Shown here: positions 1 to 64,000 of the stretch, one piece after another
Layout: every line of letters begins with the position of its first letter
Position numbering within the stretch: the first letter of the stretch is position 1
NCBI GenBank assembly: GCA_031763025.1
Contig: JASSKH010000026.1
Span: 6,602,934-6,666,933 of the forward strand
Length of the DNA: 64,000 nt
Direction: 5' to 3'
Source of the DNA: Macrocystis pyrifera
Taxonomy: Eukaryota > Sar > Phaeophyceae > Laminariales > Laminariaceae
The notes under the pieces: model-generated
The model's database searches: none
Told to the model about the DNA's origin: nothing
Seen by the model: the letters and a program-made list of their open reading frames with translations, nothing else
Position numbers and translations under genes: made by a program

Positions 1-4
1 ATAT

Positions 5-97
5 CACATCAGGACATCAGGACCGTTGTACACAGCATCCAACCCACAGCTACTGTAGCATGGCAACACAGCCGCACAGACCCCCGTAAACAGCCAG
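5..97 (+). repeat. left arm of inverted repeat flanking LINE fragment
   Basis: This block is nearly the reverse complement of 2526-2610. Shared landmarks are the CATCAGGACCG end, the GGCAACACAGCCGCACAGA core and the inner CAGCCAG boundary. The short motif ACATCAGGA is doubled at the outer edge of this arm only. With the right arm it encloses about 2.4 kb of LINE-derived sequence. The arms could be terminal inverted repeats of a DNA transposon or two head-to-head copies of another repeat; the sequence alone does not decide. Confidence 0.7.
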
Positions 98-402
98 CAG
101 GCGAACCACAACACCAGCCCCGACGTTCTGTTGCCTTTGTTTCCCGTCATTCAAGGCAAAGCGAACATAGTTTGAGGAAAATCCAGGATGATGCCCTCGA
201 GAACGAGGTCGGAAGTTCGTTCTCAGTACAATTTCAAGTTTGATCCCGGGCGTCAACGTTTTTTTTTCGCGCCACCACCTCCATGGGAGGCCCAACGACG
301 TCCCGGAATCAATCCGTCGCGTTTGCCTGCTTTTGTGGTGGATCTGTGTTGCCGAGATCTAGATTGCCGGCATGTATGCACAGCTGCGAACGCCCAAGTA
401 GT

Positions 403-2520
403 ATATTGCCAGTTCAACTTCCTCATGTCTCTATTTGTCTTGAGTGGGTGCATTCCCGGTTCTGCTCTTAATACTGTATTACTAGTCGTACTTGAGCATC
501 TTAGGATTTTTTCAGCTGCTGTCATTTGTACTGTTTCCAACTATTTTACGAGTTTCGCGTTCCCTTCCCGTACTTGTCCTGCATATTCTAGCTTCGGTAC
601 TATCACATTCATCAGGATACATCTCTTAGTCCTAGTGTCAAGGTGCGAGTCTGTTAGGATCGCATCCATCTTGCCTACTTGTGCCTTACCCTTTCCTATT
701 ACTTTTGCTATATGTGTATCCAAGAGCAGTCTTTTGATATCTCTGCGCCAAGGTATGTATACTGGTCTACGATCGGCAAGTCATCTTCTCCCCACTTCCA
801 ACTGAAATTTACCGGGTTTACCTTATCTTCGTTGCAAACAACTACTGCGCATTTCTTGACGTTCGCCGTCACCCTCCATTTCCTGGTGTATTCTAGCGCC
901 TTCTCCATTTGTTTCTGCAATCCTTCGGGTGTTTCTGATATCCCAACAAAGTCATCCGCAAACATCAATCCCGATACCGCATCTTCCTCTACCGTGACTC
1001 CCTGCCTTGCTCCCTCGACTGCTACTATCAGGTCGTTAATATATATCTTGAATAAGTTAAGTGACAACGTACATCCCTGTGCAACTCCTTGTAAAATATC
1101 AACATACTTCGATGTTTCCTCGTCCAGCATCACAGCACTTGTCGCACATTCCGTCATATTTTTTCATCATTCTTCACATCTTTCCTCTGATGCCTATTTC
1201 CCACAGTTTTTTCCACAATCAATTTCTCCGTACTGTGTCGTAGGCTTTCTGCACATCTAGAAACAAACAGTACGTTGTTAGTCCCGCGTCTTTCCTACCT
1301 TGAATAGTCTTACCTAAGGTGTACACATGGTCTACGCAGCTACGGTTTGGCCAAAACCCTGCTTGCCCTTCGCTTATTTTGTCTTCATTCTCCATCATCG
1401 TTCCCTATCGTTCAAAATCTTCCAAAATGTTTTGCCTACTGTGCTTAGTAGCGTTAGCCCTCTATAGTTCCCCGGGCTAGCCTTATCTCCTTTCTTGAAT
1501 ATGTTTACTACTACTCCTTCTCTCCACCTCCTAGGTGCGTACTCGTTTTTCCATATCCAATTATACAACGTAGCCATCATGGTAAGCATTCCTTCTCCCC
1601 CATACTTTATCAATTTATTCACTATTTGGTCTGCCCCTGCTCCCTTTCTATTCTTAAGTTTAGCGACACACTTCTTTACTTCTTCCCTTGTGAACTCTCT
1701 CTGTACCACTGCTGTTTTCCCTTTCTGATGTATCTACGTTCGCCTCTGCGCACGCGTTGATTTCCTTCTCGAACTCTGCGTCGAACGTTTCGTTGGCTGT
1801 GGGTGTTCCTAGCTTACGGTAATGCTCTACTAGTACTTCCCTTTTCCCCTTTGAACTAACCATTTTACCGTTCTGTGCTCTTGGAGTAGCTATTCCCGTG
1901 TCTGCCTCTCCTGCTTGTTTGCCAAGTATCCCTTTTATCCCTACCCACATCTGCCTCATCCCGCCCTCAAAGTCTCCATTCGTTTTATTTACTACGTCTT
2001 TCCATATCCCTTTCTTCTTCTCTACCATCGCTTTTACTTTCTTTCTAGCTATAGCATATTCCTCCCATCCTATCGTAGTTTTACTCGATGTATACCGTGC
2101 GTGTTCCTTTCTCCTTGCTCTTCTAGCCTCTTTCACTTCCCCATCCCACCATTTTACTGCTCTGTTACGTACTATCAACTTCTTCCCTATTACTTTACTT
2201 GCTGTGGTCTTGACCAACTGTTTCCATCCTTCTATTATCCTAGCTCCTGCATCATCCGTCTCTATATCGTTCCTTGTGGTACCTATCCTTTCCAGCAGCT
2301 CGGAAACTTTCTCTGCATTTTTGGACATCTCTTCTTGGAATTCTTCCCGTTTCTCGTTTACTTCTAGTTTATCCATTCTCCATCGGTGCAATTTCCTACC
2401 TCGTCTATGTTTGATAACTCTCGTCTGTTGACTGTCCATATTAAACAGCGATCCGTAGTTCCTATGTCCGCTGCGCATACATGTAGTTCCGTTTCCTTAC
2501 CACTTCCATTTTCTACTACT
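403..2520 (-). mobile_element. decayed LINE (non-LTR retrotransposon), reverse transcriptase region
   Basis: Read on the minus strand, the pieces follow the order of a LINE ORF2. First comes the tail of an endonuclease-like domain (about 2520-2400). Next is a long basic charged linker (2478-1660), then the reverse transcriptase fingers with KNRKGAGADQI and NYRGLTLLSTVGK (1709-1395). The palm follows, with FLDVQKAYDTV in a broken stretch near 1250 and FADD in GLMFADDFVGI near 930. The thumb and C-terminal region ends at about 403. The pieces are in different frames, with in-frame stops near 1150-1260, so the copy is dead. The endonuclease N-terminus is missing, as in a 5'-truncated insertion, but the truncation coincides with the inverted-repeat boundary. 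The clade (RTE or Jockey-like) is uncertain. Confidence 0.85.
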
Positions 2521-2525
2521 ATATA

Positions 2526-2610
2526 CTGGCTGTTTACGGGGGGGGGTCTGTGCGGCTGTGTTGCCATGCTGGCTGTGGGTTGAGTGTTGTGTACGGCGGT
2601 CCTGATGTGA
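2526..2610 (-). repeat. right arm of inverted repeat flanking LINE fragment
   Basis: Partner of the block at 5-97. The arm has a longer G run (GTTTACGGGGGGGGG against five Cs on the other side) and lacks about eight bases present in the left arm next to the GCATGG motif. The outer end TCCTGATGTGA matches the doubled motif on the left. No clear target-site duplication can be tested because the left flank is the window edge. Confidence 0.65.
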
Positions 2611-3056
2611 ATCTTTGACGTGGCAGCGCCGACCAGTAGGACACGCTGAATTGCTGCGGTTCGTGTTTTCGATTTGCTTTTCGATTTCCAGCCGTCAACT
2701 TTTTTGTTTCGGCAATGGGTTGGAAATCGTTTGTTTTCTCGGAACCTAAAACACGAAGGAGGACATGTTTGGGCCAGGGACCAATCAGCACCTTGTTTAT
2801 TTTTGTTTCGATTTTCGATTTTCGATCATGTTTGGACACACCCTAAGGCCACACTTTATGCAATATTACTGTTGTGATTGAAAACGGAAGGAAGTCGGAT
2901 TTTCCACCAGACAACAAATCCCACCACATCGTTATTCGATGTGCCATCTTATCGTGATTTTGGTTTTATTTCAAGAGGGAATTAAAAAAAAAATAGAACA
3001 GAACTGATCCTTTGAGGTCCACGACACGAACGAGTCATTCACGCCGGGTTGGGCGA
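2611..3056. other. no recognised feature
   Basis: I see no convincing coding exon, RNA gene or repeat here. The stretch contains several TTTCGATTT-type A/T-rich motifs and a short A-run near 2985. Confidence 0.5.
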
Positions 3057-3268
3057 TCAACCTTCACCACCAGCTCCTCGAACGAAGGAACGGAACGTGG
3101 AACCTCCTGCGGAGCTGCGCAAGGGGTTTACTAGTTGCTGGGCCAGCGAGGAGTTCTCGCTCTCACGGAGCATGAGCTGCTTGCGGCGGTCATAGTCAGA
3201 AAAAATCCCGTTAGATTGTTTTGATACTGCTGTAGTCTCGTCCGATTCGTCCCCAAAGTTGTTTTGGC
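3057..3268 (-). CDS. possible terminal exon of an unidentified gene
   Basis: On the minus strand an open frame of about 70 codons follows a plausible splice acceptor (TGCTCTAG at about 3269-3276) and ends at a stop at 3057. Its composition is protein-like and unlike the low-complexity shadows around it. It has an acidic stretch (FGDESDETTA), a charged helix-like part (DYDRRKQLMLRESE) and a Ser/Gly-rich tail (SSAGGSTFRSF). I do not recognise the family. Upstream exons, at higher coordinates, would lie across the repeat block at 3.6-5.7 kb and were not found. It could be a gene remnant. Confidence 0.3.
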
Positions 3269-3574
3269 CTAGAGCAGCTGCAGTTGGGCGGCCGCAACGC
3301 ACGCGATGGTGGCCAAGGTACTGATGCCCTCCCTCTCCGTAGTGGCCGATGCACGAGTGCTGTGTCCCAGCTGTGTACAAGCTTGACCAAGCACGTCATG
3401 AGCCCAGTCTACTGGTAATTGGTGGTGATGAGGGCGCGACCTCAGTAATACCTGCAGTAGTCATATCTGCGATGCACCATGCTGGGCGAATGCGGATTAT
3501 TCTGTATTGTGCTGAACCAACACGAACGAACATCTACGTAGGCGGTCTCATGTATCCGTGACCACGTTGTGACG

Positions 3575-3794
3575 TTTGGGTTCATTACTTTCAAAGAAAC
3601 CTAAAATCGTCAGCAGCAGCAGAAGTGGCGGTGGCAGCAACAGCAGCAGCAGCAGCAGTTGGGCACACGAGGCCAGGGTCAGTGTCGCTGTATGCTCGAC
3701 TGGTCGGTCTAACTCAACCCTTGAACCCTTTGTACACATACTCGATTTTGTTGTGTGTTTCCCGATTCCCACCTTGAAATTCGGCATAAGGGTC
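3575..3794 (-). repeat. copy of dispersed about 240-bp repeat family
   Basis: Contains the family landmarks: GCAGCAGCAG blocks, GGCACACGAGGCCAGGGTCA, CCTTGAACCCTTTGTACACA and CCTTGAAATTCGGCATAA. The same landmarks recur at 4.86-5.1 kb, 32.6-33.6 kb (tandem, opposite orientation) and 48.3-48.5 kb. It has no coding content. This copy ends where the hAT-type MITE is inserted. Confidence 0.7.
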
Positions 3795-3802
3795 GTTTTT
3801 TT
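3795..3802. repeat. 8-bp target-site duplication (left), GTTTTTTT
   Basis: The 8 bases immediately before the MITE are repeated exactly at 4696-4703, immediately after it. An 8-bp duplication is the hAT-superfamily hallmark. Confidence 0.85.
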
Positions 3803-4695
3803 CAGGGCTTTTCGCGGGTCATGACCCGACCCGCGGGTCGGGTCACGGGGTGTTCAAAATGTCACGGGTCGGGTCGGGTCGGGTCAGGAAGTGTTCGAAA
3901 TCTCACGGGTCGGGTCGGGTCGGGTCAAGAGGTTTTCAAATCTCACGGGTCGGGTCGGGTCGGGTCAAGAGGTTTTCAAATCTCACGGGTCGGGTCGGGT
4001 CGGGTCAAGAGGTGACGAAAAGCTCACGGGTCAGGTCAGGTCATGACCCGCCAGAAACGGGTCACTCGCGGGTCGGCCCAGCGTGACCCGCGAGTCTTTT
4101 CTGCTGACCCGCGGGTCGGACCCGCGCATCCGGCCCGCGGATCCGACACTCAAAGCACTTCCCGCTTTCGTACCCAAAGGCTTTCTCGTACAAATGCTCA
4201 ATAATACTCCTTTGGTATCTTATTCACACATTAAAGCACTGCCAAATCCATATACGCATGCCCGCATCCACTTATGCCCACTACAGCCAGGGCACATATC
4301 GCTTGTGGGCACAAAAATGGATAATAAATTGTTTTGGAAGTGTCCACCCACGGGCCGGATCCACAGGTCGGACCTGCGGGTCAAGATAAATAGTCTCACG
4401 GGTCAAGGTGACCCGACCCGCATGAGACCCGTGTCTCACGGGTCAATCCGAAGGTCGCGAGTCGGGTCGGGTCGGGTCAGGAGGTTTTGAAATCTCGCGG
4501 GTCGGGTCGGGTCGGGTCAGGATATTTTCAAATCTCACGGGTCGGGTCGGGTCGGGTCAACAACTTTTTCAATCTCGCGGGTCGGGTCGGGTCGGGTCAA
4601 GAGGCTTTCAAAATCTCGCGGGTCGGGTCGGGTCAGCTGACCCGACCCGACCCGACCCGACCCGTGAGATTTGACCTGACCCGCGAAAAGCCCTG
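3803..4695. mobile_element. hAT-type MITE built from GGGTC repeats
   Basis: The element has perfect 19-bp terminal inverted repeats (CAGGGCTTTTCGCGGGTCA at 3803-3821, its complement at 4677-4695) and the 8-bp duplication GTTTTTTT. CAGGG-type ends with 8-bp duplications are typical of hAT elements. There is no transposase. Most of the interior is two minisatellite blocks (about 3840-4060 and 4450-4640). Their 30-36-bp units each hold runs of GGGTCGGGTCGGGTC and are separated by TTTCAAATCTCAC-like spacers. A non-repetitive stretch at about 4145-4370 sits between the blocks. The G-runs fit the G-quadruplex pattern. The element must depend on a hAT transposase encoded elsewhere. Confidence 0.85.
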
Positions 4696-4849
4696 GTTTT
4701 TTTAAAGACACGTTTTGGCAGTTTCTCTTGGAACTTTAGATTTGCCAATAATTTAGACATGCGAGTTCAGTTCATTTGGCAATTTTTTAGCAAGACTTGA
4801 AAATCCAAATTTCCTAAAACTTGCCAACAACGTTTTCGCTATCTGAAGA

Positions 4850-5690
4850 CGAAAAATCTGCACTTGACATGTTTTGTCCAACAGAAAGAACTTCTCGTAG
4901 CAGGTGCCACCACTATTACTGATGTACGACATCTACGGCAGAGCTTCTCCAGTAGCAAAACAGCGGCAACATCAGTAGCAGTAGGACACACGAGGCCAGG
5001 GCTAGCGTCGCTCTACACTCGGCTTGTGCACGTACTGGGTTTTGTTGTTGTGTTTCCTGATTCCGCACTCGTAAATTGAAGACGAAAAATCTACAACCTG
5101 GCATGTGTCCAACAGGGCTTCTCGTAGCAGGTGCCACCACTACTACTGCTGTACAACATCTACAGCAGATCTTCTCCTGCTTCTCCGTCCCCTCATCAGC
5201 AGGAGGGTGGGCCCGACAACACCACCTGCAGCATGTCTTGGGGACACGGCCCGAACGTTGCTGTGGACATGCACAGTCTGCCTACGAGTACTCGTAGAGT
5301 TGGGCTTCGTTAGGTAGAAGTAGAAGAACAACAACCCTTATGATATCTTACGGTTGTTGGTTCTGTTTTTTTAAACCATGGCCCAGCCATGTGCCTACAC
5401 ACATTGCCACACCTAGTTCGGCCAATTGAGAACGACTTACCACCGCACCAGCACGAGAAGGTTTCGTTTGCGTGTGTGCGTGCACAGAGCCCGCCGGGAC
5501 TGGAATTGGTGCCGTGTGCGTTGAGCGCGGTGGACAAACGTGGCCGAAAAAAAGTTGAATCATGACGACTGACACACATACAGAGAAACTCAAAACAAGG
5601 CGCCCTACCCTCGTATACGACTCGTTATGAAGAGGCTTTCTTCCTTGAGAAACTAAGAAAAAAAAAGGCTCGAGCTTCGCGCTCGCGCGC
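4850..5690 (+). repeat. long dispersed repeat, inverted relative to 32.0-32.9 kb
   Basis: Starts with a 240-bp family unit (GAAGACGAAAAATCTGC motif, CTCGTAGCAGGTGCCACCA). It continues through landmarks also present, reverse-complemented, at about 32,040-32,650: CCCCTCATCAGCA, GACACGGCCCGAACG, CTACGAGTACTCGTAGAG, GGGACTGGAATTGGTG, and a terminal block with a long A-run next to GGCTCGAGC. No coding capacity was recognised. The two copies are therefore inverted 27 kb apart. They may be ends or bodies of an uncharacterised non-autonomous element. Confidence 0.65.
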
Positions 5691-8117
5691 TTTATTATAT
5701 CCCATACAAAATTGTACAACGCCTCCGAGGTCTCGTACAAAAGCGTTTTCAATCACCTTCTGAAACAATATCAAGTGGTTGAAAAAGGCCGCCAAAAAAA
5801 CCAATGGGTCAAATAATATCATCGATAAAATCAAGGAGGAACTTTTTTTCAATTAACAGGCCCCATAAGACGCAGTTCTGATCAGTTTTGGTAAAAGTTG
5901 GGATCTAATACCCCGAAACTTCCGTAAAGATCAATATAATCACCCAAAATAATATTTGCATAAGATCCGACCTAATAAGGAAAAAATCTAATAGAAAAAA
6001 CGAATTAAACGAACAGACTTTTGTTTCGTAAAAAACAGCAGGTTGACCTACCTCTAACGAGAAAAAATAAACGAAGATAAAAGACGAAACAAGAATAAGA
6101 AGCCGAGTCGAATTTGTACCCGGTGCAAATTTCCAGGACGACTCAACCGCCACAGCACGTGATTCCCGGCGATAGCGCTCGACAACGACGGTGGATAGAC
6201 ACAACTCGAGCTCGCGAGGCACCCTCTACAGCAGGTGGTTCTCGTGGTCCAACCGCTCCTTCCGGAGGGCCCTAGATGTTGTGTATCGGTCATCGCTGTT
6301 CGATGCCCGACGTTTGAATGTTGAGTATATCTCATGTCGAAAAATAAACCGCCACAGCCACTTCCTGATTCCCCGGTGTCTTGCGAAGGCACCCCTTGGT
6401 GACGCCCTACCCGTACGTATATATGCTCGCGCCGTCAGCAGACAAGCCGCGTGGGAGCCACATGCACTACCTCGGCCATCGTGCGCTTGCCAACCGGTCG
6501 TGGAAACTTTATCGGAGCTTCATCCCAACGCTTTGAGCTCCTCCTATGTTCCTCTTCGACCCCGAGTAACCCGTATTTCGTTCATTTGGCCCCCATCTCG
6601 TAAACTCAAGTGCTCTAGGACTTGAAAAAACAAAAAAGAAACATGAAACAAAGGTATCGGGATCTCTACTCTATTTTTTCTTATTTTACCAATAAAACTC
6701 ACGTGCGCTCTAGTTTTGCTCTTCGTTTTCATAACATGTTTTATTTCGTTTATTTTTCCTCTTCAGGAGCGGCCCTTACGCCCCGAAAAATTACAAAAAT
6801 AGACGTAGACTCCAGCCGATGCCAGGAGCGAGCTCAGCGGGCACCGCGCCGAACAACACTTGTTCCAGGCATGAACATCATGTGATTGATACACATCACA
6901 TGTAGTTGCACCATGACACTAGCCGATCGTTCCCTTGATCCCTTCCCCCTAGGCTCTAGGAGCTGCAGGTCTCCGAATTGTCGTCGAGTCGCAGGCAGAG
7001 TTGTGTGCGGATATTTTACCCCATCACTGCACCACACTGCACCCCCCACTGCACCACACTACACCACACCACACCCCGCCACCATTGTACCATTGTCTGC
7101 CCGCCGACAACGGAAGTTTTGAGGGTAGGACTCCTGTCACACACCACATAGAGACCTGTGCTCGATTTTCGCGGCTACTGCCCATCGCTGTTGTGGCATG
7201 TGGGCCTAACATCCGTCGCCGCCTCCCGTTTCAGTAAGATTTTGCCCATGCTTGGTTTTTACTCGTCGTGATCCTGTTCGTTTAAATAAGCAAACCGATC
7301 ATTCTTGACATGCGTCGACCTCGAGCCACACGTCTCCAGCTTCACTATTAATAGCTGCAAGAGCGAAGCTCCCGTACGTGGCATGGAGGGCAGCAGGTCC
7401 CTTGACGACAAGTTGTTCGGCTCAGGAAACACGGAACCAAAATCACGAATTCTCCACTCTATCTTGAGTCAATATTTAGAAGGAAAAGGGCCTGAATCGG
7501 TCAACTCTAGAACCCATGTTGCATAAAAATTGGGGACGGGGAAGAAAAAGGGGCGACCCGAGGCCTTGGCCATCCGCCTACAGAGTACGTAGCTTGATGC
7601 AGCAGAAAAATCATGTAACAGCGTATCATACCAGGTAGGTCTCGTAATAGGTAGGCAACAAAGAGGGTCACGGCACCAGCACCAGCATGCAAGGCACCAG
7701 CAACGCGGCAGCTTCACGAGTACCCGCCCTTTCCCACGCATACAGAAACGCGGCCCGCAATCCAGCTGTCGAACATTCACCAACTCCAGCACAGCGTGAC
7801 AAGTAGAGGCCCGCGAGGTCTGCGAGCGCGTACAGACGCCCCTGTGCAGTGTGTGTGTCAGATGGCCCCTGCTTGTTCCGCCGAGAGCGCGAGCTCGTCT
7901 GGCGACTATGCTGTGTGGGCCTCTCTGTTCTGCTCCGTCTTGATGCGGGTGCTCTGTCGGGATGCGGCGGAGCAAGCTTCTCTCTTTCTGCTGGACATAA
8001 CAATGCGTCTGACCCAAATTCCAAGTGAAGTTGCCCCAAAACGGGACCGGTAAAGGGGGTGCCAGCCTTCAACTAGGGTAGCCACCGTTCTCTCGGCGAG
8101 CTGGGCATTTCTTAGGA
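5691..8117. other. intergenic stretch, no recognised gene
   Basis: Open frames on both strands are short and low in complexity, and none shows a family motif I recognise. An ACC/CAC-rich microsatellite lies at about 7020-7085. Unrecognised single exons cannot be excluded. Confidence 0.4.
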
Positions 8118-8213
8118 CACGAGCAGCGCAGGACGGAGCTGTCATTGGCCACGAGCAGCGCAGGACGGAGCTGTCATTGGACACGAGCAGCGCAGGACGG
8201 AGCTGTCATTCAG
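8118..8213 (+). repeat. 32-bp tandem repeat, three copies
   Basis: The unit CACGAGCAGCGCAGGACGG followed by AGCTGTCATTGG occurs three times in a row, starting at 8118, 8150 and 8182, with almost no divergence. No function is visible. Confidence 0.9.
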
Positions 8214-8640
8214 GCCCCTGCATGGAACCCGTCCGCGTTCGGTCCTGTGTACATCTCGCGCGGCAAAAAATCCCTCTCTTTGTACCTGAGAGAACGAAGG
8301 AAAGAACGAGGGAAACGAACGGAGGCCAACAAGTCTACTTTTGATGAGCAACCCTACCCTGCAGCCAGTTCCTTTTTTTTCTCACACACCTGCACGATCG
8401 ACGACTGCAGAAGAGGAGTGCGAACTTATCGTCGCTCCTCGCGCGTCTCGGATTTCTGCTCCTTGTTACGAAGCGCCATTGACAGCGGCAGTGGCGTTCA
8501 CATTGTCCGAGGGCCGTGGGGCGTAAATCAGTACGAGTGCGTTTCGTACGAAGACGAGCGCTAGACTCGTACTCATACAGCATGTTGAACTGGCCAACAA
8601 AAAAAATGCATCAATGGGCGCTTTTCCGTCTTCCTGCGGC

Positions 8641-8680
8641 GGGGGGGGGGGGGGGGGGGGGGGGGGGACGGGGGGGGGGG
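8641..8680 (+). repeat. poly-G tract
   Basis: Twenty-seven consecutive Gs, then ACG, then about eleven more Gs. Length in such tracts is often unreliable in assemblies. Confidence 0.9.
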
Positions 8681-9839
8681 CGCGCCACTTCAGACTTTGC
8701 TTGCCGCGAGGAGGCTTGCAGGTCCTGTTTTTGTGTGAGATGCGTGCTGCGTATTCTTTTTTTCGTCATGGCTCAAACAGCAGTCGGTGGATTCAGTGCG
8801 TCCATCTGGTGCCACAAAGTACCAGGGGATGCCTCGACCCCCTCCGAAGAGCATTGGAACGAACAGAAAGGATTGTTATTTGCCAGATTAATTGGTACCG
8901 ATTGGATATCTGGAAAGCGAATAGATTCCACGCAGCCCGTGTGAAACAGTGATTGCTGGGAGAGAAATAACAAGGTCCTATTTTGAGTACCCCCATTTTC
9001 TTGTGTAATAAAAGCATAACATCGGCCTTGTTGGTCAGGAGAACTGAAGGGCCTGCCCGAACGGGCACATAGTACAGTCTCCTTTGGTGTAGATGGACGC
9101 TAGATGCGGCCTAACATACTGTGGTGGCGTGTGCTGCTTGGCTTTGCACAAACAACAAGCAACTACCAAGCACACTGCTGCTGCTACTGCTGCTGCCGGT
9201 GCACGTAGCTTCGTTCGCCTTGGTCACCGCCGTGGGCGCCGCGCGCCGTGAACAGTCTACATGCACTACCCTCCGGACAACACAACCGCAACCAGTGCCA
9301 TGGATGAGAGCTAAAACGAGTTCAGCGTGGGCCCGAGTCTCGACGACTTGAGTGTGATGAGAATACGCACGAGGGAGGCAGCAGCCACCCTCCGCCCCGG
9401 CAAGGCTAGCTCTGTCTAGCACGGCATCATCCACGCCTACGGGCTCAGCGCCCCCTCCCCACCTCATGAGGCACCCTGGTCCAGAGGACGCAGTATCCGA
9501 CGACGGCAGGCACACAGGGTGGAAGAAGTCCCAGTGTGAGGTATGGCTAGGCGACCGGTTCGCTCTCGCACCGAGTCCCTGTCCACGAACACATGCAGGG
9601 TGTTGGTGTCTGCAGCGGTAATCCCGGCGCTCCTGATTCCTTTTAGGACCGCAGTCCGCAGTCCCGTTTTGGGGACAAGTTACTTGGAATTTGACTGCTT
9701 TGTCCCCAAAATGCGACTGCAGTTCTATAAGGGTTTAGGCTGCGCGAGCTTCACCACGGAAGACACGAGGCTGTCGCTTGGCGCTCCAGCGAGCCACCCC
9801 AGTGCAGGCTACGGGCGTCGGATGTGGTTACTTAAATCC
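8681..9839. other. no recognised gene
   Basis: An open frame on the minus strand (9515-9111) is fairly long, but it has no family motif and contains a Ser-rich tract read from a CTG/GCA run. I see no supported feature. Confidence 0.4.
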
Positions 9840-9844
9840 CTATA

Positions 9845-10260
9845 GAAGCGCCTTGCGGCCGGCCGGAGCACTGGTGGGAGCGGCGGCATCACCGGGAGCG
9901 GCGGGAGCGGCGGCATGACTGGGAGAGGCGGCGGCGGGGGCAGCGGCACGCGGCTGGACGGGGACATTTGTCGGCGGCGCGGAGCCAGGCTTATAGTATC
10001 TGTACCTCCACCTACGCCACGTGAAACACCCCGCGCGTGCCCACAATATCACCGCTTTCGTGGGCAACACCAACGTCGCACACACCGTGCACACCCCTCG
10101 CGACCCCGGAGAAATCACGAATCCAGAAGCCTGGTTACGATGCGTGGGCGGTAGAGTTGTTGACACAGGAGCTCGGGAGAAGAAAGGAGAAGGGGCCGAG
10201 CATGGAGTTCGGTCCAGGGGTCGACGACGTCGAGAGGAGACCTTCGAAGACGAACCGTCA
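9845..10260 (-). repeat. left arm of a large foldback (inverted) repeat
   Basis: The reverse complement of this arm matches about 10,463-11,006 with many indels. Shared landmarks are GGAGCGGCGGCAT, CAGCCGCCTG/CAGCCGCGTG, AACACCAACGTCGCACA, GCGACCCCGGAGAA and GTTCGGTCCAGGGGTCGACG. The two arms with the intervening loop make a foldback structure of about 1.16 kb. It has no transposase and no clear coding content. Confidence 0.7.
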
Positions 10261-10326
10261 GAGGCCTAGAGCTTTTTCTCACTACAGTAGTTGCAGTGTC
10301 GCATGTAGTGAAAATATTATGGTCTA

Positions 10327-10432
10327 TTACGTGCGACCATAGTAAATGAGACCAAATATTGTTAGTAAAAATAGGGAATATATATAGGTTTTAGTGTGTA
10401 CCGTAGGTGCTATTTACTATGGTCCTCCGTAC
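10327..10432 (-). mobile_element. 106-bp MITE (TA target site), copy 1
   Basis: Flanked by TA on both sides (10,325-26 and 10,433-34). It has terminal inverted repeats around ACCATAGTAAAT / ATTTACTATGGT. Reverse-complemented, it aligns along its whole length with the copies at 17,281 and 28,698, including the interior AAAACCTATATAT block. A TA duplication and about 105 bp length suggest a Tc1/mariner-type MITE. It lies in the loop of the foldback repeat. Confidence 0.8.
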
Positions 10433-10462
10433 TAGCCTTTTGACGTTTTTCCTTCGAAAGCG

Positions 10463-11006
10463 TCCTCTCGACGTCATCGACCGCTGGACCGAACGTGTTG
10501 TTCAACCCCTCCTCTCGACGCCATCGACCCCTGGACCGAACGTGTTGTTCAACCCCTCCTCTCGACGCCATCGACCCCTGGACCGAACGTGTTGTTCAAC
10601 CCCTCCTCTCGACGCCACCGACCCCTGGACCGAACGCGTTGTCCAATCCCTTGAGCCCCTCTTTTCCCGACCTCTGATGTCGACAACTCTACCGCGCACA
10701 TATCGGAACCAAATTTCTCAGCCTGTGGCTTCTCCGGAGTGGCGAGGGGGCGTGCAAGGTGTTGTGCGACGTTGGTGTTGCCAGCGAAGACGGTTACAAC
10801 GTGGGTGTCGCACGGGCTGTTTTTATGTTTTACCTGGCGTGCGTGGAGGTACATGTGCTGACCCTGGCTCCGCGACGCCGGCACGTGTTCCCGTCCAGCC
10901 GCCTGACGCTGCCCCCGCCGCCCCCGCTCCCGCTCCCGCCGCGCCCGCCGATGCCGCCGCTCTAACCATTGCTCCGGTCTGGTCGGGGCGAGCGTGGGCG
11001 CTGTAA
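10463..11006 (+). repeat. right arm of foldback repeat
   Basis: Partner of 9845-10,260. This arm is longer because a 47-bp segment within it has been amplified into a tandem array. Its outer end (GCCGATGCCGCCGCT then CCATTGCTCCGG) mirrors the left arm's outer end. Confidence 0.7.
10464..10651 (+). repeat. 47-bp tandem repeat, four copies
   Basis: Units starting CCTCTCGACG at 10,464, 10,511, 10,558 and 10,605 are almost identical. Each contains CTGGACCGAACGTGTTG. The left foldback arm has only one equivalent unit, so the array expanded after the inverted duplication. Confidence 0.9.
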
Positions 11007-11012
11007 CAGGCG

Positions 11013-12032
11013 TGCCTGAACCGCCGACGTCGTGTCCATCTTGCCTATATTTATTAAGGCACGGACAGGCACGTGTAAACGCCTTTCAGGCTCTTGAAAA
11101 CAACGCCGTTAGGCCGGAACTCCCCAAACCAGGGGAGAGGGGGTATACGATACAATGTCTACAAGATAGGCATTTACCCTATAGGTAGGAACGGAATGAA
11201 CGGCCACGCATACGTTTTCGTTCCGGTGCGTTCGGTCCTGCCCGGTGGAATGGGGTTAAGACACGCCCTCGGTATCATACTGCTTGCGCTGGTAAATAAC
11301 CATTGCTGCTGTCCAATTTACCCCGGGAAACGGTTTTTATACGCAATAGTTGTGTGAAACGTGAAAAAGCTCTTGGATTCCGTAGCAAAATACACACCAG
11401 GCACCTGGTAAAAAGCTGCATGCCTGGTATATTATACACTGCTGGTTTGGGCGAACAAAAAAAGGTACTGCAGTGAGACTGGGCCTAATGAAGCAATAGG
11501 CGCACCTTCTGGGTAGAGGGCCTGTACTGCTGTATATGTTTTCATATCACAATGTGAAAACACTTGGAAAGCTTTATGCTCGATTTGATTACTACTATTA
11601 GTTACACGGCATAAATAGTAGTGCTTCGCAGTCATGGGGGCGGCGATGAGGGTGTTTCAGTAGGAGGGGTCACCGTCTCGGCGAAAGGCCCACACGCGCA
11701 CCTGAGACGGTCCATGCGGCTACCCCTGCACAGGTTGGATTGGTGTGTTCTACCAGCCCTCTAGCACCGAACCGTGCGGTATCCGCTTGATATCGCCACT
11801 CACGCGATGGGCCAAACAAGGCTACGTTGCTGCCATCAAGATGTATTGTTCAAACACACACTTATTATGAGCCAACACGCCTCAGTATCTCTTGCATTAA
11901 ACCACAGGTTAGGTTAGTCCTACTGTAGTGCGGTGCCCGATCTGTAATTATATTATAATCCGCTCCTGTATTTTTCGTCCACCTCTTGTATTTTTTTTGT
12001 CTCCGGGCATTGACTCCGTGCCCACACCGCAG
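11013..12032. other. presumed upstream region of the RNF170-like gene
   Basis: No complete exon was assigned. A short ATG-initiated hydrophobic segment at 11,250-11,291 (MGLRHALGIILLAL) ends in phase 0 at a GTAAAT donor. It could be a first exon with a signal-anchor, since RNF170 proteins have an N-terminal membrane segment, but this is weak. Confidence 0.3.
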
Positions 12033-15000
12033 GATGAAACTGCAGACGGCGCGTCCCCTCAAGCGTCAGCCAGGGCGGATGAAATAGCCAGACACCCTGG
12101 GGGGGAATGCACGATTTGCCTCTCAGATGTGCAAAGCCCTGTGCAGACGAACTGCGGCCACTGGTACTGTGCAGGGTGAGTCCATTGGAACCTCCCGGTG
12201 TTTGCTACCAGGTGCCTGGTACCTACTGGGCTTTCTCTGTGCCTCGGGGCAGATCATCGATTCCTACTTGATGATGGAGATATTTCAGGGCGGATACATT
12301 CCTGATCTGTATGATCTGTGATCTAGCTCATGTTACCGGGGTGGGAGCCATATTACCTGCATGGTCCACAACATGTTTCCTGGGTTGGATCTGTACTCTT
12401 CAGATCTTGCACAACAATTCATAGCGGTGTACTATTAGTAGGATCTACTGTCGATGATCTGGAGATCGTGATGTGTCCGACATGTGTATTGTATGTAGCA
12501 GCTAACTATTGTTAGTAAAGACGAACACGAAGTGTGATCTTGTAAAGGTGTACCAGGGATGGTATCTTGTATGTTTATGTGAAATTCTTGACACGCACGA
12601 AGCGCCAAGAGTTGACTCTCTGTACGGACTATTCCTTTATATTTTCGGTACATAGGTCTGTACCGGTTTTATGTTTCTCGTTTAATCTACCTTTACGGAT
12701 TTTCGTTTCCCGTACACCCTGGCTACAGTCTTCCGGCGCCAGGCCTACTGTAGCGTATTGCTACAAGTATCCGTGCCCGAAGGCATGGCGTGTCGTATCG
12801 ATGATGTTTATCTATTTCCCGCCGAAGACCGACACGAACACGGGGCACCCCGACTGGCTTGCGTCACCGACGGCAGGTGCATTCTGGGATGGGTCGATAC
12901 CCACCACAGGGGGCGCATCAGCTGTCCGGTGTGCCGCCAAGAGGTGAGGGGTGAATTTTGATTGGTTGGTTTGGTATTGGCGAATGGTGATTGGTTGGTC
13001 TGGTATTGGTGAACGGTGATTGGTTGATCTGGCGGTGGCGATTGGCGAATGGTGATTGGTTGGTCTGGCGGTGGAGAACGGTGATTGGTTTGTCAGGTAC
13101 TGGCGAAACGCGAACGATGGTTGGTTGGTCTGGTGTTGGCGATGATGATTGGTTGCCGTGGTGGTGGTGGATGGTGATTGGTTGGTCTGGTGCTGGCGAA
13201 TGGTGATTGGTCGGTCAGGTGGTGGCGAATGGTGATTGGCTGAGCTGATGGTGGTGAATGACGAGTGGTTGGTCTGGTGCCGGAGACTGGCGCGATGGTG
13301 GGGTCTGGTGCTATGGTTAAATGTGATCGTCTGGTCTTGTGCTGGTGAAAATGGTTGGTTAATCTGTTTATGCCGTTCGACGACTGGTCTGTGGCTGTTG
13401 CTTGGCGAATGTTTCGTTGATGCCGCGTGGTGATTTGTGTGCCGCTTTCGTGTGGGTGACTAGTCTGTTGCCGTCACATACTCGCTCGTTCCGCTGCCGC
13501 CACGTTTTCGTTCCTCTTCGAAACCTTGACCCCCTTCGAAGCTGCCTTTCCCCCCCCCCCCCCCCCCCCCCCCCCCTTCCGGCATTTTAGGGATGCGAGG
13601 GTGATAGGATTACCGCCATGCATGACATGAGTACATCCCCACCCCTGACGGCATGATCAGCTGCACGGCACGGCTGTATTCTAAAAACTGCTGGGTCTTC
13701 TAAATACCCCAGCACTCATAGCGCGGTGTAACAGCTTCAACTGCAACTTACCGTTTCTCTCGATGAATTCATTGGTGCATGTTGATGAACATGTAGTCTC
13801 TCGATGAGTCTGTTCGTAACGGCCACACCTCTGTGATTCCTGCCCAGAGCTACAGCATGCACCAGACTTACCGACCAATGCACCCCTGCCCGGCCGCGGA
13901 TGTGGTAACCCGCCCGGGCTCTGGCAATCCCTTCACACTGTGGACGAATACACGCGGGGACGAGCCTTGCGTTTAAAACAAAACGTGTCTGGAAACGCCT
14001 GATTACCAGTCGAAAATCGCCCCGCGTTCGCCACCTCCGACAATTACACGGAGACAGACCATGCGGCGAAACGTGCCAAACATTTTTTTTTCCCAAAGCG
14101 TCTGAACACGCTTGGTTTGCCACTCGAGAACCGGTCCGCGTTCCCCACCCTATAGACAGCTACACACGGGGCTGGACCGAGCGCGAGAACGAATAAAAAA
14201 ACGTGTCCGAAAAACACCTGGCTCGCCTATCGAAATTTTCTCTTGTGTTCTCGACAACAGGTGACCATGATCCACCGAGGACTGGCCGCAGACGCACCTG
14301 AAGCCGCGTCGCAAGCGCCGCCGCCGCCGGTCGCGCCGGATATTGCGGCGGAATCGGAAACGCAAGCACGGATAGCTAGGTTCAACGAGCGCAGCTCGGG
14401 GCGGCAGCGGACGCTGTGGCAGACGGTGAGGGACTCCCCACTGCTGCTTCGACGTCTCTGGTCCGACATCAGGCGTGGGGATACCCACGTGATTGGGGAG
14501 ATGATCGGGAGAGGGGTGCAGCTGCAGGTTCTGATCGTCGCTTTGTACATCGTCTGCCCGGTGAGAAAAAAAACAAAAACAAAAAATGTCTTTTTTGTTG
14601 GGTTTGTGAAGAATTTATAGTTTTTTTTCTGATTTATTGGCTTCTGCTGCTGCTGCTGCTGTTGGTGTGTTGATCCTTAAGACATTGCCACAATTTCGTC
14701 CCTAGGATCACAAGTCGCAAGAAAAAGCTATCCTTACATTCTGGAGTGCAAGAATAAAGCTACTGTAGTCAAGAAAGCGTGTGTGTCTGCCGATCCTCGC
14801 AGGTCTTGTATGTGGCCGGCCGAACGGCTGTCGTCGTTTTCGGTCTAGGGTTGGTTGCGGATCACGGTCCGCACGCCGCGTGGCGTGGCTTGTTTTTGTG
14901 TGTAGCCCTTTGCAAGGGGATGGGGGTGCCCCACCCGCATCGTCGATGTAGCTGCCGCATGTTGCCCCGATCCTATCCCTTAACCTGGTACCCACCGTTT

Positions 15001-15663
15001 TTTTTTGCGCTTAGACCCTTACGTGTACCCGCGCCTATATTACGTAACATGCCTCCAAGACAAGCGCAACAACGCCCGCAAAAAATAAACGAGCCCGCCC
15101 CCACCCCCGCGTCCTCCCCCCCTCCTTCGCAGTTCGATATCCTGCCCGAGAGCATCTTCGGCATCGTGGGGTTGTTGGACGACCTCATGATCGCTCTTGT
15201 GTTACTCCTCTACATCACCACCGTCTACCGCGCGATGCTTTTGTCGTGGGAAAGGGCGAGAATGGCGCGCGCCGCCACCACCGCTGCCGCCGCCGCTACC
15301 GCCGCTACCGCCGCTACCGCCGCCACCGCTGCTGCCGCAAGCGGTGCCGGTGGCCCTGCCCCGGCTGGAGCCGCTCCCGGCGAGGTGGGGGGGTGTCGAC
15401 ACGTCAACGGGCCCGGGCGGGGCGGCGTTTCTTGCCGTGGTTGCGGGAGCGCTGGCGACGTTTGCCGGAGCAGGGTCGGGGTTGGCGGCGTTGGCGGCAG
15501 GCTTTATGGGGGTGTTCGCGGCGGCGATTCCGCCCCTGCTGAACGCGCAAGCTGTGCCGCCGCCGGCGGGGGACTGGTAGTTTTGTTTAGGTTTCCCCCG
15601 CATATGCATGCGCGTTGGTTGACGGGACACGACGCACAGGGTGTATTTTTATTGCGTAAATAA
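12033..15663 (+). CDS. RNF170: RNF170-like RING-type E3 ubiquitin ligase (multi-exon)
   Basis: RNF170 is an ER-membrane RING E3 ligase that in animals ubiquitinates IP3 receptors. Exons, joined in frame: 12,033-12,175, 12,877-12,943, 14,261-14,560, 15,133-15,663. The RING finger spans exons 1-2: ECTICLSD, NCGHWYCAG, then CILGW and ISCPVCRQE, with all zinc ligands kept. Exon 3 opens with VTMIHRG, carries the conserved RFNERSSGRQRTL and PLLLRRLWSDI region and starts a membrane helix. Exon 4 continues it with FDILPESIFGIVGLLDD (DUF1232-like), a second hydrophobic helix and an Ala-rich tail. All introns are GT-AG with GTGAG donors. Upstream exon(s) are missing. After a run of seven Gs at 15,387-15,393 the +1 frame is more protein-like and stops at 15,580, so the true C-terminus is uncertain. 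Confidence 0.85.
12960..13330 (+). repeat. minisatellite in RNF170 intron 2
   Basis: Diverged tandem units of roughly 27-33 bp built around GGTGATTGGTTGGTCTGG and TGGCGAA. It begins about 15 bases after the donor of the intron between exons 2 and 3. No coding role. Confidence 0.85.
13551..13576 (+). repeat. poly-C tract in RNF170 intron 2
   Basis: About 26 consecutive Cs. Assembled length may be unreliable. Confidence 0.85.
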
Positions 15664-17280
15664 ACTGCACGCCGGCTAAGGTAGTTCAGTCACGATTGAC
15701 AGGAGCGCACTATTAGTATTGGAATATTGCTCCGGAGAGCCTTTTCTCGTCAGATGGCTTCTTAAGTCGTGTATTTGCGCATACCGGTAGTTTGCTGCCG
15801 CCGGCGACTTGGCTGGCTTGCCTTGGCCGGCGGCAAGAGGCTATCGCGCCAACTGGTAGGGGGCGAGAGATGGCGGCTCGGAAGAGTGGGAAAAGCGCTC
15901 GATTGGTGTATAGAGTCCCAGAAGTTAGAGAGGCGTTAACCCTTTTAGAACTGCATCCCGTTTTTGGGGACACACACGCTTTGAAATAGTGTACCAGGTA
16001 TTATAGGTGAGTGCTGCTTACCAGCCGTGTGGTCCATCTAATTGTTGTATTCATACTTAGATTAGTATGTCCTGTAGGTTGCAGGGTGCGGGGTTTGCGG
16101 CGTAAATAGTTGCGGTGATTTTCGGTTATCTGCCGTCACTTGTGAAGGCTGCTGGCGCTTTCGTTCTACGACGGAAGAGGCTATCAGGAATGGTCGCACA
16201 TCAGCAGCAGTAGAATGCTGACTGTATAACTGCTGTATCTATCCGACTTTTCTGTATGTGCAATCGGTGCGGGGTGCACCTTCGGAGGAGGGTGGAACAA
16301 GATTGCGCTGGTCGTTGTGTTTGTGCGAAGCCGCTAGACAAATGCAGGCAAAATAAATGAAAACATAGACTTGAAGCAGAGAAGCCCCCCCCCCCCCCCC
16401 CGTCCCCCGTCCCCCAGCTTCGTGAAACCGCCCGGACAGGGATAGGTTTGCCACAGAGCAGGCGGGAGAGAGAGGGGGAGAGGGTGGGTGAAGAGACAAA
16501 GATATGCTAACGAGAGCAAAGAGTTTGCTGCTGCCCGCGACAGCTCGCTGCCAACTTGATAAAATATGAAATATGAATTACGTGTATTGTTGCCATAATA
16601 TAGTCTACATTCTGTATGCACTGCTGTGACCCAGAGCTTATCTTGATGGGTCGAAGAGCGTGAAGTGACTACTGATGTTGACCTCATGGCCTTGCGAAAA
16701 ATCGAACGAAAGGACTTCAGTGGCATTTGATTGCCGCGCGTTCGGGGACGACGCTCAAACAGCCCCGGCCCACAGTTCTGTATGCTATACGTTGGGTCTG
16801 CCCTCGCGTGTAATACTACTGTAGGGTCCACATGGCCCGGGGCTGTTCGAGCGTTGCACTGGAATTCGCGGCAACTAAGTGTCGTTGTAGAGCAGGGCAA
16901 GCGTTGCCTTTCCCTAGGTGTTCCCATTTAATACACGGTTGGACGGAGGTATGTATGGAAATTTCAGGGATTGGTCGGGCTTAGAAAAGCGGCCAACAAG
17001 CAGGAACGATACGTTCGCAACAAGTCGGCCAGAAACAATAACATGTGTGCATTTGGGGTAGGAGCAATTAATAGCAGCAGCGATGCGATAGCACTATAAT
17101 ACTTCAAAGGTCAGGTGCATTTTGGGTAGGAGTGAAAATTCGCAGCAGCGACACGAAAACTACGTGCTGCAAGCAAAAAAGGGCGGCACGACTACCAGTG
17201 CCCACAGCCATCGGGACTCAGTCGTTGACTCGCAAATGCCAGTCATTTCGAAGTACCGAGTCCAAGAGTACGTCAAACTA
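15664..17280. other. region downstream of the RNF170-like gene, no gene recognised
   Basis: Contains a C-tract at about 16,387-16,402 and short open frames without family motifs. The RNF170-like 3'UTR probably lies in the first part. Confidence 0.4.
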
Positions 17281-17385
17281 TTACGGGGGTCCATAGTTGA
17301 CAGGACCTATGGTGTACATAAAAACCTATATATTTGCCTATTTTTACTGACAAAACTTGGTCCCGTTAACTATGGACCCCCGTAA
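17281..17385 (+). mobile_element. 105-bp MITE (TA target site), copy 2
   Basis: Best-preserved family member. It has near-perfect terminal inverted repeats starting TTACGGGGGTCCATAGTT and is flanked by TA (17,279-80 and 17,386-87). The interior has ACATAAAAACCTATATAT and GCCTATTTTTACTGAC. Related in full to the copies at 10,327 and 28,698. Confidence 0.9.
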
Positions 17386-19368
17386 TACTGAAACGACAGA
17401 GTCCTCGTGAGTGTCAAGGATACGAGGGGCTGAAGTCTCGTGGGTCTTCAAATTCGAAAGGTAAAACCAAAATATAGTACTACAATCGCGCAGATTGCGA
17501 TGGCTTCGACGTGCCCCGTACACACCCACACATAAAATACGAAGTAAGACGCCGCAGTAAAGTCTAAGATGACGAAAGACAGACAAGGAGAACTTTCGCC
17601 GATGATCGCTACGTACATGCACCCCGTAGACAAAACGGATATTAATAGTATAAATGCAGCCGCGCAGAGCTCGTATGCCTCGACGCGCCGTGCAACAACC
17701 TAAACCCAAGAAACAAACGCAGGCACGACCTCAACGGTGTCGGTTATAGCAGGGTAGGTTGACTGTCGTCCTTCGTGGGCCGTTATCGTCGTGAAGTGTA
17801 TTGTAGGTATCGAGGAAGTACGTAAAAAGTACGCACCCGTACTATATAGTCTAATACAGTAGTCTAGTACTACGGCAGATAGTCGTAGGTTGTAGGTCTG
17901 GGGGAAAATATCGTCGTAATGTACTGTAGGTATCGAGAAAGTTTCTACAAGGAAGTACGTACTCGTCCCGTAGTCAAATGCAGTAGTCGATTAATAGTAC
18001 GGCAGTAAGTGCTATTGGTCTTCCATGTAATTGTGTTTTTCTGCTGGTACAACTTTTTCGCGGTTGAGGTCTCGTACATACAGCATGCTGTTGCTGCTGT
18101 ATAAGCTGTCTGTTTACAGGCGTCTCTCGCGACATAGATATTTAGTGACGTAGAATTTTACTTGATTTGAAGATGCTGCTGCCGCTATATATATTGTTCC
18201 TTGCGTGGGTTTTCAGAAGAAGTACTGGCAGCAGGAGGTACCAGGCACACAGTAGACGCTGACCACCCCACCCGAACCCTAACCCGAACGCTATAGGGTG
18301 ACCTGTGTTTGATGCAAAATAGGTACCGCGGGTTGTAGGTACGGAGAAGTCAGTATCACTGCTGGTGTACCGCTTTTTGGTCGTTTTGTTGAGTGGGACA
18401 GGTTTTTAATTTTGCTCCTAGAAACCCTATTAATAGGTGAACCTAGGGAATTGAACTGCGATCGTTTTGAGTTTTTGCAAGGCCATGAAGTCAACATATA
18501 CAGCAGGCACTGCCTTCGCGTTCTTATATGTAGCCGTCAAGGTACCTCTGGCCACAGCAATATACGTAGAGTTGAGAGTTTAGAACTGTGTTCTGGATGG
18601 CATGTCATACGCGAGGCTGCCTGCCCTCTCCAGATTTGAGGAACGAGTTCCGCGTCACCCCGTGGGGACAGCCGGGAATGGTGTTTGTCTGTTACCACTG
18701 CAAACAGTGAGCCCGCTCTAATTCAAAAATAGTTTTTTGCCGAAAAATGGGTGTATACCTAGTAGTTCTGAAGTAGTTAAGGGCGGTTCTGATCTAACGT
18801 TTTACGTGCGCGTTAGGAGTGCCACCATAACGCTTTTTTCAGAGGATCGGGCACATTGGACCCGCGGACACAATTCAAGCGAGAGATGCTACAGGCACAT
18901 ACGAATAACGCTCAATGTCAGAGGGAAGGGGAGGGGGGAGGGGGGGCATATATCGGGCGAGAAGAAGCGGCGCCCGAGAACATCGGCAAGCTGTCACTCT
19001 TGCCGACTCCGCAAAGGCCGACATTAATGCCGCCGACAGTATACATGGTGTTGGGCTTGGCTCGCGCCAGACCGTATTTCACTGTACATTAAGCGTCTTC
19101 TTTCTTTTGCTAGTTCCACCGATCGATAAAAAAAAAACAGGCAACAAATAACCCCCCCCCCTCCCCCCCCCCCCTCCCCTCCCGCACCCCCCGCCCCTCC
19201 CCAAAAACAAAAATAAAGGGAAAAAATAACGCCTCGTTCACTTTCCTCTTGTACTTATGCGGCTCCTACCGCATCAAGAAGCCTTCTGCGCGGCGACTAT
19301 GATATCGTACTACTTTTTCTATCAAAACAAGGTCTACCGCTTAACCCAAGAGCGGCAGTCGGTGTCCG
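17386..19368. other. convergent intergenic region
   Basis: Separates the 3' ends of the RNF170-like gene (+) and RPB7 (-). Two diverged copies of a block of about 100 bp (TGTAGGTATCGAG...GTACGGCAG) lie at about 17,800-17,880 and 17,928-18,008. A C-rich low-complexity stretch lies at 19,150-19,200. No gene recognised. Confidence 0.4.
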
Positions 19369-22300
19369 CTATACCGGTCCAGACACAAGACCCAGGAAGT
19401 CGTCTTTGATGCTGCCCACCGCTTTCTGCCAACGACAGCGATCAGGAAAAGGGCGGCAGAGGGTCGATGGGGGTAAGGGTGCAGAGGGGACAAACGTGCC
19501 GGGGCGGGAGGGCGAGGGGGAAGGAGGGGGTGTACTCATGTCATGCATGGCGGGAGTCGTATGACAGTAGCACTCCCTCTCATCCCCACAATGCCGGGAC
19601 GGAGCACGTCGAGTTTTCGCCGACCGGGAGGACATTGCTTGCACCAAGCGCGAAGCGCCGTGAGGGGGTCTAGCGAGTCGCATGAAGAGTCATGCCAACG
19701 GTAAGGGTCGTGCCTTGCAGGGGCGGTGGCTTATTATTTCCTGAGCTCCTCTCTCACACGAGGAAACCAAGCCAACGCTGTATTGTGTGCCAGCAAGTGC
19801 TCCACCGCGGTCTCCTGCACGCCCCGCCTCGCAACCCCCCATCTATCGCCCTCCCTCCCTCCCCAATAAAAAAGAAGAGATCACGCGACGCCAAGCGCGA
19901 CGACTGCACCCACGTTTTGAGGAACAAACTACTTGGAACTACAGTAGAGCTTGATACCTCTTGCAGTATTAATAGTAGATTTGTTGACCGCCTGATACCT
20001 ACGCAGCAACAAGCGGCATCGCCAGACAACCGCGGCCGCAAACACAGACAAATAAAACAGACCAAGAACCCCCATCAGCGAGCGGAAGAAAGACAAGACA
20101 GGCAGGAGGAAAGCGGACAGCCAGCCCCCCCAATAATTCACAAAAAACAGCCACAAAACAAGCGCAATGCCCCACGAAAAAAAAAAAAGAAGCGCAGCCC
20201 TCCCCATCCCGCTCACCAGCTCGGCGCCGACAGTAACGCCGATGATGCGCAACCGCACCCCGCACCCCGCCTTGATCTCCGTGTCCGAATCCTCGGAGGA
20301 AACCCACATGTCACCGACCGGGTCGTACCCACCGGCGATGTCGTCCGGCATCCCCTGCGATGACCAGCGAAAAGGCATGGTGGGGGGAGGGGGGGTGGGG
20401 GGGCGTTCGAGAGGGGTTGGGGATAGGGTTGGAGGGGGTAGGGAACACGGGGATGTCGTTTAACTTGTACTGCTGCAAGCAGTGCTCTACTCAAGCTCTA
20501 CTGCAAGTGGTTAATTTCCCGGAAGTGTGGACGCCATTATGAAGCGGCCAAGTGGTGGAAGGGGTCGGGGACGTGCGAGGGGGATCGGGGCGATTTCTGC
20601 CATGGACCTATACACGCACCCGGTCCGATGTTACGCGCCGCGGCTGTCGGTGACAATGCCACCGCCATCAAGGCAAAAAAAAAAAAAACGTGCCCCGGTG
20701 CACGAGGCTGAATATATGGTATCAGGGTGCACGGGGCTATTATAACAAAGTAACAAGCAAGCAGGCAGAGAAACAAGGTACATAGCCGAAAACAGAACAC
20801 CCAACGTCACTAGTGTAGTTACAGTAGTACCTTCGCCTAACGTTTTCGCGCATGGTATCGACCGAGTATGCCACATTTCCTACATGCCCGAAAAGGGGTG
20901 AGGGTCGGGCCATCCTGCCGCCGTCCCGACCCCGGGATTGAACGCACACGAGCGGGGCGATGCTGAACGAAAAATTACGTTAACCTGGACGAGACGAAAG
21001 AACACCCGATAGCTTTGCAGTGCGTCTAATCTCCAACGCTCTTACGTTGGCCTGAGCGGCCGACTCATGAATACAACAACCCGCGCCAGACCAAAGTAGA
21101 GAGAAAGAGGCCAGCCGACAACCATCAGCGAATCAAACCAAAGCAAAGCAAACCCAGAGCAGACCAAAGCAAACCAAAGTAAACAAAAAAAACAAAACCA
21201 CACCAAAGCAAACCAAAAGCAAGTTTTTCTCGCCCGGAAAACAAAACAAAACAAAACAAAAACGACAGCCGCGCGCGCTGCAACTAAGTAAACCGCCCAC
21301 GGCGAGTCTTTGCTCACCAGGCGCGAGACGAACACCTCAAGAGGGCCAACTTCCGCAAAGAAGCCCAGCTCGGTGACATGGCTAACGGCGGCGTCCAGTA
21401 CCTCGTTGACGAACGGTCGGAAGCAGATGGCGCGGTAGACCGCTACCACGTTGACGAAGCCGGTGTCGAACTCGATGGTCCCCAGCTGGATGTGGTCGTC
21501 CGTCACCTGCACTCTCGTGCGCATACACGCGCATACACGCGAACAGATCATACACGCGTTAGAGTTGGATATCGTGTCGAATTTTCGACATGTCGCAATA
21601 TGAATCATCGAACTTTCCATATATCATATCAAACGCGTTTCGCTCTTCATCCCCTGGCATCCGCGAATGTTTTTTTTGGCCGATAATTAACGAAAAAATC
21701 GCCTATAAGAAACCGCATCGAATGTACACTAGGTTCTTTGTTTATCGATTAGCAACGATTTCTAAAAAAACACGCATACAAAAACGAGCACACAACGGTG
21801 GCGCGAAGCGGTGGCAAGCTAAGGGAAAACGTTACCCACGACGAATTGGCCCCTCACGGAGCAGAGCCTCACGTTACTATCGCGTGGAGGTGTCAGCCCG
21901 AAGCGGCGCAAAGCCAGTAAACGACGAACGAAAAAAGAAAAGGAACGACAAAAAAAAGGCCACAGCTGACGTATTTATTACATATCACTGTTCGTAGAGT
22001 CCAAGCCTGGATGCCCTGACCACCACGTGGTCTGATGAGTTGCTTTATAGTCGTTGTATTAGAGGACAGATGAGGGGAGAAAGAGCGGAGCCTAGCTCGT
22101 AGCTCGGAGCAGAGAACGGAGCAGAGAACGGAGTGCTCAAACTCTCCTCGTGAACACACGGCATAATTCATAATAACGCCTGCGAAGATATACGCAACCC
22201 TCTACAACTTGTAACCGTCGCTGCTGGAACGATCCAAACGAACACCCTCCCTGGCTCTTCACAGCAGTGACGAGACCGAAAAGACATTCAAGACTTGCTA

Positions 22301-25300
22301 GGACCTAAGAACAGCCAACGACAGTCCCGCAGGAGGAAACCCGGCCACCGGGTCAAAACCCCCTGTATAACACATATACTCCAAACCATTGCAATTGAAA
22401 CAACGGCCGCATTCCAGACGATGACCATGGCCAGAAAATAAAATGCCAAGCGGTGCCCTACTCCCCCATGACCCTCAAAGTAGCGCAGGGTTGGCGACCT
22501 GACAAATTATTCCTCGCATCACTCAAACATGGTACTCATCGAATAATGCTCATACCCCTCACTCACCCTCCAAAGGAAGATTCAACAAGAACCTACGATG
22601 AGACTTAAAAGGGGTCGCAGCAAGGGATTTCCTCAAAATATCCGCGTGCTGCTCTTCCGAAGCTACGAACTGAATGTCGATCTTCTTAGCACGAAGTAGC
22701 TCTCTGACAAAATGAAAACGCACGTCGATATGCTTACTCCGAGCAGAACTAAGAGGGTTTTCAGCCAACGCTATGGCCCCCTGGTTATCCTCGAAAACCC
22801 GGACACATGATCCGCTTAGCTCTGGACAGATAAACGACAACACCGCGCCCGTAAACAAAGCTTCCTTCACCCCTTCACCCAGGGCAACATACTCTGCTTC
22901 TGCTGTCGACAACGTAACACACCTCTGCGTACTACTTGCCCAACTGACGGCCGCACCCCCTAGGGTAATTACCGTCCCCGATACCGAGCGCCTATCGTTC
23001 GACTTATCCGCATAATCAGCATCACTATACGCAGTCAAATCCAAACCCGAGCCCCGTACAAAAGTCAATCCCGTAAACCTGGTCCCGTGGAGGTAAGCCA
23101 TAATCTTCAAAACTGCCTTCCAGTGCCTCTCCGTTGGGTTGTGGGAGTGGCGCGCCACAGCACGCACAGCGTTCGAGATGTCCGGCCTCGTCATGGTCGA
23201 CAGCCACATCAAGCTGCCCACAGCCTCCCTGTACGGCCAGTCTCCTCCAAGTTCGCCCTCCTCTCTTGGACCTAGTTCCACACCGGGGGTCGCGGGGATA
23301 TCAGAGGATGAGTTAACACCAAAACGATTCAGCATGCTCTCAATGAACGCCTTCTGCGTAATCTCCAATGTCCCCAGTTCCCAGTCGCGTTTGAAAGCAC
23401 AACCAGTGTACCAAGTCAGTTCGCCAAGGTTATTCGTGGGAAATTTCATAGCTAGCGCGGCATGGAAATCTCTACATGTCTCATCCGATCCTGCGATCAC
23501 GATGTCATCTACATGAACGGCCATGATCAGTTCTACCTTGCCGTCCACAACCATGCGAAACACACACGGGTCAAACCTACACTGCTCCATTCCGTACTCT
23601 ACCACGGTCTCTACCAATAATCCGGCCCACTGCCGTCCGCTCTGCTTTAGACCATACAGTGATCTGTTTAGGCAGACGATCTTTCCTGACATGTCACCAC
23701 ACCCACCGGGCAGTTTCATGTATATCTCGGCGTCGAGTTTCGCGCGAACAAAAGCTTGTGCGACGTCTAGATGAAAAATCTTTAAACCATGTTCATTTGC
23801 AACAGCCGCCAGAAATTTAACTGACGCTGACGAGGGAGTCGGTGCAAACGTTTGAAAATAATCTACATCCTGCACCTGGCTAAAACCCTTAGCCACAAGT
23901 CTGGCCTTTGTCTTTACTATCAAGCCATCCTTATCCGTCTTGTAGGTAAACACCCATTTCGCACCTACAGGTTTCCGCCCTTTTGGCGGTGTCGCGGCTT
24001 CGTACGTACCGGTCGTTTTGTGACCGTCCAACTCAATTTTCATGGCCTCGTGCCACGCCGCTTTGTATTGAGAACGCTCTACATCTGCTACGGACTGTGG
24101 GGGCGGTTCTACGTCTTCCGGAAAACCACTCGGCATGCACACGCTCAACTCCCCTTTGTTCTCCACAGCAGGTCCTCCGGCCATCAAAGCCACTGCGTCC
24201 TCCGTCGTCCAGGGCGTACGATCCAGCATACTCCCAGGCTTCGTCCACGACTCGTACACTGCCGCAAGCAGCGCGTCTGCGGTCCTTTCATCCATCCTTA
24301 TCTGGTGCACAGCAGGTTCACCCTCCAGGCGTTGGCTTTGACCCCGGGTACGGCCCCGTACAGTCGGGGGGAGCCGGCCCCAGCTGCTGAGCTCGTGTGC
24401 TGGCCTTCCCGACAGGACCGCGGGGGGATCCTCACCGTCCCCTTGCCCGGTGTCGGAGGCTGATGCTGCGCCCGGGTCGTTTCCGGCCCTCCCTGTTGGG
24501 ACCGAGGAGGCGTCCACGGCGCCCCCTTGAGACGAATCCATCGTCTCGGGTGTTTCGGCCCTCCCTGTCGGGACCGAGGAGGCGTCCACGGCGCCCCCTT
24601 GAGACGAACCCATCGTCTCGGGTGTTTCGCCGCCGGCCTCGCCGGCGGCAGGTGCCTGCTGTGCGCGCTCCGGCATAAACGCGTCCAGGTCAAAACCCCA
24701 CGTCACGTCGAGGTCGTTCAAGTGAGCCAGACCGTTGTCCAGCTCATTCACCACCCCCCGCACCACCTCGATCCGACGTGCTCACGTCGTCTGCCTCTGA
24801 CCCCCCCTTTTCCGTAGACAGGGAGTCATTCGCCTGGGCAGGTACAGGTGGTGCAGGCGACACGCGTTGCCAGGTGACATTGCGCGTTATTAGCACAGTG
24901 CGGTTCTTTGTCAGCACTCGTACTGAATCACCGGGGTAGTTTGTTGCAGGGCCGAGGTAAAAGCACTCTTGCGCTTTCGCCTGTGACTTGTTTTCCCTCT
25001 TCACCTTGCAATAGCCAGGCTTGAGGAAGGGCAGTAGTACTACCGGGGGGGGGCTACCATGCCACATCTCATGTGGCGACTTGCTCTGCGGGTTAGCTGT
25101 TGTTGCTGTGCGGTTCAAGGCGTCACACGCCCAGTGGGACGCTTCCGCCCACAACGACGGCGTGGCCGGGAGTTTCGCGCCAGAAAAAAAGCTCTTGAGC
25201 CTGGATTCGGCCCGCCATTGCGGCCGTCTCTATCAAACCTAGCGCGCGCTCTGCTACTCCATTGTATTGGGGACTGTCGGCCGTCGTGAATCCCTGCTTG

Positions 25301-28300
25301 ATCCCTCGTGATCTACACAGGTCGCCAAACTTTCCCCCGCGGAATTCACCACCCCCATCAGATCGGACGATTACCACCGTAGAAGGGACACCGTCTGCAC
25401 GAGAATCCGCAAGGAACAGCTCGAACATTTCCGCGGCGTCCGACTTGTGGCGCATAAAGTACACCCACGTATACCGTGAAAAATCGTCGCGCACGATGAG
25501 AGTATACCGCTTCCGCCCGAGAGACTCTACCACCTTTGGTCCACTCAAATCCACAAAAACCCTCCCGAGCTTCTTATCTGCTCGTGTGTGTGTGGACTGC
25601 TTGATACCTTTGCGGAGACCCTTTGCCATGGAGCACCCTTTGCACTCCAGCAGCTTTCCCTCGAGGACAATCCCTTGCTGCTCCGCGGTCTTGCGAAGTA
25701 GTACCTCGTGGGAGTGTCCAGCAGCGCAGTGGAAATCGTTGATGTTGATTGCAGACTTGTTGGGCAGTTGTCCCGGGGCGAGTACAGCACAGGCATTTTC
25801 CCCACAACTGCGGTCGACCCGGTAGCCGTATAGGCTGTAGAGAGTCCCACTCAACGGGAACACGATCGAACGCTCCGACTTGAGCCTGATTACAACCCCC
25901 GTGGGGCACTCTTCGAAAGTATGGCCGTTTTTGACCAGAGTGGGCAGGGAAAATAAGTGGTAGCGGAGATCCGGCACGTGCGCAACGTTCGTAAGCAGCA
26001 CTTGCACGGGACCGTTTCCGGACCGAAAGACAACACTCACGTCACCGTAACCTTCGATCGCTCGGGTGGATCCGTCAGCGATTCGGAGAGTCAAGTTGCA
26101 TTCTCTATAATTGATCATGCAGTCAGCGGAGGGCGTCATGTGGGTAGACGCACCACTATCACATATCCAAGCCTCGTCTCCTACCTGCCAAGCAGACTCC
26201 CCTTCCCCCGCACCATCGCTCCACTTGCCTGTCTCTTCGGCCTTGAAAGCTGAGGCCTGGACCGTACCTTTTTCCGGGTCGTCGTCCTTGCCCCATCCTT
26301 ACTCGTCACCGCCATGACAGCTTCTTCTTTCGATGACGGGCAGACATCAGCAGCGTGCCCCAGCCCGTTGCATCGACTGCATCGATCCGTGGACATGGGA
26401 CAGGCATCGGCAGAGTGCCCGCGTCCCTGGCATCGACTGCATAGCTTCGCCGTACACTCGCTCCTCCAATGGCCCTTCTTGCCACACCTATGGCACTTGC
26501 CCACTGGATTACTTCCGCTGGCGGCTTTGGCATCGTTACCATTGCCACCAGCAGCCGCGGCCGAGCCATCACCGTCCTCGTTGGAGCCTCTACCGCCTCG
26601 TCCGTGGCCCCGTCGTCCACCTTTTTCTTTGCTATTTCCTCCGCCTTTCCGGCGACCACCACCGCCGCCGCCGCCGCCGGCGTACATAGCATGGCCTGCG
26701 TGGCCAGCGTTGGACCCCTTCTTCCTGTTTCCAGAAAGTCGGTGATGCCGTTCTCGAACAGCCTTGATGATGTCCTCACGGTCGATGCTGTCACGTGATG
26801 CCAGGTTCCGAGCCTCCACTTCGTATTCGGCAGGCAGAGCGTCAATAAATATGGTGTACAGCATGTGGTCATCTACTGACATTCCTGCTGTTCGCATTTC
26901 CGCGGCAAGATCCTCGATCCTGCCCATCTCCTCGAGCGGGTTGCTCCCCGGCGCCATCTTAAAACTGTTAAGGCGTCGGGAGAGGTCTGATTTGGCTCCC
27001 GTCGTCTGAGGGCCGTACCACGCAAGGAGAGCGTCCCACGCTTGCCTCGGCGAGGTACACCGGTGCAAAATGCTTTTATCGCTCTTGCTCTTGAGGGCCG
27101 TCGACAGGAAATTCCATGCCAGTGTATGCCTGTGCACACTTTCGCGGCTAAACCCCCTAGCGACAAGCATCGAGTTTTCGGTGTTTAATTCCCCTACGGG
27201 AATGTACTGTGGTGGATCCGACACGAAAGCAGACAAGAAACCAACTCCTTTGGCGTAATACCGCGCGTCTCTTGTCCAGGGGTTGAACTCAGATTTTAGC
27301 CCACTAAACGATGGCACAGGAGTGTGTTTGAAGGCCAAATGGCGCGATAGAGGCAGATCAAATCCACCACCCAACTCACCGCCAGGGTATGCACCCCATC
27401 CTCCTGTCCTCCCATGCTGGTCTGGATGACCCCTCGGTGGGCCAACCTCGACAGGCAACGCAGTTCTTCCGCGTCCAGTTGCTCCCAAATCTGGCGAGGC
27501 GCCCTGACGCAAATTTGTCTCTTGTTCTGCTGCAATCTCTCTTACAGCAGTGGGTACTGCCCCTTGTGGGCTCTCCCCTACAGCAGTGCTACTCACAGCG
27601 CTGCCGGACTCCGATCGGCCGTTGTTCCTCATGAACTCGGCCATCATGTCCCTCATGGCGTTCATCATCGACGCCTCTCTTTTCTCCATCGCCAGTTCGA
27701 TCTCGCGTCGCAGCGTTTCAACGTCACGTGGAGAGTCGGGCTCTTCTTGAGCCGATCCCTTCGAGGGCATCGTGGGCTTCTGGTACTAGACCTCAAACGT
27801 TCAAGTTCACTAGTGTGTTCGTAGAGTCCAAGCCTGGATGCCCTGACCACCACGTGGTCTGATGAGTTGCTTTATAGTCGTTGTATTAGAGGACAGATGA
27901 GGGGAGAAAGAGCGGAGCCTAGCTCGTAGCTCGGAGCAGAGAACGGAGCAGAGAACAGAGTGCTCAAACTCTCCTCGTGAACACACGGCATAATTCATAA
28001 TAACGCCTGCGAAGATATACGCAACCCTCTACAACTTGTAACCGGCGCTGCTGGAACGATCCAAACGAACAATCACGGGGAAGTAAAACGTTGAGGTTCG
28101 CCTCCGAAAATCAACACGTGCGCTGCACGCTACTGCAGGCGGCCGGCCGGTTAGTGGTGTCCAACGTTTCGACTCCTATTTCCTATTGTTGTTAGACCAC
28201 CCCGAGTGAAACGTACTACGCCACCACAAAGACCCCAGAGGGAGGGGGGGGGGGGGGGGGGCGTACTCATTTGTTGCTTGCGTTAGTCATTTGACCATTG

Positions 28301-30054
28301 ACCACACATCTCTTTCGAGACGGAGCGGGGAGGGGGGGGGCGCACGGAGGGGGCGGGCGAAAAAACGCCGCCCCCGGCGCTGCCGTTCTCCCGTCCAACA
28401 CGGTCTCTTCACATGGGTGACCAGGATAAATAGCTAGACAGATGCTACTCGGCATTTCTCGGCACGCTTACCGGGCGCGCGACGCAGCACAGGCAGCAAA
28501 AGCTCTCGTCCGACGTGCGTCGACCCCATTTGTCACCGTCGGAAACTTTCTCTGGGGGTGATTATGCGAGTCTTGCACGGGCACCCGAGCGTTGTCTGCC
28601 GCCTTTCAAAAGTGTGGCCATTTTGTGTTGCGTCACGAAGAAATCCCACAAAAACATACATTGGTATAATAATACCCGGTACTGGTATTCCTATTTACTA
28701 AGGGGGGCCATAGTAAATAAGACCTACGGTTCAAACAAAACCTGTATATTTACCTTTTTTTAACCAACCATATTTGGTCCTATTTACAATGGTCCCCCGT
28801 CATAGTGGGATAACGAGATCGCAAAAAAAAAAAATAGGGCAAGGTACGGTACGGTGCGGTGCGGTGCGAGTCCGCTCACCTCAGTGACGGTAATTACGAA
28901 CCCGAGAGCTCCCACCGAGGTTCCCTCCACCTCTTCGATCAGCTTTCGCCTGGTGGCACCAACAAGGAGAAACGTGTCTGAGCGCGCGACAAACCGGGGC
29001 GTTACTGGTCTGATTCCGTCGCCCCCGGCTACCATATGCAGGCACCCCCGAAGACGGAGTTATTGACCATCAGTGATAAACCATTAAAATAACACGTGCT
29101 GCTTCACCATGACGCTACCGGCCTCTGACGATACGCCTCGTACGGTTTCTCTACGGCCACCGTTATTCGTCAGCTAAACACCACAATGCGTGTACTGCTG
29201 CTGCAACCGCCACTGCTACATATTACTGCTATTACCACTGACTGCTGTACTTTTTATACAAATACCGCTGCGGTTACCATCAGACTCCTCCTACGAGTAC
29301 AACCAACATTGCCACAGTAATAGTAATACAACTACCACTGGAGCTGCTGCTACCCCTTGTATCTAGGGCTGTACGCGGGTTGGGTCGGGCCGGGTCAAAC
29401 CTCGTGGGTCAGGTCGGGTCGGGTCGGGTAACGGGGACCGGGCCCGACCCGTGATAATGTCATGACCTGACCCCACCCGACCCGGCCCAACCCGACCCGT
29501 GAGATTTCGATCCCTTCCTGACCCGACCCACGGGTTGGGGTCATGACCCGTGAAGATATTCACCACCACTACATCACCAGGCAAAAAACTTCTCCAGTGG
29601 AACATGAGGGAACCGAAGATCGTGGATGGGCAACACGCCGCTCGAGACAACGGTAACTGTGCGAGCGAAAAAGAGCTGAAAAAAAAAAAAACGCACCCAG
29701 CTGAAGACTAAATCTGTATACAGCGGTAACACTAATCCAACGAAGCGAGAACACCCTACCCCTACCCGCTGCGGAACCACCGCTATAATAAAAACGCCGA
29801 CGCCAACACCATCACCACGAAAACCACCAACGAAAATCACCCATACCATCAGCACCATCAACACCATCACCACATCACCACAACCAACACCACCAATACA
29901 AACAAGAACGCCACCACCGCTAACACCACCACCACCACCGCCATCACCACCACATCATCTTCCCTTTCCTCCCCCCCAGTTCTCACCGCACTGTGTCCTT
30001 CAGCTTCGGCCCGAAATCCGAAGGCGGTATGAGCATGGGTCGCTTCAACTCTTT
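19369..30054 (-). CDS. RPB7: RNA polymerase II subunit RPB7 (multi-exon; first exon not found)
   Basis: RPB7 pairs with RPB4 in the polymerase II stalk and binds nascent RNA. Exons in transcript order (minus strand): 30,054-29,987, 28,949-28,880, 21,506-21,318, 20,354-20,217, 19,425-19,369 (stop TAG). All splice sites are GT-AG and all phases agree, giving 173 codons against about 171 residues usual for RPB7. Exon 1 found holds PPSDFGPKLKDTV and joins RKLIEEVEGTSVGALGFVI (tip domain). The third exon holds VYRAICFRPFVNEVLDA and GFFAEVGPLEVFVSRL (start of the S1/OB domain). The last two hold VRLRIIGVTV and VGSIKDDFLGLVSG. The start codon exon, expected to encode about 5-10 residues beginning MFF or MFY, is missing. 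Copia-1 and MITE copy 3 lie in the 7.4-kb intron between the second and third exons listed. RPC25 is less likely because the spacing and C-terminus match RPB7. Confidence 0.9.
21130..21272 (+). repeat. AACCAAAGC / AAAAC microsatellite in RPB7 intron
   Basis: Imperfect repeats of CAAAGCAAACC followed by (AAAAC)n, within the RPB7 intron 20,355-21,317. Confidence 0.75.
21989..22244 (-). repeat. Copia-1 3' LTR
   Basis: 256 bp, beginning TGTTCG and ending CGAACA in plus orientation. A purine-rich tract (AGCCAGGGAGGG, minus strand, 22,245-22,256) sits directly inside it and is the likely plus-strand primer. Confidence 0.95.
22559..24766 (-). pseudogene. Copia-1 reverse transcriptase - RNase H ORF
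   Basis: 735 codons. An N-terminal linker carries two copies of the 24-residue ETPETMGSSQGGAVDASS-type repeat and is Pro/Gly-rich. The Copia reverse transcriptase follows, with KWVFTYKTDKDG, AFVRAKLDAEIYMKLPGG, and the catalytic box as HVDD rather than the usual YVDD. RNase H has AYSDADYADKSNDRRSVSG and LSTAEAEYVALGEG. This ORF itself is open to its stop and ends LNLPLEGE. It is in the +1 frame relative to the integrase ORF upstream, so as a polyprotein the copy needs a frameshift. Confidence 0.9.
24744..26286 (-). pseudogene. Copia-1 protease - integrase region
   Basis: Two frames. 26,286 to about 25,185 holds protease CDSGASTHMTPS, the integrase zinc-binding region (HCAAGHSHE and LLECKGCSMAKG), and catalytic residues in VFVDLSGP, VRSDGGGEFRG and NGVAERALG. 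About 25,185 to 24,744 holds the integrase C-terminus. The first break is a lost C near 26,287 and the second is an expanded A-run near 25,185, both by comparison with Copia-3. The segment ends in a stop just after a G-rich run. Confidence 0.85.
26181..27770 (-). CDS. Copia-1 Gag with three zinc knuckles
   Basis: 529 codons from the first ATG after the 5' LTR (MPSKGSAQEEPDSP). The capsid-like region includes GFSRESVHRHTLAWNFLSTA and SLDRR-type helical segments. A Gly/Arg-rich basic linker follows. Three CCHC knuckles come next (CHRCGKKGHWRSEC, CSRCQGRGHSADAC, CSRCNGLGHAADVC). The last about 30 residues are out of frame after a one-base deletion; without it the frame would continue into the protease. 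Confidence 0.9.
   Translation of the reverse strand: MPSKGSAQEEPDSPRDVETLRREIELAMEKREASMMNAMRDMMAEFMRNNGRSESGSAVSSTAVGESPQGAVPTAVREIAAEQETNLRQGASPDLGATGRGRTALPVEVGPPRGHPDQHGRTGGWGAYPGGELGGGFDLPLSRHLAFKHTPVPSFSGLKSEFNPWTRDARYYAKGVGFLSAFVSDPPQYIPVGELNTENSMLVARGFSRESVHRHTLAWNFLSTALKSKSDKSILHRCTSPRQAWDALLAWYGPQTTGAKSDLSRRLNSFKMAPGSNPLEEMGRIEDLAAEMRTAGMSVDDHMLYTIFIDALPAEYEVEARNLASRDSIDREDIIKAVRERHHRLSGNRKKGSNAGHAGHAMYAGGGGGGGGRRKGGGNSKEKGGRRGHGRGGRGSNEDGDGSAAAAGGNGNDAKAASGSNPVGKCHRCGKKGHWRSECTAKLCSRCQGRGHSADACPMSTDRCSRCNGLGHAADVCPSSKEEAVMAVTSKDGARTTTRKKVRSRPQLSRPKRQASGAMVRGKGSLLGR
27816..28071 (-). repeat. Copia-1 5' LTR
   Basis: 256 bp; two differences from 21,989-22,244. Carries the Copia-1 promoter by position. 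No classic TGGTATCAGAGC-type primer site follows it; the adjoining sequence on the minus strand starts CACTAGTGAACTTGAACG. Confidence 0.95.
28240..28260 (+). repeat. poly-G tract in RPB7 intron
   Basis: Run of about 19 Gs after GGGAG; length may be unreliable. Confidence 0.8.
28698..28802 (+). mobile_element. 105-bp MITE (TA target site), copy 3
   Basis: Same length and orientation as copy 2, flanked by TA (28,696-97 and 28,803-04). Terminal inverted repeats AGGGGGGCCATAGTAAATA / TATTTACAATGGTCCCCC are more diverged. It lies only 78 bases from an RPB7 exon, close to that exon's splice donor. Confidence 0.8.
29365..29562. mobile_element. short diverged relative of the GGGTC hAT-type MITE
   Basis: Starts TAGGGCTGTACGCGGGTTGG and ends GGGTCATGACCCGTGAAG, both resembling the inverted termini of the element at 3803-4695. 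The interior is GGGTC/GACCC repeats in both orientations. No intact target duplication seen. It lies in the RPB7 intron 28,950-29,986. Confidence 0.6.
29790..29960 (+). repeat. CAC/ACC-rich low-complexity stretch in RPB7 intron
   Basis: Imperfect ACC/CACCAT triplets, ending about 27 bases from the donor of exon 29,987-30,054. It gives long spurious open frames on the minus strand. Confidence 0.8.
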
Positions 30055-32000
30055 CTGCAAACAACGAACAGCGTTCGCGACATCCGTACGACAGTAAATG
30101 GCGAACGACGAAGACGAGCAAGGGTTGGGGGGGGGCGGGGCACACGGTCAGATGGTGCGCATACCCCCTTTGCGGTGGGAATATGCACGTGGTTGTTGTT
30201 GGTGCTGTACTGGTACCAGGTGCAACACAGCACGAGTACCGTGTAGACCCTGTTGTCTGGTGCATATGATTGGTCTTCGTCTCGCCAAAAGTCCCCAACC
30301 CGACCCTACCCGATCCGACCCGACCCGTGAGAATTCATAAAATTCCTGGCCCTACCCGCGGGTCGGGTCATGCATAACCTGTGAAGAGCTCCATGAACGC
30401 ATACATATTCTGGTGTACCCGGGTATAAACCTTGGTTGTGCTGGTCATACTCGGAATGATACCTGGGTACCTCTAGATTGCATACCCTATTGATCACATC
30501 CTTGAAGGCTTCGCATGCGTGCCGGCACTCGCCTGCACCCGTGCTCCGGGAAGGGGAGAGGGGAATAAGCCACCCGCTACGGTCGCTGAAAGACACGTAG
30601 AAGGAAATCGCGAAACGGCGAGAGAGGTCCATGATTTGGTGCAACCCAATGATTTGCAGCTGCTGAAGAAAGCTCCATCGTCGGCCGAGGAAAACAACAC
30701 GGACTCGTGCGCATGCATGCACGAAAGGACGGAGCTAAATCGCGTAGTCGGAATACTTCCTACCAGCACCTTTTTATTGAGGACGGAAATAAACGCTATA
30801 AAAAAACGCTTAATCCTTCGCGCGTCACCAGCTGCCATTGACGGCAGAGATTGCGCGTTACGCGGTACACGTTTGTTCGCCTTCGGAAGTCCACGGTCTT
30901 GGTCAAAGAGCATCATCGCAGAGGTCTTTGGTTTTTGGGCGCAAGCAACTTTCGGGCGCGTGGCACCGATACGGGCAGCAGCAGGGCAGCGGTGATGTAG
31001 CTGTCCACGTATGCAACAGCTGCCGGGCACTGGCCCTGCCGTGGCGCGCTACAGCTGCTGAAACGATGAAGCCTCGTGGCAAAAAAAACGGTGTTGTGGC
31101 AAAACCGGGGATGGCATCCAGGCATCCCCTGCCCACCCCGGGGATTTTTGGAGCGACCGCCTCCTCCCAAAAGCATACAGTAACACTGCAACGCTTCTAG
31201 GATTAGCTGCAATTACAGTAAATGCTATGACGGGAGTTTCATGTTTTTCAAGGTGCCTTTTCATGCAAAAAAAAACAAATATGCACCATGCCAGAGCTCC
31301 ATCATCACTCCAGGAAAACAACCCGGACTCCGCATGCATGTGTATAATATTATACCAACGAAAAAGACGGAGACACGTAGTACCTTGATATCGAGAACGG
31401 ACATCATGGCAAGCCCTTCGCGCGCTAGCTGCTACACAAATAGCGGTAAAGGACAGAACGCCACACCCCAGCCCCGCAGTGTCTCTTTTCTGCTGAGATT
31501 GACTAACACCTGGCAAGTAGCAGGGACGTCGTTGCTGCGCGTGTCGTAGACTCCGTACGGAGTAGGTACTAGAGTATGCTTCGTCCTTGAGACGATATTT
31601 CCCTCGCAGCCTCTGACAAGGCAAGGCCAGCTAGGACCCTTTTTTTTATTTCGCTGCCGACGACGCTCGAGGACCCACCTCCGCCTCCCCCCGTTTCCCC
31701 CCCCCCCTCTGATGTTGAGGGAAGCGTGAGACCTCGCGTGCCGCACGCAGATCGTGTACTCGCATGGAAGGACTTCAAGTTCGCTACCATTACTCGAAAT
31801 ACCTCACTTACAACAGTAGTACTACATACCACGCCCACAAACGTAATACAGACAGTACAACCCACGATCCGTTATTTACTCTGATCGATAGAGGGTCCGG
31901 TGTTGGGGTCTCGCACCAAGTCAGACCTGTGCGGGTTCTCGCCAGACCCGCGGCCCCTCTCGTTCAGATTCACGATCGGCTGGCAACAAGTCGGTCGTGA
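30055..32000. other. upstream of the found RPB7 exons; no gene assigned
   Basis: The missing RPB7 first exon and promoter may lie here or further on. A fragment related to the GGGTC MITE is at about 30,290-30,396. Two diverged copies of a block of about 110 bp (GAAAACAAC..CGGACTC..GCATGCATG) lie at about 30,655-30,765 and 31,290-31,385. A Gly/Ser-rich minus-strand open segment at 31,570-31,720 resembles one at 48,780-48,870. Confidence 0.4.
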
Positions 32001-32640
32001 GTCGATGCTTCCGGTACTATTAATATTAATAATGAGGCGCGTGAAGCGCGCAAAAAGCGGGCGAGCCTTTTTTTTCTTGGAATTTTCCAAGAAAAAAAAA
32101 GCCTCTTCATAGCGGCTCGGATACGAGCGTGGGGTGCCTTGTTTTGAGTTTTTCTGTATGTGTGTGTGTGTGGGGGTGTGTGTGTGTGTGTGTGATTCAA
32201 CATTTTTTTGGGCAACGTTTGACCACCGCCCTCGACGCACACCGCACCAATTCCAGTCCCGGCGGGCTCTGTGGACGCGCACACACAAAAGAGACCTCCT
32301 GGTGCTTGTGCGGTGGTAAGTCGTTCACAGCAGCTCGAGCTAGGTGTGGCAACGTGTGTAGGCACATGTTGGTGCTGGGCCATGTTGAAAAAACACAGAA
32401 CCAACAACACATTATATTTTGAAACCCAGCTAGCTCTACGAGTACTCGTAGGTAGGCAGACTGTGCCTGTCCACAGCAACGAGCGTTCGGGCCATGTCCC
32501 CGAGACATGCTGCAGGCCCACCCTCTTGCTGATGAGGGGACTGAGAAGCAGGAGAGTATCTGCTGTATAATAGTTGTACAGCAGTAGTAGTAGTGGTGGC
32601 ACTGCTAGAAGGAGCTCTGCTGAACACACGTCAGATTGTA
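32001..32640 (-). repeat. inverted copy of the long dispersed repeat at 4.85-5.69 kb
   Basis: Reverse complement shares CAGTCCCCTCATCAGCA, GGACATGGCCCGAACG, CTACGAGTACTCGTAGAG, GGGACTGGAATTGGTG and a terminal block with long A/T runs. It includes a (TG)n microsatellite at 32,155-32,193. A near-perfect palindrome lies at 32,064-32,104, with arms of about 18 bp (GCC, T8, CTTGGAA). Confidence 0.65.
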
Positions 32641-33600
32641 GATTTTTCGTCTTCAAATTATGAGTTCGGGACCAGGAAACACATGTACGAAGGGTTCACA
32701 CACAAGCCGAGCGTACAGCGATGCTGACCTGGCCTCGTGTGTCCTACTGCTGCCGCTGTTTTGCTGCTGGAGAAGCTCTGCTGTAGATGTCGTACATCAT
32801 CTGTAGTAGCGGTGGCACCTGCTACCTGCTACGAGAAGTTCTCTCTTGGACAGAGCACGTCGAGTGCAGATTTTTCGTCTTGAAATTATTATGCGCTCTG
32901 CTGGACACACGTCAGATTGTAGATTTTTCGTCTTCAAATTATGAGTTCGGGACCAGGAAACACACGTACAAAGGGTTCACACACAAGCCAAGCGTACAGC
33001 GACGCTGACCTGGCCTCGTGTGTCCTACTGCTGCTGCTGTTTTGCTGCTGGAGAAGATCTGCTGTAGATGTCGTACATCATCAGTAGTAGCGGTGGCACC
33101 TGCTACCTGCTACGAGAAGTTCTCTCTTGGACAGAGCACGCGAGTGCAGATTTTTCGTCTTGAAATTATTATGCCGAATTTCGAGTTCAAAACCTAACAC
33201 AGGACAAAATCGACTACGTGTACAAAGGGTTCAAGGGGTGAGATTGACAAGCCGAGCGTACAGCGACGCTGACCCTGGCGTCGTGTGTCCTACTGCTACT
33301 GCTGCTGCTGTTTTGTTGCTGGAGAAACACTTCTGCTGCTGTAGATGTGTACAAAAGGTTCAAGGGTTAGATTGACAAGCCGAGCCGCCGAGCGTACATC
33401 GACGCTGACCCTGGCCTCGTGCGTCCCACTGCTACTGCTGCTGCTGCTGTTTTTGTTGCTGGAGAAACACAGCTGCTGTATGTAGATGTCGTACATCAGT
33501 ACAAGCAAGTAGTGGTGGCACCTGCTACGAGAAAGAAGCGTCTTCTGCAAATATTTTCAGATGCAGATTTTTCGTGTTCAAATTAATTATGCCGAATTTC
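32641..33600 (+). repeat. tandem array of about 240-bp units
   Basis: Four diverged head-to-tail units. Each has GCAGATTTTTCGTCTTCAAA, ACAAAGGGTTCA, AGCGTACAGCGACGCTGACC, TGGCCTCGTGTGTCC, a CTGCTGCTG run and GTAGATGTCGTACATCA. The first two are about 95% alike and the later ones are shorter. The family also occurs at 3.6, 4.9 and 48.3 kb. Non-coding. Confidence 0.8.
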
Positions 33601-33654
33601 AACCAGAAAACACTTGCTGTTGGAAAAACGGAAAAAGAAAAAATATATATCAGG

Positions 33655-34157
33655 TGTGATATGAGTAGAGTATTCATGGGCTATATATATAGATAATACG
33701 TTGCAGTCTTGTAGTTTCACGAATACGAGAATAATCCAAAGAATGGATTAACCCGGCGGATATTCCGTTAGTCGAGAGTATCGTTATTTTAGGAATGTTC
33801 CCTAGGGCGGATAGCCCGTTAGACGAGAGTAATGTTCCTTGATGCAGATAGGACTACGAAGTGAGAAGTTCTTATATTAGCAGAAGAACGATCGGTAGCC
33901 ATAGGAAAGTTCTGTTGGAGTACATCAGATAAGAGGAATTTAGGAGAGCTTGTGGCGTGGGGTGGGACGAGTATATCTGGGCGTCGAGTCCCGCCCCCCC
34001 CTACCTCTCACTTCTCTACCAGAGCACCTCCTCAGCTCTCGCCATCAATAAGAAGATCTAAATCAGAAGAAGCGAAGCACTGCTTTCCAGCTGCCAGAAC
34101 AACCTGCGTCCCTTACCACTACCCTTACCACTACCCTAGAGCGGTCTCCGCATCACA
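33655..34157 (+). repeat. Gypsy element 5' LTR
   Basis: 503 bp, TGTGAT...ATCACA. A TATA-like CTATATATATAGATAA at about 33,681-33,696 is a candidate promoter element; the 3' LTR has one substitution in it. No standard tRNA primer-binding sequence follows; the next bases are TCTGACGTCGTCGCATCC. Confidence 0.95.
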
Positions 34158-37100
34158 TCTGACGTCGTCGCATCCAACGAATGTTCTGGCCAAGCTTGGG
34201 ACTGCAGCGCTTCTTCTAGATCTTCTCACGATCGTGTGAGCCATCCCTATCCCTGTATCCGGGAGGCATCTGGTTTTGAAGTCAACTTTTTATTTATTTA
34301 TTTTTGTTTATGTTCCCTGTTTCTCGCTTCTTTCGTTCTTCTTGCTCTCTCTTTTCTTTCGTTTTTTCTTCTTTTTATTTTACGAACCTGCGTTACTGAG
34401 TGCGTTTGTAGTGTAGAGCGTGACAAGCTGCCTAGTGGCATAAGTAGACGCTTCTCCCCCCCCAGTATACCAGTATAGGTGAGTAGACGCTTCTTCCCTC
34501 TTATCAGGCACCGTCAAATCGCACGTGCAAGTACGTACAACAAGCTCTGTTGTTCGTAAGTATTGATTGGTGCTATTAGCAGTATGATCGAGGTTTGTTT
34601 TTACGCTCCCTATACCCCGTCTCCGCCGTGGAATGACGAGATCGATATCCTCCACGATACGTGACACCACGTGGTTGAATGCACCTGGAGACCCCCCAAA
34701 ATGACCTCGTGCTCATCGCACAAACCAAGCAGCGTTTTCCTTTGTACCCCTCCGCCTCGATATATGCCCGCCCTTTCACAGGGAATGCACGTAGTAAGTA
34801 CTACTGTAGGTGGAACTACTGGCACATTCTTGCCAGCAGTCATTTTGTCCGCATCTTCCGGTTTTATACTCGTGTTGTATGGGATTTGACCCTTACCACA
34901 ACTACAAAAGAAGCTGCTATCGTACTGATAGGACAAACACGCAGCAGTACCGACACCTTATTCTTTGGTATGTGATATGTATGCCGGTGGTGTGACCTAC
35001 TACGCCATCGTTAGTATACGCATCTGTGAGCAGCGTACGAACGGCTCGACCATCATTTCGAATTGTATCCGCTGGTATCCATCGCATGGAATATTCGCCT
35101 GCGAGTTCTTGAGAGGCCATTATTATTATTATTAATTTTTTTTTTTCCTGATACGAGCAATGGTATCACCGGCGTCCCCGGTGGCTTGGTAGGTGGTCCG
35201 CGAGCCTATCAACATCAATTTCGTGAGTTCGAGTCTCACCGAGTGCATGCTCATAGGGACTTTTTCTTGCATAAAATTGATTAGCGGAAAGCGCGAGAGC
35301 GTGAGTTAGCTGTACATTCGATGAAAATCGACGAGCAGTGGGAATGCTGAACCCTATGCGCGATAAAAAATAAAGGCACGTACCGGGGGGGAGAAGGGAC
35401 GACACCTGTGACCACGGCTTGTCCAGAAGATCGTCGAGGGTAAAACCTCCTACGAGTGGGCTGGAAAGTAAAAGTGATGATAAAAAAAAAAAAAACAAAA
35501 AAAAAAAACGTGTTGACTGACCTTACTTGCGACCCCCTGATAGCGAGAAGAGCCATATATATTGTTTTATTTATTTATTTTTTCATGCCCTTTGGTTACT
35601 GGATTTCAAACCACATACTGGCCTACAGAGACTGGTATACGAGCGAGGTACAAATAGTGAATAGTGATACCATAGTACGTAGTAATAATATTACGTATGT
35701 AGTAGCGAAAATTCCCGTGAACCCCCCCTCGTTCCCTGCCATATATTTAGGTAGCCAAACGATGCACAATTGGGTCGGTCCCCCCGTCTCGATGTGATGG
35801 AGTCGCACATCCATCGTATAGGAACGCATATACTCGCAGACGAATCTTATATGGTTGCACGTAGTATTAATAGCTCTTTTGGGACCAGCGTACATATGTG
35901 CACCCCTCTTCAGATTGGCCCATCCTTACGCTGCTTCTACCCTACGAGGTACAGAACAAGCGGCATGATGCACCTCCTGCGGCGCCTTTACTATAAAAAC
36001 AGGGCGCATCTTGCCGAAATTGACCAGATTTCTGCTACCTTTTTTACCCCACCCCCACAGCCTATAGGATACAAACAACGGTCATTATTATTTTTTTTTT
36101 TTTTATTTTTTTTTTTTTGCTGCTGCTCTTTACGTGCACGTTTTCCAGCGTTGACGACATAATAAGACGGCTTTATGTTGCTGAACCTTGGCCCACGGCT
36201 GCCTGTGTATGCCTAAATTTCTCAGTTTGACGCCAGAAATAAGGTATATGCCGCACAAATAAATCCGGCTACAGCTCCCCACGTGCACGATCTTCCGCGT
36301 TAACGACACAACGAGGCTTCATGGCGCCCACAACCTTGTCTGACTACTGCTGTTTACGTCTACCCCCCCCAGCTGTACTACATTAACAGAATGTACGACA
36401 CCTGATCTGGTCCGAATATTCTGTTTGGTCGTGTTTGTTTTCCCTCCCTTTCCCGTTTCGCTTTCGACTTTTGTTTTTTTTTTTTTTTTTTTTTTTCCCG
36501 ACTTTTAAGCCAAAGCAGGGTAGACACTGTTCGAGTTTGTAACAAGCGTTATTTTCCAGCGTATCCCATCCCCACCCGCTTTTACAAATATGCAGGGTAC
36601 AGGCTGCCTAGAACTGTAACACTACAAAGGCTACACAAACGAGTAACATATCATCTGTTTATCCCTTGTTTGTCCAGCTTCTCACAAAAACAGCAGCTGC
36701 CTGCTGCTCATATATGGAACATAATAACTGTGGCCCGGGCAGTGACCATATCCAAAGAGATGAACTAAATGCTGGCCAAATTAAACAAAATAATATACAA
36801 TTTTTCGCGGCGGATTAGAGTATTGGACCTCCCCACAGGAGCCGAATGATACCCTTTTCTACATTTTTACGTACCGGGGTCTATTTATTTATTTTTTGTT
36901 TTCCCACTTGTGCTACTTCTACGATACCCTACGTATCTCACATCGTATCGGACCTCGCGACGCCCCGAAAATGCACCGGTTGCTGTCTGTTTTGCCACGG
37001 AACGACAAGCTGCCCACCGTTTAGGGAATCGCCCGATATTCTGTGCAGCTACTAAATAGTGCCGGCATGCTGCATTTTTTTTTTCCCCGACTCGACCTTC

Positions 37101-37525
37101 ACATTTTCTTTACGGGTACTCTTATTTGTATCCCAACGAAAGGTCTTGCGCTGCCCACACTCAGTAAGCGTCACGCCCTGTTATCATTACGAACATTGGG
37201 CATTTCAGACGGAGTTATGTTCAATTCTGTTCAACTGATATCACTTGAGTGACCCCGGCGCGACTACCGTCAATCAAACGCGAGGCGCCTGGCGCTAGTT
37301 AGATGCCCTCAACTATAAAAATATCCTTCGACGGGCACTAAAATCGTGGCACGCACAACCTCAACACCCCCTATCGTACGTCCTTACCGTCACTCCTTTC
37401 TCTCTCCTAGATCGGTTTGTTGGTATTGTAGCCGCCTACCCTGATCCAAGCCTGGATCCACCCGCCCTCTCCATCTTCCACCAAACCTTTTCCCGCCCCA
37501 GTACAAGCGTTCCACCCGCCTAAAC
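34158..37525. other. 3.3-kb leader of the Gypsy element, function unknown
   Basis: No family hit recognised. The plus strand has only short open frames, A- and T-runs (35,480-35,510; 36,090-36,118; 36,475-36,496) and a tRNA-like box at about 35,173-35,246. On the minus strand several open segments look protein-like: 35,120-34,917 (starts MASQELAGEYSMRWIPADTI), 34,936-34,610 (CSCG, CIPCERAG, LCDEHE, possible zinc ligands) and 34,670-34,380. They follow each other in different frames. It may be a nested insertion or a captured gene in reverse orientation. Confidence 0.4.
35173..35246 (+). other. tRNA-like promoter boxes (possible SINE or tRNA relic)
   Basis: An A-box-like TGGCTTGGTAGG lies at about 35,182-35,193. 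A perfect T-arm (GTGAG, TTCGAGT, CTCAC at 35,223-35,239) matches the B box, and a TTTTT run follows at 35,261. Acceptor and anticodon stems do not pair, so it is not a working tRNA. Confidence 0.35.
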
Positions 37526-39170
37526 ATGGCCGAGAAAGCTTCCTCCACCAACATTCCCGGCGCCCCACTCTCCCGACGCCACCAACCCCCGCGAGGCGAG
37601 GTATGCCGCAAGGGCCTTTCGCGCTACCGACGACGACACCCCTGGCTTCGAAACCATTCTGAGCGACTTCACGCTACACCCCACCACACCGGGATCTTCT
37701 CCAATGGGAGCAGGCACGACCAGTGCCGGGCCTACTATCAACCCGGAGGTCTCTGCACAGGAAACCTCCACCCTGGCTCTCAATCCGGGGCGTTACCAAG
37801 GCGATCCCACGGCCCTCCGTGAGCGCCGTGCGGCCCTCAAAGCCCACCACGAGCAGCTCCTCCTTCTCGCGAAAGAGGGGCGCTGACCTCCTACTCGTGT
37901 TACCGCCGTTCCCCACCCCTTCCTCGAACCCTTTCGACTCCACCTATGGGACTACAGCTGCGACCGCGGCCACCACGGCCCAATCGCAGCCGTTCGCTCC
38001 TCACCATGGGCACCCTATACGTCCGCCGCGATGTCTAGGACCACCACCTCCCAGCCTCCCAAAAACCAAACTGGGACCATAATGTCCCAGGCACCACTAC
38101 CGGCCCAACCCTTGCCAGCCCCCATACCCACTGGGCACCGGCACCCGCAGACGTTCGGCTTTGAGCTCAATGACTGGGTCTTCCTCGACGCTAAGCTCCG
38201 CTGGATGCAGAGTACACGCGACGCGACGGCCTCGGATGTCTCGCTAGAGGTACACCGTGTATGGCGGCTCTTCACACCCAACTGTAACCCGTCGATCACT
38301 TTCGTTCTGGCCCGCGCCGCCACCGAGGGTGTTTCTTCCGAGTTCATCGGGGCCGCCCATACCCGTTTACTCGAGCCACGGTATTTTCACTCGAACGCCG
38401 GCCGCGGCTACGTGTGGAACCCAACCGTCTCGACCCGCTCCCCCCGACACCCTCAACCACCCGCCCCACGACGGACATGCCATCGCCGGCGACACCGCCC
38501 CTTCCCACCTCGACAGCGCCGCCCCCTACGACGACAGCGCCCCGCTCCTCACGAGCGCGCAGCCTGATGACGAGAGCCAACACGGAGCCCACGACGGAGG
38601 CGGAACGTCGTGGTGTCCCACGCCCAAGCCCAACGAGCTCACGGTGACCACTGCCCCAACTGCAATGGCACGGACATAGTATGAAGACCTGCCCCCTGCG
38701 CTTCCCAACACGTTCGGCATCTCAGTCCGGTAGTCGGACACGCCTAGCGCCAATGGCAGCAGAGGATGCTCTTATATCGCCGTGGACACTACGAGCACAA
38801 CCTAGAGCAAAACTCCAACCGCTACGACAACAACAACCGTCGAGGCAACAACAACAACAACCGCAGCGGAAACTACAACAGCAACCGCTCCAACCAGAAC
38901 CACTCCCGCAACTACCGCGGCAACAACGGACGCTCCGACAACTGGCGCCACAACAACGGCCGGTCATACGACAACGGCAACCGACAGTCGCCAGGGCAAC
39001 AGTTCCAACAACAACGCATCGAGCCTGCCCCCTCGTCTTCCGCGTTGACGGTGCATACCCCTGCGACCAATACTTCCGCACCTGCCGCCCCCGCGAACAT
39101 GCGGATGGGCAGCACCAACTCGGGTACCCACCCGAACCAACGGCAGCCGGGAACCTTCCGCACCAACTGA
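37526..39170 (+). pseudogene. Gypsy gag-like region, frameshifted
   Basis: Starts MAEKASSTNIPGAPL. Protein-like segments then occur in successive frames: ALNPGRYQGDPTALRERRAA (to 37,886), FELNDWVFLDAKLRWMQST and RLFTPNCNPSITFVL (38,031-38,430), HCPNCNG near 38,650, and a very Asn/Arg-rich stretch (RGNNNNNRSGNYNSN, 38,790-39,010). The basic Asn-rich tail and the CxxC motif suggest nucleic-acid binding, as in nucleocapsid. At least two or three frame changes are needed to read it through, so this copy is broken or the region is mis-sequenced. Confidence 0.6.
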
Positions 39171-39257
39171 CAAGCCGATGGTGGAGCAACTGCCGCATCT
39201 CCACCAACAGCATCTACTGCGAGCACCCGAGGCTCCCAGGACGCACGAGTAAATCAC

Positions 39258-42200
39258 GTGCATCACGGCTCCCCGACCCCTGCCCTCCAATGCCCCCCCC
39301 CTACCCCAGCCCATTTCACAGTCACTTGTTCAAGCACTGATCATCTTGCCCAAGTGATTGCCTTGAGGTGTGGGCGGGAGGAGGCCAAGACGCCGAGCCC
39401 CACCGGGATGCTCCACTCGACGTCTTCTGGCGGTGAGCAACGCTGCTTGCCGACTATTGCCGAGACCCCAGACATTGCTACCCTGGGAAACGTCTCGACG
39501 ATTACGGCTACCAGCGGTTCCGGTTCACACGAAACTACTGTTTCGTCTACCGGGCCATCGCCCCCTGAGCCTGCCTCATATTGGCCGCTCCATACGCGCA
39601 TGTTCCAGCATGCGCGCATTTCTTGTGACAGCGTTGAACCCGCGAACGACGGGCTTCCTCCAGCTGCCACGGTGTTGACACCACTGCTGTCCCTGAGCTC
39701 GAGGGACAGTCCCGTTTTAAATACGGAAGACTCGCGACCAACGTCGACCAGGGTCTGCCCTGAGCCCCCTGACCCGTCCTCCTCGCCTGCTTCGCGCAAA
39801 GCGTGGACACGGACCCCAGGTGTGGCATCCCCTAGCGAGTATGCCCCTGTTCTCCAAAAGTTGGACGATAGGGCGCTTGAGGGTCGTCCCGCCCGGCTTA
39901 TATGCCCCGGCGAGGACCGCCCCGGTACCTCGGCTTTGCCGAGCAATTCCCCCGCGAACACGAGGGTTCCGGCCAGCACCGCTCGATCGTTGCTGACTCT
40001 ACCTCCGTCGACGCCAGGCGGCGATAGGAAAGATTATCGTCGCCCCCCACCCCCAACACAAAAGACGCCATCATCTGCACACGTCACCGCAGAGGCCGCC
40101 TCATCTTTCCACTTCTTCTGGGACTCCTCTTCGGTCTTTTCGCAGTGGTACCTGTGCGACATCGAACACGATGGCGTCACATACAACTGCGCTGAGCAGA
40201 TGATGATGGCGCAGAAGGCCGCGCTCTTCGGGGACATCACAACTGAGCGCCGCATCAAAGCGACCCGCGACCCGGCCCGCCAAAAAGCACTTGGGCGAAC
40301 CGTTTCCGACTTCGACGAAATGGTCTGGGAGCGACACCGCTACACCATCGCCCTCTACATTAACTTCTCCAAGTTCCGCCAACACCTGGAGCTACGGGAG
40401 GAGCTAATAGCAACCGGCGACAAGCACATCGCCGAGGCCAGCCCACACGACCTCATCTGGGGCATAGGCTTCAAGGCCGACCATCCGGACGCCTGTGACC
40501 CGACGCGTTGGCGTGGTCGGAATCTGCTGGGCAGGATACTGATGGACGTTCGAGAAAGCCTCGGCGCCAATCGCTCCGCCCAGCCTCCATTTCCTCCCCA
40601 TCTTCACGACCCGGAGCCAACACCCGCCCCCACCGACTCCACCCGGGTCTCCCCCACAGCCGACGGCATCCACGAAACCAGCCCGACCCCTCCATGGCAG
40701 CCGCCTACCTCTCCACTTGGGCCACTCCTACTGCCGTCTACCCCCGACGCCTACCCCAGCAGCCACTTTGCCCAAGTGTCCACCATCAACACCGCAACTC
40801 ACAGCCACCTCCCTACCCGCCGGCCGCCGATACCGGAACACGGACCATGCCTTACAAGCGGCATCATTACCGTCGACGACGCGTCGTTCACGACGAAAGT
40901 ACTCGTGTACAGCGGCCCCACCGCCACTACGCGCCGCGAACTCGTGGCACTGCTCGATACCGGCTCGCCCCAGTCGTTTATCACCGCAATCGCGGTGGAA
41001 CAACTGAAGGCTTCCCAGGCAGCCACCGATGCGTGCGAACGGCACAGTTCCCCCCGTTCATGGGGAGGTTTTGGCACTTCACCCCCCCTCTCCACCTCCG
41101 TCTCCATCCGCTTAAGCATCCAGTTTATGCGCCTCCAGTCCCCCACTGTTGCCCTGGCAGTATGGGCCTGCGTAGTTCCTGCAGGAACCATGCAGCACCC
41201 CATCCTTCTGGGACGAGACAGCTGGATGCGCTTCGAGCAACGCTCGTATACCACGCTCCAGCAACAGCCCACCCCCCCCCACCAACCTCCCCGGCGAACC
41301 CGCGGTGAGCTCTCCTTGAACCACCATGACCCCAACGGAGCCTCTGCATTCATTTCCAACGATCGTTCCACTGACGACGTCTACCCCCTCCGATTCGCCG
41401 GCAACAAAGCTATTTCGCTTTCCTCCACCCCCAAGCTCGTCAAGGTCAACCTGGCGCGTCAGTCAGGCGCTCCAGCATTTACCGGGAACTACATGGTGAA
41501 CATGCTCCCCCGCGAGAACCCCCTGTCCGACCCGGCCATTTTCGTCTCCGACGAATACCTAACGGTCCCACTATCTGGATCTACCGATCTCGAGCCGGGC
41601 GACCTCCTCGGAACCTCCTGCTCCCCACTGGTACAGGTACCACTTTCCACCCTTGGACACCCTTCCTTGGCCCCTCCCCATCCCCCTCCGATTCCGGATG
41701 TACATGCCCTCCACGACAACATCCCCGTGGCCGACCAGAGCCCATCGACAGACGACTCTCCTACCGCACCAAAAGCCCCGTGCCCACAACTCCTTGCACG
41801 CCTCAACACCGACCAACGGGACAGCTTCCTCGACCTCTGGGAACGTCTGCCATTACACCTACGCGACGTCAACTTCGACCTGCACGGTTCTGGATGGACC
41901 CCGTCGGTGATCAACAACCTGGGAGACGTCCTCTGCGAGTTCCAGGACGTTTTCTCCACCTCAAAAACCGACTTCGGCTCGTGCTCGCTGATGCCGTTCA
42001 AGATCACCGTACCCCCGGGCAGCGCACCGGTCACTTCCCGCCCCTACAGAATCAACCCCATCCTCGCAAAGAAGGCAGACGCGGTATTAGACCAGTACCT
42101 GGCCGCCGGCCTGATCCAACATTCTACGTCGCCATACTCAAGCCCTATGGTGGCCATCCCCAAAAAGGATGGAGGTGTCCGGATTACGATCAACTACAAG

Positions 42201-42415
42201 AAGCTCAACGCCATCAGCTCCCTCGGGCAACTCCCCATCCCCCGCGTCGACGAAGTCCTCGACTCCTTGGGCAAAGGTCGCATCTTTTCTCTCTTCGACC
42301 TGGTCTCCTCGTTCCACCAAATCACCATCGACGAGGACACCATCCCTTTGACGGCGTTTTGCACTTCCAACCGGCTGTTCGAATGGCTTGTTATGCCGCA
42401 AGGAAGCAGCGCCGC
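39258..42415 (+). CDS. Gypsy pol part 1: NADAR domain, aspartic protease, N-terminal reverse transcriptase
   Basis: Residues 1-280 are Pro/Ser/Thr-rich. Residues about 284-436 (40,107-40,566) form a NADAR (YbiA-like) domain: FHFFW start, YNCAEQMMMAQKA with the key Glu, DLIWGIGFKA, and the closing GRNLLGRILMDVRE. NADAR enzymes cleave N-glycosidic bonds in riboflavin precursors or remove ADP-ribose from guanine. Residue 567 is the catalytic Asp of the protease (VALLDTGSPQSFIT). From about residue 890 come Gypsy reverse transcriptase motifs SSPMVAIPKKDGGVRITINY and FDLVSSFHQI (catalytic Asp near 1014). The frame is lost after LVMPQGSSAAPG by one extra base in a C/G run near 42,415. No intron signal separates NADAR from protease. 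Confidence 0.88.
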
Positions 42416-43500
42416 CCCCGGGCTGGTTCGTGAAGGTCATCAACGAGGTCATCAAGGACCTGGAACGCGTCGCCGCGTACCTCGACGACATCATCGTCTT
42501 CGACCCCGACCCCACCGACCACGTCGCCAACATGAGAGCCCTCTTCGCACGCCTCCGGAAGCACCACCTCAAACTCTCCCCCGCCAAGGCCAAAATTGGC
42601 GCCACCACCGCCGATTTCCTGGGACACACCATTTCCGCTGGCGGCTACAGCCCAAATTCCGACAAGGTCGCCGCCCTCACCAGAATGCCCATGCCGACCG
42701 ATAAGAAGCAAGTGCGCTCACTCCTTGGAGGCATCAACTACTACGGCAAGTTCCTGCCAAACCTTTCTCGACGTCTGCGCCCCATCAACGCTCTACTCAA
42801 GCAAGGCGCAACGTGCGACTTCACCCCCGCCATGGAAACCACCGTACGCGCCATTCTCCAAGAACTTGCCGAACCGCCGATCCTCGTCTACCCCGACTGG
42901 GACGCCGTCGCCGACAACTCCCGCCCCTTCCGCCTCTACTGCGACGCTAGCATCGACGGCTTCGGAGCGACCCTTGAGCAAGAGCAAGCCGACGGCTCAG
43001 TCCGCCCCATCCTCTTCATCAGCCGTGCCACCCTGGACTCCGAGCGTTCATGGACACCCCTCGACCTCGAGGCCGGGAGCATCGTGTGGGCGATCAAACG
43101 CCTCCGCGGACACTTATGGTCCACCCGCTTCCAGATCTACTCGGACCACAAGGCGCTCGAGAGCATCGCCAAGGTCGGAGAACATAACGCTCGTGTCCGG
43201 CGATGGCTCGAGTTCCTTTCAGCGTACACCTACACGCTGGAGTACCGGAAGGGCACGACCAACGGCAACGCCGACTTCCTCTCCCGGCTTCCCCAACCAG
43301 CCACCGACGCCGACCGCACCGGACGCAACCGCCTCACTGGCCCCGATACCGTCGGCATCTACCTCATCCGCCCCTGCGGCTTCGCGCCGAACGACCCTTC
43401 CACCCCGGGTATCGGCTTGGGTGGGCTCGTGTCCCCCCCTTCCAGACCCATCCCGACCGTGCAGCCGCTCCCCTTCACTGACGACGACTTCCGCGACTTT
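42416..43500 (+). pseudogene. Gypsy pol part 2: reverse transcriptase palm/thumb and RNase H
   Basis: The frame is +1 to part 1. It begins GWFVKVINEVIKDLERVAAY with the catalytic box YLDD (42,478-42,489). GHTISAGGYSPNSDKVAAL and LLGGINYYGKFLPNLSRRL follow. RNase H has LYCDASIDGFGATLEQE, PLDLEAGSIVWAIKRLR, YSDHKALESI and GNADFLSRLP. It is open to 43,611, but the following proline-rich spacer continues better in another frame from about 43,500. Confidence 0.88.
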
Positions 43501-44785
43501 CGCCTACTCGGACCACGTATGGAGCACCCCACCCTTTTCCCCCGCAACCCACACCTTCATCGGGCCCATTGCGACAAGCGACTCCACCACCGGACAGCTT
43601 GCCGGCACTGAGAATGCCGCCGTGAACACCGGAGCTCCTCCAGGCTTGGCTTCCATGCCGTCCGTCGTCTCTCCGCCGCCCACCATTGGCGCCACGACAC
43701 CAGCCCTTTCAGGTCTGATATCTTCTCGGACCCGCCATCGCGTCGCCGCTGCCGCGGGAACCCCTCGGCCCACAGCCGACTACCGGTTTGGACGCCGACC
43801 GCCACCCAAGCCATCGGCACCCACCACGCAAAGACCGACCCCTTTAACAACGCCCTCGCCGCCGGCACAAACACCACCGTCAGTGCCCCTTCCGGAGCCC
43901 GTCGTCGAACCCGATGATGGCCCCTACCTCCTCGCCTGCGTCGAGCACTACACCTACAAAGACTGGGCGCGAGATCAACGCGCGGAGCCCCTGTGCTGCG
44001 CCACCATCCGCCTTCTGTCGTTGGACTCTCCCACCCCCACGCCGCACGACCTCCTGGACTTCATCCCCCCGGCCCGGCGCCCACAACTTTCGGACGTCCT
44101 CACTCTTGCCTCCAAAAGCAAGCTACACCGTACCGACGACGAAACCACCCTCCTGGTTCAACGACCACCCACAACCTCATCCGGGAACAGCCTACCACCA
44201 CCCGCCCCCTCTACCCCACGCGTCTACGTTCCAATGTTAATGCGCCCTTGGGTGCTGAACACATGCCACGCCACCACCTCTCTACACCTGGGAGTCACCC
44301 GAACGGTCCGTATGTTGGCACGTTTCTTTTGGTGGATTGGCATGGACGCTTCCGTCTGCTGGTGGATCCGCCGTTGCCTTCAATGCCAGGCGCGGAAGAC
44401 CTCCCGGCACACCATTCGTTGGCCCATCCTTTCTCTTCCTTTGCCCAACGGGCCTGGTATCACCGTCAGCGTCGACTACTTCGGGCCCCTGCCGCTCACG
44501 CCGCGCGGGAACGTCCACATCCTCCTCTTCACAGACCGCTTCAGCCGCCGCGCCGATATGTATGCCGTTTCAGCGGCGCAGTTCACGGCCGCCGGCACTG
44601 CCGACATCTTCCTGAACGAGTACATCCCTCTCTGGGGGTGCCCGGTTACACTTCTCTCCGACAACGGACTACACTTCACCTCCAAGCTTGCGAACATCGT
44701 CTACGAACGCCTTGGCATCCACAAGGTCAACACCAGCTCCTACCACCCCTGCACCAACGGCGGCGTCGAGCGCGTCAACCACGTA
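43500..44785 (+). pseudogene. Gypsy pol part 3: spacer and integrase
   Basis: After a Pro-rich spacer and a segment YLLACVEHYTYKDWARDQRA comes the HHCC zinc-binding region (CHATTSLHLGVTRTV ... CLQCQARK). The DDE core follows, with Asp in VSVDYFGPLPL, Asp in VTLLSDNGLHFTS and Glu in NGGVERVNH. The frame breaks right after the catalytic Glu, near 44,785, where a 2-base gain or 1-base loss is implied. Confidence 0.87.
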
Positions 44786-46203
44786 CTGTCCAAATGCTCT
44801 CTATGGTTGGCAACGAACAGCAGACCGACTGGGACGTGCTGCTCCCACACGTGTCGTCGGCCTACAACAATTCCGTGAACGCCGCCTCAGGGCTTGCACC
44901 TAACGAAATCCACATGGGCCGCCTTCCTCGCCTCCCGCTCTCGGGGTTCGAACCCGACAATATCGGCGGTCACCAAAGCCTGGACCGCGATCACCTGGTT
45001 TACATCAACCTCGCCACCGACCGACAACTACGCGCCTATTCCCTCGTCCGCGAACTATACCGACTCACCGTCTCGCGTCTTCAGCGCCGCAATGCGCCCA
45101 TCATGGCCGCCCTCCTAGCATCCCCCCCCTTCACCGTAGGCGGCTGGGTTTGGGTCTACAACTCCGCCTCAACCATCCGCCAAGGCGTCAAAAAGGGCAC
45201 CGACGCAACCGTCCTCAAGACGAAGCTTTCCCTGAACTGGAATGGCCCCTTCAAGGTCCTCGCCGTAGGGCCGACGCCCGCCTCAAACACCCCTGACAAT
45301 CGCCCCCTTCACGACAAGCTACTTTTCCTCGACCTTCCATCGGACCTTCCGGGACGGGACTCCAAGCCACGCGTATCCGTCCAACGATGCAAACCTTGCC
45401 GGAACCCCGACGACACCAGCGACATCTCCAAGCATCTGCCCGCGGACCTTACTACATACGTGCTCACAGCTTCCGCCACCAAGTCCCCCCCTTACCACGT
45501 CACCGTCGACGACGTCACTCCTCCACCGGAACGCCTCGAGGTCGAGCAGATCACTGGCCATCAATTCGTACGCGGCCGCGGCGGGGTCATCGCCGTTCTG
45601 TACGAGACTCACTGGACTGGACTTCTCAGCTCCTCGTGGGAACGCGAGCTGGACCTTCAACACTTCCGGCGCCACATCCTATTTTACTGGTCACGATCAC
45701 CAACCCAGCACCGCCAGACGAACCGCCTCTACCGCCAGATGCGCATCGGCGCCGCTCACCGCGAACTGGCCCGATCCCAAGGACAAATCTTCCTCGCCCC
45801 AGGCTACGCCTTGGTCTCCCGCAGCCTTTGGCTCCACAACTTCAGCACCACCATCCTACCCTCCGGAGCACACATATGGTACAAGGCGCGCGACGGCCTT
45901 TGGTGGCTGGGCAAGGTCGCTCACAGCTCACCCCCTGACGCCTCTTCGGGAACTCCGCCGGAGTCTTCACCGGGAAGCTCCTACATCGTCCGGTTTCTGG
46001 ACGACCCCGGCCCGATCAAGATCGACCTCCAACCCGCCCGCTACACTACAGCACGGAACGCCGTATACGGATCGTGGTGTCTTCAACGCCATGGGAATGG
46101 GAGCCTAGCACGTGGGGTGCTGCGGAACTCTGATGTGTCCCGCGGAACCCCCACCGTTTCCACCCCCCCCCCCCTGGTTAGCCTTAGTTTAGTATTTCGG
46201 TAG
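44786..46203 (+). pseudogene. Gypsy pol part 4: integrase C-terminus, chromodomain and Tudor/SH3-like segment
   Basis: Continues the integrase with MLSMVGNEQQTDWDVLLPH and SGLAPNEIHMGRLPRL. The chromodomain is at about 45,530-45,690 (LEVEQITGHQFVRGRGG, YETHWTGLLSSSWERELDL). Chromovirus integrases use it to target modified histones. About 50 residues later a second small beta-type segment occurs at about 45,850-46,040 (GAHIWYKARDGLWWLGKVA and SYIVRFLDDPG), with the aromatic/acidic spacing of Tudor or SH3-like domains. The stop is at 46,201-46,203. The second assignment is inference from pattern only. Confidence 0.8.
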
Positions 46204-47739
46204 TTCTGGGTATTTGGTTCTGGTTAGTCTACAATATCTTAAGAGTAGTTCTTCAGGGTTAGTCTTCAATAGTCATCAGCAGTCATCTTCTTGGGAGTGT
46301 TTGTTTCCATCTACCGCCACCGGTATCGCTTGACCGACCCCGTGTTGGCTACCGATCCGAGGCCGTGTATGTTTCTTTTTTTGGGTGTGTTTGGGAGTAT
46401 CATCGTCCCCCCCCACCCCCCCCGTTTGTTTTTCTTCTTATCGTCTACGGCTCCGTGTAACCTCCTTACGTTCAGGCCACTGACTCGTAGCGATACCTTC
46501 ATTTGCATTTGTGTTTGTACTCCACTAGCCTACAGCCAATTATCGGCGATATCACGCCGAGGTAAAATCGTGTTGTAGCCTGAGCTGTGCTCTGACCTTA
46601 GTCGACTTCCGCCGACCCGTGTTTCAGACGATCCTCGAGCTAAGACTATATCGAGCTTCCAGCTCACCCGTGTTTCTTCCATGTTTGACAAGTAGGGTCC
46701 CGATAGCATTGCCGCCCCGGAAGGCCGCTGAATTATCGGCCATACATATGCGGTTCGGACATGATCGATTTCTCCTGACCTGTGTCCAGCTTTTTGTCTG
46801 TTTTCTGGTCCCGATGGTATTTCGTTTTCTCTTTCCCTTTTCTTCTTCATTCTTTCTTGTTCGGTATTCCGCACACCCCTCTGTCCTCTGGCAAACGACA
46901 CCAAGTTTGCTGTCGCCCCGGTTGACCGAGTTGCACACGCTAGTGTTTGGGCCCCGCGCTATCTACTACTTCGAACTGCACGCATTCGGTCGATTTTCTT
47001 GCGGATTTTCTTGCCGCCACCGTCTTTGAGTTTGTTTTTGTTGAGTTGGCTACCTTGCTACGTTTGCTGGTTTTGTTCACACCACGAACAGGTCTCCGAG
47101 ACGCCGCGTAGTTTGTTGCGTCTATCGGTTTTAGTAGTCCCTAGTACACGCAGTCCTCATAGCACTCTAGGTGTGTCCCTTCTGTCTCGCGTGATGTCTA
47201 CCATGTTAGGACCAGCGCCACAAGACAAGGCATGGGGCCTAGCGGATATATATATATATGTTTTTGAACTGTGATCACTGTCTCCTTTTTAGAGTTTCCT
47301 CGTTTTCCAACCCTGTTGAGCGAACAACCCTTTCGTACCTCCTTGGGCCCCAGACAATGGCTGTAGTAATACGCTTGTACGTCCTTCTTTTGCTTTCACT
47401 TCGGTCTTCGTTTTCTTCTTCAGCCTTCGCTTCGGTTTCTGTCTCCTTTTGCGTTCGTCTTTCTTTGTTTTCATTTTGGGTGATTTCTCCTTTCGCCTCT
47501 GCTTTGAGTTCTGTCTCTCTCTCTCCTTTAGTCTCCCTTTCAGTGGTTGTTCTCAGCGAACACCCCCTCGTCGTAGTATTTGGGTCTTATTACGGGGTGT
47601 GGGGGGATCTATAGCCTCATTTCTTTTGTTTCGAATAGCCGCATCTTCGACCACCTTTTTCTGGCCGTTCGGGATGAACTTTGTCATCACCCTCCGACCG
47701 TCTTGTGGTCTGCATATACGACTATTCAGGGTGGGCTAA
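46204..47739 (+). other. 3' untranslated part of the Gypsy element
   Basis: No coding family recognised. T/C-rich tracts with CTTTCG-type motifs. The sequence before the 3' LTR (CAGGGTGGGCTAA, 47,727-47,739) is at best a weak polypurine tract. Confidence 0.5.
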
Positions 47740-48240
47740 TGTGATATGAGTAGAGTATTCATGGGCTATAGATATAGATAATACGTTGCAGTCTTGTAGT
47801 TTCACGAATACGAGAATAATCCAAAGAATGAATTAACCCGGCGGATATTCCGTTAGTCGAGAGTATCGTTGTTTTAGGAATGTTCCCTAGGGCGGATAGC
47901 CCGTTAGACGAGAGTAATGTTCCTTGATGCAGATAGGATTACGAAGTGAGAAGTTCTTATATTAGCAGAAGAACGATCGGTAGCCATAGGAAAGTTCTGT
48001 TGGAGTACATCAGATAAGAGGAATTTAGGAGAGCTTGTGGCGTGGGGTGGGACGAGTATATCTGGGCGTCGAGTCCCGCCCCCCTACCTCTCACTTCTCT
48101 ACCAGAGCACCTCCTCAGCTCTCGCCATCAATAAGAAGATCTAAATCAGAAGAAGCGAAGCACTGCTTTCCAGCTGCCAGAACAACCTGCGTCCCTTACC
48201 ACTACCCTTACCACTACCCTAGAGCGGTCTCCGCATCACA
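47740..48240 (+). repeat. Gypsy element 3' LTR
   Basis: 501 bp; differs from the 5' LTR at about four substitutions and two bases in a C run. Followed directly by the duplicated CAGG. Confidence 0.95.
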
Positions 48241-50050
48241 CAGGTGTGTGTCTATTTGTCGTCTTGTTCTTTCCACCCGTCGACAGCCAGTTCCGTGGTC
48301 ACACAGCAGTAGTACATATTTTCGTCTTCAAATTACTATGCCGAATTTCGAGGTGGAAATACCAGGATACACACGACAAAATCCAGTACCTGGTATTTGT
48401 TACAGACGTGTGTCCGTACTGCTGTGCTGTCTGTGTTTTTCAAGAGCAGGATATGATGCCAAGAATATTTACGGTTATGAGATTCACCAACGACGGCGTA
48501 TAGGTAGTAGGTACAGCAGCAGCAGCAGTAGATGTTCGTTCGTGTTGGTTCAGAACAAATCAAATAAATGTTGTGCATGATGCATCGCAGATATGACTAC
48601 TGCAGGTATTGCTGAGGTCGCGCCTCATTACCACCAATTACTAGTATATTACTGCTGTACCAGATATATACCTGGTATACTGTAGCCTTTGGCAGAGCAG
48701 AGTGCAAGGGCAACCAGAGGACGTATTTTCTTAACTTCGCTCGTACGAGTATGTACTCGTACCGACAACGCTCCAGGAGCCACCTCCGCCACCACCCCCC
48801 CCCCCACCACTCGCGATAACCTCCATCACCTCCGCTCCCTTGATGTCGGGCAGATTTGTGATTTTTTGTAGGTGAAGAACAGCGGTAGGTGCTCGACGAC
48901 ATGATGTCTCTCGTAGCTGGGTGTGAGCACCAGAAGAATCTTCGCATAAACAAACGCCCTCTAAAAAAGTCTACGACCGTGATCGAGTCGTGACAGAGAG
49001 ACGTGCAGCAGTGATCAGACAGCAGTTCGTTTGCCCGCTCACTTCGGAGCAGGTGGTGATCCTCAGCTTTCGATTGTTCACGGGGGGGGCTGGATGGCGT
49101 TGCTGCAGATCAACCATTGTCCCCAAAACTGAACTGACAATCGTGGGTTTGAGTGGAAGCAATAAAAAAAAAGGCTCAGGGACCATAGGTAGGGGTCCAG
49201 AAATATATATACCAGGTAGATTGTTCGCGCGAAGCGCGAAAAAAATAGAAAGGCGTTTTTGTCGGGCGAGCTACAATACCAATCACTTGAAAATAGTGGG
49301 AAAAACTAAGAAACCGGAATGCTGGTCGAGTCCGAATTTCTTATTTGTCAAAGGTACGTTCTATACTGAGTTCAGTGTAACCGCATTCAATTTTCTCATT
49401 TTCCTGTCATTTACTCTTACAGTGGGCTCCTTTACCTGTGTTCTGGTGGAAGGCAAGATTCTGTTTTCAGCGTCAAAAGTCGACTTCATGTATTAGTGCA
49501 TATCTGTTCGAGATAAAATCCGATTGCGAAACGGTTTTTTTCACGTTCGATTACCTGGTACTTTCCGGATAGACTGGCAGTACCGGTATATTTGTTGCAG
49601 GTGAAGGGCTGCGGGGATGTCGTCGCAAAGATAGGCAACAAAAAACTAGAAAATACATTCTGTACTACACTGCAGCTAGCTGCTGCTCTAAGAATTTTAT
49701 CTCTGAGGACACAGAAGGATCACACATGAGATACTCTACGCAACGTGACCGATGGAAGTGGTATCTCGTATAATATACTACTATGTTAAATATGGATGCA
49801 TGGAGAGTTGTCTGGTGGTGTAATGACGAAGTTCACTGCATTTTAGACAACACACAGAACGCAGAGTCATCGCCTTCGGTCTTCTCCAAAAAAAACATAC
49901 AATACACGGAAAACGTCAAAACGTGTGTTAAGAACAAGACGGTTTCAATCGCAAAATGTATTCAGCAGCAGCCAGTGCCACACCAAATCCTTCACGTTAG
50001 CCCATGTTAAACGTCAGTGGCAACTAAAGAGAATCGCCTCTGCGACCACG
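48241..50050. other. interval between two LTR elements
   Basis: A fragment of the 240-bp dispersed repeat lies at about 48,310-48,545 (TTTTCGTCTTCAAATTA, ATGCCGAATTTCGAGG). A Gly-rich minus-strand open segment is at 48,780-48,870. A short hairpin TTCGCGCGAAGCGCGAA is at about 49,220. No gene recognised in 48,900-50,050. Confidence 0.45.
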
Positions 50051-50054
50051 CCAG

Positions 50055-50508
50055 TGTTATGGTTTTAGACCGTTTCAGGAGTTACGACGACTTGCGTTTT
50101 TGTATCAGCAGGGGCCGCGTCATTTACGGCCCCTCCCCCATTTGTGGATTGCCACTCTTTCTCTCTCCTCTTCGGCGGTCCTACGTGCTACCTCGGTCAT
50201 CGCTCTCTACCGGAGGCTCAAAGCAATCAGTTTACCATCTACATACCTGGGAGACCTTCTCCCTAGCGTCAGAAGCACGCTCTACCCCACTGGGACACGT
50301 GCGAGCCCACGTCTCGACTCGGTTGGATCGTGGCCAGACTTGAGGTTGGTCTTATTATTTGTATATTGTAGGCGTGTGTTGTAATCCTGTTCTATCCTGT
50401 ATCTGAAGCGGACTGTCAACGGCTGATCCTTCGAATAGGCTCATGCCCGTGCTGCTTGCCTCATCCTGACCCAAGACCTCATGACCTATACGCTCCCGAT
50501 CCATAACA
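50055..50508 (+). repeat. LARD-like element 5' LTR
   Basis: 454 bp; 452 identical to 59,570-60,023. Begins TGTTATGG and ends CCATAACA. Confidence 0.95.
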
Positions 50509-50525
50509 TGGTGTCCAATCCGAGA
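50509..50525 (+). promoter_or_regulatory. primer-binding site candidate of the LARD-like element
   Basis: TGGTGTCCAATCCGAGA begins immediately after the 5' LTR and starts with TGG, the complement of a tRNA 3' CCA end. The matching tRNA was not identified. Confidence 0.75.
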
Positions 50526-51055
50526 CACGCGCTTGCACGCACTGGGGATCGTTCTACGCATCCCACTCTGTTTTGTTTTTTTTATTTGTGCGGGACCCTG
50601 AGATCTCTCTGGGTTTTATGCACACGAGGATACGTACAGCAGCAATATAGCATGCGATACTTGCTGCTGTGCTGCTGTACTACAGCAGTATTAAAATAGC
50701 AGTCCTGCTGTTTTGTTTTTATTTTTTTCGTTTTGCCTCGAATGTTTTCGCTTTGTTTTTCGGGGGAGGCAACGGACACACTCAGGAGCATATAATGCCC
50801 TGGCGTGTGTCTTATCTCTTGGCTCTAACGGCTACCCTATCCAGTTCTGTTTGCCCCTTTGCACTTTGAGGCTTTGTTGGGATGGCACAGGTGGGAGTCC
50901 AAAGCTTGCAGCACACTCGTTAGGCCCCCGCCCTTTTCTTTCCACCGGCAGCGATAAAAATGAATGAAAAGCAAAAGCCCGAACGTGATGTGACCTGTGG
51001 TTTGTGCAGCGCGCCCGAGTGTGCTCGCTTTAGTGACTCCCGGGCCGGGTATCCA

Positions 51056-51148
51056 CTTGCCATTTGTCTGTCTGCGCGTCCGCTGCTGTCGCCGTACGCC
51101 ACTCGTCGCTATCGCGACGCGTGGCTCTGCATTGCTGCGAACGCGGCA
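51056..51148 (+). repeat. 93-bp internal repeat, copy A
   Basis: Matches 53,016-53,108 at roughly 88%: CTTGCCATTTG, CGCTGCTGTCGCCGTACGCC, TCGCGACGCGTG and GCTGCGAACGCGGC. Non-coding duplication inside the LARD-like element. Confidence 0.85.
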
Positions 51149-51882
51149 CTTGCTCCACTTTCTCTGCTGTGGGCACTACCCACAAGTGCCTGCAGCAGGA
51201 TTCACGGGGAGATACCTCTTGGTCTAATGTACGATTCTTTTTACAGAGTAGTTACTCTGTACCAGGTATGCATATATATATATGTTGTGGGAGCTACTAT
51301 TAATACTAGTGCTGTAGATCGAGGTCAGGTCTCGAAATGTTGTTGATTGCGTTCGACGTGAATATAATATCAAAGATCCAGCTCGTACGACGTACCTTTT
51401 GGGTCGAGTTGTTACGTATCAACACGACAGAAAAATGATTACGATGTCAAGATCCTACAGATATCTTGCTTTCCAGTGGTACAAGTGACAAGTAGGAGAG
51501 ACCTACTTCGTCAAAGTTGTTGTCGTTGTTCTCACATTTAATTGATCGCCATAATAAAAACAATGCAGTTCGTGGTCGCAGGACACGAGAATACCTGATA
51601 CCTCGGTAAGGCACTTGTTAATTATTACTCAAGTATACAGCAGTATAGACCCACCAATAAACCTGATGGAAACAAGAAGCTCACTGTTTCAAGGACGCCA
51701 AGAAATTGCATCGAGATGATGCGCTCCGCGGAAAGTACGTCTTCTTCAATAAATAGTATTATACCCGGTACCTGGTACCTGGTACGTGTTGTTTGTCGCT
51801 GTTGGTCCTGTTTGTTTTATTATGTGTTTCCTCTTGTTTTCGCGCTATACCTTTATGCCCTCATCAGCCATGGTGTCAGAAA

Positions 51883-52400
51883 GGAGAGATAGGCCAGTGC
51901 CTCGTGGAAAGCGAATGGTTTCGTCAACTAAGCTTACACGGGGTCTGCGCCAGTCCTACCTGTGCTTGCATTATGATGGATGAAAAGAGATGGGCCTGTA
52001 CCTCGTGGGAATGGTAGTGATGCATTTTCAGTCGTGGGAGACAACCACGAGCTTCCATGAGGTCTGCGCCTCTCCTACCTATCTGGCATGCGTTTTGTTT
52101 TTATTAGAGATGGGTCTGTGCCTTGTGGGGACATAGTTATGGTCTTGAACCGAGCCTCCACAAGGTCTGTGCCTGTCCTCCTTGCACCTGTTGTTGAGAT
52201 GGGTCTGTGCCTTGTGGGGACATGGCTATGGTCTTGAACCGAGCCTCCAGAGGGTCTGTGCCTGTCCTACCTATACCTGTTTATTATTGTATAGGAGAGA
52301 TCGGTCTGTGCCTCGTGGAAGTGGTGTTGTGTCTTTACCCGTCGCGGGAGACAGAAACGAACTTCCACGAGGTCTGCGCCTGTCCTACTTACACGGTCTG
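51883..52400 (+). repeat. array of five hairpin-forming units in the LARD-like element
   Basis: About 100-bp units each carry GGTCTGTGCC, an inverted repeat, and GGTCTGYGCCTGTCCTAC. Stem arms: unit 1 51,900-51,906 with 51,937-51,943; unit 2 52,001-52,012 with 52,052-52,062; unit 3 CCTTGTGG 52,121-52,128 with CCACAAGG 52,158-52,165; unit 4 52,210-52,217, poorly paired; unit 5 CCTCGTGGAAGT 52,311-52,322 with ACTTCCACGAGG 52,361-52,372. A C:G pair in unit 5 is a T:A pair in unit 3, and others become G:U, so pairing is kept while sequence changes. Confidence 0.8.
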
Positions 52401-53015
52401 TTAGTATGCTCTCTACATTTTTACTTCGTTTATTTTGTGGGTGTGTAGTTGCTGCGCCTATCCAGTTGATGCACTTCCCACCTGGATTATAATTACTTGT
52501 CGATTCGTCTATACATTTTTGGTGTGTTACGCTGCTCTGCTGCTGGTTGCACTGATTTCCCGCGTGTATCGGTGCTGATATTCGCGCTTATCTCGTTATG
52601 CGGCTCTGCAGCTGGTTGCACTAACTTTCCCGCTTTCATCGGTACTGACATTTTCATCTTTTTTATGTTCCGTCATCGCAACATGTTTCTGCAATGACGG
52701 GCGAGCGGGAGACAGGAACGGCCGCATGCATTAATAGTTTTCCTAATTCATCTTGTGGGTGCATGCATATTGTATGGGTTTGTCTCAGCTTGGGAGGACC
52801 GTTGTTGCTGTCTCCATTAGGCAGATAGATAGCAACAAGGACTCTGGAATACTGAAACGTTCGGCTAATATACCCCACGGCTTCCAGCATGCTGTGCGGG
52901 CAGCTAAAGATGAACACTCTCGTATTACCGCGTATATTAATGTGCTTACCAGCTGCTAGTTTGCCGACGTTCCCGTGTTCCACTGTCCGCGTTCTTTGTC
53001 TTATCTTGACATTCG

Positions 53016-53108
53016 CTTGCCATTTGCCTGTCTTCGTATCCGCTGCTGTCGCCGTACGCCGCTCGTCGATGTCGCGACGCGTGACTCTACGTCGCTGCGA
53101 ACGCGGCA
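53016..53108 (+). repeat. 93-bp internal repeat, copy B
   Basis: Second copy of 51,056-51,148. Hairpin-forming motifs with GACCGTTGTTGCTG at 52,797 and 53,219 flank it on either side. Confidence 0.85.
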
Positions 53109-53646
53109 TCTCTTGTTTTATGCTTGTTTGTTTTTTTCGTTTGTCTGTCTGTTTGACTGTTTGTTCATTCCTCGGATGGAGAGTGGATGTCCAGAGTGGT
53201 TGGGTCTGCGCCTATTGGGACCGTTGTTGCTGCCTCCCATGCTAAAGGGAGACGGCAACCAGGCCCCTCTAGGTCTGTGCCTTAGCCACGGGGCTTTTAC
53301 CTGTTTGTCGTTTAGTTTTATGTCGTTCGTCCGTTTGTTTCTTTGCTCCTCTGTTTGTTCTTGTTTGTTCTATTCGCTTTTATTGTTTGTTTGGTCGTTT
53401 GTTTTGCTTGTGTATTTGTTTCTTGCGAACCCGCTTGCCCGTGCATCCGCTCGCACTGACTGTGACCTTTACTGACACCCGCACTCCGTCGCATGTGTCC
53501 CGCAGTTTGATGCCGTCCCGTGTGCGCTGTGCGTGCGTGTCCGTCGTGGTTATTTTAGTTCCTTATCACTACGTTCTTTTCTGTTCATTTTTTGGCGGGT
53601 GAAGGACACATCAAGGAAACTGTTGCCCTGACATGTGTGTTATAGC

Positions 53647-53705
53647 CTGGACCTGACTGTTAGGCTCGCCAGTTGCCTGGACCTGACTGTCAGGTTCTCC
53701 AGTTC
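53647..53705 (+). repeat. two tandem 31-bp palindromic units
   Basis: GCCTGGACCTGACTGT is followed by a short variable tail, twice. In the second unit ACCTGA-CTG-TCAGGT is a perfect inverted repeat. Confidence 0.8.
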
Positions 53706-53962
53706 TCTTTGTTTCTCCCGTTCGCGTTCTTTTTCGTTTCCACTCTCGTTGACGGGGGGGAGGGCGACGCGTTCGTCGGAAGCCTGCAACGGCATGAAGT
53801 CACCGAGATCAACCAAGTGGCTCAAATATCACCAACCCGGTATCCTTCACGCGAAGGCACCGGAACGATACCCGTCTGGGTCAGCCTTGCCCCTGTTTCC
53901 GTTAGGCAGTAGGTGTCGCTCTATGAAAATACTTTAATGGCGATCTCAGACGGCAGAACCAG

Positions 53963-54490
53963 GTGTACGATTGCAGAGACCGCTACTGGCGAATACGCTA
54001 CAGCAACCAGAACTGGGAGGAGCTGACCCGCTGCGAGCTGGAGCAGTTGAAGAGCGGAAGCGATTATCGAGCATCAGGCGCAGTGGACCGCTTCCTCGCT
54101 TCCCGTGCGCCGTTTCCTTTCTGTCTCGCTTGCCGGTACACCGTTCCCTCGCTTTTCCGCGCGCTGTTCCCTCTATACTCGGCGTACGCTATTGCCCCGC
54201 TTTCCCGTGTACCGCTCCCTTGCACCGATGTCTTGTCCGTGCGCCACTCCCTCGCTTCGACGCCGTGCGTTGTCTCGCCCCGGTGTCTTGCCCGTCCGCC
54301 GCTCGCTGCGCCGCTCCTTCGCTCCGGCACCGTGCGTTCCCTCGCTCCGGTATCTCGTCCGTCCATCGCTCGCTTGCGCCCGTGCGCTGCTTTCTTGCCC
54401 CGATGCCTTGATCGTACGAGGTACTGCCCAACGACCAGAATTGGAAGGAGCTGACCAGCCGCTATACGGAGCAGTCGAAGACCTAAAGCG
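53963..54490 (+). pseudogene. coding remnant of a retroelement C-terminal domain, duplicated
   Basis: In one frame 53,963-54,060 reads YDCRDRYWRIRYSNQNWEEL then TRCELEQLK. A related piece NDQNWKELTSRYTEQSK occurs near 54,430-54,480. The aromatic/acidic pattern resembles small Tudor-like modules at the ends of stramenopile LTR-element polyproteins; this is inference from recalled style. Between them is a C/T-rich repetitive stretch. Nothing else of pol is present. Confidence 0.4.
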
Positions 54491-54499
54491 ATACTGTGC

Positions 54500-55188
54500 G
54501 TTCGCCGAGGAGGCGAAGATCTTCGACTCCTGCCCTTCGTTGTTTTGTGTTTTTGTATGAAACGGTGGGGGTCCTGCCCGCAACAGCTGGTCGTTTTGGC
54601 GTGAAACTGTTAGGTATAGACTTGTGGGGTGTTGGATGTACGTTGTGACTGCGTGAATGTTTGTGTGTTTGGGTTGGGAAGCGGCGTACTCTTCCGTGAA
54701 TGGTGGGGTTACAATTTCGTAGTTAAGTGACGAGCAGTTCCAGATCGGCAGCGATAATGAGCGTTCGCCGAGGACGCAAATATCTCTGGTTCTGTTGTTC
54801 GAGGCTACGTGTTTTTGTGAGAGATTGAGAGGTACCTGCTTGTTACAGCCAGTCGATCTGGCGTGGATTAGTTGGGTATTTTTGTATGGGGGTTTGCTCT
54901 TCCGTGCCTGGTAGTGGGCTAACTTGTTTTGACGATTCGGCTTCCTCGTATGTTTTCATCCGATTTGGGAGACTCAAATCCCATGGGTATTGACTTTTGA
55001 CCCGTTCAGAGAACGCAGAGATGGCGGTTTAAGCTTAGGCGTTAGTGTACTGCGCTTATTCACTGTTGAAGAAGTGTGGTAGGATGACTATAAACCATTG
55101 ATTATTGGTCAGGCAGTCAAACTTGCAGTGAAAAGGCGGGGGGGTGAGGGTTTTTATCGGGGATTTCCCGCTGATGGCCCCTGTGTTT
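54500..55188 (+). other. distal internal part of the LARD-like element, non-coding
   Basis: No open frame of note and no recognised motif; a G-run lies at about 55,137-55,145. Copia-2 is inserted at its end. Confidence 0.5.
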
Positions 55189-55444
55189 TGTTCGTTTGGA
55201 TCGTTCCAGCAGCGACGGTTACAAGTTGTAGAGGGTTGCGTATATCTTCGCAGGCGTTATTATGAATTATGCCGTGTGTTCACGAGGAGAGTTTGAGCAC
55301 TCCGTTCTCTGCTCCGTTCTCTGCTCCGAGCTACGAGCTAGGCTCCGCTCTCTCTCCCCTCCTCTGTCCTCTAATACAACGATTGTAAAGCAACTCATCA
55401 GACCACGTGGTGGTCAGGGCATCCAGGCTTGGACTCTACGAACA
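55189..55444 (+). repeat. Copia-2 5' LTR
   Basis: 256 bp; one difference (GATTGTAAAG against GATTATAAAG) from the 3' LTR. Confidence 0.95.
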
Positions 55445-55489
55445 CACTAGTGTATTTGAACGTTTGAGGTCTGGTACCAGAAGCCCACG

Positions 55490-56310
55490 ATGCCCTCGAA
55501 GGGATCGGCTCAAGAAGAGCGCGACTCTCCAATTGACGTTGAAACGCTGCGACGCGAGATCGAACTGGCGATGGAGAACAGCGAGGCGTCGATGCTGAAC
55601 GCCATGAGGGAAATGATGACCGAGTTCATGAGGAACAACGGTCGATCGAAGCCAGGCAGCGCTGAAGGCAGCGTTGCTGTAGGAGAAAGTCCAGCAGAGG
55701 TAGGAACCACTGCTGTAGGGGAAAGCCCAAGAGGGGCAGTACCCACTGCTGAAGTACGAGAGACTACTGCTGCTGTTGAAGCAGGCATTGGTCGATCGGA
55801 GTCCGGCAGCGCTGAGCGTAGCGCTGCTGTAGGGGAGAGCCCACAAGGAGCAGTACCCACTGCTGTAAGAGAGATTGCAGCAGAACAAGAGACAAATTTG
55901 GGTGAGGGCGCCTCGCCAGATTTGGGAGCAACTGGACGCGGAAGAACTGCGTTGCCTGTCGAGGTTGGCCCACCGAGGGGTCATCCAGACCAGCATGGGA
56001 GGACAGGAGGATGGGGTGCATACCCTGGCGGTGAGTTGGGTGGTGGATTTGATCTGCCTCTATCGCGCCAATTGGCCTTCAAACACACTCCTGTGCCATC
56101 GTTTAGTGGGCTACAATCTGAGTTCAACCCCTGGACAAGAGATGCTCGGTATTACGCCAAAGGAGTTGGTTTCTTGTCTGCTTTCGTGTCGGATCCACCA
56201 CAGTACATTCCCGTAGGGGAATTAGACACCGAGACGATGGGTTCGTCTCAAGGGGGCGCCGTGGACGCCTCCTCGGTCCCGGCACGTGGGGTTTTGACCT
56301 GGACGCGTTT
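55490..56310 (+). pseudogene. Copia-2 Gag N-terminal fragment
   Basis: Starts MPSKGSAQEERDSP at the same position after the LTR as in the other copies. It carries an in-frame expansion of AVGESP-type repeats (about 55,665-55,870) not seen in Copia-1 or -3. Gag sequence stops at about 56,232 (VGELDTE) and is joined to a 72-bp repeat unit, so the zinc knuckles are lost. Confidence 0.88.
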
Positions 56311-56937
56311 ATGCTGGAGCGCGCACAGCAGGCACCTGCCGCCGGCGAGGCCGGCGGCGAAACACCCGAGACGATGCGTTCGTCTCAAGGGGGCGCCGTG
56401 GACGCCTCCTCGGTCCCGGCAGGGAGGGCCGAAACACCCGAGACGATGGGTTCGTCTCAAGGGGGCGCCGTGGACGCCTCCTCGGTCCCGGCAGGGAGGG
56501 CCGAAACACCCGAGACGATGCGTTCGTCTCAAGGGGGCGCCGTGGACGCCTCCTCGGTCCCGGCAGGGAGGGCCGAAACACCCGAGACGATGGGTTCGTC
56601 TCAAGGGGGCGCCGTAGACGCCTCCTTGGTCCCGGCAGGGAGGGCCGAAACATCCGAGACGATGGGTTCGTCTCAAGGGGGTGCCGTGGACGCCTCCTCG
56701 GTCCCGGCAGGGAGGGGCGAAACAGCCGAGACGATGGGTTTGTCTCAAGGAGGCGCCGTGTACGCCTCCTCGGTCCCGGCAGGGAGGGCCGAAACACCCG
56801 AGACGATGCGTTCGTCTCAAGGGGGCGCCGTGGACGCCTCCTCGGTCCCGGCAGGGAGGGCCGAAACACCCGAGACGATGGATTCGTCTCAAGGGGGCGC
56901 CGTGGACGCCTCCTCGGTCCCAACAGGGAGGGCCGGA
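56233..56937 (+). repeat. 72-bp coding VNTR in Copia-2 (one displaced plus eight tandem units)
   Basis: Each unit encodes 24 residues of the type ETPETMGSSQGGAVDASS. Copia-1 and Copia-3 have two units. Every unit contains the inverted repeat GAGACGA-TGGGT-TCGTCTC. One extra unit lies at the deletion junction (56,233-56,284). A perfect palindrome GCCGCCGGC-GAG-GCCGGCGGC precedes the main array. Confidence 0.92.
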
Positions 56938-57294
56938 AACGACCCGGGCGCAGCATCAGCCTCCGACACCGGGCAAGGGGACGGTGAGGATCCCCCCGCG
57001 GTCCTGTCGGGGAGGCCAGCACACGAGCTCAGCAGCTGGGGCCGGCTCCCCCCGATAGTACGGGGCCGGACCCGGGGTCAAGGCCAACGCCTGGAGGGTG
57101 AACCTGCTGTGCACCAGGTAAGGATGGATGAAAGGAGCCGCAGACGCGCTGCTTGTGGCAGCGTACGAGTCGTGGACGAAGCCTGGGAGTATGCTGGAGC
57201 GTACGCCCTGGACGACGGAGGACGCAGTGGCTTTGATGGCCGGAGGACCTGCTGTGGAGAACAAAGGGGAGTTGAGCGTGTGCATGCCGAGTAG
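56311..57294 (+). pseudogene. Copia-2 linker ORF with VNTR
   Basis: Starts within LERAQQAPAAGEAGGE, runs through the eight repeats and the Pro/Gly-rich linker (GQGDGEDPPAVLSGRPAHEL), then loses the reverse-transcriptase frame through one inserted base near 57,138 relative to Copia-1. Confidence 0.8.
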
Positions 57295-58822
57295 TTTCCC
57301 AGAAGACGTAGAACCGCCCCCACAGTCCATAGCAGATGTAGAACGTTCTCAATACAAAGCGGCGTGGCACGAAGCCATGAAAATTGAGTTGGACGGTCAC
57401 AAAACGACCGGTACGTACGAAGCCGCGACACCGCCAAAAGGGCGGAAACCTGTAGGTGCGAAGTGGGTGTGGGTGTTTACCTACAAGACGGATAAGGATG
57501 GCTTGATAGTAAAGACAAAGGCCAGACTTGTGGCTAAGGGTTTTAGCCAGGTGCAGGATGTAGATTATTTTCAAACGTTTGCACCGACTCCCTCGTCAGC
57601 GTCAGTTAAATTTCTGGCGGCTGTTGCAAATGAACATGGTTTAAAGATTTTTCATCTAGACGTCGCACAAGCTTTTGTTCGCGCGAAACTCGACGCCGAG
57701 ATATACATGAAACTGCCCGGTGGGTGTGGTGACATGTCAGGAAAGATCGTCCGCCTACACAGATCACTGTATGGTCTAAAGCAGAGCGGACGGCAGTGGG
57801 CCGGATTATTGGTAGAGACCGTGGTAGAGTACGGAATGGAGCAGTGTAGGTCTGACCCGTGTGTGTTTCGCATGGTTGTGGACGGCAAGGTAGAACTGAT
57901 CATGGCCGTTCATGTAGATGACATCGTGATCGCAGGATCGGATGAGACATGTAGAGATTTCCATGCCGCGCTAGCTATGAAATTTCCCACGAATATCCTT
58001 GGCGAACTGACTTGGTACACTGGTTGTGTTTTCAAACGCGACTGGGAACTGGGGACATTGGAGATTACGCAGAAGGCGTTCATTGAGAGCATGCTGAATC
58101 GTTTTGGTGTTAACTTATCCTCTGATATCCCCGCGACCCCCGGTGTGGAACTAGGTCCAAGAGAGGAGGGCGAACTTGGAGGAGACTGGCCGTACAGGGA
58201 GGCTGTGGGTAGCTTGATGTGGTTGTCGACCATGACGAGGCCGGACATCTCGAACGCTGTGCGTGCTGTGGCGCGCCACTCCCACAACCCAACGGAGAGG
58301 CACTGGAAGGCAGTTTTGAAGATTATGGCTCACCTCCACGGGACCAGGTTTATGGGATTGACTTTTGTACGGGGCTCGGGTTTGGATTTGACTGCGTATA
58401 GTGATGCTGATTATGCGGATAAGTCGAACGATAGGCGCTCGGTATCGGGGACGGTAATTACCCTAGGGGGTGCGGCCGTCAGTTGGGCAAGTAGTACGCA
58501 GAGGTGTGATATGTTGTCGACAGCAGAAGCAGAGTATGTCGCCCTGGGTGAAGGGGTGAAGGAAGCTTTGTTTACGGGCGCGGTGTTGTCGTTTATCTGT
58601 CCAGAGCTAAGCGGATCATGTGTCCGGGTTTTCGAGGATAACCAGGGGGCCATAGCGTTGGCTGAAAACCCTCTTAGTTCTGCTCGGAGTAAGCATATCG
58701 ACGTGCGTTTTCATTTTGTCAGAGAGCTACTTCGTGCTAAGAAGATCGATCATTCAGTTCGTAGCTTCGGAAGAGCAGCACGCGGATATTTTGACGAAAT
58801 CCCTTGCTGCGACCCCTTTTAA
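57128..58822 (+). pseudogene. Copia-2 reverse transcriptase - RNase H
   Basis: 564 codons: reverse transcriptase with AFVRAKLDAEIYMKLPGG and HVDD; RNase H with YSDADYADKSNDRRSVSG and LSTAEAEYVALGEG. Relative to Copia-1 the last about 30 residues are replaced because of an inserted base near 58,748. Two extra residues (WVWVF) occur near 57,470. Confidence 0.88.
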
Positions 58823-59182
58823 GTCTCATCGTAGGCTCTTGTTGAATCTGCCTTTGGAGGGTGAGTGAGGGGTATGAGCATTATTCGATGAGTACCATGT
58901 TTGAGTGATGCGAGGAATAATTTGTCAGGTCGCCAACCCTGCGCTACTTTGAGGGGCATGGGGGAGTAGGGCACCGCTTGGCATTTTATTTTCTGGCCAT
59001 GGTCATCGTCTGGAATGCGGCCGTTGTTTCAATTGCAATGGTTTGGAGTATATGTGTTATACAGGGGGTTTTGACCCGGTGGCCGGGTTTCCTCTTGCGG
59101 GACTGTCGTTGGTTGTTCTTAGGTCCTAGCAAGTCTTGAATGTCTTTTCGGTCTCGTCACTGCTGTGAAGAGCCAGGGAGGG
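58823..59182 (+). other. Copia-2 3' untranslated region with polypurine tract
   Basis: Non-coding; closely matches the equivalent part of Copia-1. AGCCAGGGAGGG at 59,171-59,182 abuts the 3' LTR and is the likely polypurine tract. Confidence 0.75.
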
Positions 59183-59438
59183 TGTTCGTTTGGATCGTTC
59201 CAGCAGCGACGGTTACAAGTTGTAGAGGGTTGCGTATATCTTCGCAGGCGTTATTATGAATTATGCCGTGTGTTCACGAGGAGAGTTTGAGCACTCCGTT
59301 CTCTGCTCCGTTCTCTGCTCCGAGCTACGAGCTAGGCTCCGCTCTCTCTCCCCTCCTCTGTCCTCTAATACAACGATTATAAAGCAACTCATCAGACCAC
59401 GTGGTGGTCAGGGCATCCAGGCTTGGACTCTACGAACA
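59183..59438 (+). repeat. Copia-2 3' LTR
   Basis: 256 bp; pairs with 55,189-55,444. Confidence 0.95.
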
Positions 59439-59569
59439 CGTTTTCGGTTTGTTTTTGCCTATCCCCGAGATGATTATTTCTGTATAGAGCCTTGCGGTTC
59501 CTTACCCTTGGTTATAGTCAAAGATTGCTATAGCATATTGCTCAGTTATTCGCATTATGCTAGGGGGGA
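59439..59569 (+). other. 3' internal end of the LARD-like element
   Basis: Continues the LARD-like element beyond Copia-2 and ends with the polypurine tract AGGGGGGA directly before its 3' LTR. Confidence 0.8.
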
Positions 59570-60023
59570 TGTTATGGTTTTAGACCGTTTCAGGAGTTAC
59601 GACGACTTGCGTTTTTGTATCAGCAGGGGCCGCGTCATTTACGGCCCCTCCCCCATTTGTGGATTGCCACTCTTTCTCTCTCCTCTTCGGCGGTCCTACG
59701 TGCTACCTCGGTCATCGCTCTCTACCGGAGGCTCAAAGCAATCAGTTTACCATCTACATACCTGGGAGACCTTCTCCCTAGCGTCAGAAGCACGCTCTAC
59801 CCCACTGGGACACGTGCGAGCCCACGTCTCGACTCGGTTGGATCGTGGCCAGACTTGAGGTTGGTCTTATTATTTGTATATTGTAGGCATGTGTTGTAAT
59901 CCTGCTCTATCCTGTATCTGAAGCGGACTGTCAACGGCTGATCCTTCGAATAGGCTCATGCCCGTGCTGCTTGCCTCATCCTGACCCAAGACCTCATGAC
60001 CTATACGCTCCCGATCCATAACA
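59570..60023 (+). repeat. LARD-like element 3' LTR
   Basis: 454 bp; two differences from the 5' LTR near its 3' part (GCATG for GCGTG, CTGCTC for CTGTTC). Confidence 0.95.
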
Positions 60024-60313
60024 CCAGCCATATTTAGAGTCGTCGTACGACCCACGGACGAAAGGGAACATGCAAGGAGGAAATTCAATTGTCCTCTGCG
60101 TTTCGGCGAATACATTTTCCGTCCCTGGGCCAGGGTCAGCAGGCACGATGCGCCGTTGCTCGTCCAATTATGGGTCCAGGGTCGATCTGAGACCACCCAC
60201 CCTTGCGGTGCGTGCACTCCTGGCAACGTCCGGGTTCCTCCATCGGTGTACGACCGCCATCCCCTCCGCTCACCCCCCCCTGGCGATATCCATCCGCAAT
60301 GCGCGGACTCAGA
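60024..60313. other. 290-bp spacer between LARD-like element and Copia-3
   Basis: Begins with the CCAG target duplication. Sequence not recognised; no gene. Confidence 0.5.
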
Positions 60314-60569
60314 TGTTCGTTTGGATCGTTCCAGCAGCGCCGGTTACAAGTTGTAGAGGGTTGCGTATATCTTCGCAGGCGTTATTATGAATTATGCCGT
60401 GTGTTCACGAGGAGAGTTTGAGCACTCCGTTCTCTGCTCCGTTCTCTGCTCCGAGCTACGAGCTAGGCTCCGCTCTCTCTCCCCTCCTCTGTCCTCTAAT
60501 ACAACGATTATAAAGAAACTCATCAGACCACGTGGTGGTCAGGGCATCCAGGCTTGGACTCTACGAACA
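60314..60569 (+). repeat. Copia-3 5' LTR
   Basis: 256 bp, TGTTCGT...ACGAACA; carries GCGCCGGTTAC like the Copia-1 5' LTR, and AAAGAAACTC where the other copies have AAAGCAACTC. Confidence 0.95.
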
Positions 60570-60614
60570 CACTAGTGAACTTGAACGTTTGAGGTCTAGT
60601 ACCAGAAGCCCACG

Positions 60615-61213
60615 ATGCCCTCGAAGGGATCGGCTCAAGGAGAGCCCGACTCTCCAAGTGACGTTGAAACGCTGCGACGCGAGATCGAACTGGCGATGGA
60701 GAAAAGAGAGGCGTCGATGATGAACGCCATGAGGGACATGATGGCCGAGTTCATGAGGAACAACGGCCGATCGGAGTCCGGCAGCGCTGTGAGTAGCGCT
60801 GCTGTAGGGGAGAGCCCACAAGGGGCAGTACCCACTGCTGTAAGAGAGATTGCAGCAGAACAAGAGACAAATTTGCGTGAGGGCGCCTCGCCAGATTTGG
60901 GAGCAACTGGACGCGGAGGAACTGCGTTGCCTGTCGAGGTTGGCCCACCGAGGGGTGAGCCAGACCAGCACGGGAGGACAGGAGGAAGGGGTGCATACCC
61001 CGGCGGTGAGTTGGGTGGTGGATTTGATCTGCCTCTATCGCACCATTTGGCCTTCAAACACACTCCTGTGCCATCGTTTAGTGGGCTAAAATCTGAGTTC
61101 AACCCCTGGACAAGAGACGCTCGGTATTACGCCAAAGGAGTTGGTTTCTTGTCTGCTTTCGTGTCGGATCCACCACAGTACATTCCCGTAGGGGAATTAG
61201 ACACCGAAACTCG
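60615..61213 (+). pseudogene. Copia-3 Gag N-terminal part
   Basis: Starts MPSKGSAQGEPDSP, includes GGGFDLPLSHHLAFKHT and FNPWTRDARYYAKGVGFL. The frame is lost near 61,208 where Copia-1 has one more A in CACCGAAAACTC; the rest of gag continues in the next ORF. Confidence 0.88.
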
Positions 61214-63637
61214 ATGCTTGTCGCTAGGGGGTTTAGCCGCGAAAGTGTGCACAGGCATACACTGGCATGGAATTTCCTGTCGACGGCCCTCAAGAGCAAG
61301 AGCGATAAAAGCATTTTGCACCGGTGTACCTCGCCGAGGCAAGCGTGGGACGCTCTCCTTGCGTGGTACGGCCCTCAGACGACGGGAGCCAAATCAGACC
61401 TCTCCCGACGCCTTAACAGTTTTAAGATGGCGCCGGGGAGCAACCCGCTCGAGGAGATGGGCAGGATCGAGGATCTTGCCGCGGAAATGCGAACAGCAGG
61501 AATGTCAGTAGACGACCACATGCTGTACACCATATTTATTGACGCTCTGCCTGCCGAATACGAAGTGGAGGCTCGGAACCTGGCATCACGTGACAGCATC
61601 GACCGTGAGGACATCATCAAGGCTGTTCGAGAACGGCATCACCGACTTTCTGGAAACAGGAAGAAGGGGTCCAACGCTGGCCACGCAGGCCATGCTATGT
61701 ACGCCGGCGGCGGCGGCGGTGGTGGTCGCCGGAAAGGCGGAGGAAATAGCAAAGAAAAAGGTGGACGACGGGGCCACGGACGAGGCGGTAGAGGCTCCAA
61801 CGAGGACGGTGGTGGCTCGGCCGCGGCTGCTGGTGGCAATGGTAACGACGCCAAAGCCGCCAGCGGAAGTACTCCAGTGGGCAAGTGCCATAGGTGTGGC
61901 AAGAAGGGCCATTGGAGGAGCGAGTGTACGGCGAAGCTATGCAGTCGATGCCAGGGACGCGGGCACTCTGCCGATGCCTGTCCCATGTCCACGGATCGAT
62001 GCAGTCGATGCAACGGGCTGGGGCACGCTGCTGATGTCTGCCCGTCATCGAAAGAAGAAGCTGTCATGGCGGTGACGAGTAAGGATGGGGCAAGGGACGA
62101 CGACCCGGAAAAAGGTACGGTCCAGGCCTCAGCTTTCAAGGCCGAAGAGACAGGCAAGTGGAGCGATGGTTCGGGGGAAGGGGAGTCTGCTTGGCAGGTA
62201 GGAGACGAGGCTTGGATGTGTGATAGTGGTGCGTCTACCCACATGACGCCCTCCGCTGACTGCATGATCAATTATAGAGAATGCAACTTGACTCTCCGAA
62301 TCGCTGACGGATCCACCCGAGCGATCGAAGGTTACGGCGACGTGAGTGTTGTCTTTCGGTCCGGAAACGGTCCCGTGCAAGTGCTGCTTACGAACGTTGC
62401 GCACGTGCCGGATCTCCGCTACCACTTATTTTCCCTGCCCACTCTGGTCAAAAACGGCCATACTTTCGAAGGGTGCCTCACGGGGGTTGTAATCAGGCTC
62501 AAGTCGGAGCGTTCGATCGTGTTCCCGTTGAGTGGGACTCTCTACAGCCTATACGGCTACCGGGTCGACCGCAGTTGTGGGGAAAATGCCTGTGCTGTAC
62601 TCGCCCCGGGACAACTGCCCAACAAGTCTGCAATCAACATCAACGATTTCCACTGCGCTGCTGGACACTCCCACGAGGTACTACTTCGCAAGACCGCGGA
62701 GCAGCAAGGGATTGTCCTCGAGGGAAAGCTGCTGGAGTGCAAAGGGTGCTCCATGGCAAAGGGTCTCCGCAAAGGTATCAAGCAGTCCACACACACACGA
62801 GCAGATAAGAAGCTCGGGAGGGTTTTTGTGGATTTGAGTGGACCAAAGGTGGTAGAGTCTCTCGGGCGGAAGCGGTATACTCTCATCGTGCGCGACGATT
62901 TTTCACGGTATACGTGGGTGTACTTTATGCGCCACAAGTCGGACGCCGCGGAAATGTTCGAGCTGTTCCTTGCGGATTCTCGTGCAGACGGTGTCCCTTC
63001 TACGGTGGTAATCGTCCGATCTGATGGGGGTGGTGAATTCCGCGGGGGAAAGTTTGGCGACCTGTGTAGATCACGAGGGATCAAGCAGGGATTCACGACG
63101 GCCGACAGTCCCCAATACAATGGAGTAGCAGAGCGCGCGCTAGGTTTGATAGAGACGGCCGCAATGGCGGGCCGAATCCAGGCTCAAGAGCTTTTTCCTG
63201 GCGCGAAACTCCCGGCCACGCCGTCGTTGTGGGCGGAAGCGTCCCACTGGGCGTGTGACGCCTTGAACCGCACAGCAACAACAGCTAACCCGCAGAGCAA
63301 GTCGCCACATGAGATGTGGCATGGTAGCCCCCCCCCGGTAGTACTACTGCCCTTCCTCAAGCCTGGCTATTGCAAGGTGAAGAGGGAAAACAAGTCACAG
63401 GCGAAAGCGCAAGAGTGCTTTTACCTCGGCCCTGCAACAAACTACCCCGGTGATTCAGTACGAGTGCTGACAAAGAACCGCACTGTGCTAATAACGCGCA
63501 ATGTCACCTGGCAACGCGTGTCGCCTGCACCACCTGTACCTGCCCAGGCGAATGACTCCCTGTCTACGGAAAAGGGGGGGTCAGAGGCAGACGAGGTGAG
63601 CACGTCGGATCGAGGTGGGGGGGGGGGTGGTGAGTGA
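61214..63637 (+). CDS. Copia-3 Gag C-terminus, zinc knuckles, protease and integrase
   Basis: 807 codons, the most complete Copia coding segment here. Gag C-terminus MLVARGFSRESVHRHTLAWN; Gly/Arg linker; knuckles CHRCGKKGHWRSEC, CSRCQGRGHSADAC, CSRCNGLGHAADVC; protease WMCDSGASTHMTPS; integrase zinc region HCAAGHSHE / LLECKGCSMAKG. Catalytic residues are in VFVDLSGP, VRSDGGGEFRG and GVAERALGLIE. The end is a Gly run followed by a stop, after which the polyprotein continues in the +1 frame, exactly as in Copia-1. Confidence 0.92.
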   Translation: MLVARGFSRESVHRHTLAWNFLSTALKSKSDKSILHRCTSPRQAWDALLAWYGPQTTGAKSDLSRRLNSFKMAPGSNPLEEMGRIEDLAAEMRTAGMSVDDHMLYTIFIDALPAEYEVEARNLASRDSIDREDIIKAVRERHHRLSGNRKKGSNAGHAGHAMYAGGGGGGGRRKGGGNSKEKGGRRGHGRGGRGSNEDGGGSAAAAGGNGNDAKAASGSTPVGKCHRCGKKGHWRSECTAKLCSRCQGRGHSADACPMSTDRCSRCNGLGHAADVCPSSKEEAVMAVTSKDGARDDDPEKGTVQASAFKAEETGKWSDGSGEGESAWQVGDEAWMCDSGASTHMTPSADCMINYRECNLTLRIADGSTRAIEGYGDVSVVFRSGNGPVQVLLTNVAHVPDLRYHLFSLPTLVKNGHTFEGCLTGVVIRLKSERSIVFPLSGTLYSLYGYRVDRSCGENACAVLAPGQLPNKSAININDFHCAAGHSHEVLLRKTAEQQGIVLEGKLLECKGCSMAKGLRKGIKQSTHTRADKKLGRVFVDLSGPKVVESLGRKRYTLIVRDDFSRYTWVYFMRHKSDAAEMFELFLADSRADGVPSTVVIVRSDGGGEFRGGKFGDLCRSRGIKQGFTTADSPQYNGVAERALGLIETAAMAGRIQAQELFPGAKLPATPSLWAEASHWACDALNRTATTANPQSKSPHEMWHGSPPPVVLLPFLKPGYCKVKRENKSQAKAQECFYLGPATNYPGDSVRVLTKNRTVLITRNVTWQRVSPAPPVPAQANDSLSTEKGGSEADEVSTSDRGGGGGGE

Positions 63638-63938
63638 GCTGGACAACGGTCTGGCTCACTTGAACGACCTCGACGTGACGTGGGGTTTTGACCTGGACGC
63701 GTTTATGCAGGAGCGCGCACAGCAGGCACCTGCCGCCGGCGAGGCCGGCGGCGAAACACCCGAGACGATGGGTTCGTCTCAAGGGGGCGCCGTGGACGCC
63801 TCCTCGGTCCCGACAGGGAGGGCCGAAACAGCCGAGACGATGGATTCGTCTCAAGGGGGCGCCGTGGACGCCTCCTCGGTCCCAACAGGGAGGGCCGGAA
63901 GCGACCCGGGCGCAGCATCAGCCTCCGACACCGGGTAA
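63615..63938 (+). pseudogene. Copia-3 linker with two 72-bp repeats, nonsense mutation
   Basis: Encodes GVVSELDNGLAHLNDLDVTW and two ETPETMGSS-type repeats, then stops at TAA (63,936-63,938) where Copia-1 and -2 have CAA. Reverse transcriptase would follow beyond the window. Confidence 0.8.
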
Positions 63939-64000
63939 GGGGACGGTGAGGATCCCCCCGCGGTCCTGTCGGGAAGGCCAGCACACGAGCTCAGCAGCTG

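Follow-up and report, generated by a model that had tools for sequence, protein, structure and literature searches.

The LTR retrotransposon and its reading frames

We analysed a 64-kb stretch of DNA (referred to throughout as the window, meaning the whole of this stretch) and found that positions 33655-48240 are occupied by a 14.6-kb LTR retrotransposon of Ty3/Gypsy order (Table 1). The two LTRs are 98.8% identical, differing by 4 mismatches and 2 gap positions, and a CAGG target-site duplication was observed on both of their outer sides. The domains follow one another as gag-like region, NADAR, protease, reverse transcriptase, RNase H and integrase, which is the Ty3/Gypsy order, with the protease recognised by its motif and by a profile match below its cut-off (Peptidase_A2B, E=0.011). 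The gag-like region includes an Asn-rich stretch (38766-39170) and CCHC-like halves near 38652 and 38672 that lie in two frames, and scanning this region with Pfam gave nothing above a cut-off. A preliminary description of the locus had placed the NADAR domain between a gag-like region and the protease; the position ahead of the LLDTGS protease motif was borne out, while the upstream neighbour is gag-like only by its position and composition.

Table 1. Features of the retrotransposon, with window coordinates and the basis of each assignment.
Feature	Position	Strand	Basis or remark
5' LTR	33655-34157	+	503 bp, ends TGTGAT...ATCACA, CAGG just before
Gag-like region	38031-39170	+	pieces in several frames; position and composition only
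Stop-free frame	39171-42701	+	1177 codons; contains NADAR, LLDTGS and reverse transcriptase part 1
NADAR domain (PF08719), YbiA type	about 40113-40562	+	profile, structure search, model, contact mapping
Codons of identical ADP-ribose contacts	40194 (E), 40215 (K), 40284 (K), 40296 (R), 40326 (W), 40338 (R), 40434 (E), 40449 (D), 40458 (W)	+	alignment to 8BAU
NADAR-protease linker	40641-40700	+	DGIHETS (GIHETS at 40665)
Aspartic protease region	40941-41309	+	LLDTGS at about 40950; motif, profile below cut-off
Reverse transcriptase, part 1	42156-42425	+	NADAR frame; RVT_1, residues 967-1056
Reverse transcriptase, part 2	42421-42633	+	YLDD, different frame; RVT_1
RNase H (PF17917)	42913-43227	+	Pfam profile
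Integrase	44228-44749	+	H2C2 zinc-binding E=1.1e-15; core E=2.1e-6, 28.4 bits, below cut-off 32.6
Chromodomain	45538-45678	+	profile below cut-off in window; supported by model and relatives
Second barrel, probable Tudor of PHF19/PHF1 type	45859-46029	+	profile A3
3' LTR	47740-48240	+	501 bp, ends TGTGAT...ATCACA, CAGG just after

The 1177-codon stop-free frame is far longer than the runs obtained from 200 mononucleotide shuffles of 38001-46200, in which the longest stop-free run had a mean of 234 codons and a maximum of 403. The NADAR domain had been said to share its frame with both protease and reverse transcriptase, and this is correct for the protease motif and for the first half of the reverse transcriptase, but the second half lies in another frame. 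The change occurs inside the reverse transcriptase near 42.4 kb, with the second half of RVT_1 and the RNase H found in ORF 42388-43611, the integrase in the third frame (ORF 42596-44878), and the tail back in the second frame (ORF 43993-46203). Two relatives (P0004 and P0031) show the start of pol, and in the window this upstream part lies in a frame different from that of the NADAR, so that the window copy has frame breaks on both sides of the domain. Because frames change both inside the reverse transcriptase and upstream of the NADAR, the window copy looks defective, barring indel errors in the assembly.

The coding body has a GC content of about 0.6, compared with mostly 0.42-0.54 in the trailer and in the long leader, and the lower-GC leader that separates this body from the 5' LTR (34158-37400) is over 3 kb long. 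No tRNA-type TGG was found directly after the 5' LTR. No gene was assigned in the stretches 34158-38030 and 46204-47739, where the frames reach at most 169 codons, three pieces of 37524-38420 gave no match when scanned with Pfam, and an Rfam scan of the 64-kb window returned 0 matches at the gathering score.

Copia-type sequences were also observed in the window, at 21989-28071 (minus strand) and 55189-64000 (plus strand). Both contain RVT_2 (frames 22562-24781 and 57122-58819), and the plus-strand stretch additionally contains gag_2, a zinc knuckle and Pol_BBD in frame 61097-63634. Positions 60314-64000 are 98.9% identical to 24381-28071 in inverted orientation. A 72-bp tandem unit occurs within these stretches at 56358-56946, 24473-24629 and 63752-63897, with 8.2 copies at one of its three places and about 2 at the other two.

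The NADAR domain and its predicted ADP-ribose site

A Pfam profile search gave a PF08719 (NADAR) match of 161.5 bits (E=2.6e-47), in which residues 286-435 of ORF 39258-42704 cover profile positions 1-162 of 163. The preliminary description had read a complete NADAR domain at 40107-40566 and had suggested a PF08719 search as a check; the match agrees closely with that extent (Table 1), spans nearly the whole profile and is far over the curated cut-off of 35.1. The domain also matched TIGR02464, the NCBIfam model of riboflavin-intermediate N-glycosidases, at 154 bits against a cut-off of 73.7. Searching solved structures with the window NADAR sequence identified 8bau (E=2.8e-18) and 2b3w, which is YbiA (E=3e-9), and the same two were found at 1.3e-38 and 3.2e-22, respectively, with profile A2, an alignment of the window NADAR and 54 of 98 NADAR proteins. 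An AlphaFold2 model of the domain had a mean pLDDT of 97.7, and its Foldseek comparison with the PDB returned 8bau (E=1.6e-10, TM 0.83) and 2b3w (E=2.3e-7) as the only matches at E<=0.001, so the modelled domain is predicted to have the YbiA fold.

Structure 8BAU is that of the P. nicotianae NADAR enzyme, with chain numbering equal to that of Schuller et al. (PMC11543638) plus 2. The ADP-ribose contacts of this enzyme are listed in that paper, which also reports that it hydrolyses guanine-linked ADP-ribose. In the pairwise alignment from the structure search, 9 of 11 contacts are identical in the window NADAR (E43, K50, K75, R79, W89, R93, E125, D130 and W133 in P. nicotianae numbering; codons in Table 1), and the remaining 2 of 11 are conservative changes (Y84 to F and D86 to E). 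The residue at the E125 place is described as Glu in the YbiA subfamily, Asp in the BC4488 subfamily and His in phage NADARs (PMC11543638), and the window NADAR has Glu here. For the DarT1-linked E. coli C7 NADAR, a Lys at the K50 place and an acid at the E125 place are reported to be needed for efficient guanine-ADPr hydrolysis (PMC11543638), and the window NADAR keeps counterparts of both, in the K50-place Lys and the YbiA-type Glu. The domain is thus a NADAR of YbiA type, as first proposed, with a predicted ADP-ribose site that is intact, and judged by sequence and model it seems capable of binding ADP-ribose adducts and hydrolysing them.

The P. nicotianae enzyme (8BAU) and E. coli YbiA (2B3W) have the same fold, length and ADP-ribose site as the window domain, but these two are described as stand-alone proteins, whereas the window domain lies inside a retroelement polyprotein. 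The DarT1-NADAR toxin-antitoxin systems of the BC4488 subfamily have the chemistry of the same superfamily, but by the subfamily rule given in PMC11543638 they carry Asp where the window NADAR has Glu.

Relatives, a probable single capture and the Pol tail

A fusion of NADAR with a Gypsy element is already known from Ectocarpus, where Dinatale et al. 2025 (PMC12477816) describe a YbiA-family NADAR in the Pol of a whole Gypsy lineage (Gypsy-12_Ec32) and term it highly conserved across that lineage. The window element fits this lineage, as compared by published description only: both have the Ty3/Gypsy order, a YbiA-family NADAR in the N-terminal part of Pol and a C-terminal chromodomain, which in the window element follows the integrase. 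They differ in that the main text of PMC12477816 gives Gypsy-12_Ec32 a chromodomain only and assigns a Tudor to Gypsy-10_Ec32, whereas in the window a probably Tudor-like barrel follows the chromodomain. The same paper describes a NADAR in ORF1 of a Tx1 LINE of Crassostrea gigas, likewise a retroelement but of another class. To the published fusion our analysis adds the mapping of the active site, a set of relatives, and evidence for a tail with a chromodomain and a probable PHF19-like Tudor.

The preliminary description had proposed a search for other Gypsy copies with a NADAR. Among the 97 proteins of the NADAR search and those of a search with the tail (522 found, 120 listed), we identified at least 13 database fragments with a Gypsy-type NADAR (P0002, 3, 4, 8, 23, 31, 36, 49, 74, 76, 85, 88 and 141). 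Nine of the 13 (P0002, 3, 8, 23, 49, 76, 85, 88 and 141) clearly share the polyprotein flank, aligning beyond the NADAR over 35-93 residues at 49-73% identity. Two more, P0004 and P0031, align at only 6 of 18 flank residues in the window frame, yet their pol start matches in another frame. The flank alignment of P0074 is weak (9 of 20 residues), and P0036 shares no flank and was counted on domain similarity alone. For five control relatives, 0, 0, 0, 0 and 15 residues aligned outside the NADAR, the last being P0056 with 5 of 15 identical. Identity to the window was higher in the NADAR than in the flank for 11 of the 12 fragments with any flank aligned, the exception being P0076 (flank 28/44, NADAR 62/119). 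The linker word GIHETS was sought in all fetched proteins, with 18 of the 98 NADAR proteins inspected by eye, and is common to P0003, P0008 and P0076, while P0049 has GIHDTS; the full forms are DGIHETS in P0003 and P0008, NGIHETS in P0076 and DGIHDTS in P0049.

Most of the contact positions are retained in the fragments that reach them. The Glu at the E43 and E125 places was observed in 8 of 8 fragments each, Lys at the K50 place in 10 of 11 and at the K75 place in 6 of 10, Arg at the R79 place in 11 of 11 and at the R93 place in 10 of 10, Trp at the W89 place in 10 of 10 and at the W133 place in 7 of 8, and Asp at the D130 place in 7 of 8. The D86 place, Glu in the window, is Gln in 9 of 9 fragments. 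Departures at a contact other than this one were found in 6 of the 13 fragments: P0003 (K50 and K75 to N), P0008 (K75 to T), P0049 (K75 to N, W133 to T), P0002 (D130 to S), P0141 (K75 to Q) and P0085 (V at the Y84 place). Some of these departing fragments may be decayed copies. As aligned, the pocket as a whole is retained among the Gypsy-type fragments, with the K75 and D86 places loose. A one-off host insertion had been named as the alternative that would undo the initial reading; the domain instead recurs in related elements, and by these comparisons it is a family trait of the Gypsy elements.

When 240 NADAR rows were placed in a tree, the six Gypsy-type rows (the window and five fragments) formed one side of a branch with SH-aLRT 93, not starred. 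The enclosing set of 19 rows was weak (81) and mixed, and 99 of the 230 inner branches were open. The tree omitted the short fragments P0023, 31, 36, 49, 74, 85 and 88 as well as P0141, other proteins with an aligned part below 135 aa, and locus matches below 130 aa or with stops. From these sequences a single capture of NADAR by the lineage is likely.

Wider searches gave more distant matches. Viral contigs scanned with the window NADAR yielded 0 confirmed relatives of 2 stretches, and with alignment A2 they yielded 527 relative-encoding stretches (used in the tree only), of which the best 80 were at 40-51% identity. The 693 matching phage records were all below 60% identity, and in bacterial and archaeal genomes the best 80 of at least 591 matches had best-segment identities of 42-55%. 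By sequence identity, the closest relatives among everything searched are the Gypsy-type fragments. When proteins of about 631-2009 aa were searched for NADAR polyproteins, 1 of 271 candidates matched (P0001, NADAR-WD40), which counts against abundant intact NADAR polyproteins in that database; neither NADAR search covered proteins of about 276-630 aa, and P0141 came from the tail search.

This last fragment (310 aa) has the first part of the NADAR joined to the tail of a same-type element, and its sequence suggests a copy with an internal deletion. Its join ties the NADAR and the chromatin-reader tail to one element. The tail itself, at 45451-46110 after the integrase, combines a chromodomain with a second barrel that is probably Tudor-like in one element. 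Profile A3, an alignment of the window tail with 48 of the 120 proteins listed among the 522 found, matched the PHF19 Tudor at E=0.0019 over the second barrel. In the individual rows of this alignment, the second barrel matched Agenet in 11 of 49 (best E=0.013) and Tudor_2 in one (E=0.052).

Possible roles of the domain

Our preferred reading, to which we give a probability of roughly 45%, is that the NADAR may be a packed guanine-ADP-ribosyl hydrolase that cleans the element's own RNA or cDNA, a proposal drawn from the sequence and from analogy with characterised enzymes. The domain would be synthesised within the Gag-Pol precursor, taken into the virus-like particle and released by the protease. 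There it would cleave ADP-ribose off guanines of the element RNA or nascent cDNA, where such adducts would otherwise block reverse transcription, and the element may thereby escape ADP-ribosylation by the host, to the benefit of transposition. In one study, NADARs were the only members of the tested hydrolase families to take ADP-ribose off guanosine in RNA (PMC11833690), and NADARs are reported to hydrolyse guanine-ADPr in DNA (PMC11543638, PMC11125620). A precedent for the arrangement is described in positive-strand RNA viruses, another class of element, whose polyproteins also have an embedded NADAR (PMC9503650), and for the Gypsy NADAR itself PMC12477816 proposes processing of RNA intermediates.

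The intact site, the place before the protease motif and the retention in Gypsy-type fragments support this hydrolase reading, and we counted against it the contact departures in 6 of 13 fragments, the Gln at the D86 place in 9 of 9, the TIGR02464 match and the P0076 flank. E. coli YbiA is reported to have given cells no protection from DarT1 or YarT, while E. coli NADARs are reported to be active in vitro (PMC11125620), so activity alone would not prove a role in countering ADP-ribosylation. The fuller claim, that a working guanine-ADP-ribosyl hydrolase is present in the particle because the host ADP-ribosylates retroelement RNA or cDNA, in an element whose Pol also bears two chromatin readers, we consider doubtful.

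The TIGR02464 match (154 bits, cut-off 73.7) would suit a small-molecule N-glycosidase that clears riboflavin intermediates or NAD and ADP-ribose derivatives in the particle or the host, as proposed for YbiA and phage NADARs, and phage NADARs are argued to meet mainly low-molecular-weight ADPr derivatives (PMC9503650). Riboflavin housekeeping would, however, be of no evident benefit to a retroelement, and we consider this role improbable. The tail suggests a different use of the same pocket: an element that seems to use readers, namely a chromodomain and a second, probably Tudor, barrel, might employ an intact ADP-ribose pocket as a targeting module that mainly binds ADP-ribose marks where chromatin is damaged or PARP-modified and, together with these readers, steers integration. 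The location of the NADAR speaks against this, since it lies upstream of the protease and away from the integrase and would be off the intasome after processing; moreover, the catalytic Glu was retained in 8 of 8 fragments reaching it, which binding alone may not need. Such targeting appears to us an unlikely function.

It could also be that a single capture brought the domain in and that it persisted as a spacer or as a folding unit of Gag-Pol, with enzyme activity not needed. The broken frames of the window copy and the six fragments departing at contacts besides the D86 place are what such a structural passenger would lead one to expect, but the retention of both Glu residues (E43 and E125 places, 8 of 8 each), the greater similarity of the domain than of its flanks in 11 of 12 fragments, and the high conservation across the lineage noted in the published survey (PMC12477816) all argue the other way, and we assign this explanation a low probability.

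A literature search joining ADP-ribosylation, LTR retrotransposon, reverse transcription and hydrolase returned nothing relevant, judged by title and the start of the abstract. If the fuller claim of host ADP-ribosylation of retroelement RNA or cDNA is true, this would be, to our knowledge, the first retrotransposon with a counter-defence directed at ADP-ribosylation of nucleic acid. Defence by nucleic-acid ADP-ribosylation has been reported from bacteria, where it acts against phages. A similar conflict has been proposed between animal hosts and RNA viruses (PMC9503650). Ectocarpus is described as silencing its transposons without an apparatus that resembles those of animals or plants (PMC12477816), and a further layer of defence would therefore be of interest. 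If an active hydrolase aids transposition of these elements, this would imply that hosts use nucleic-acid ADP-ribosylation against retrotransposons.
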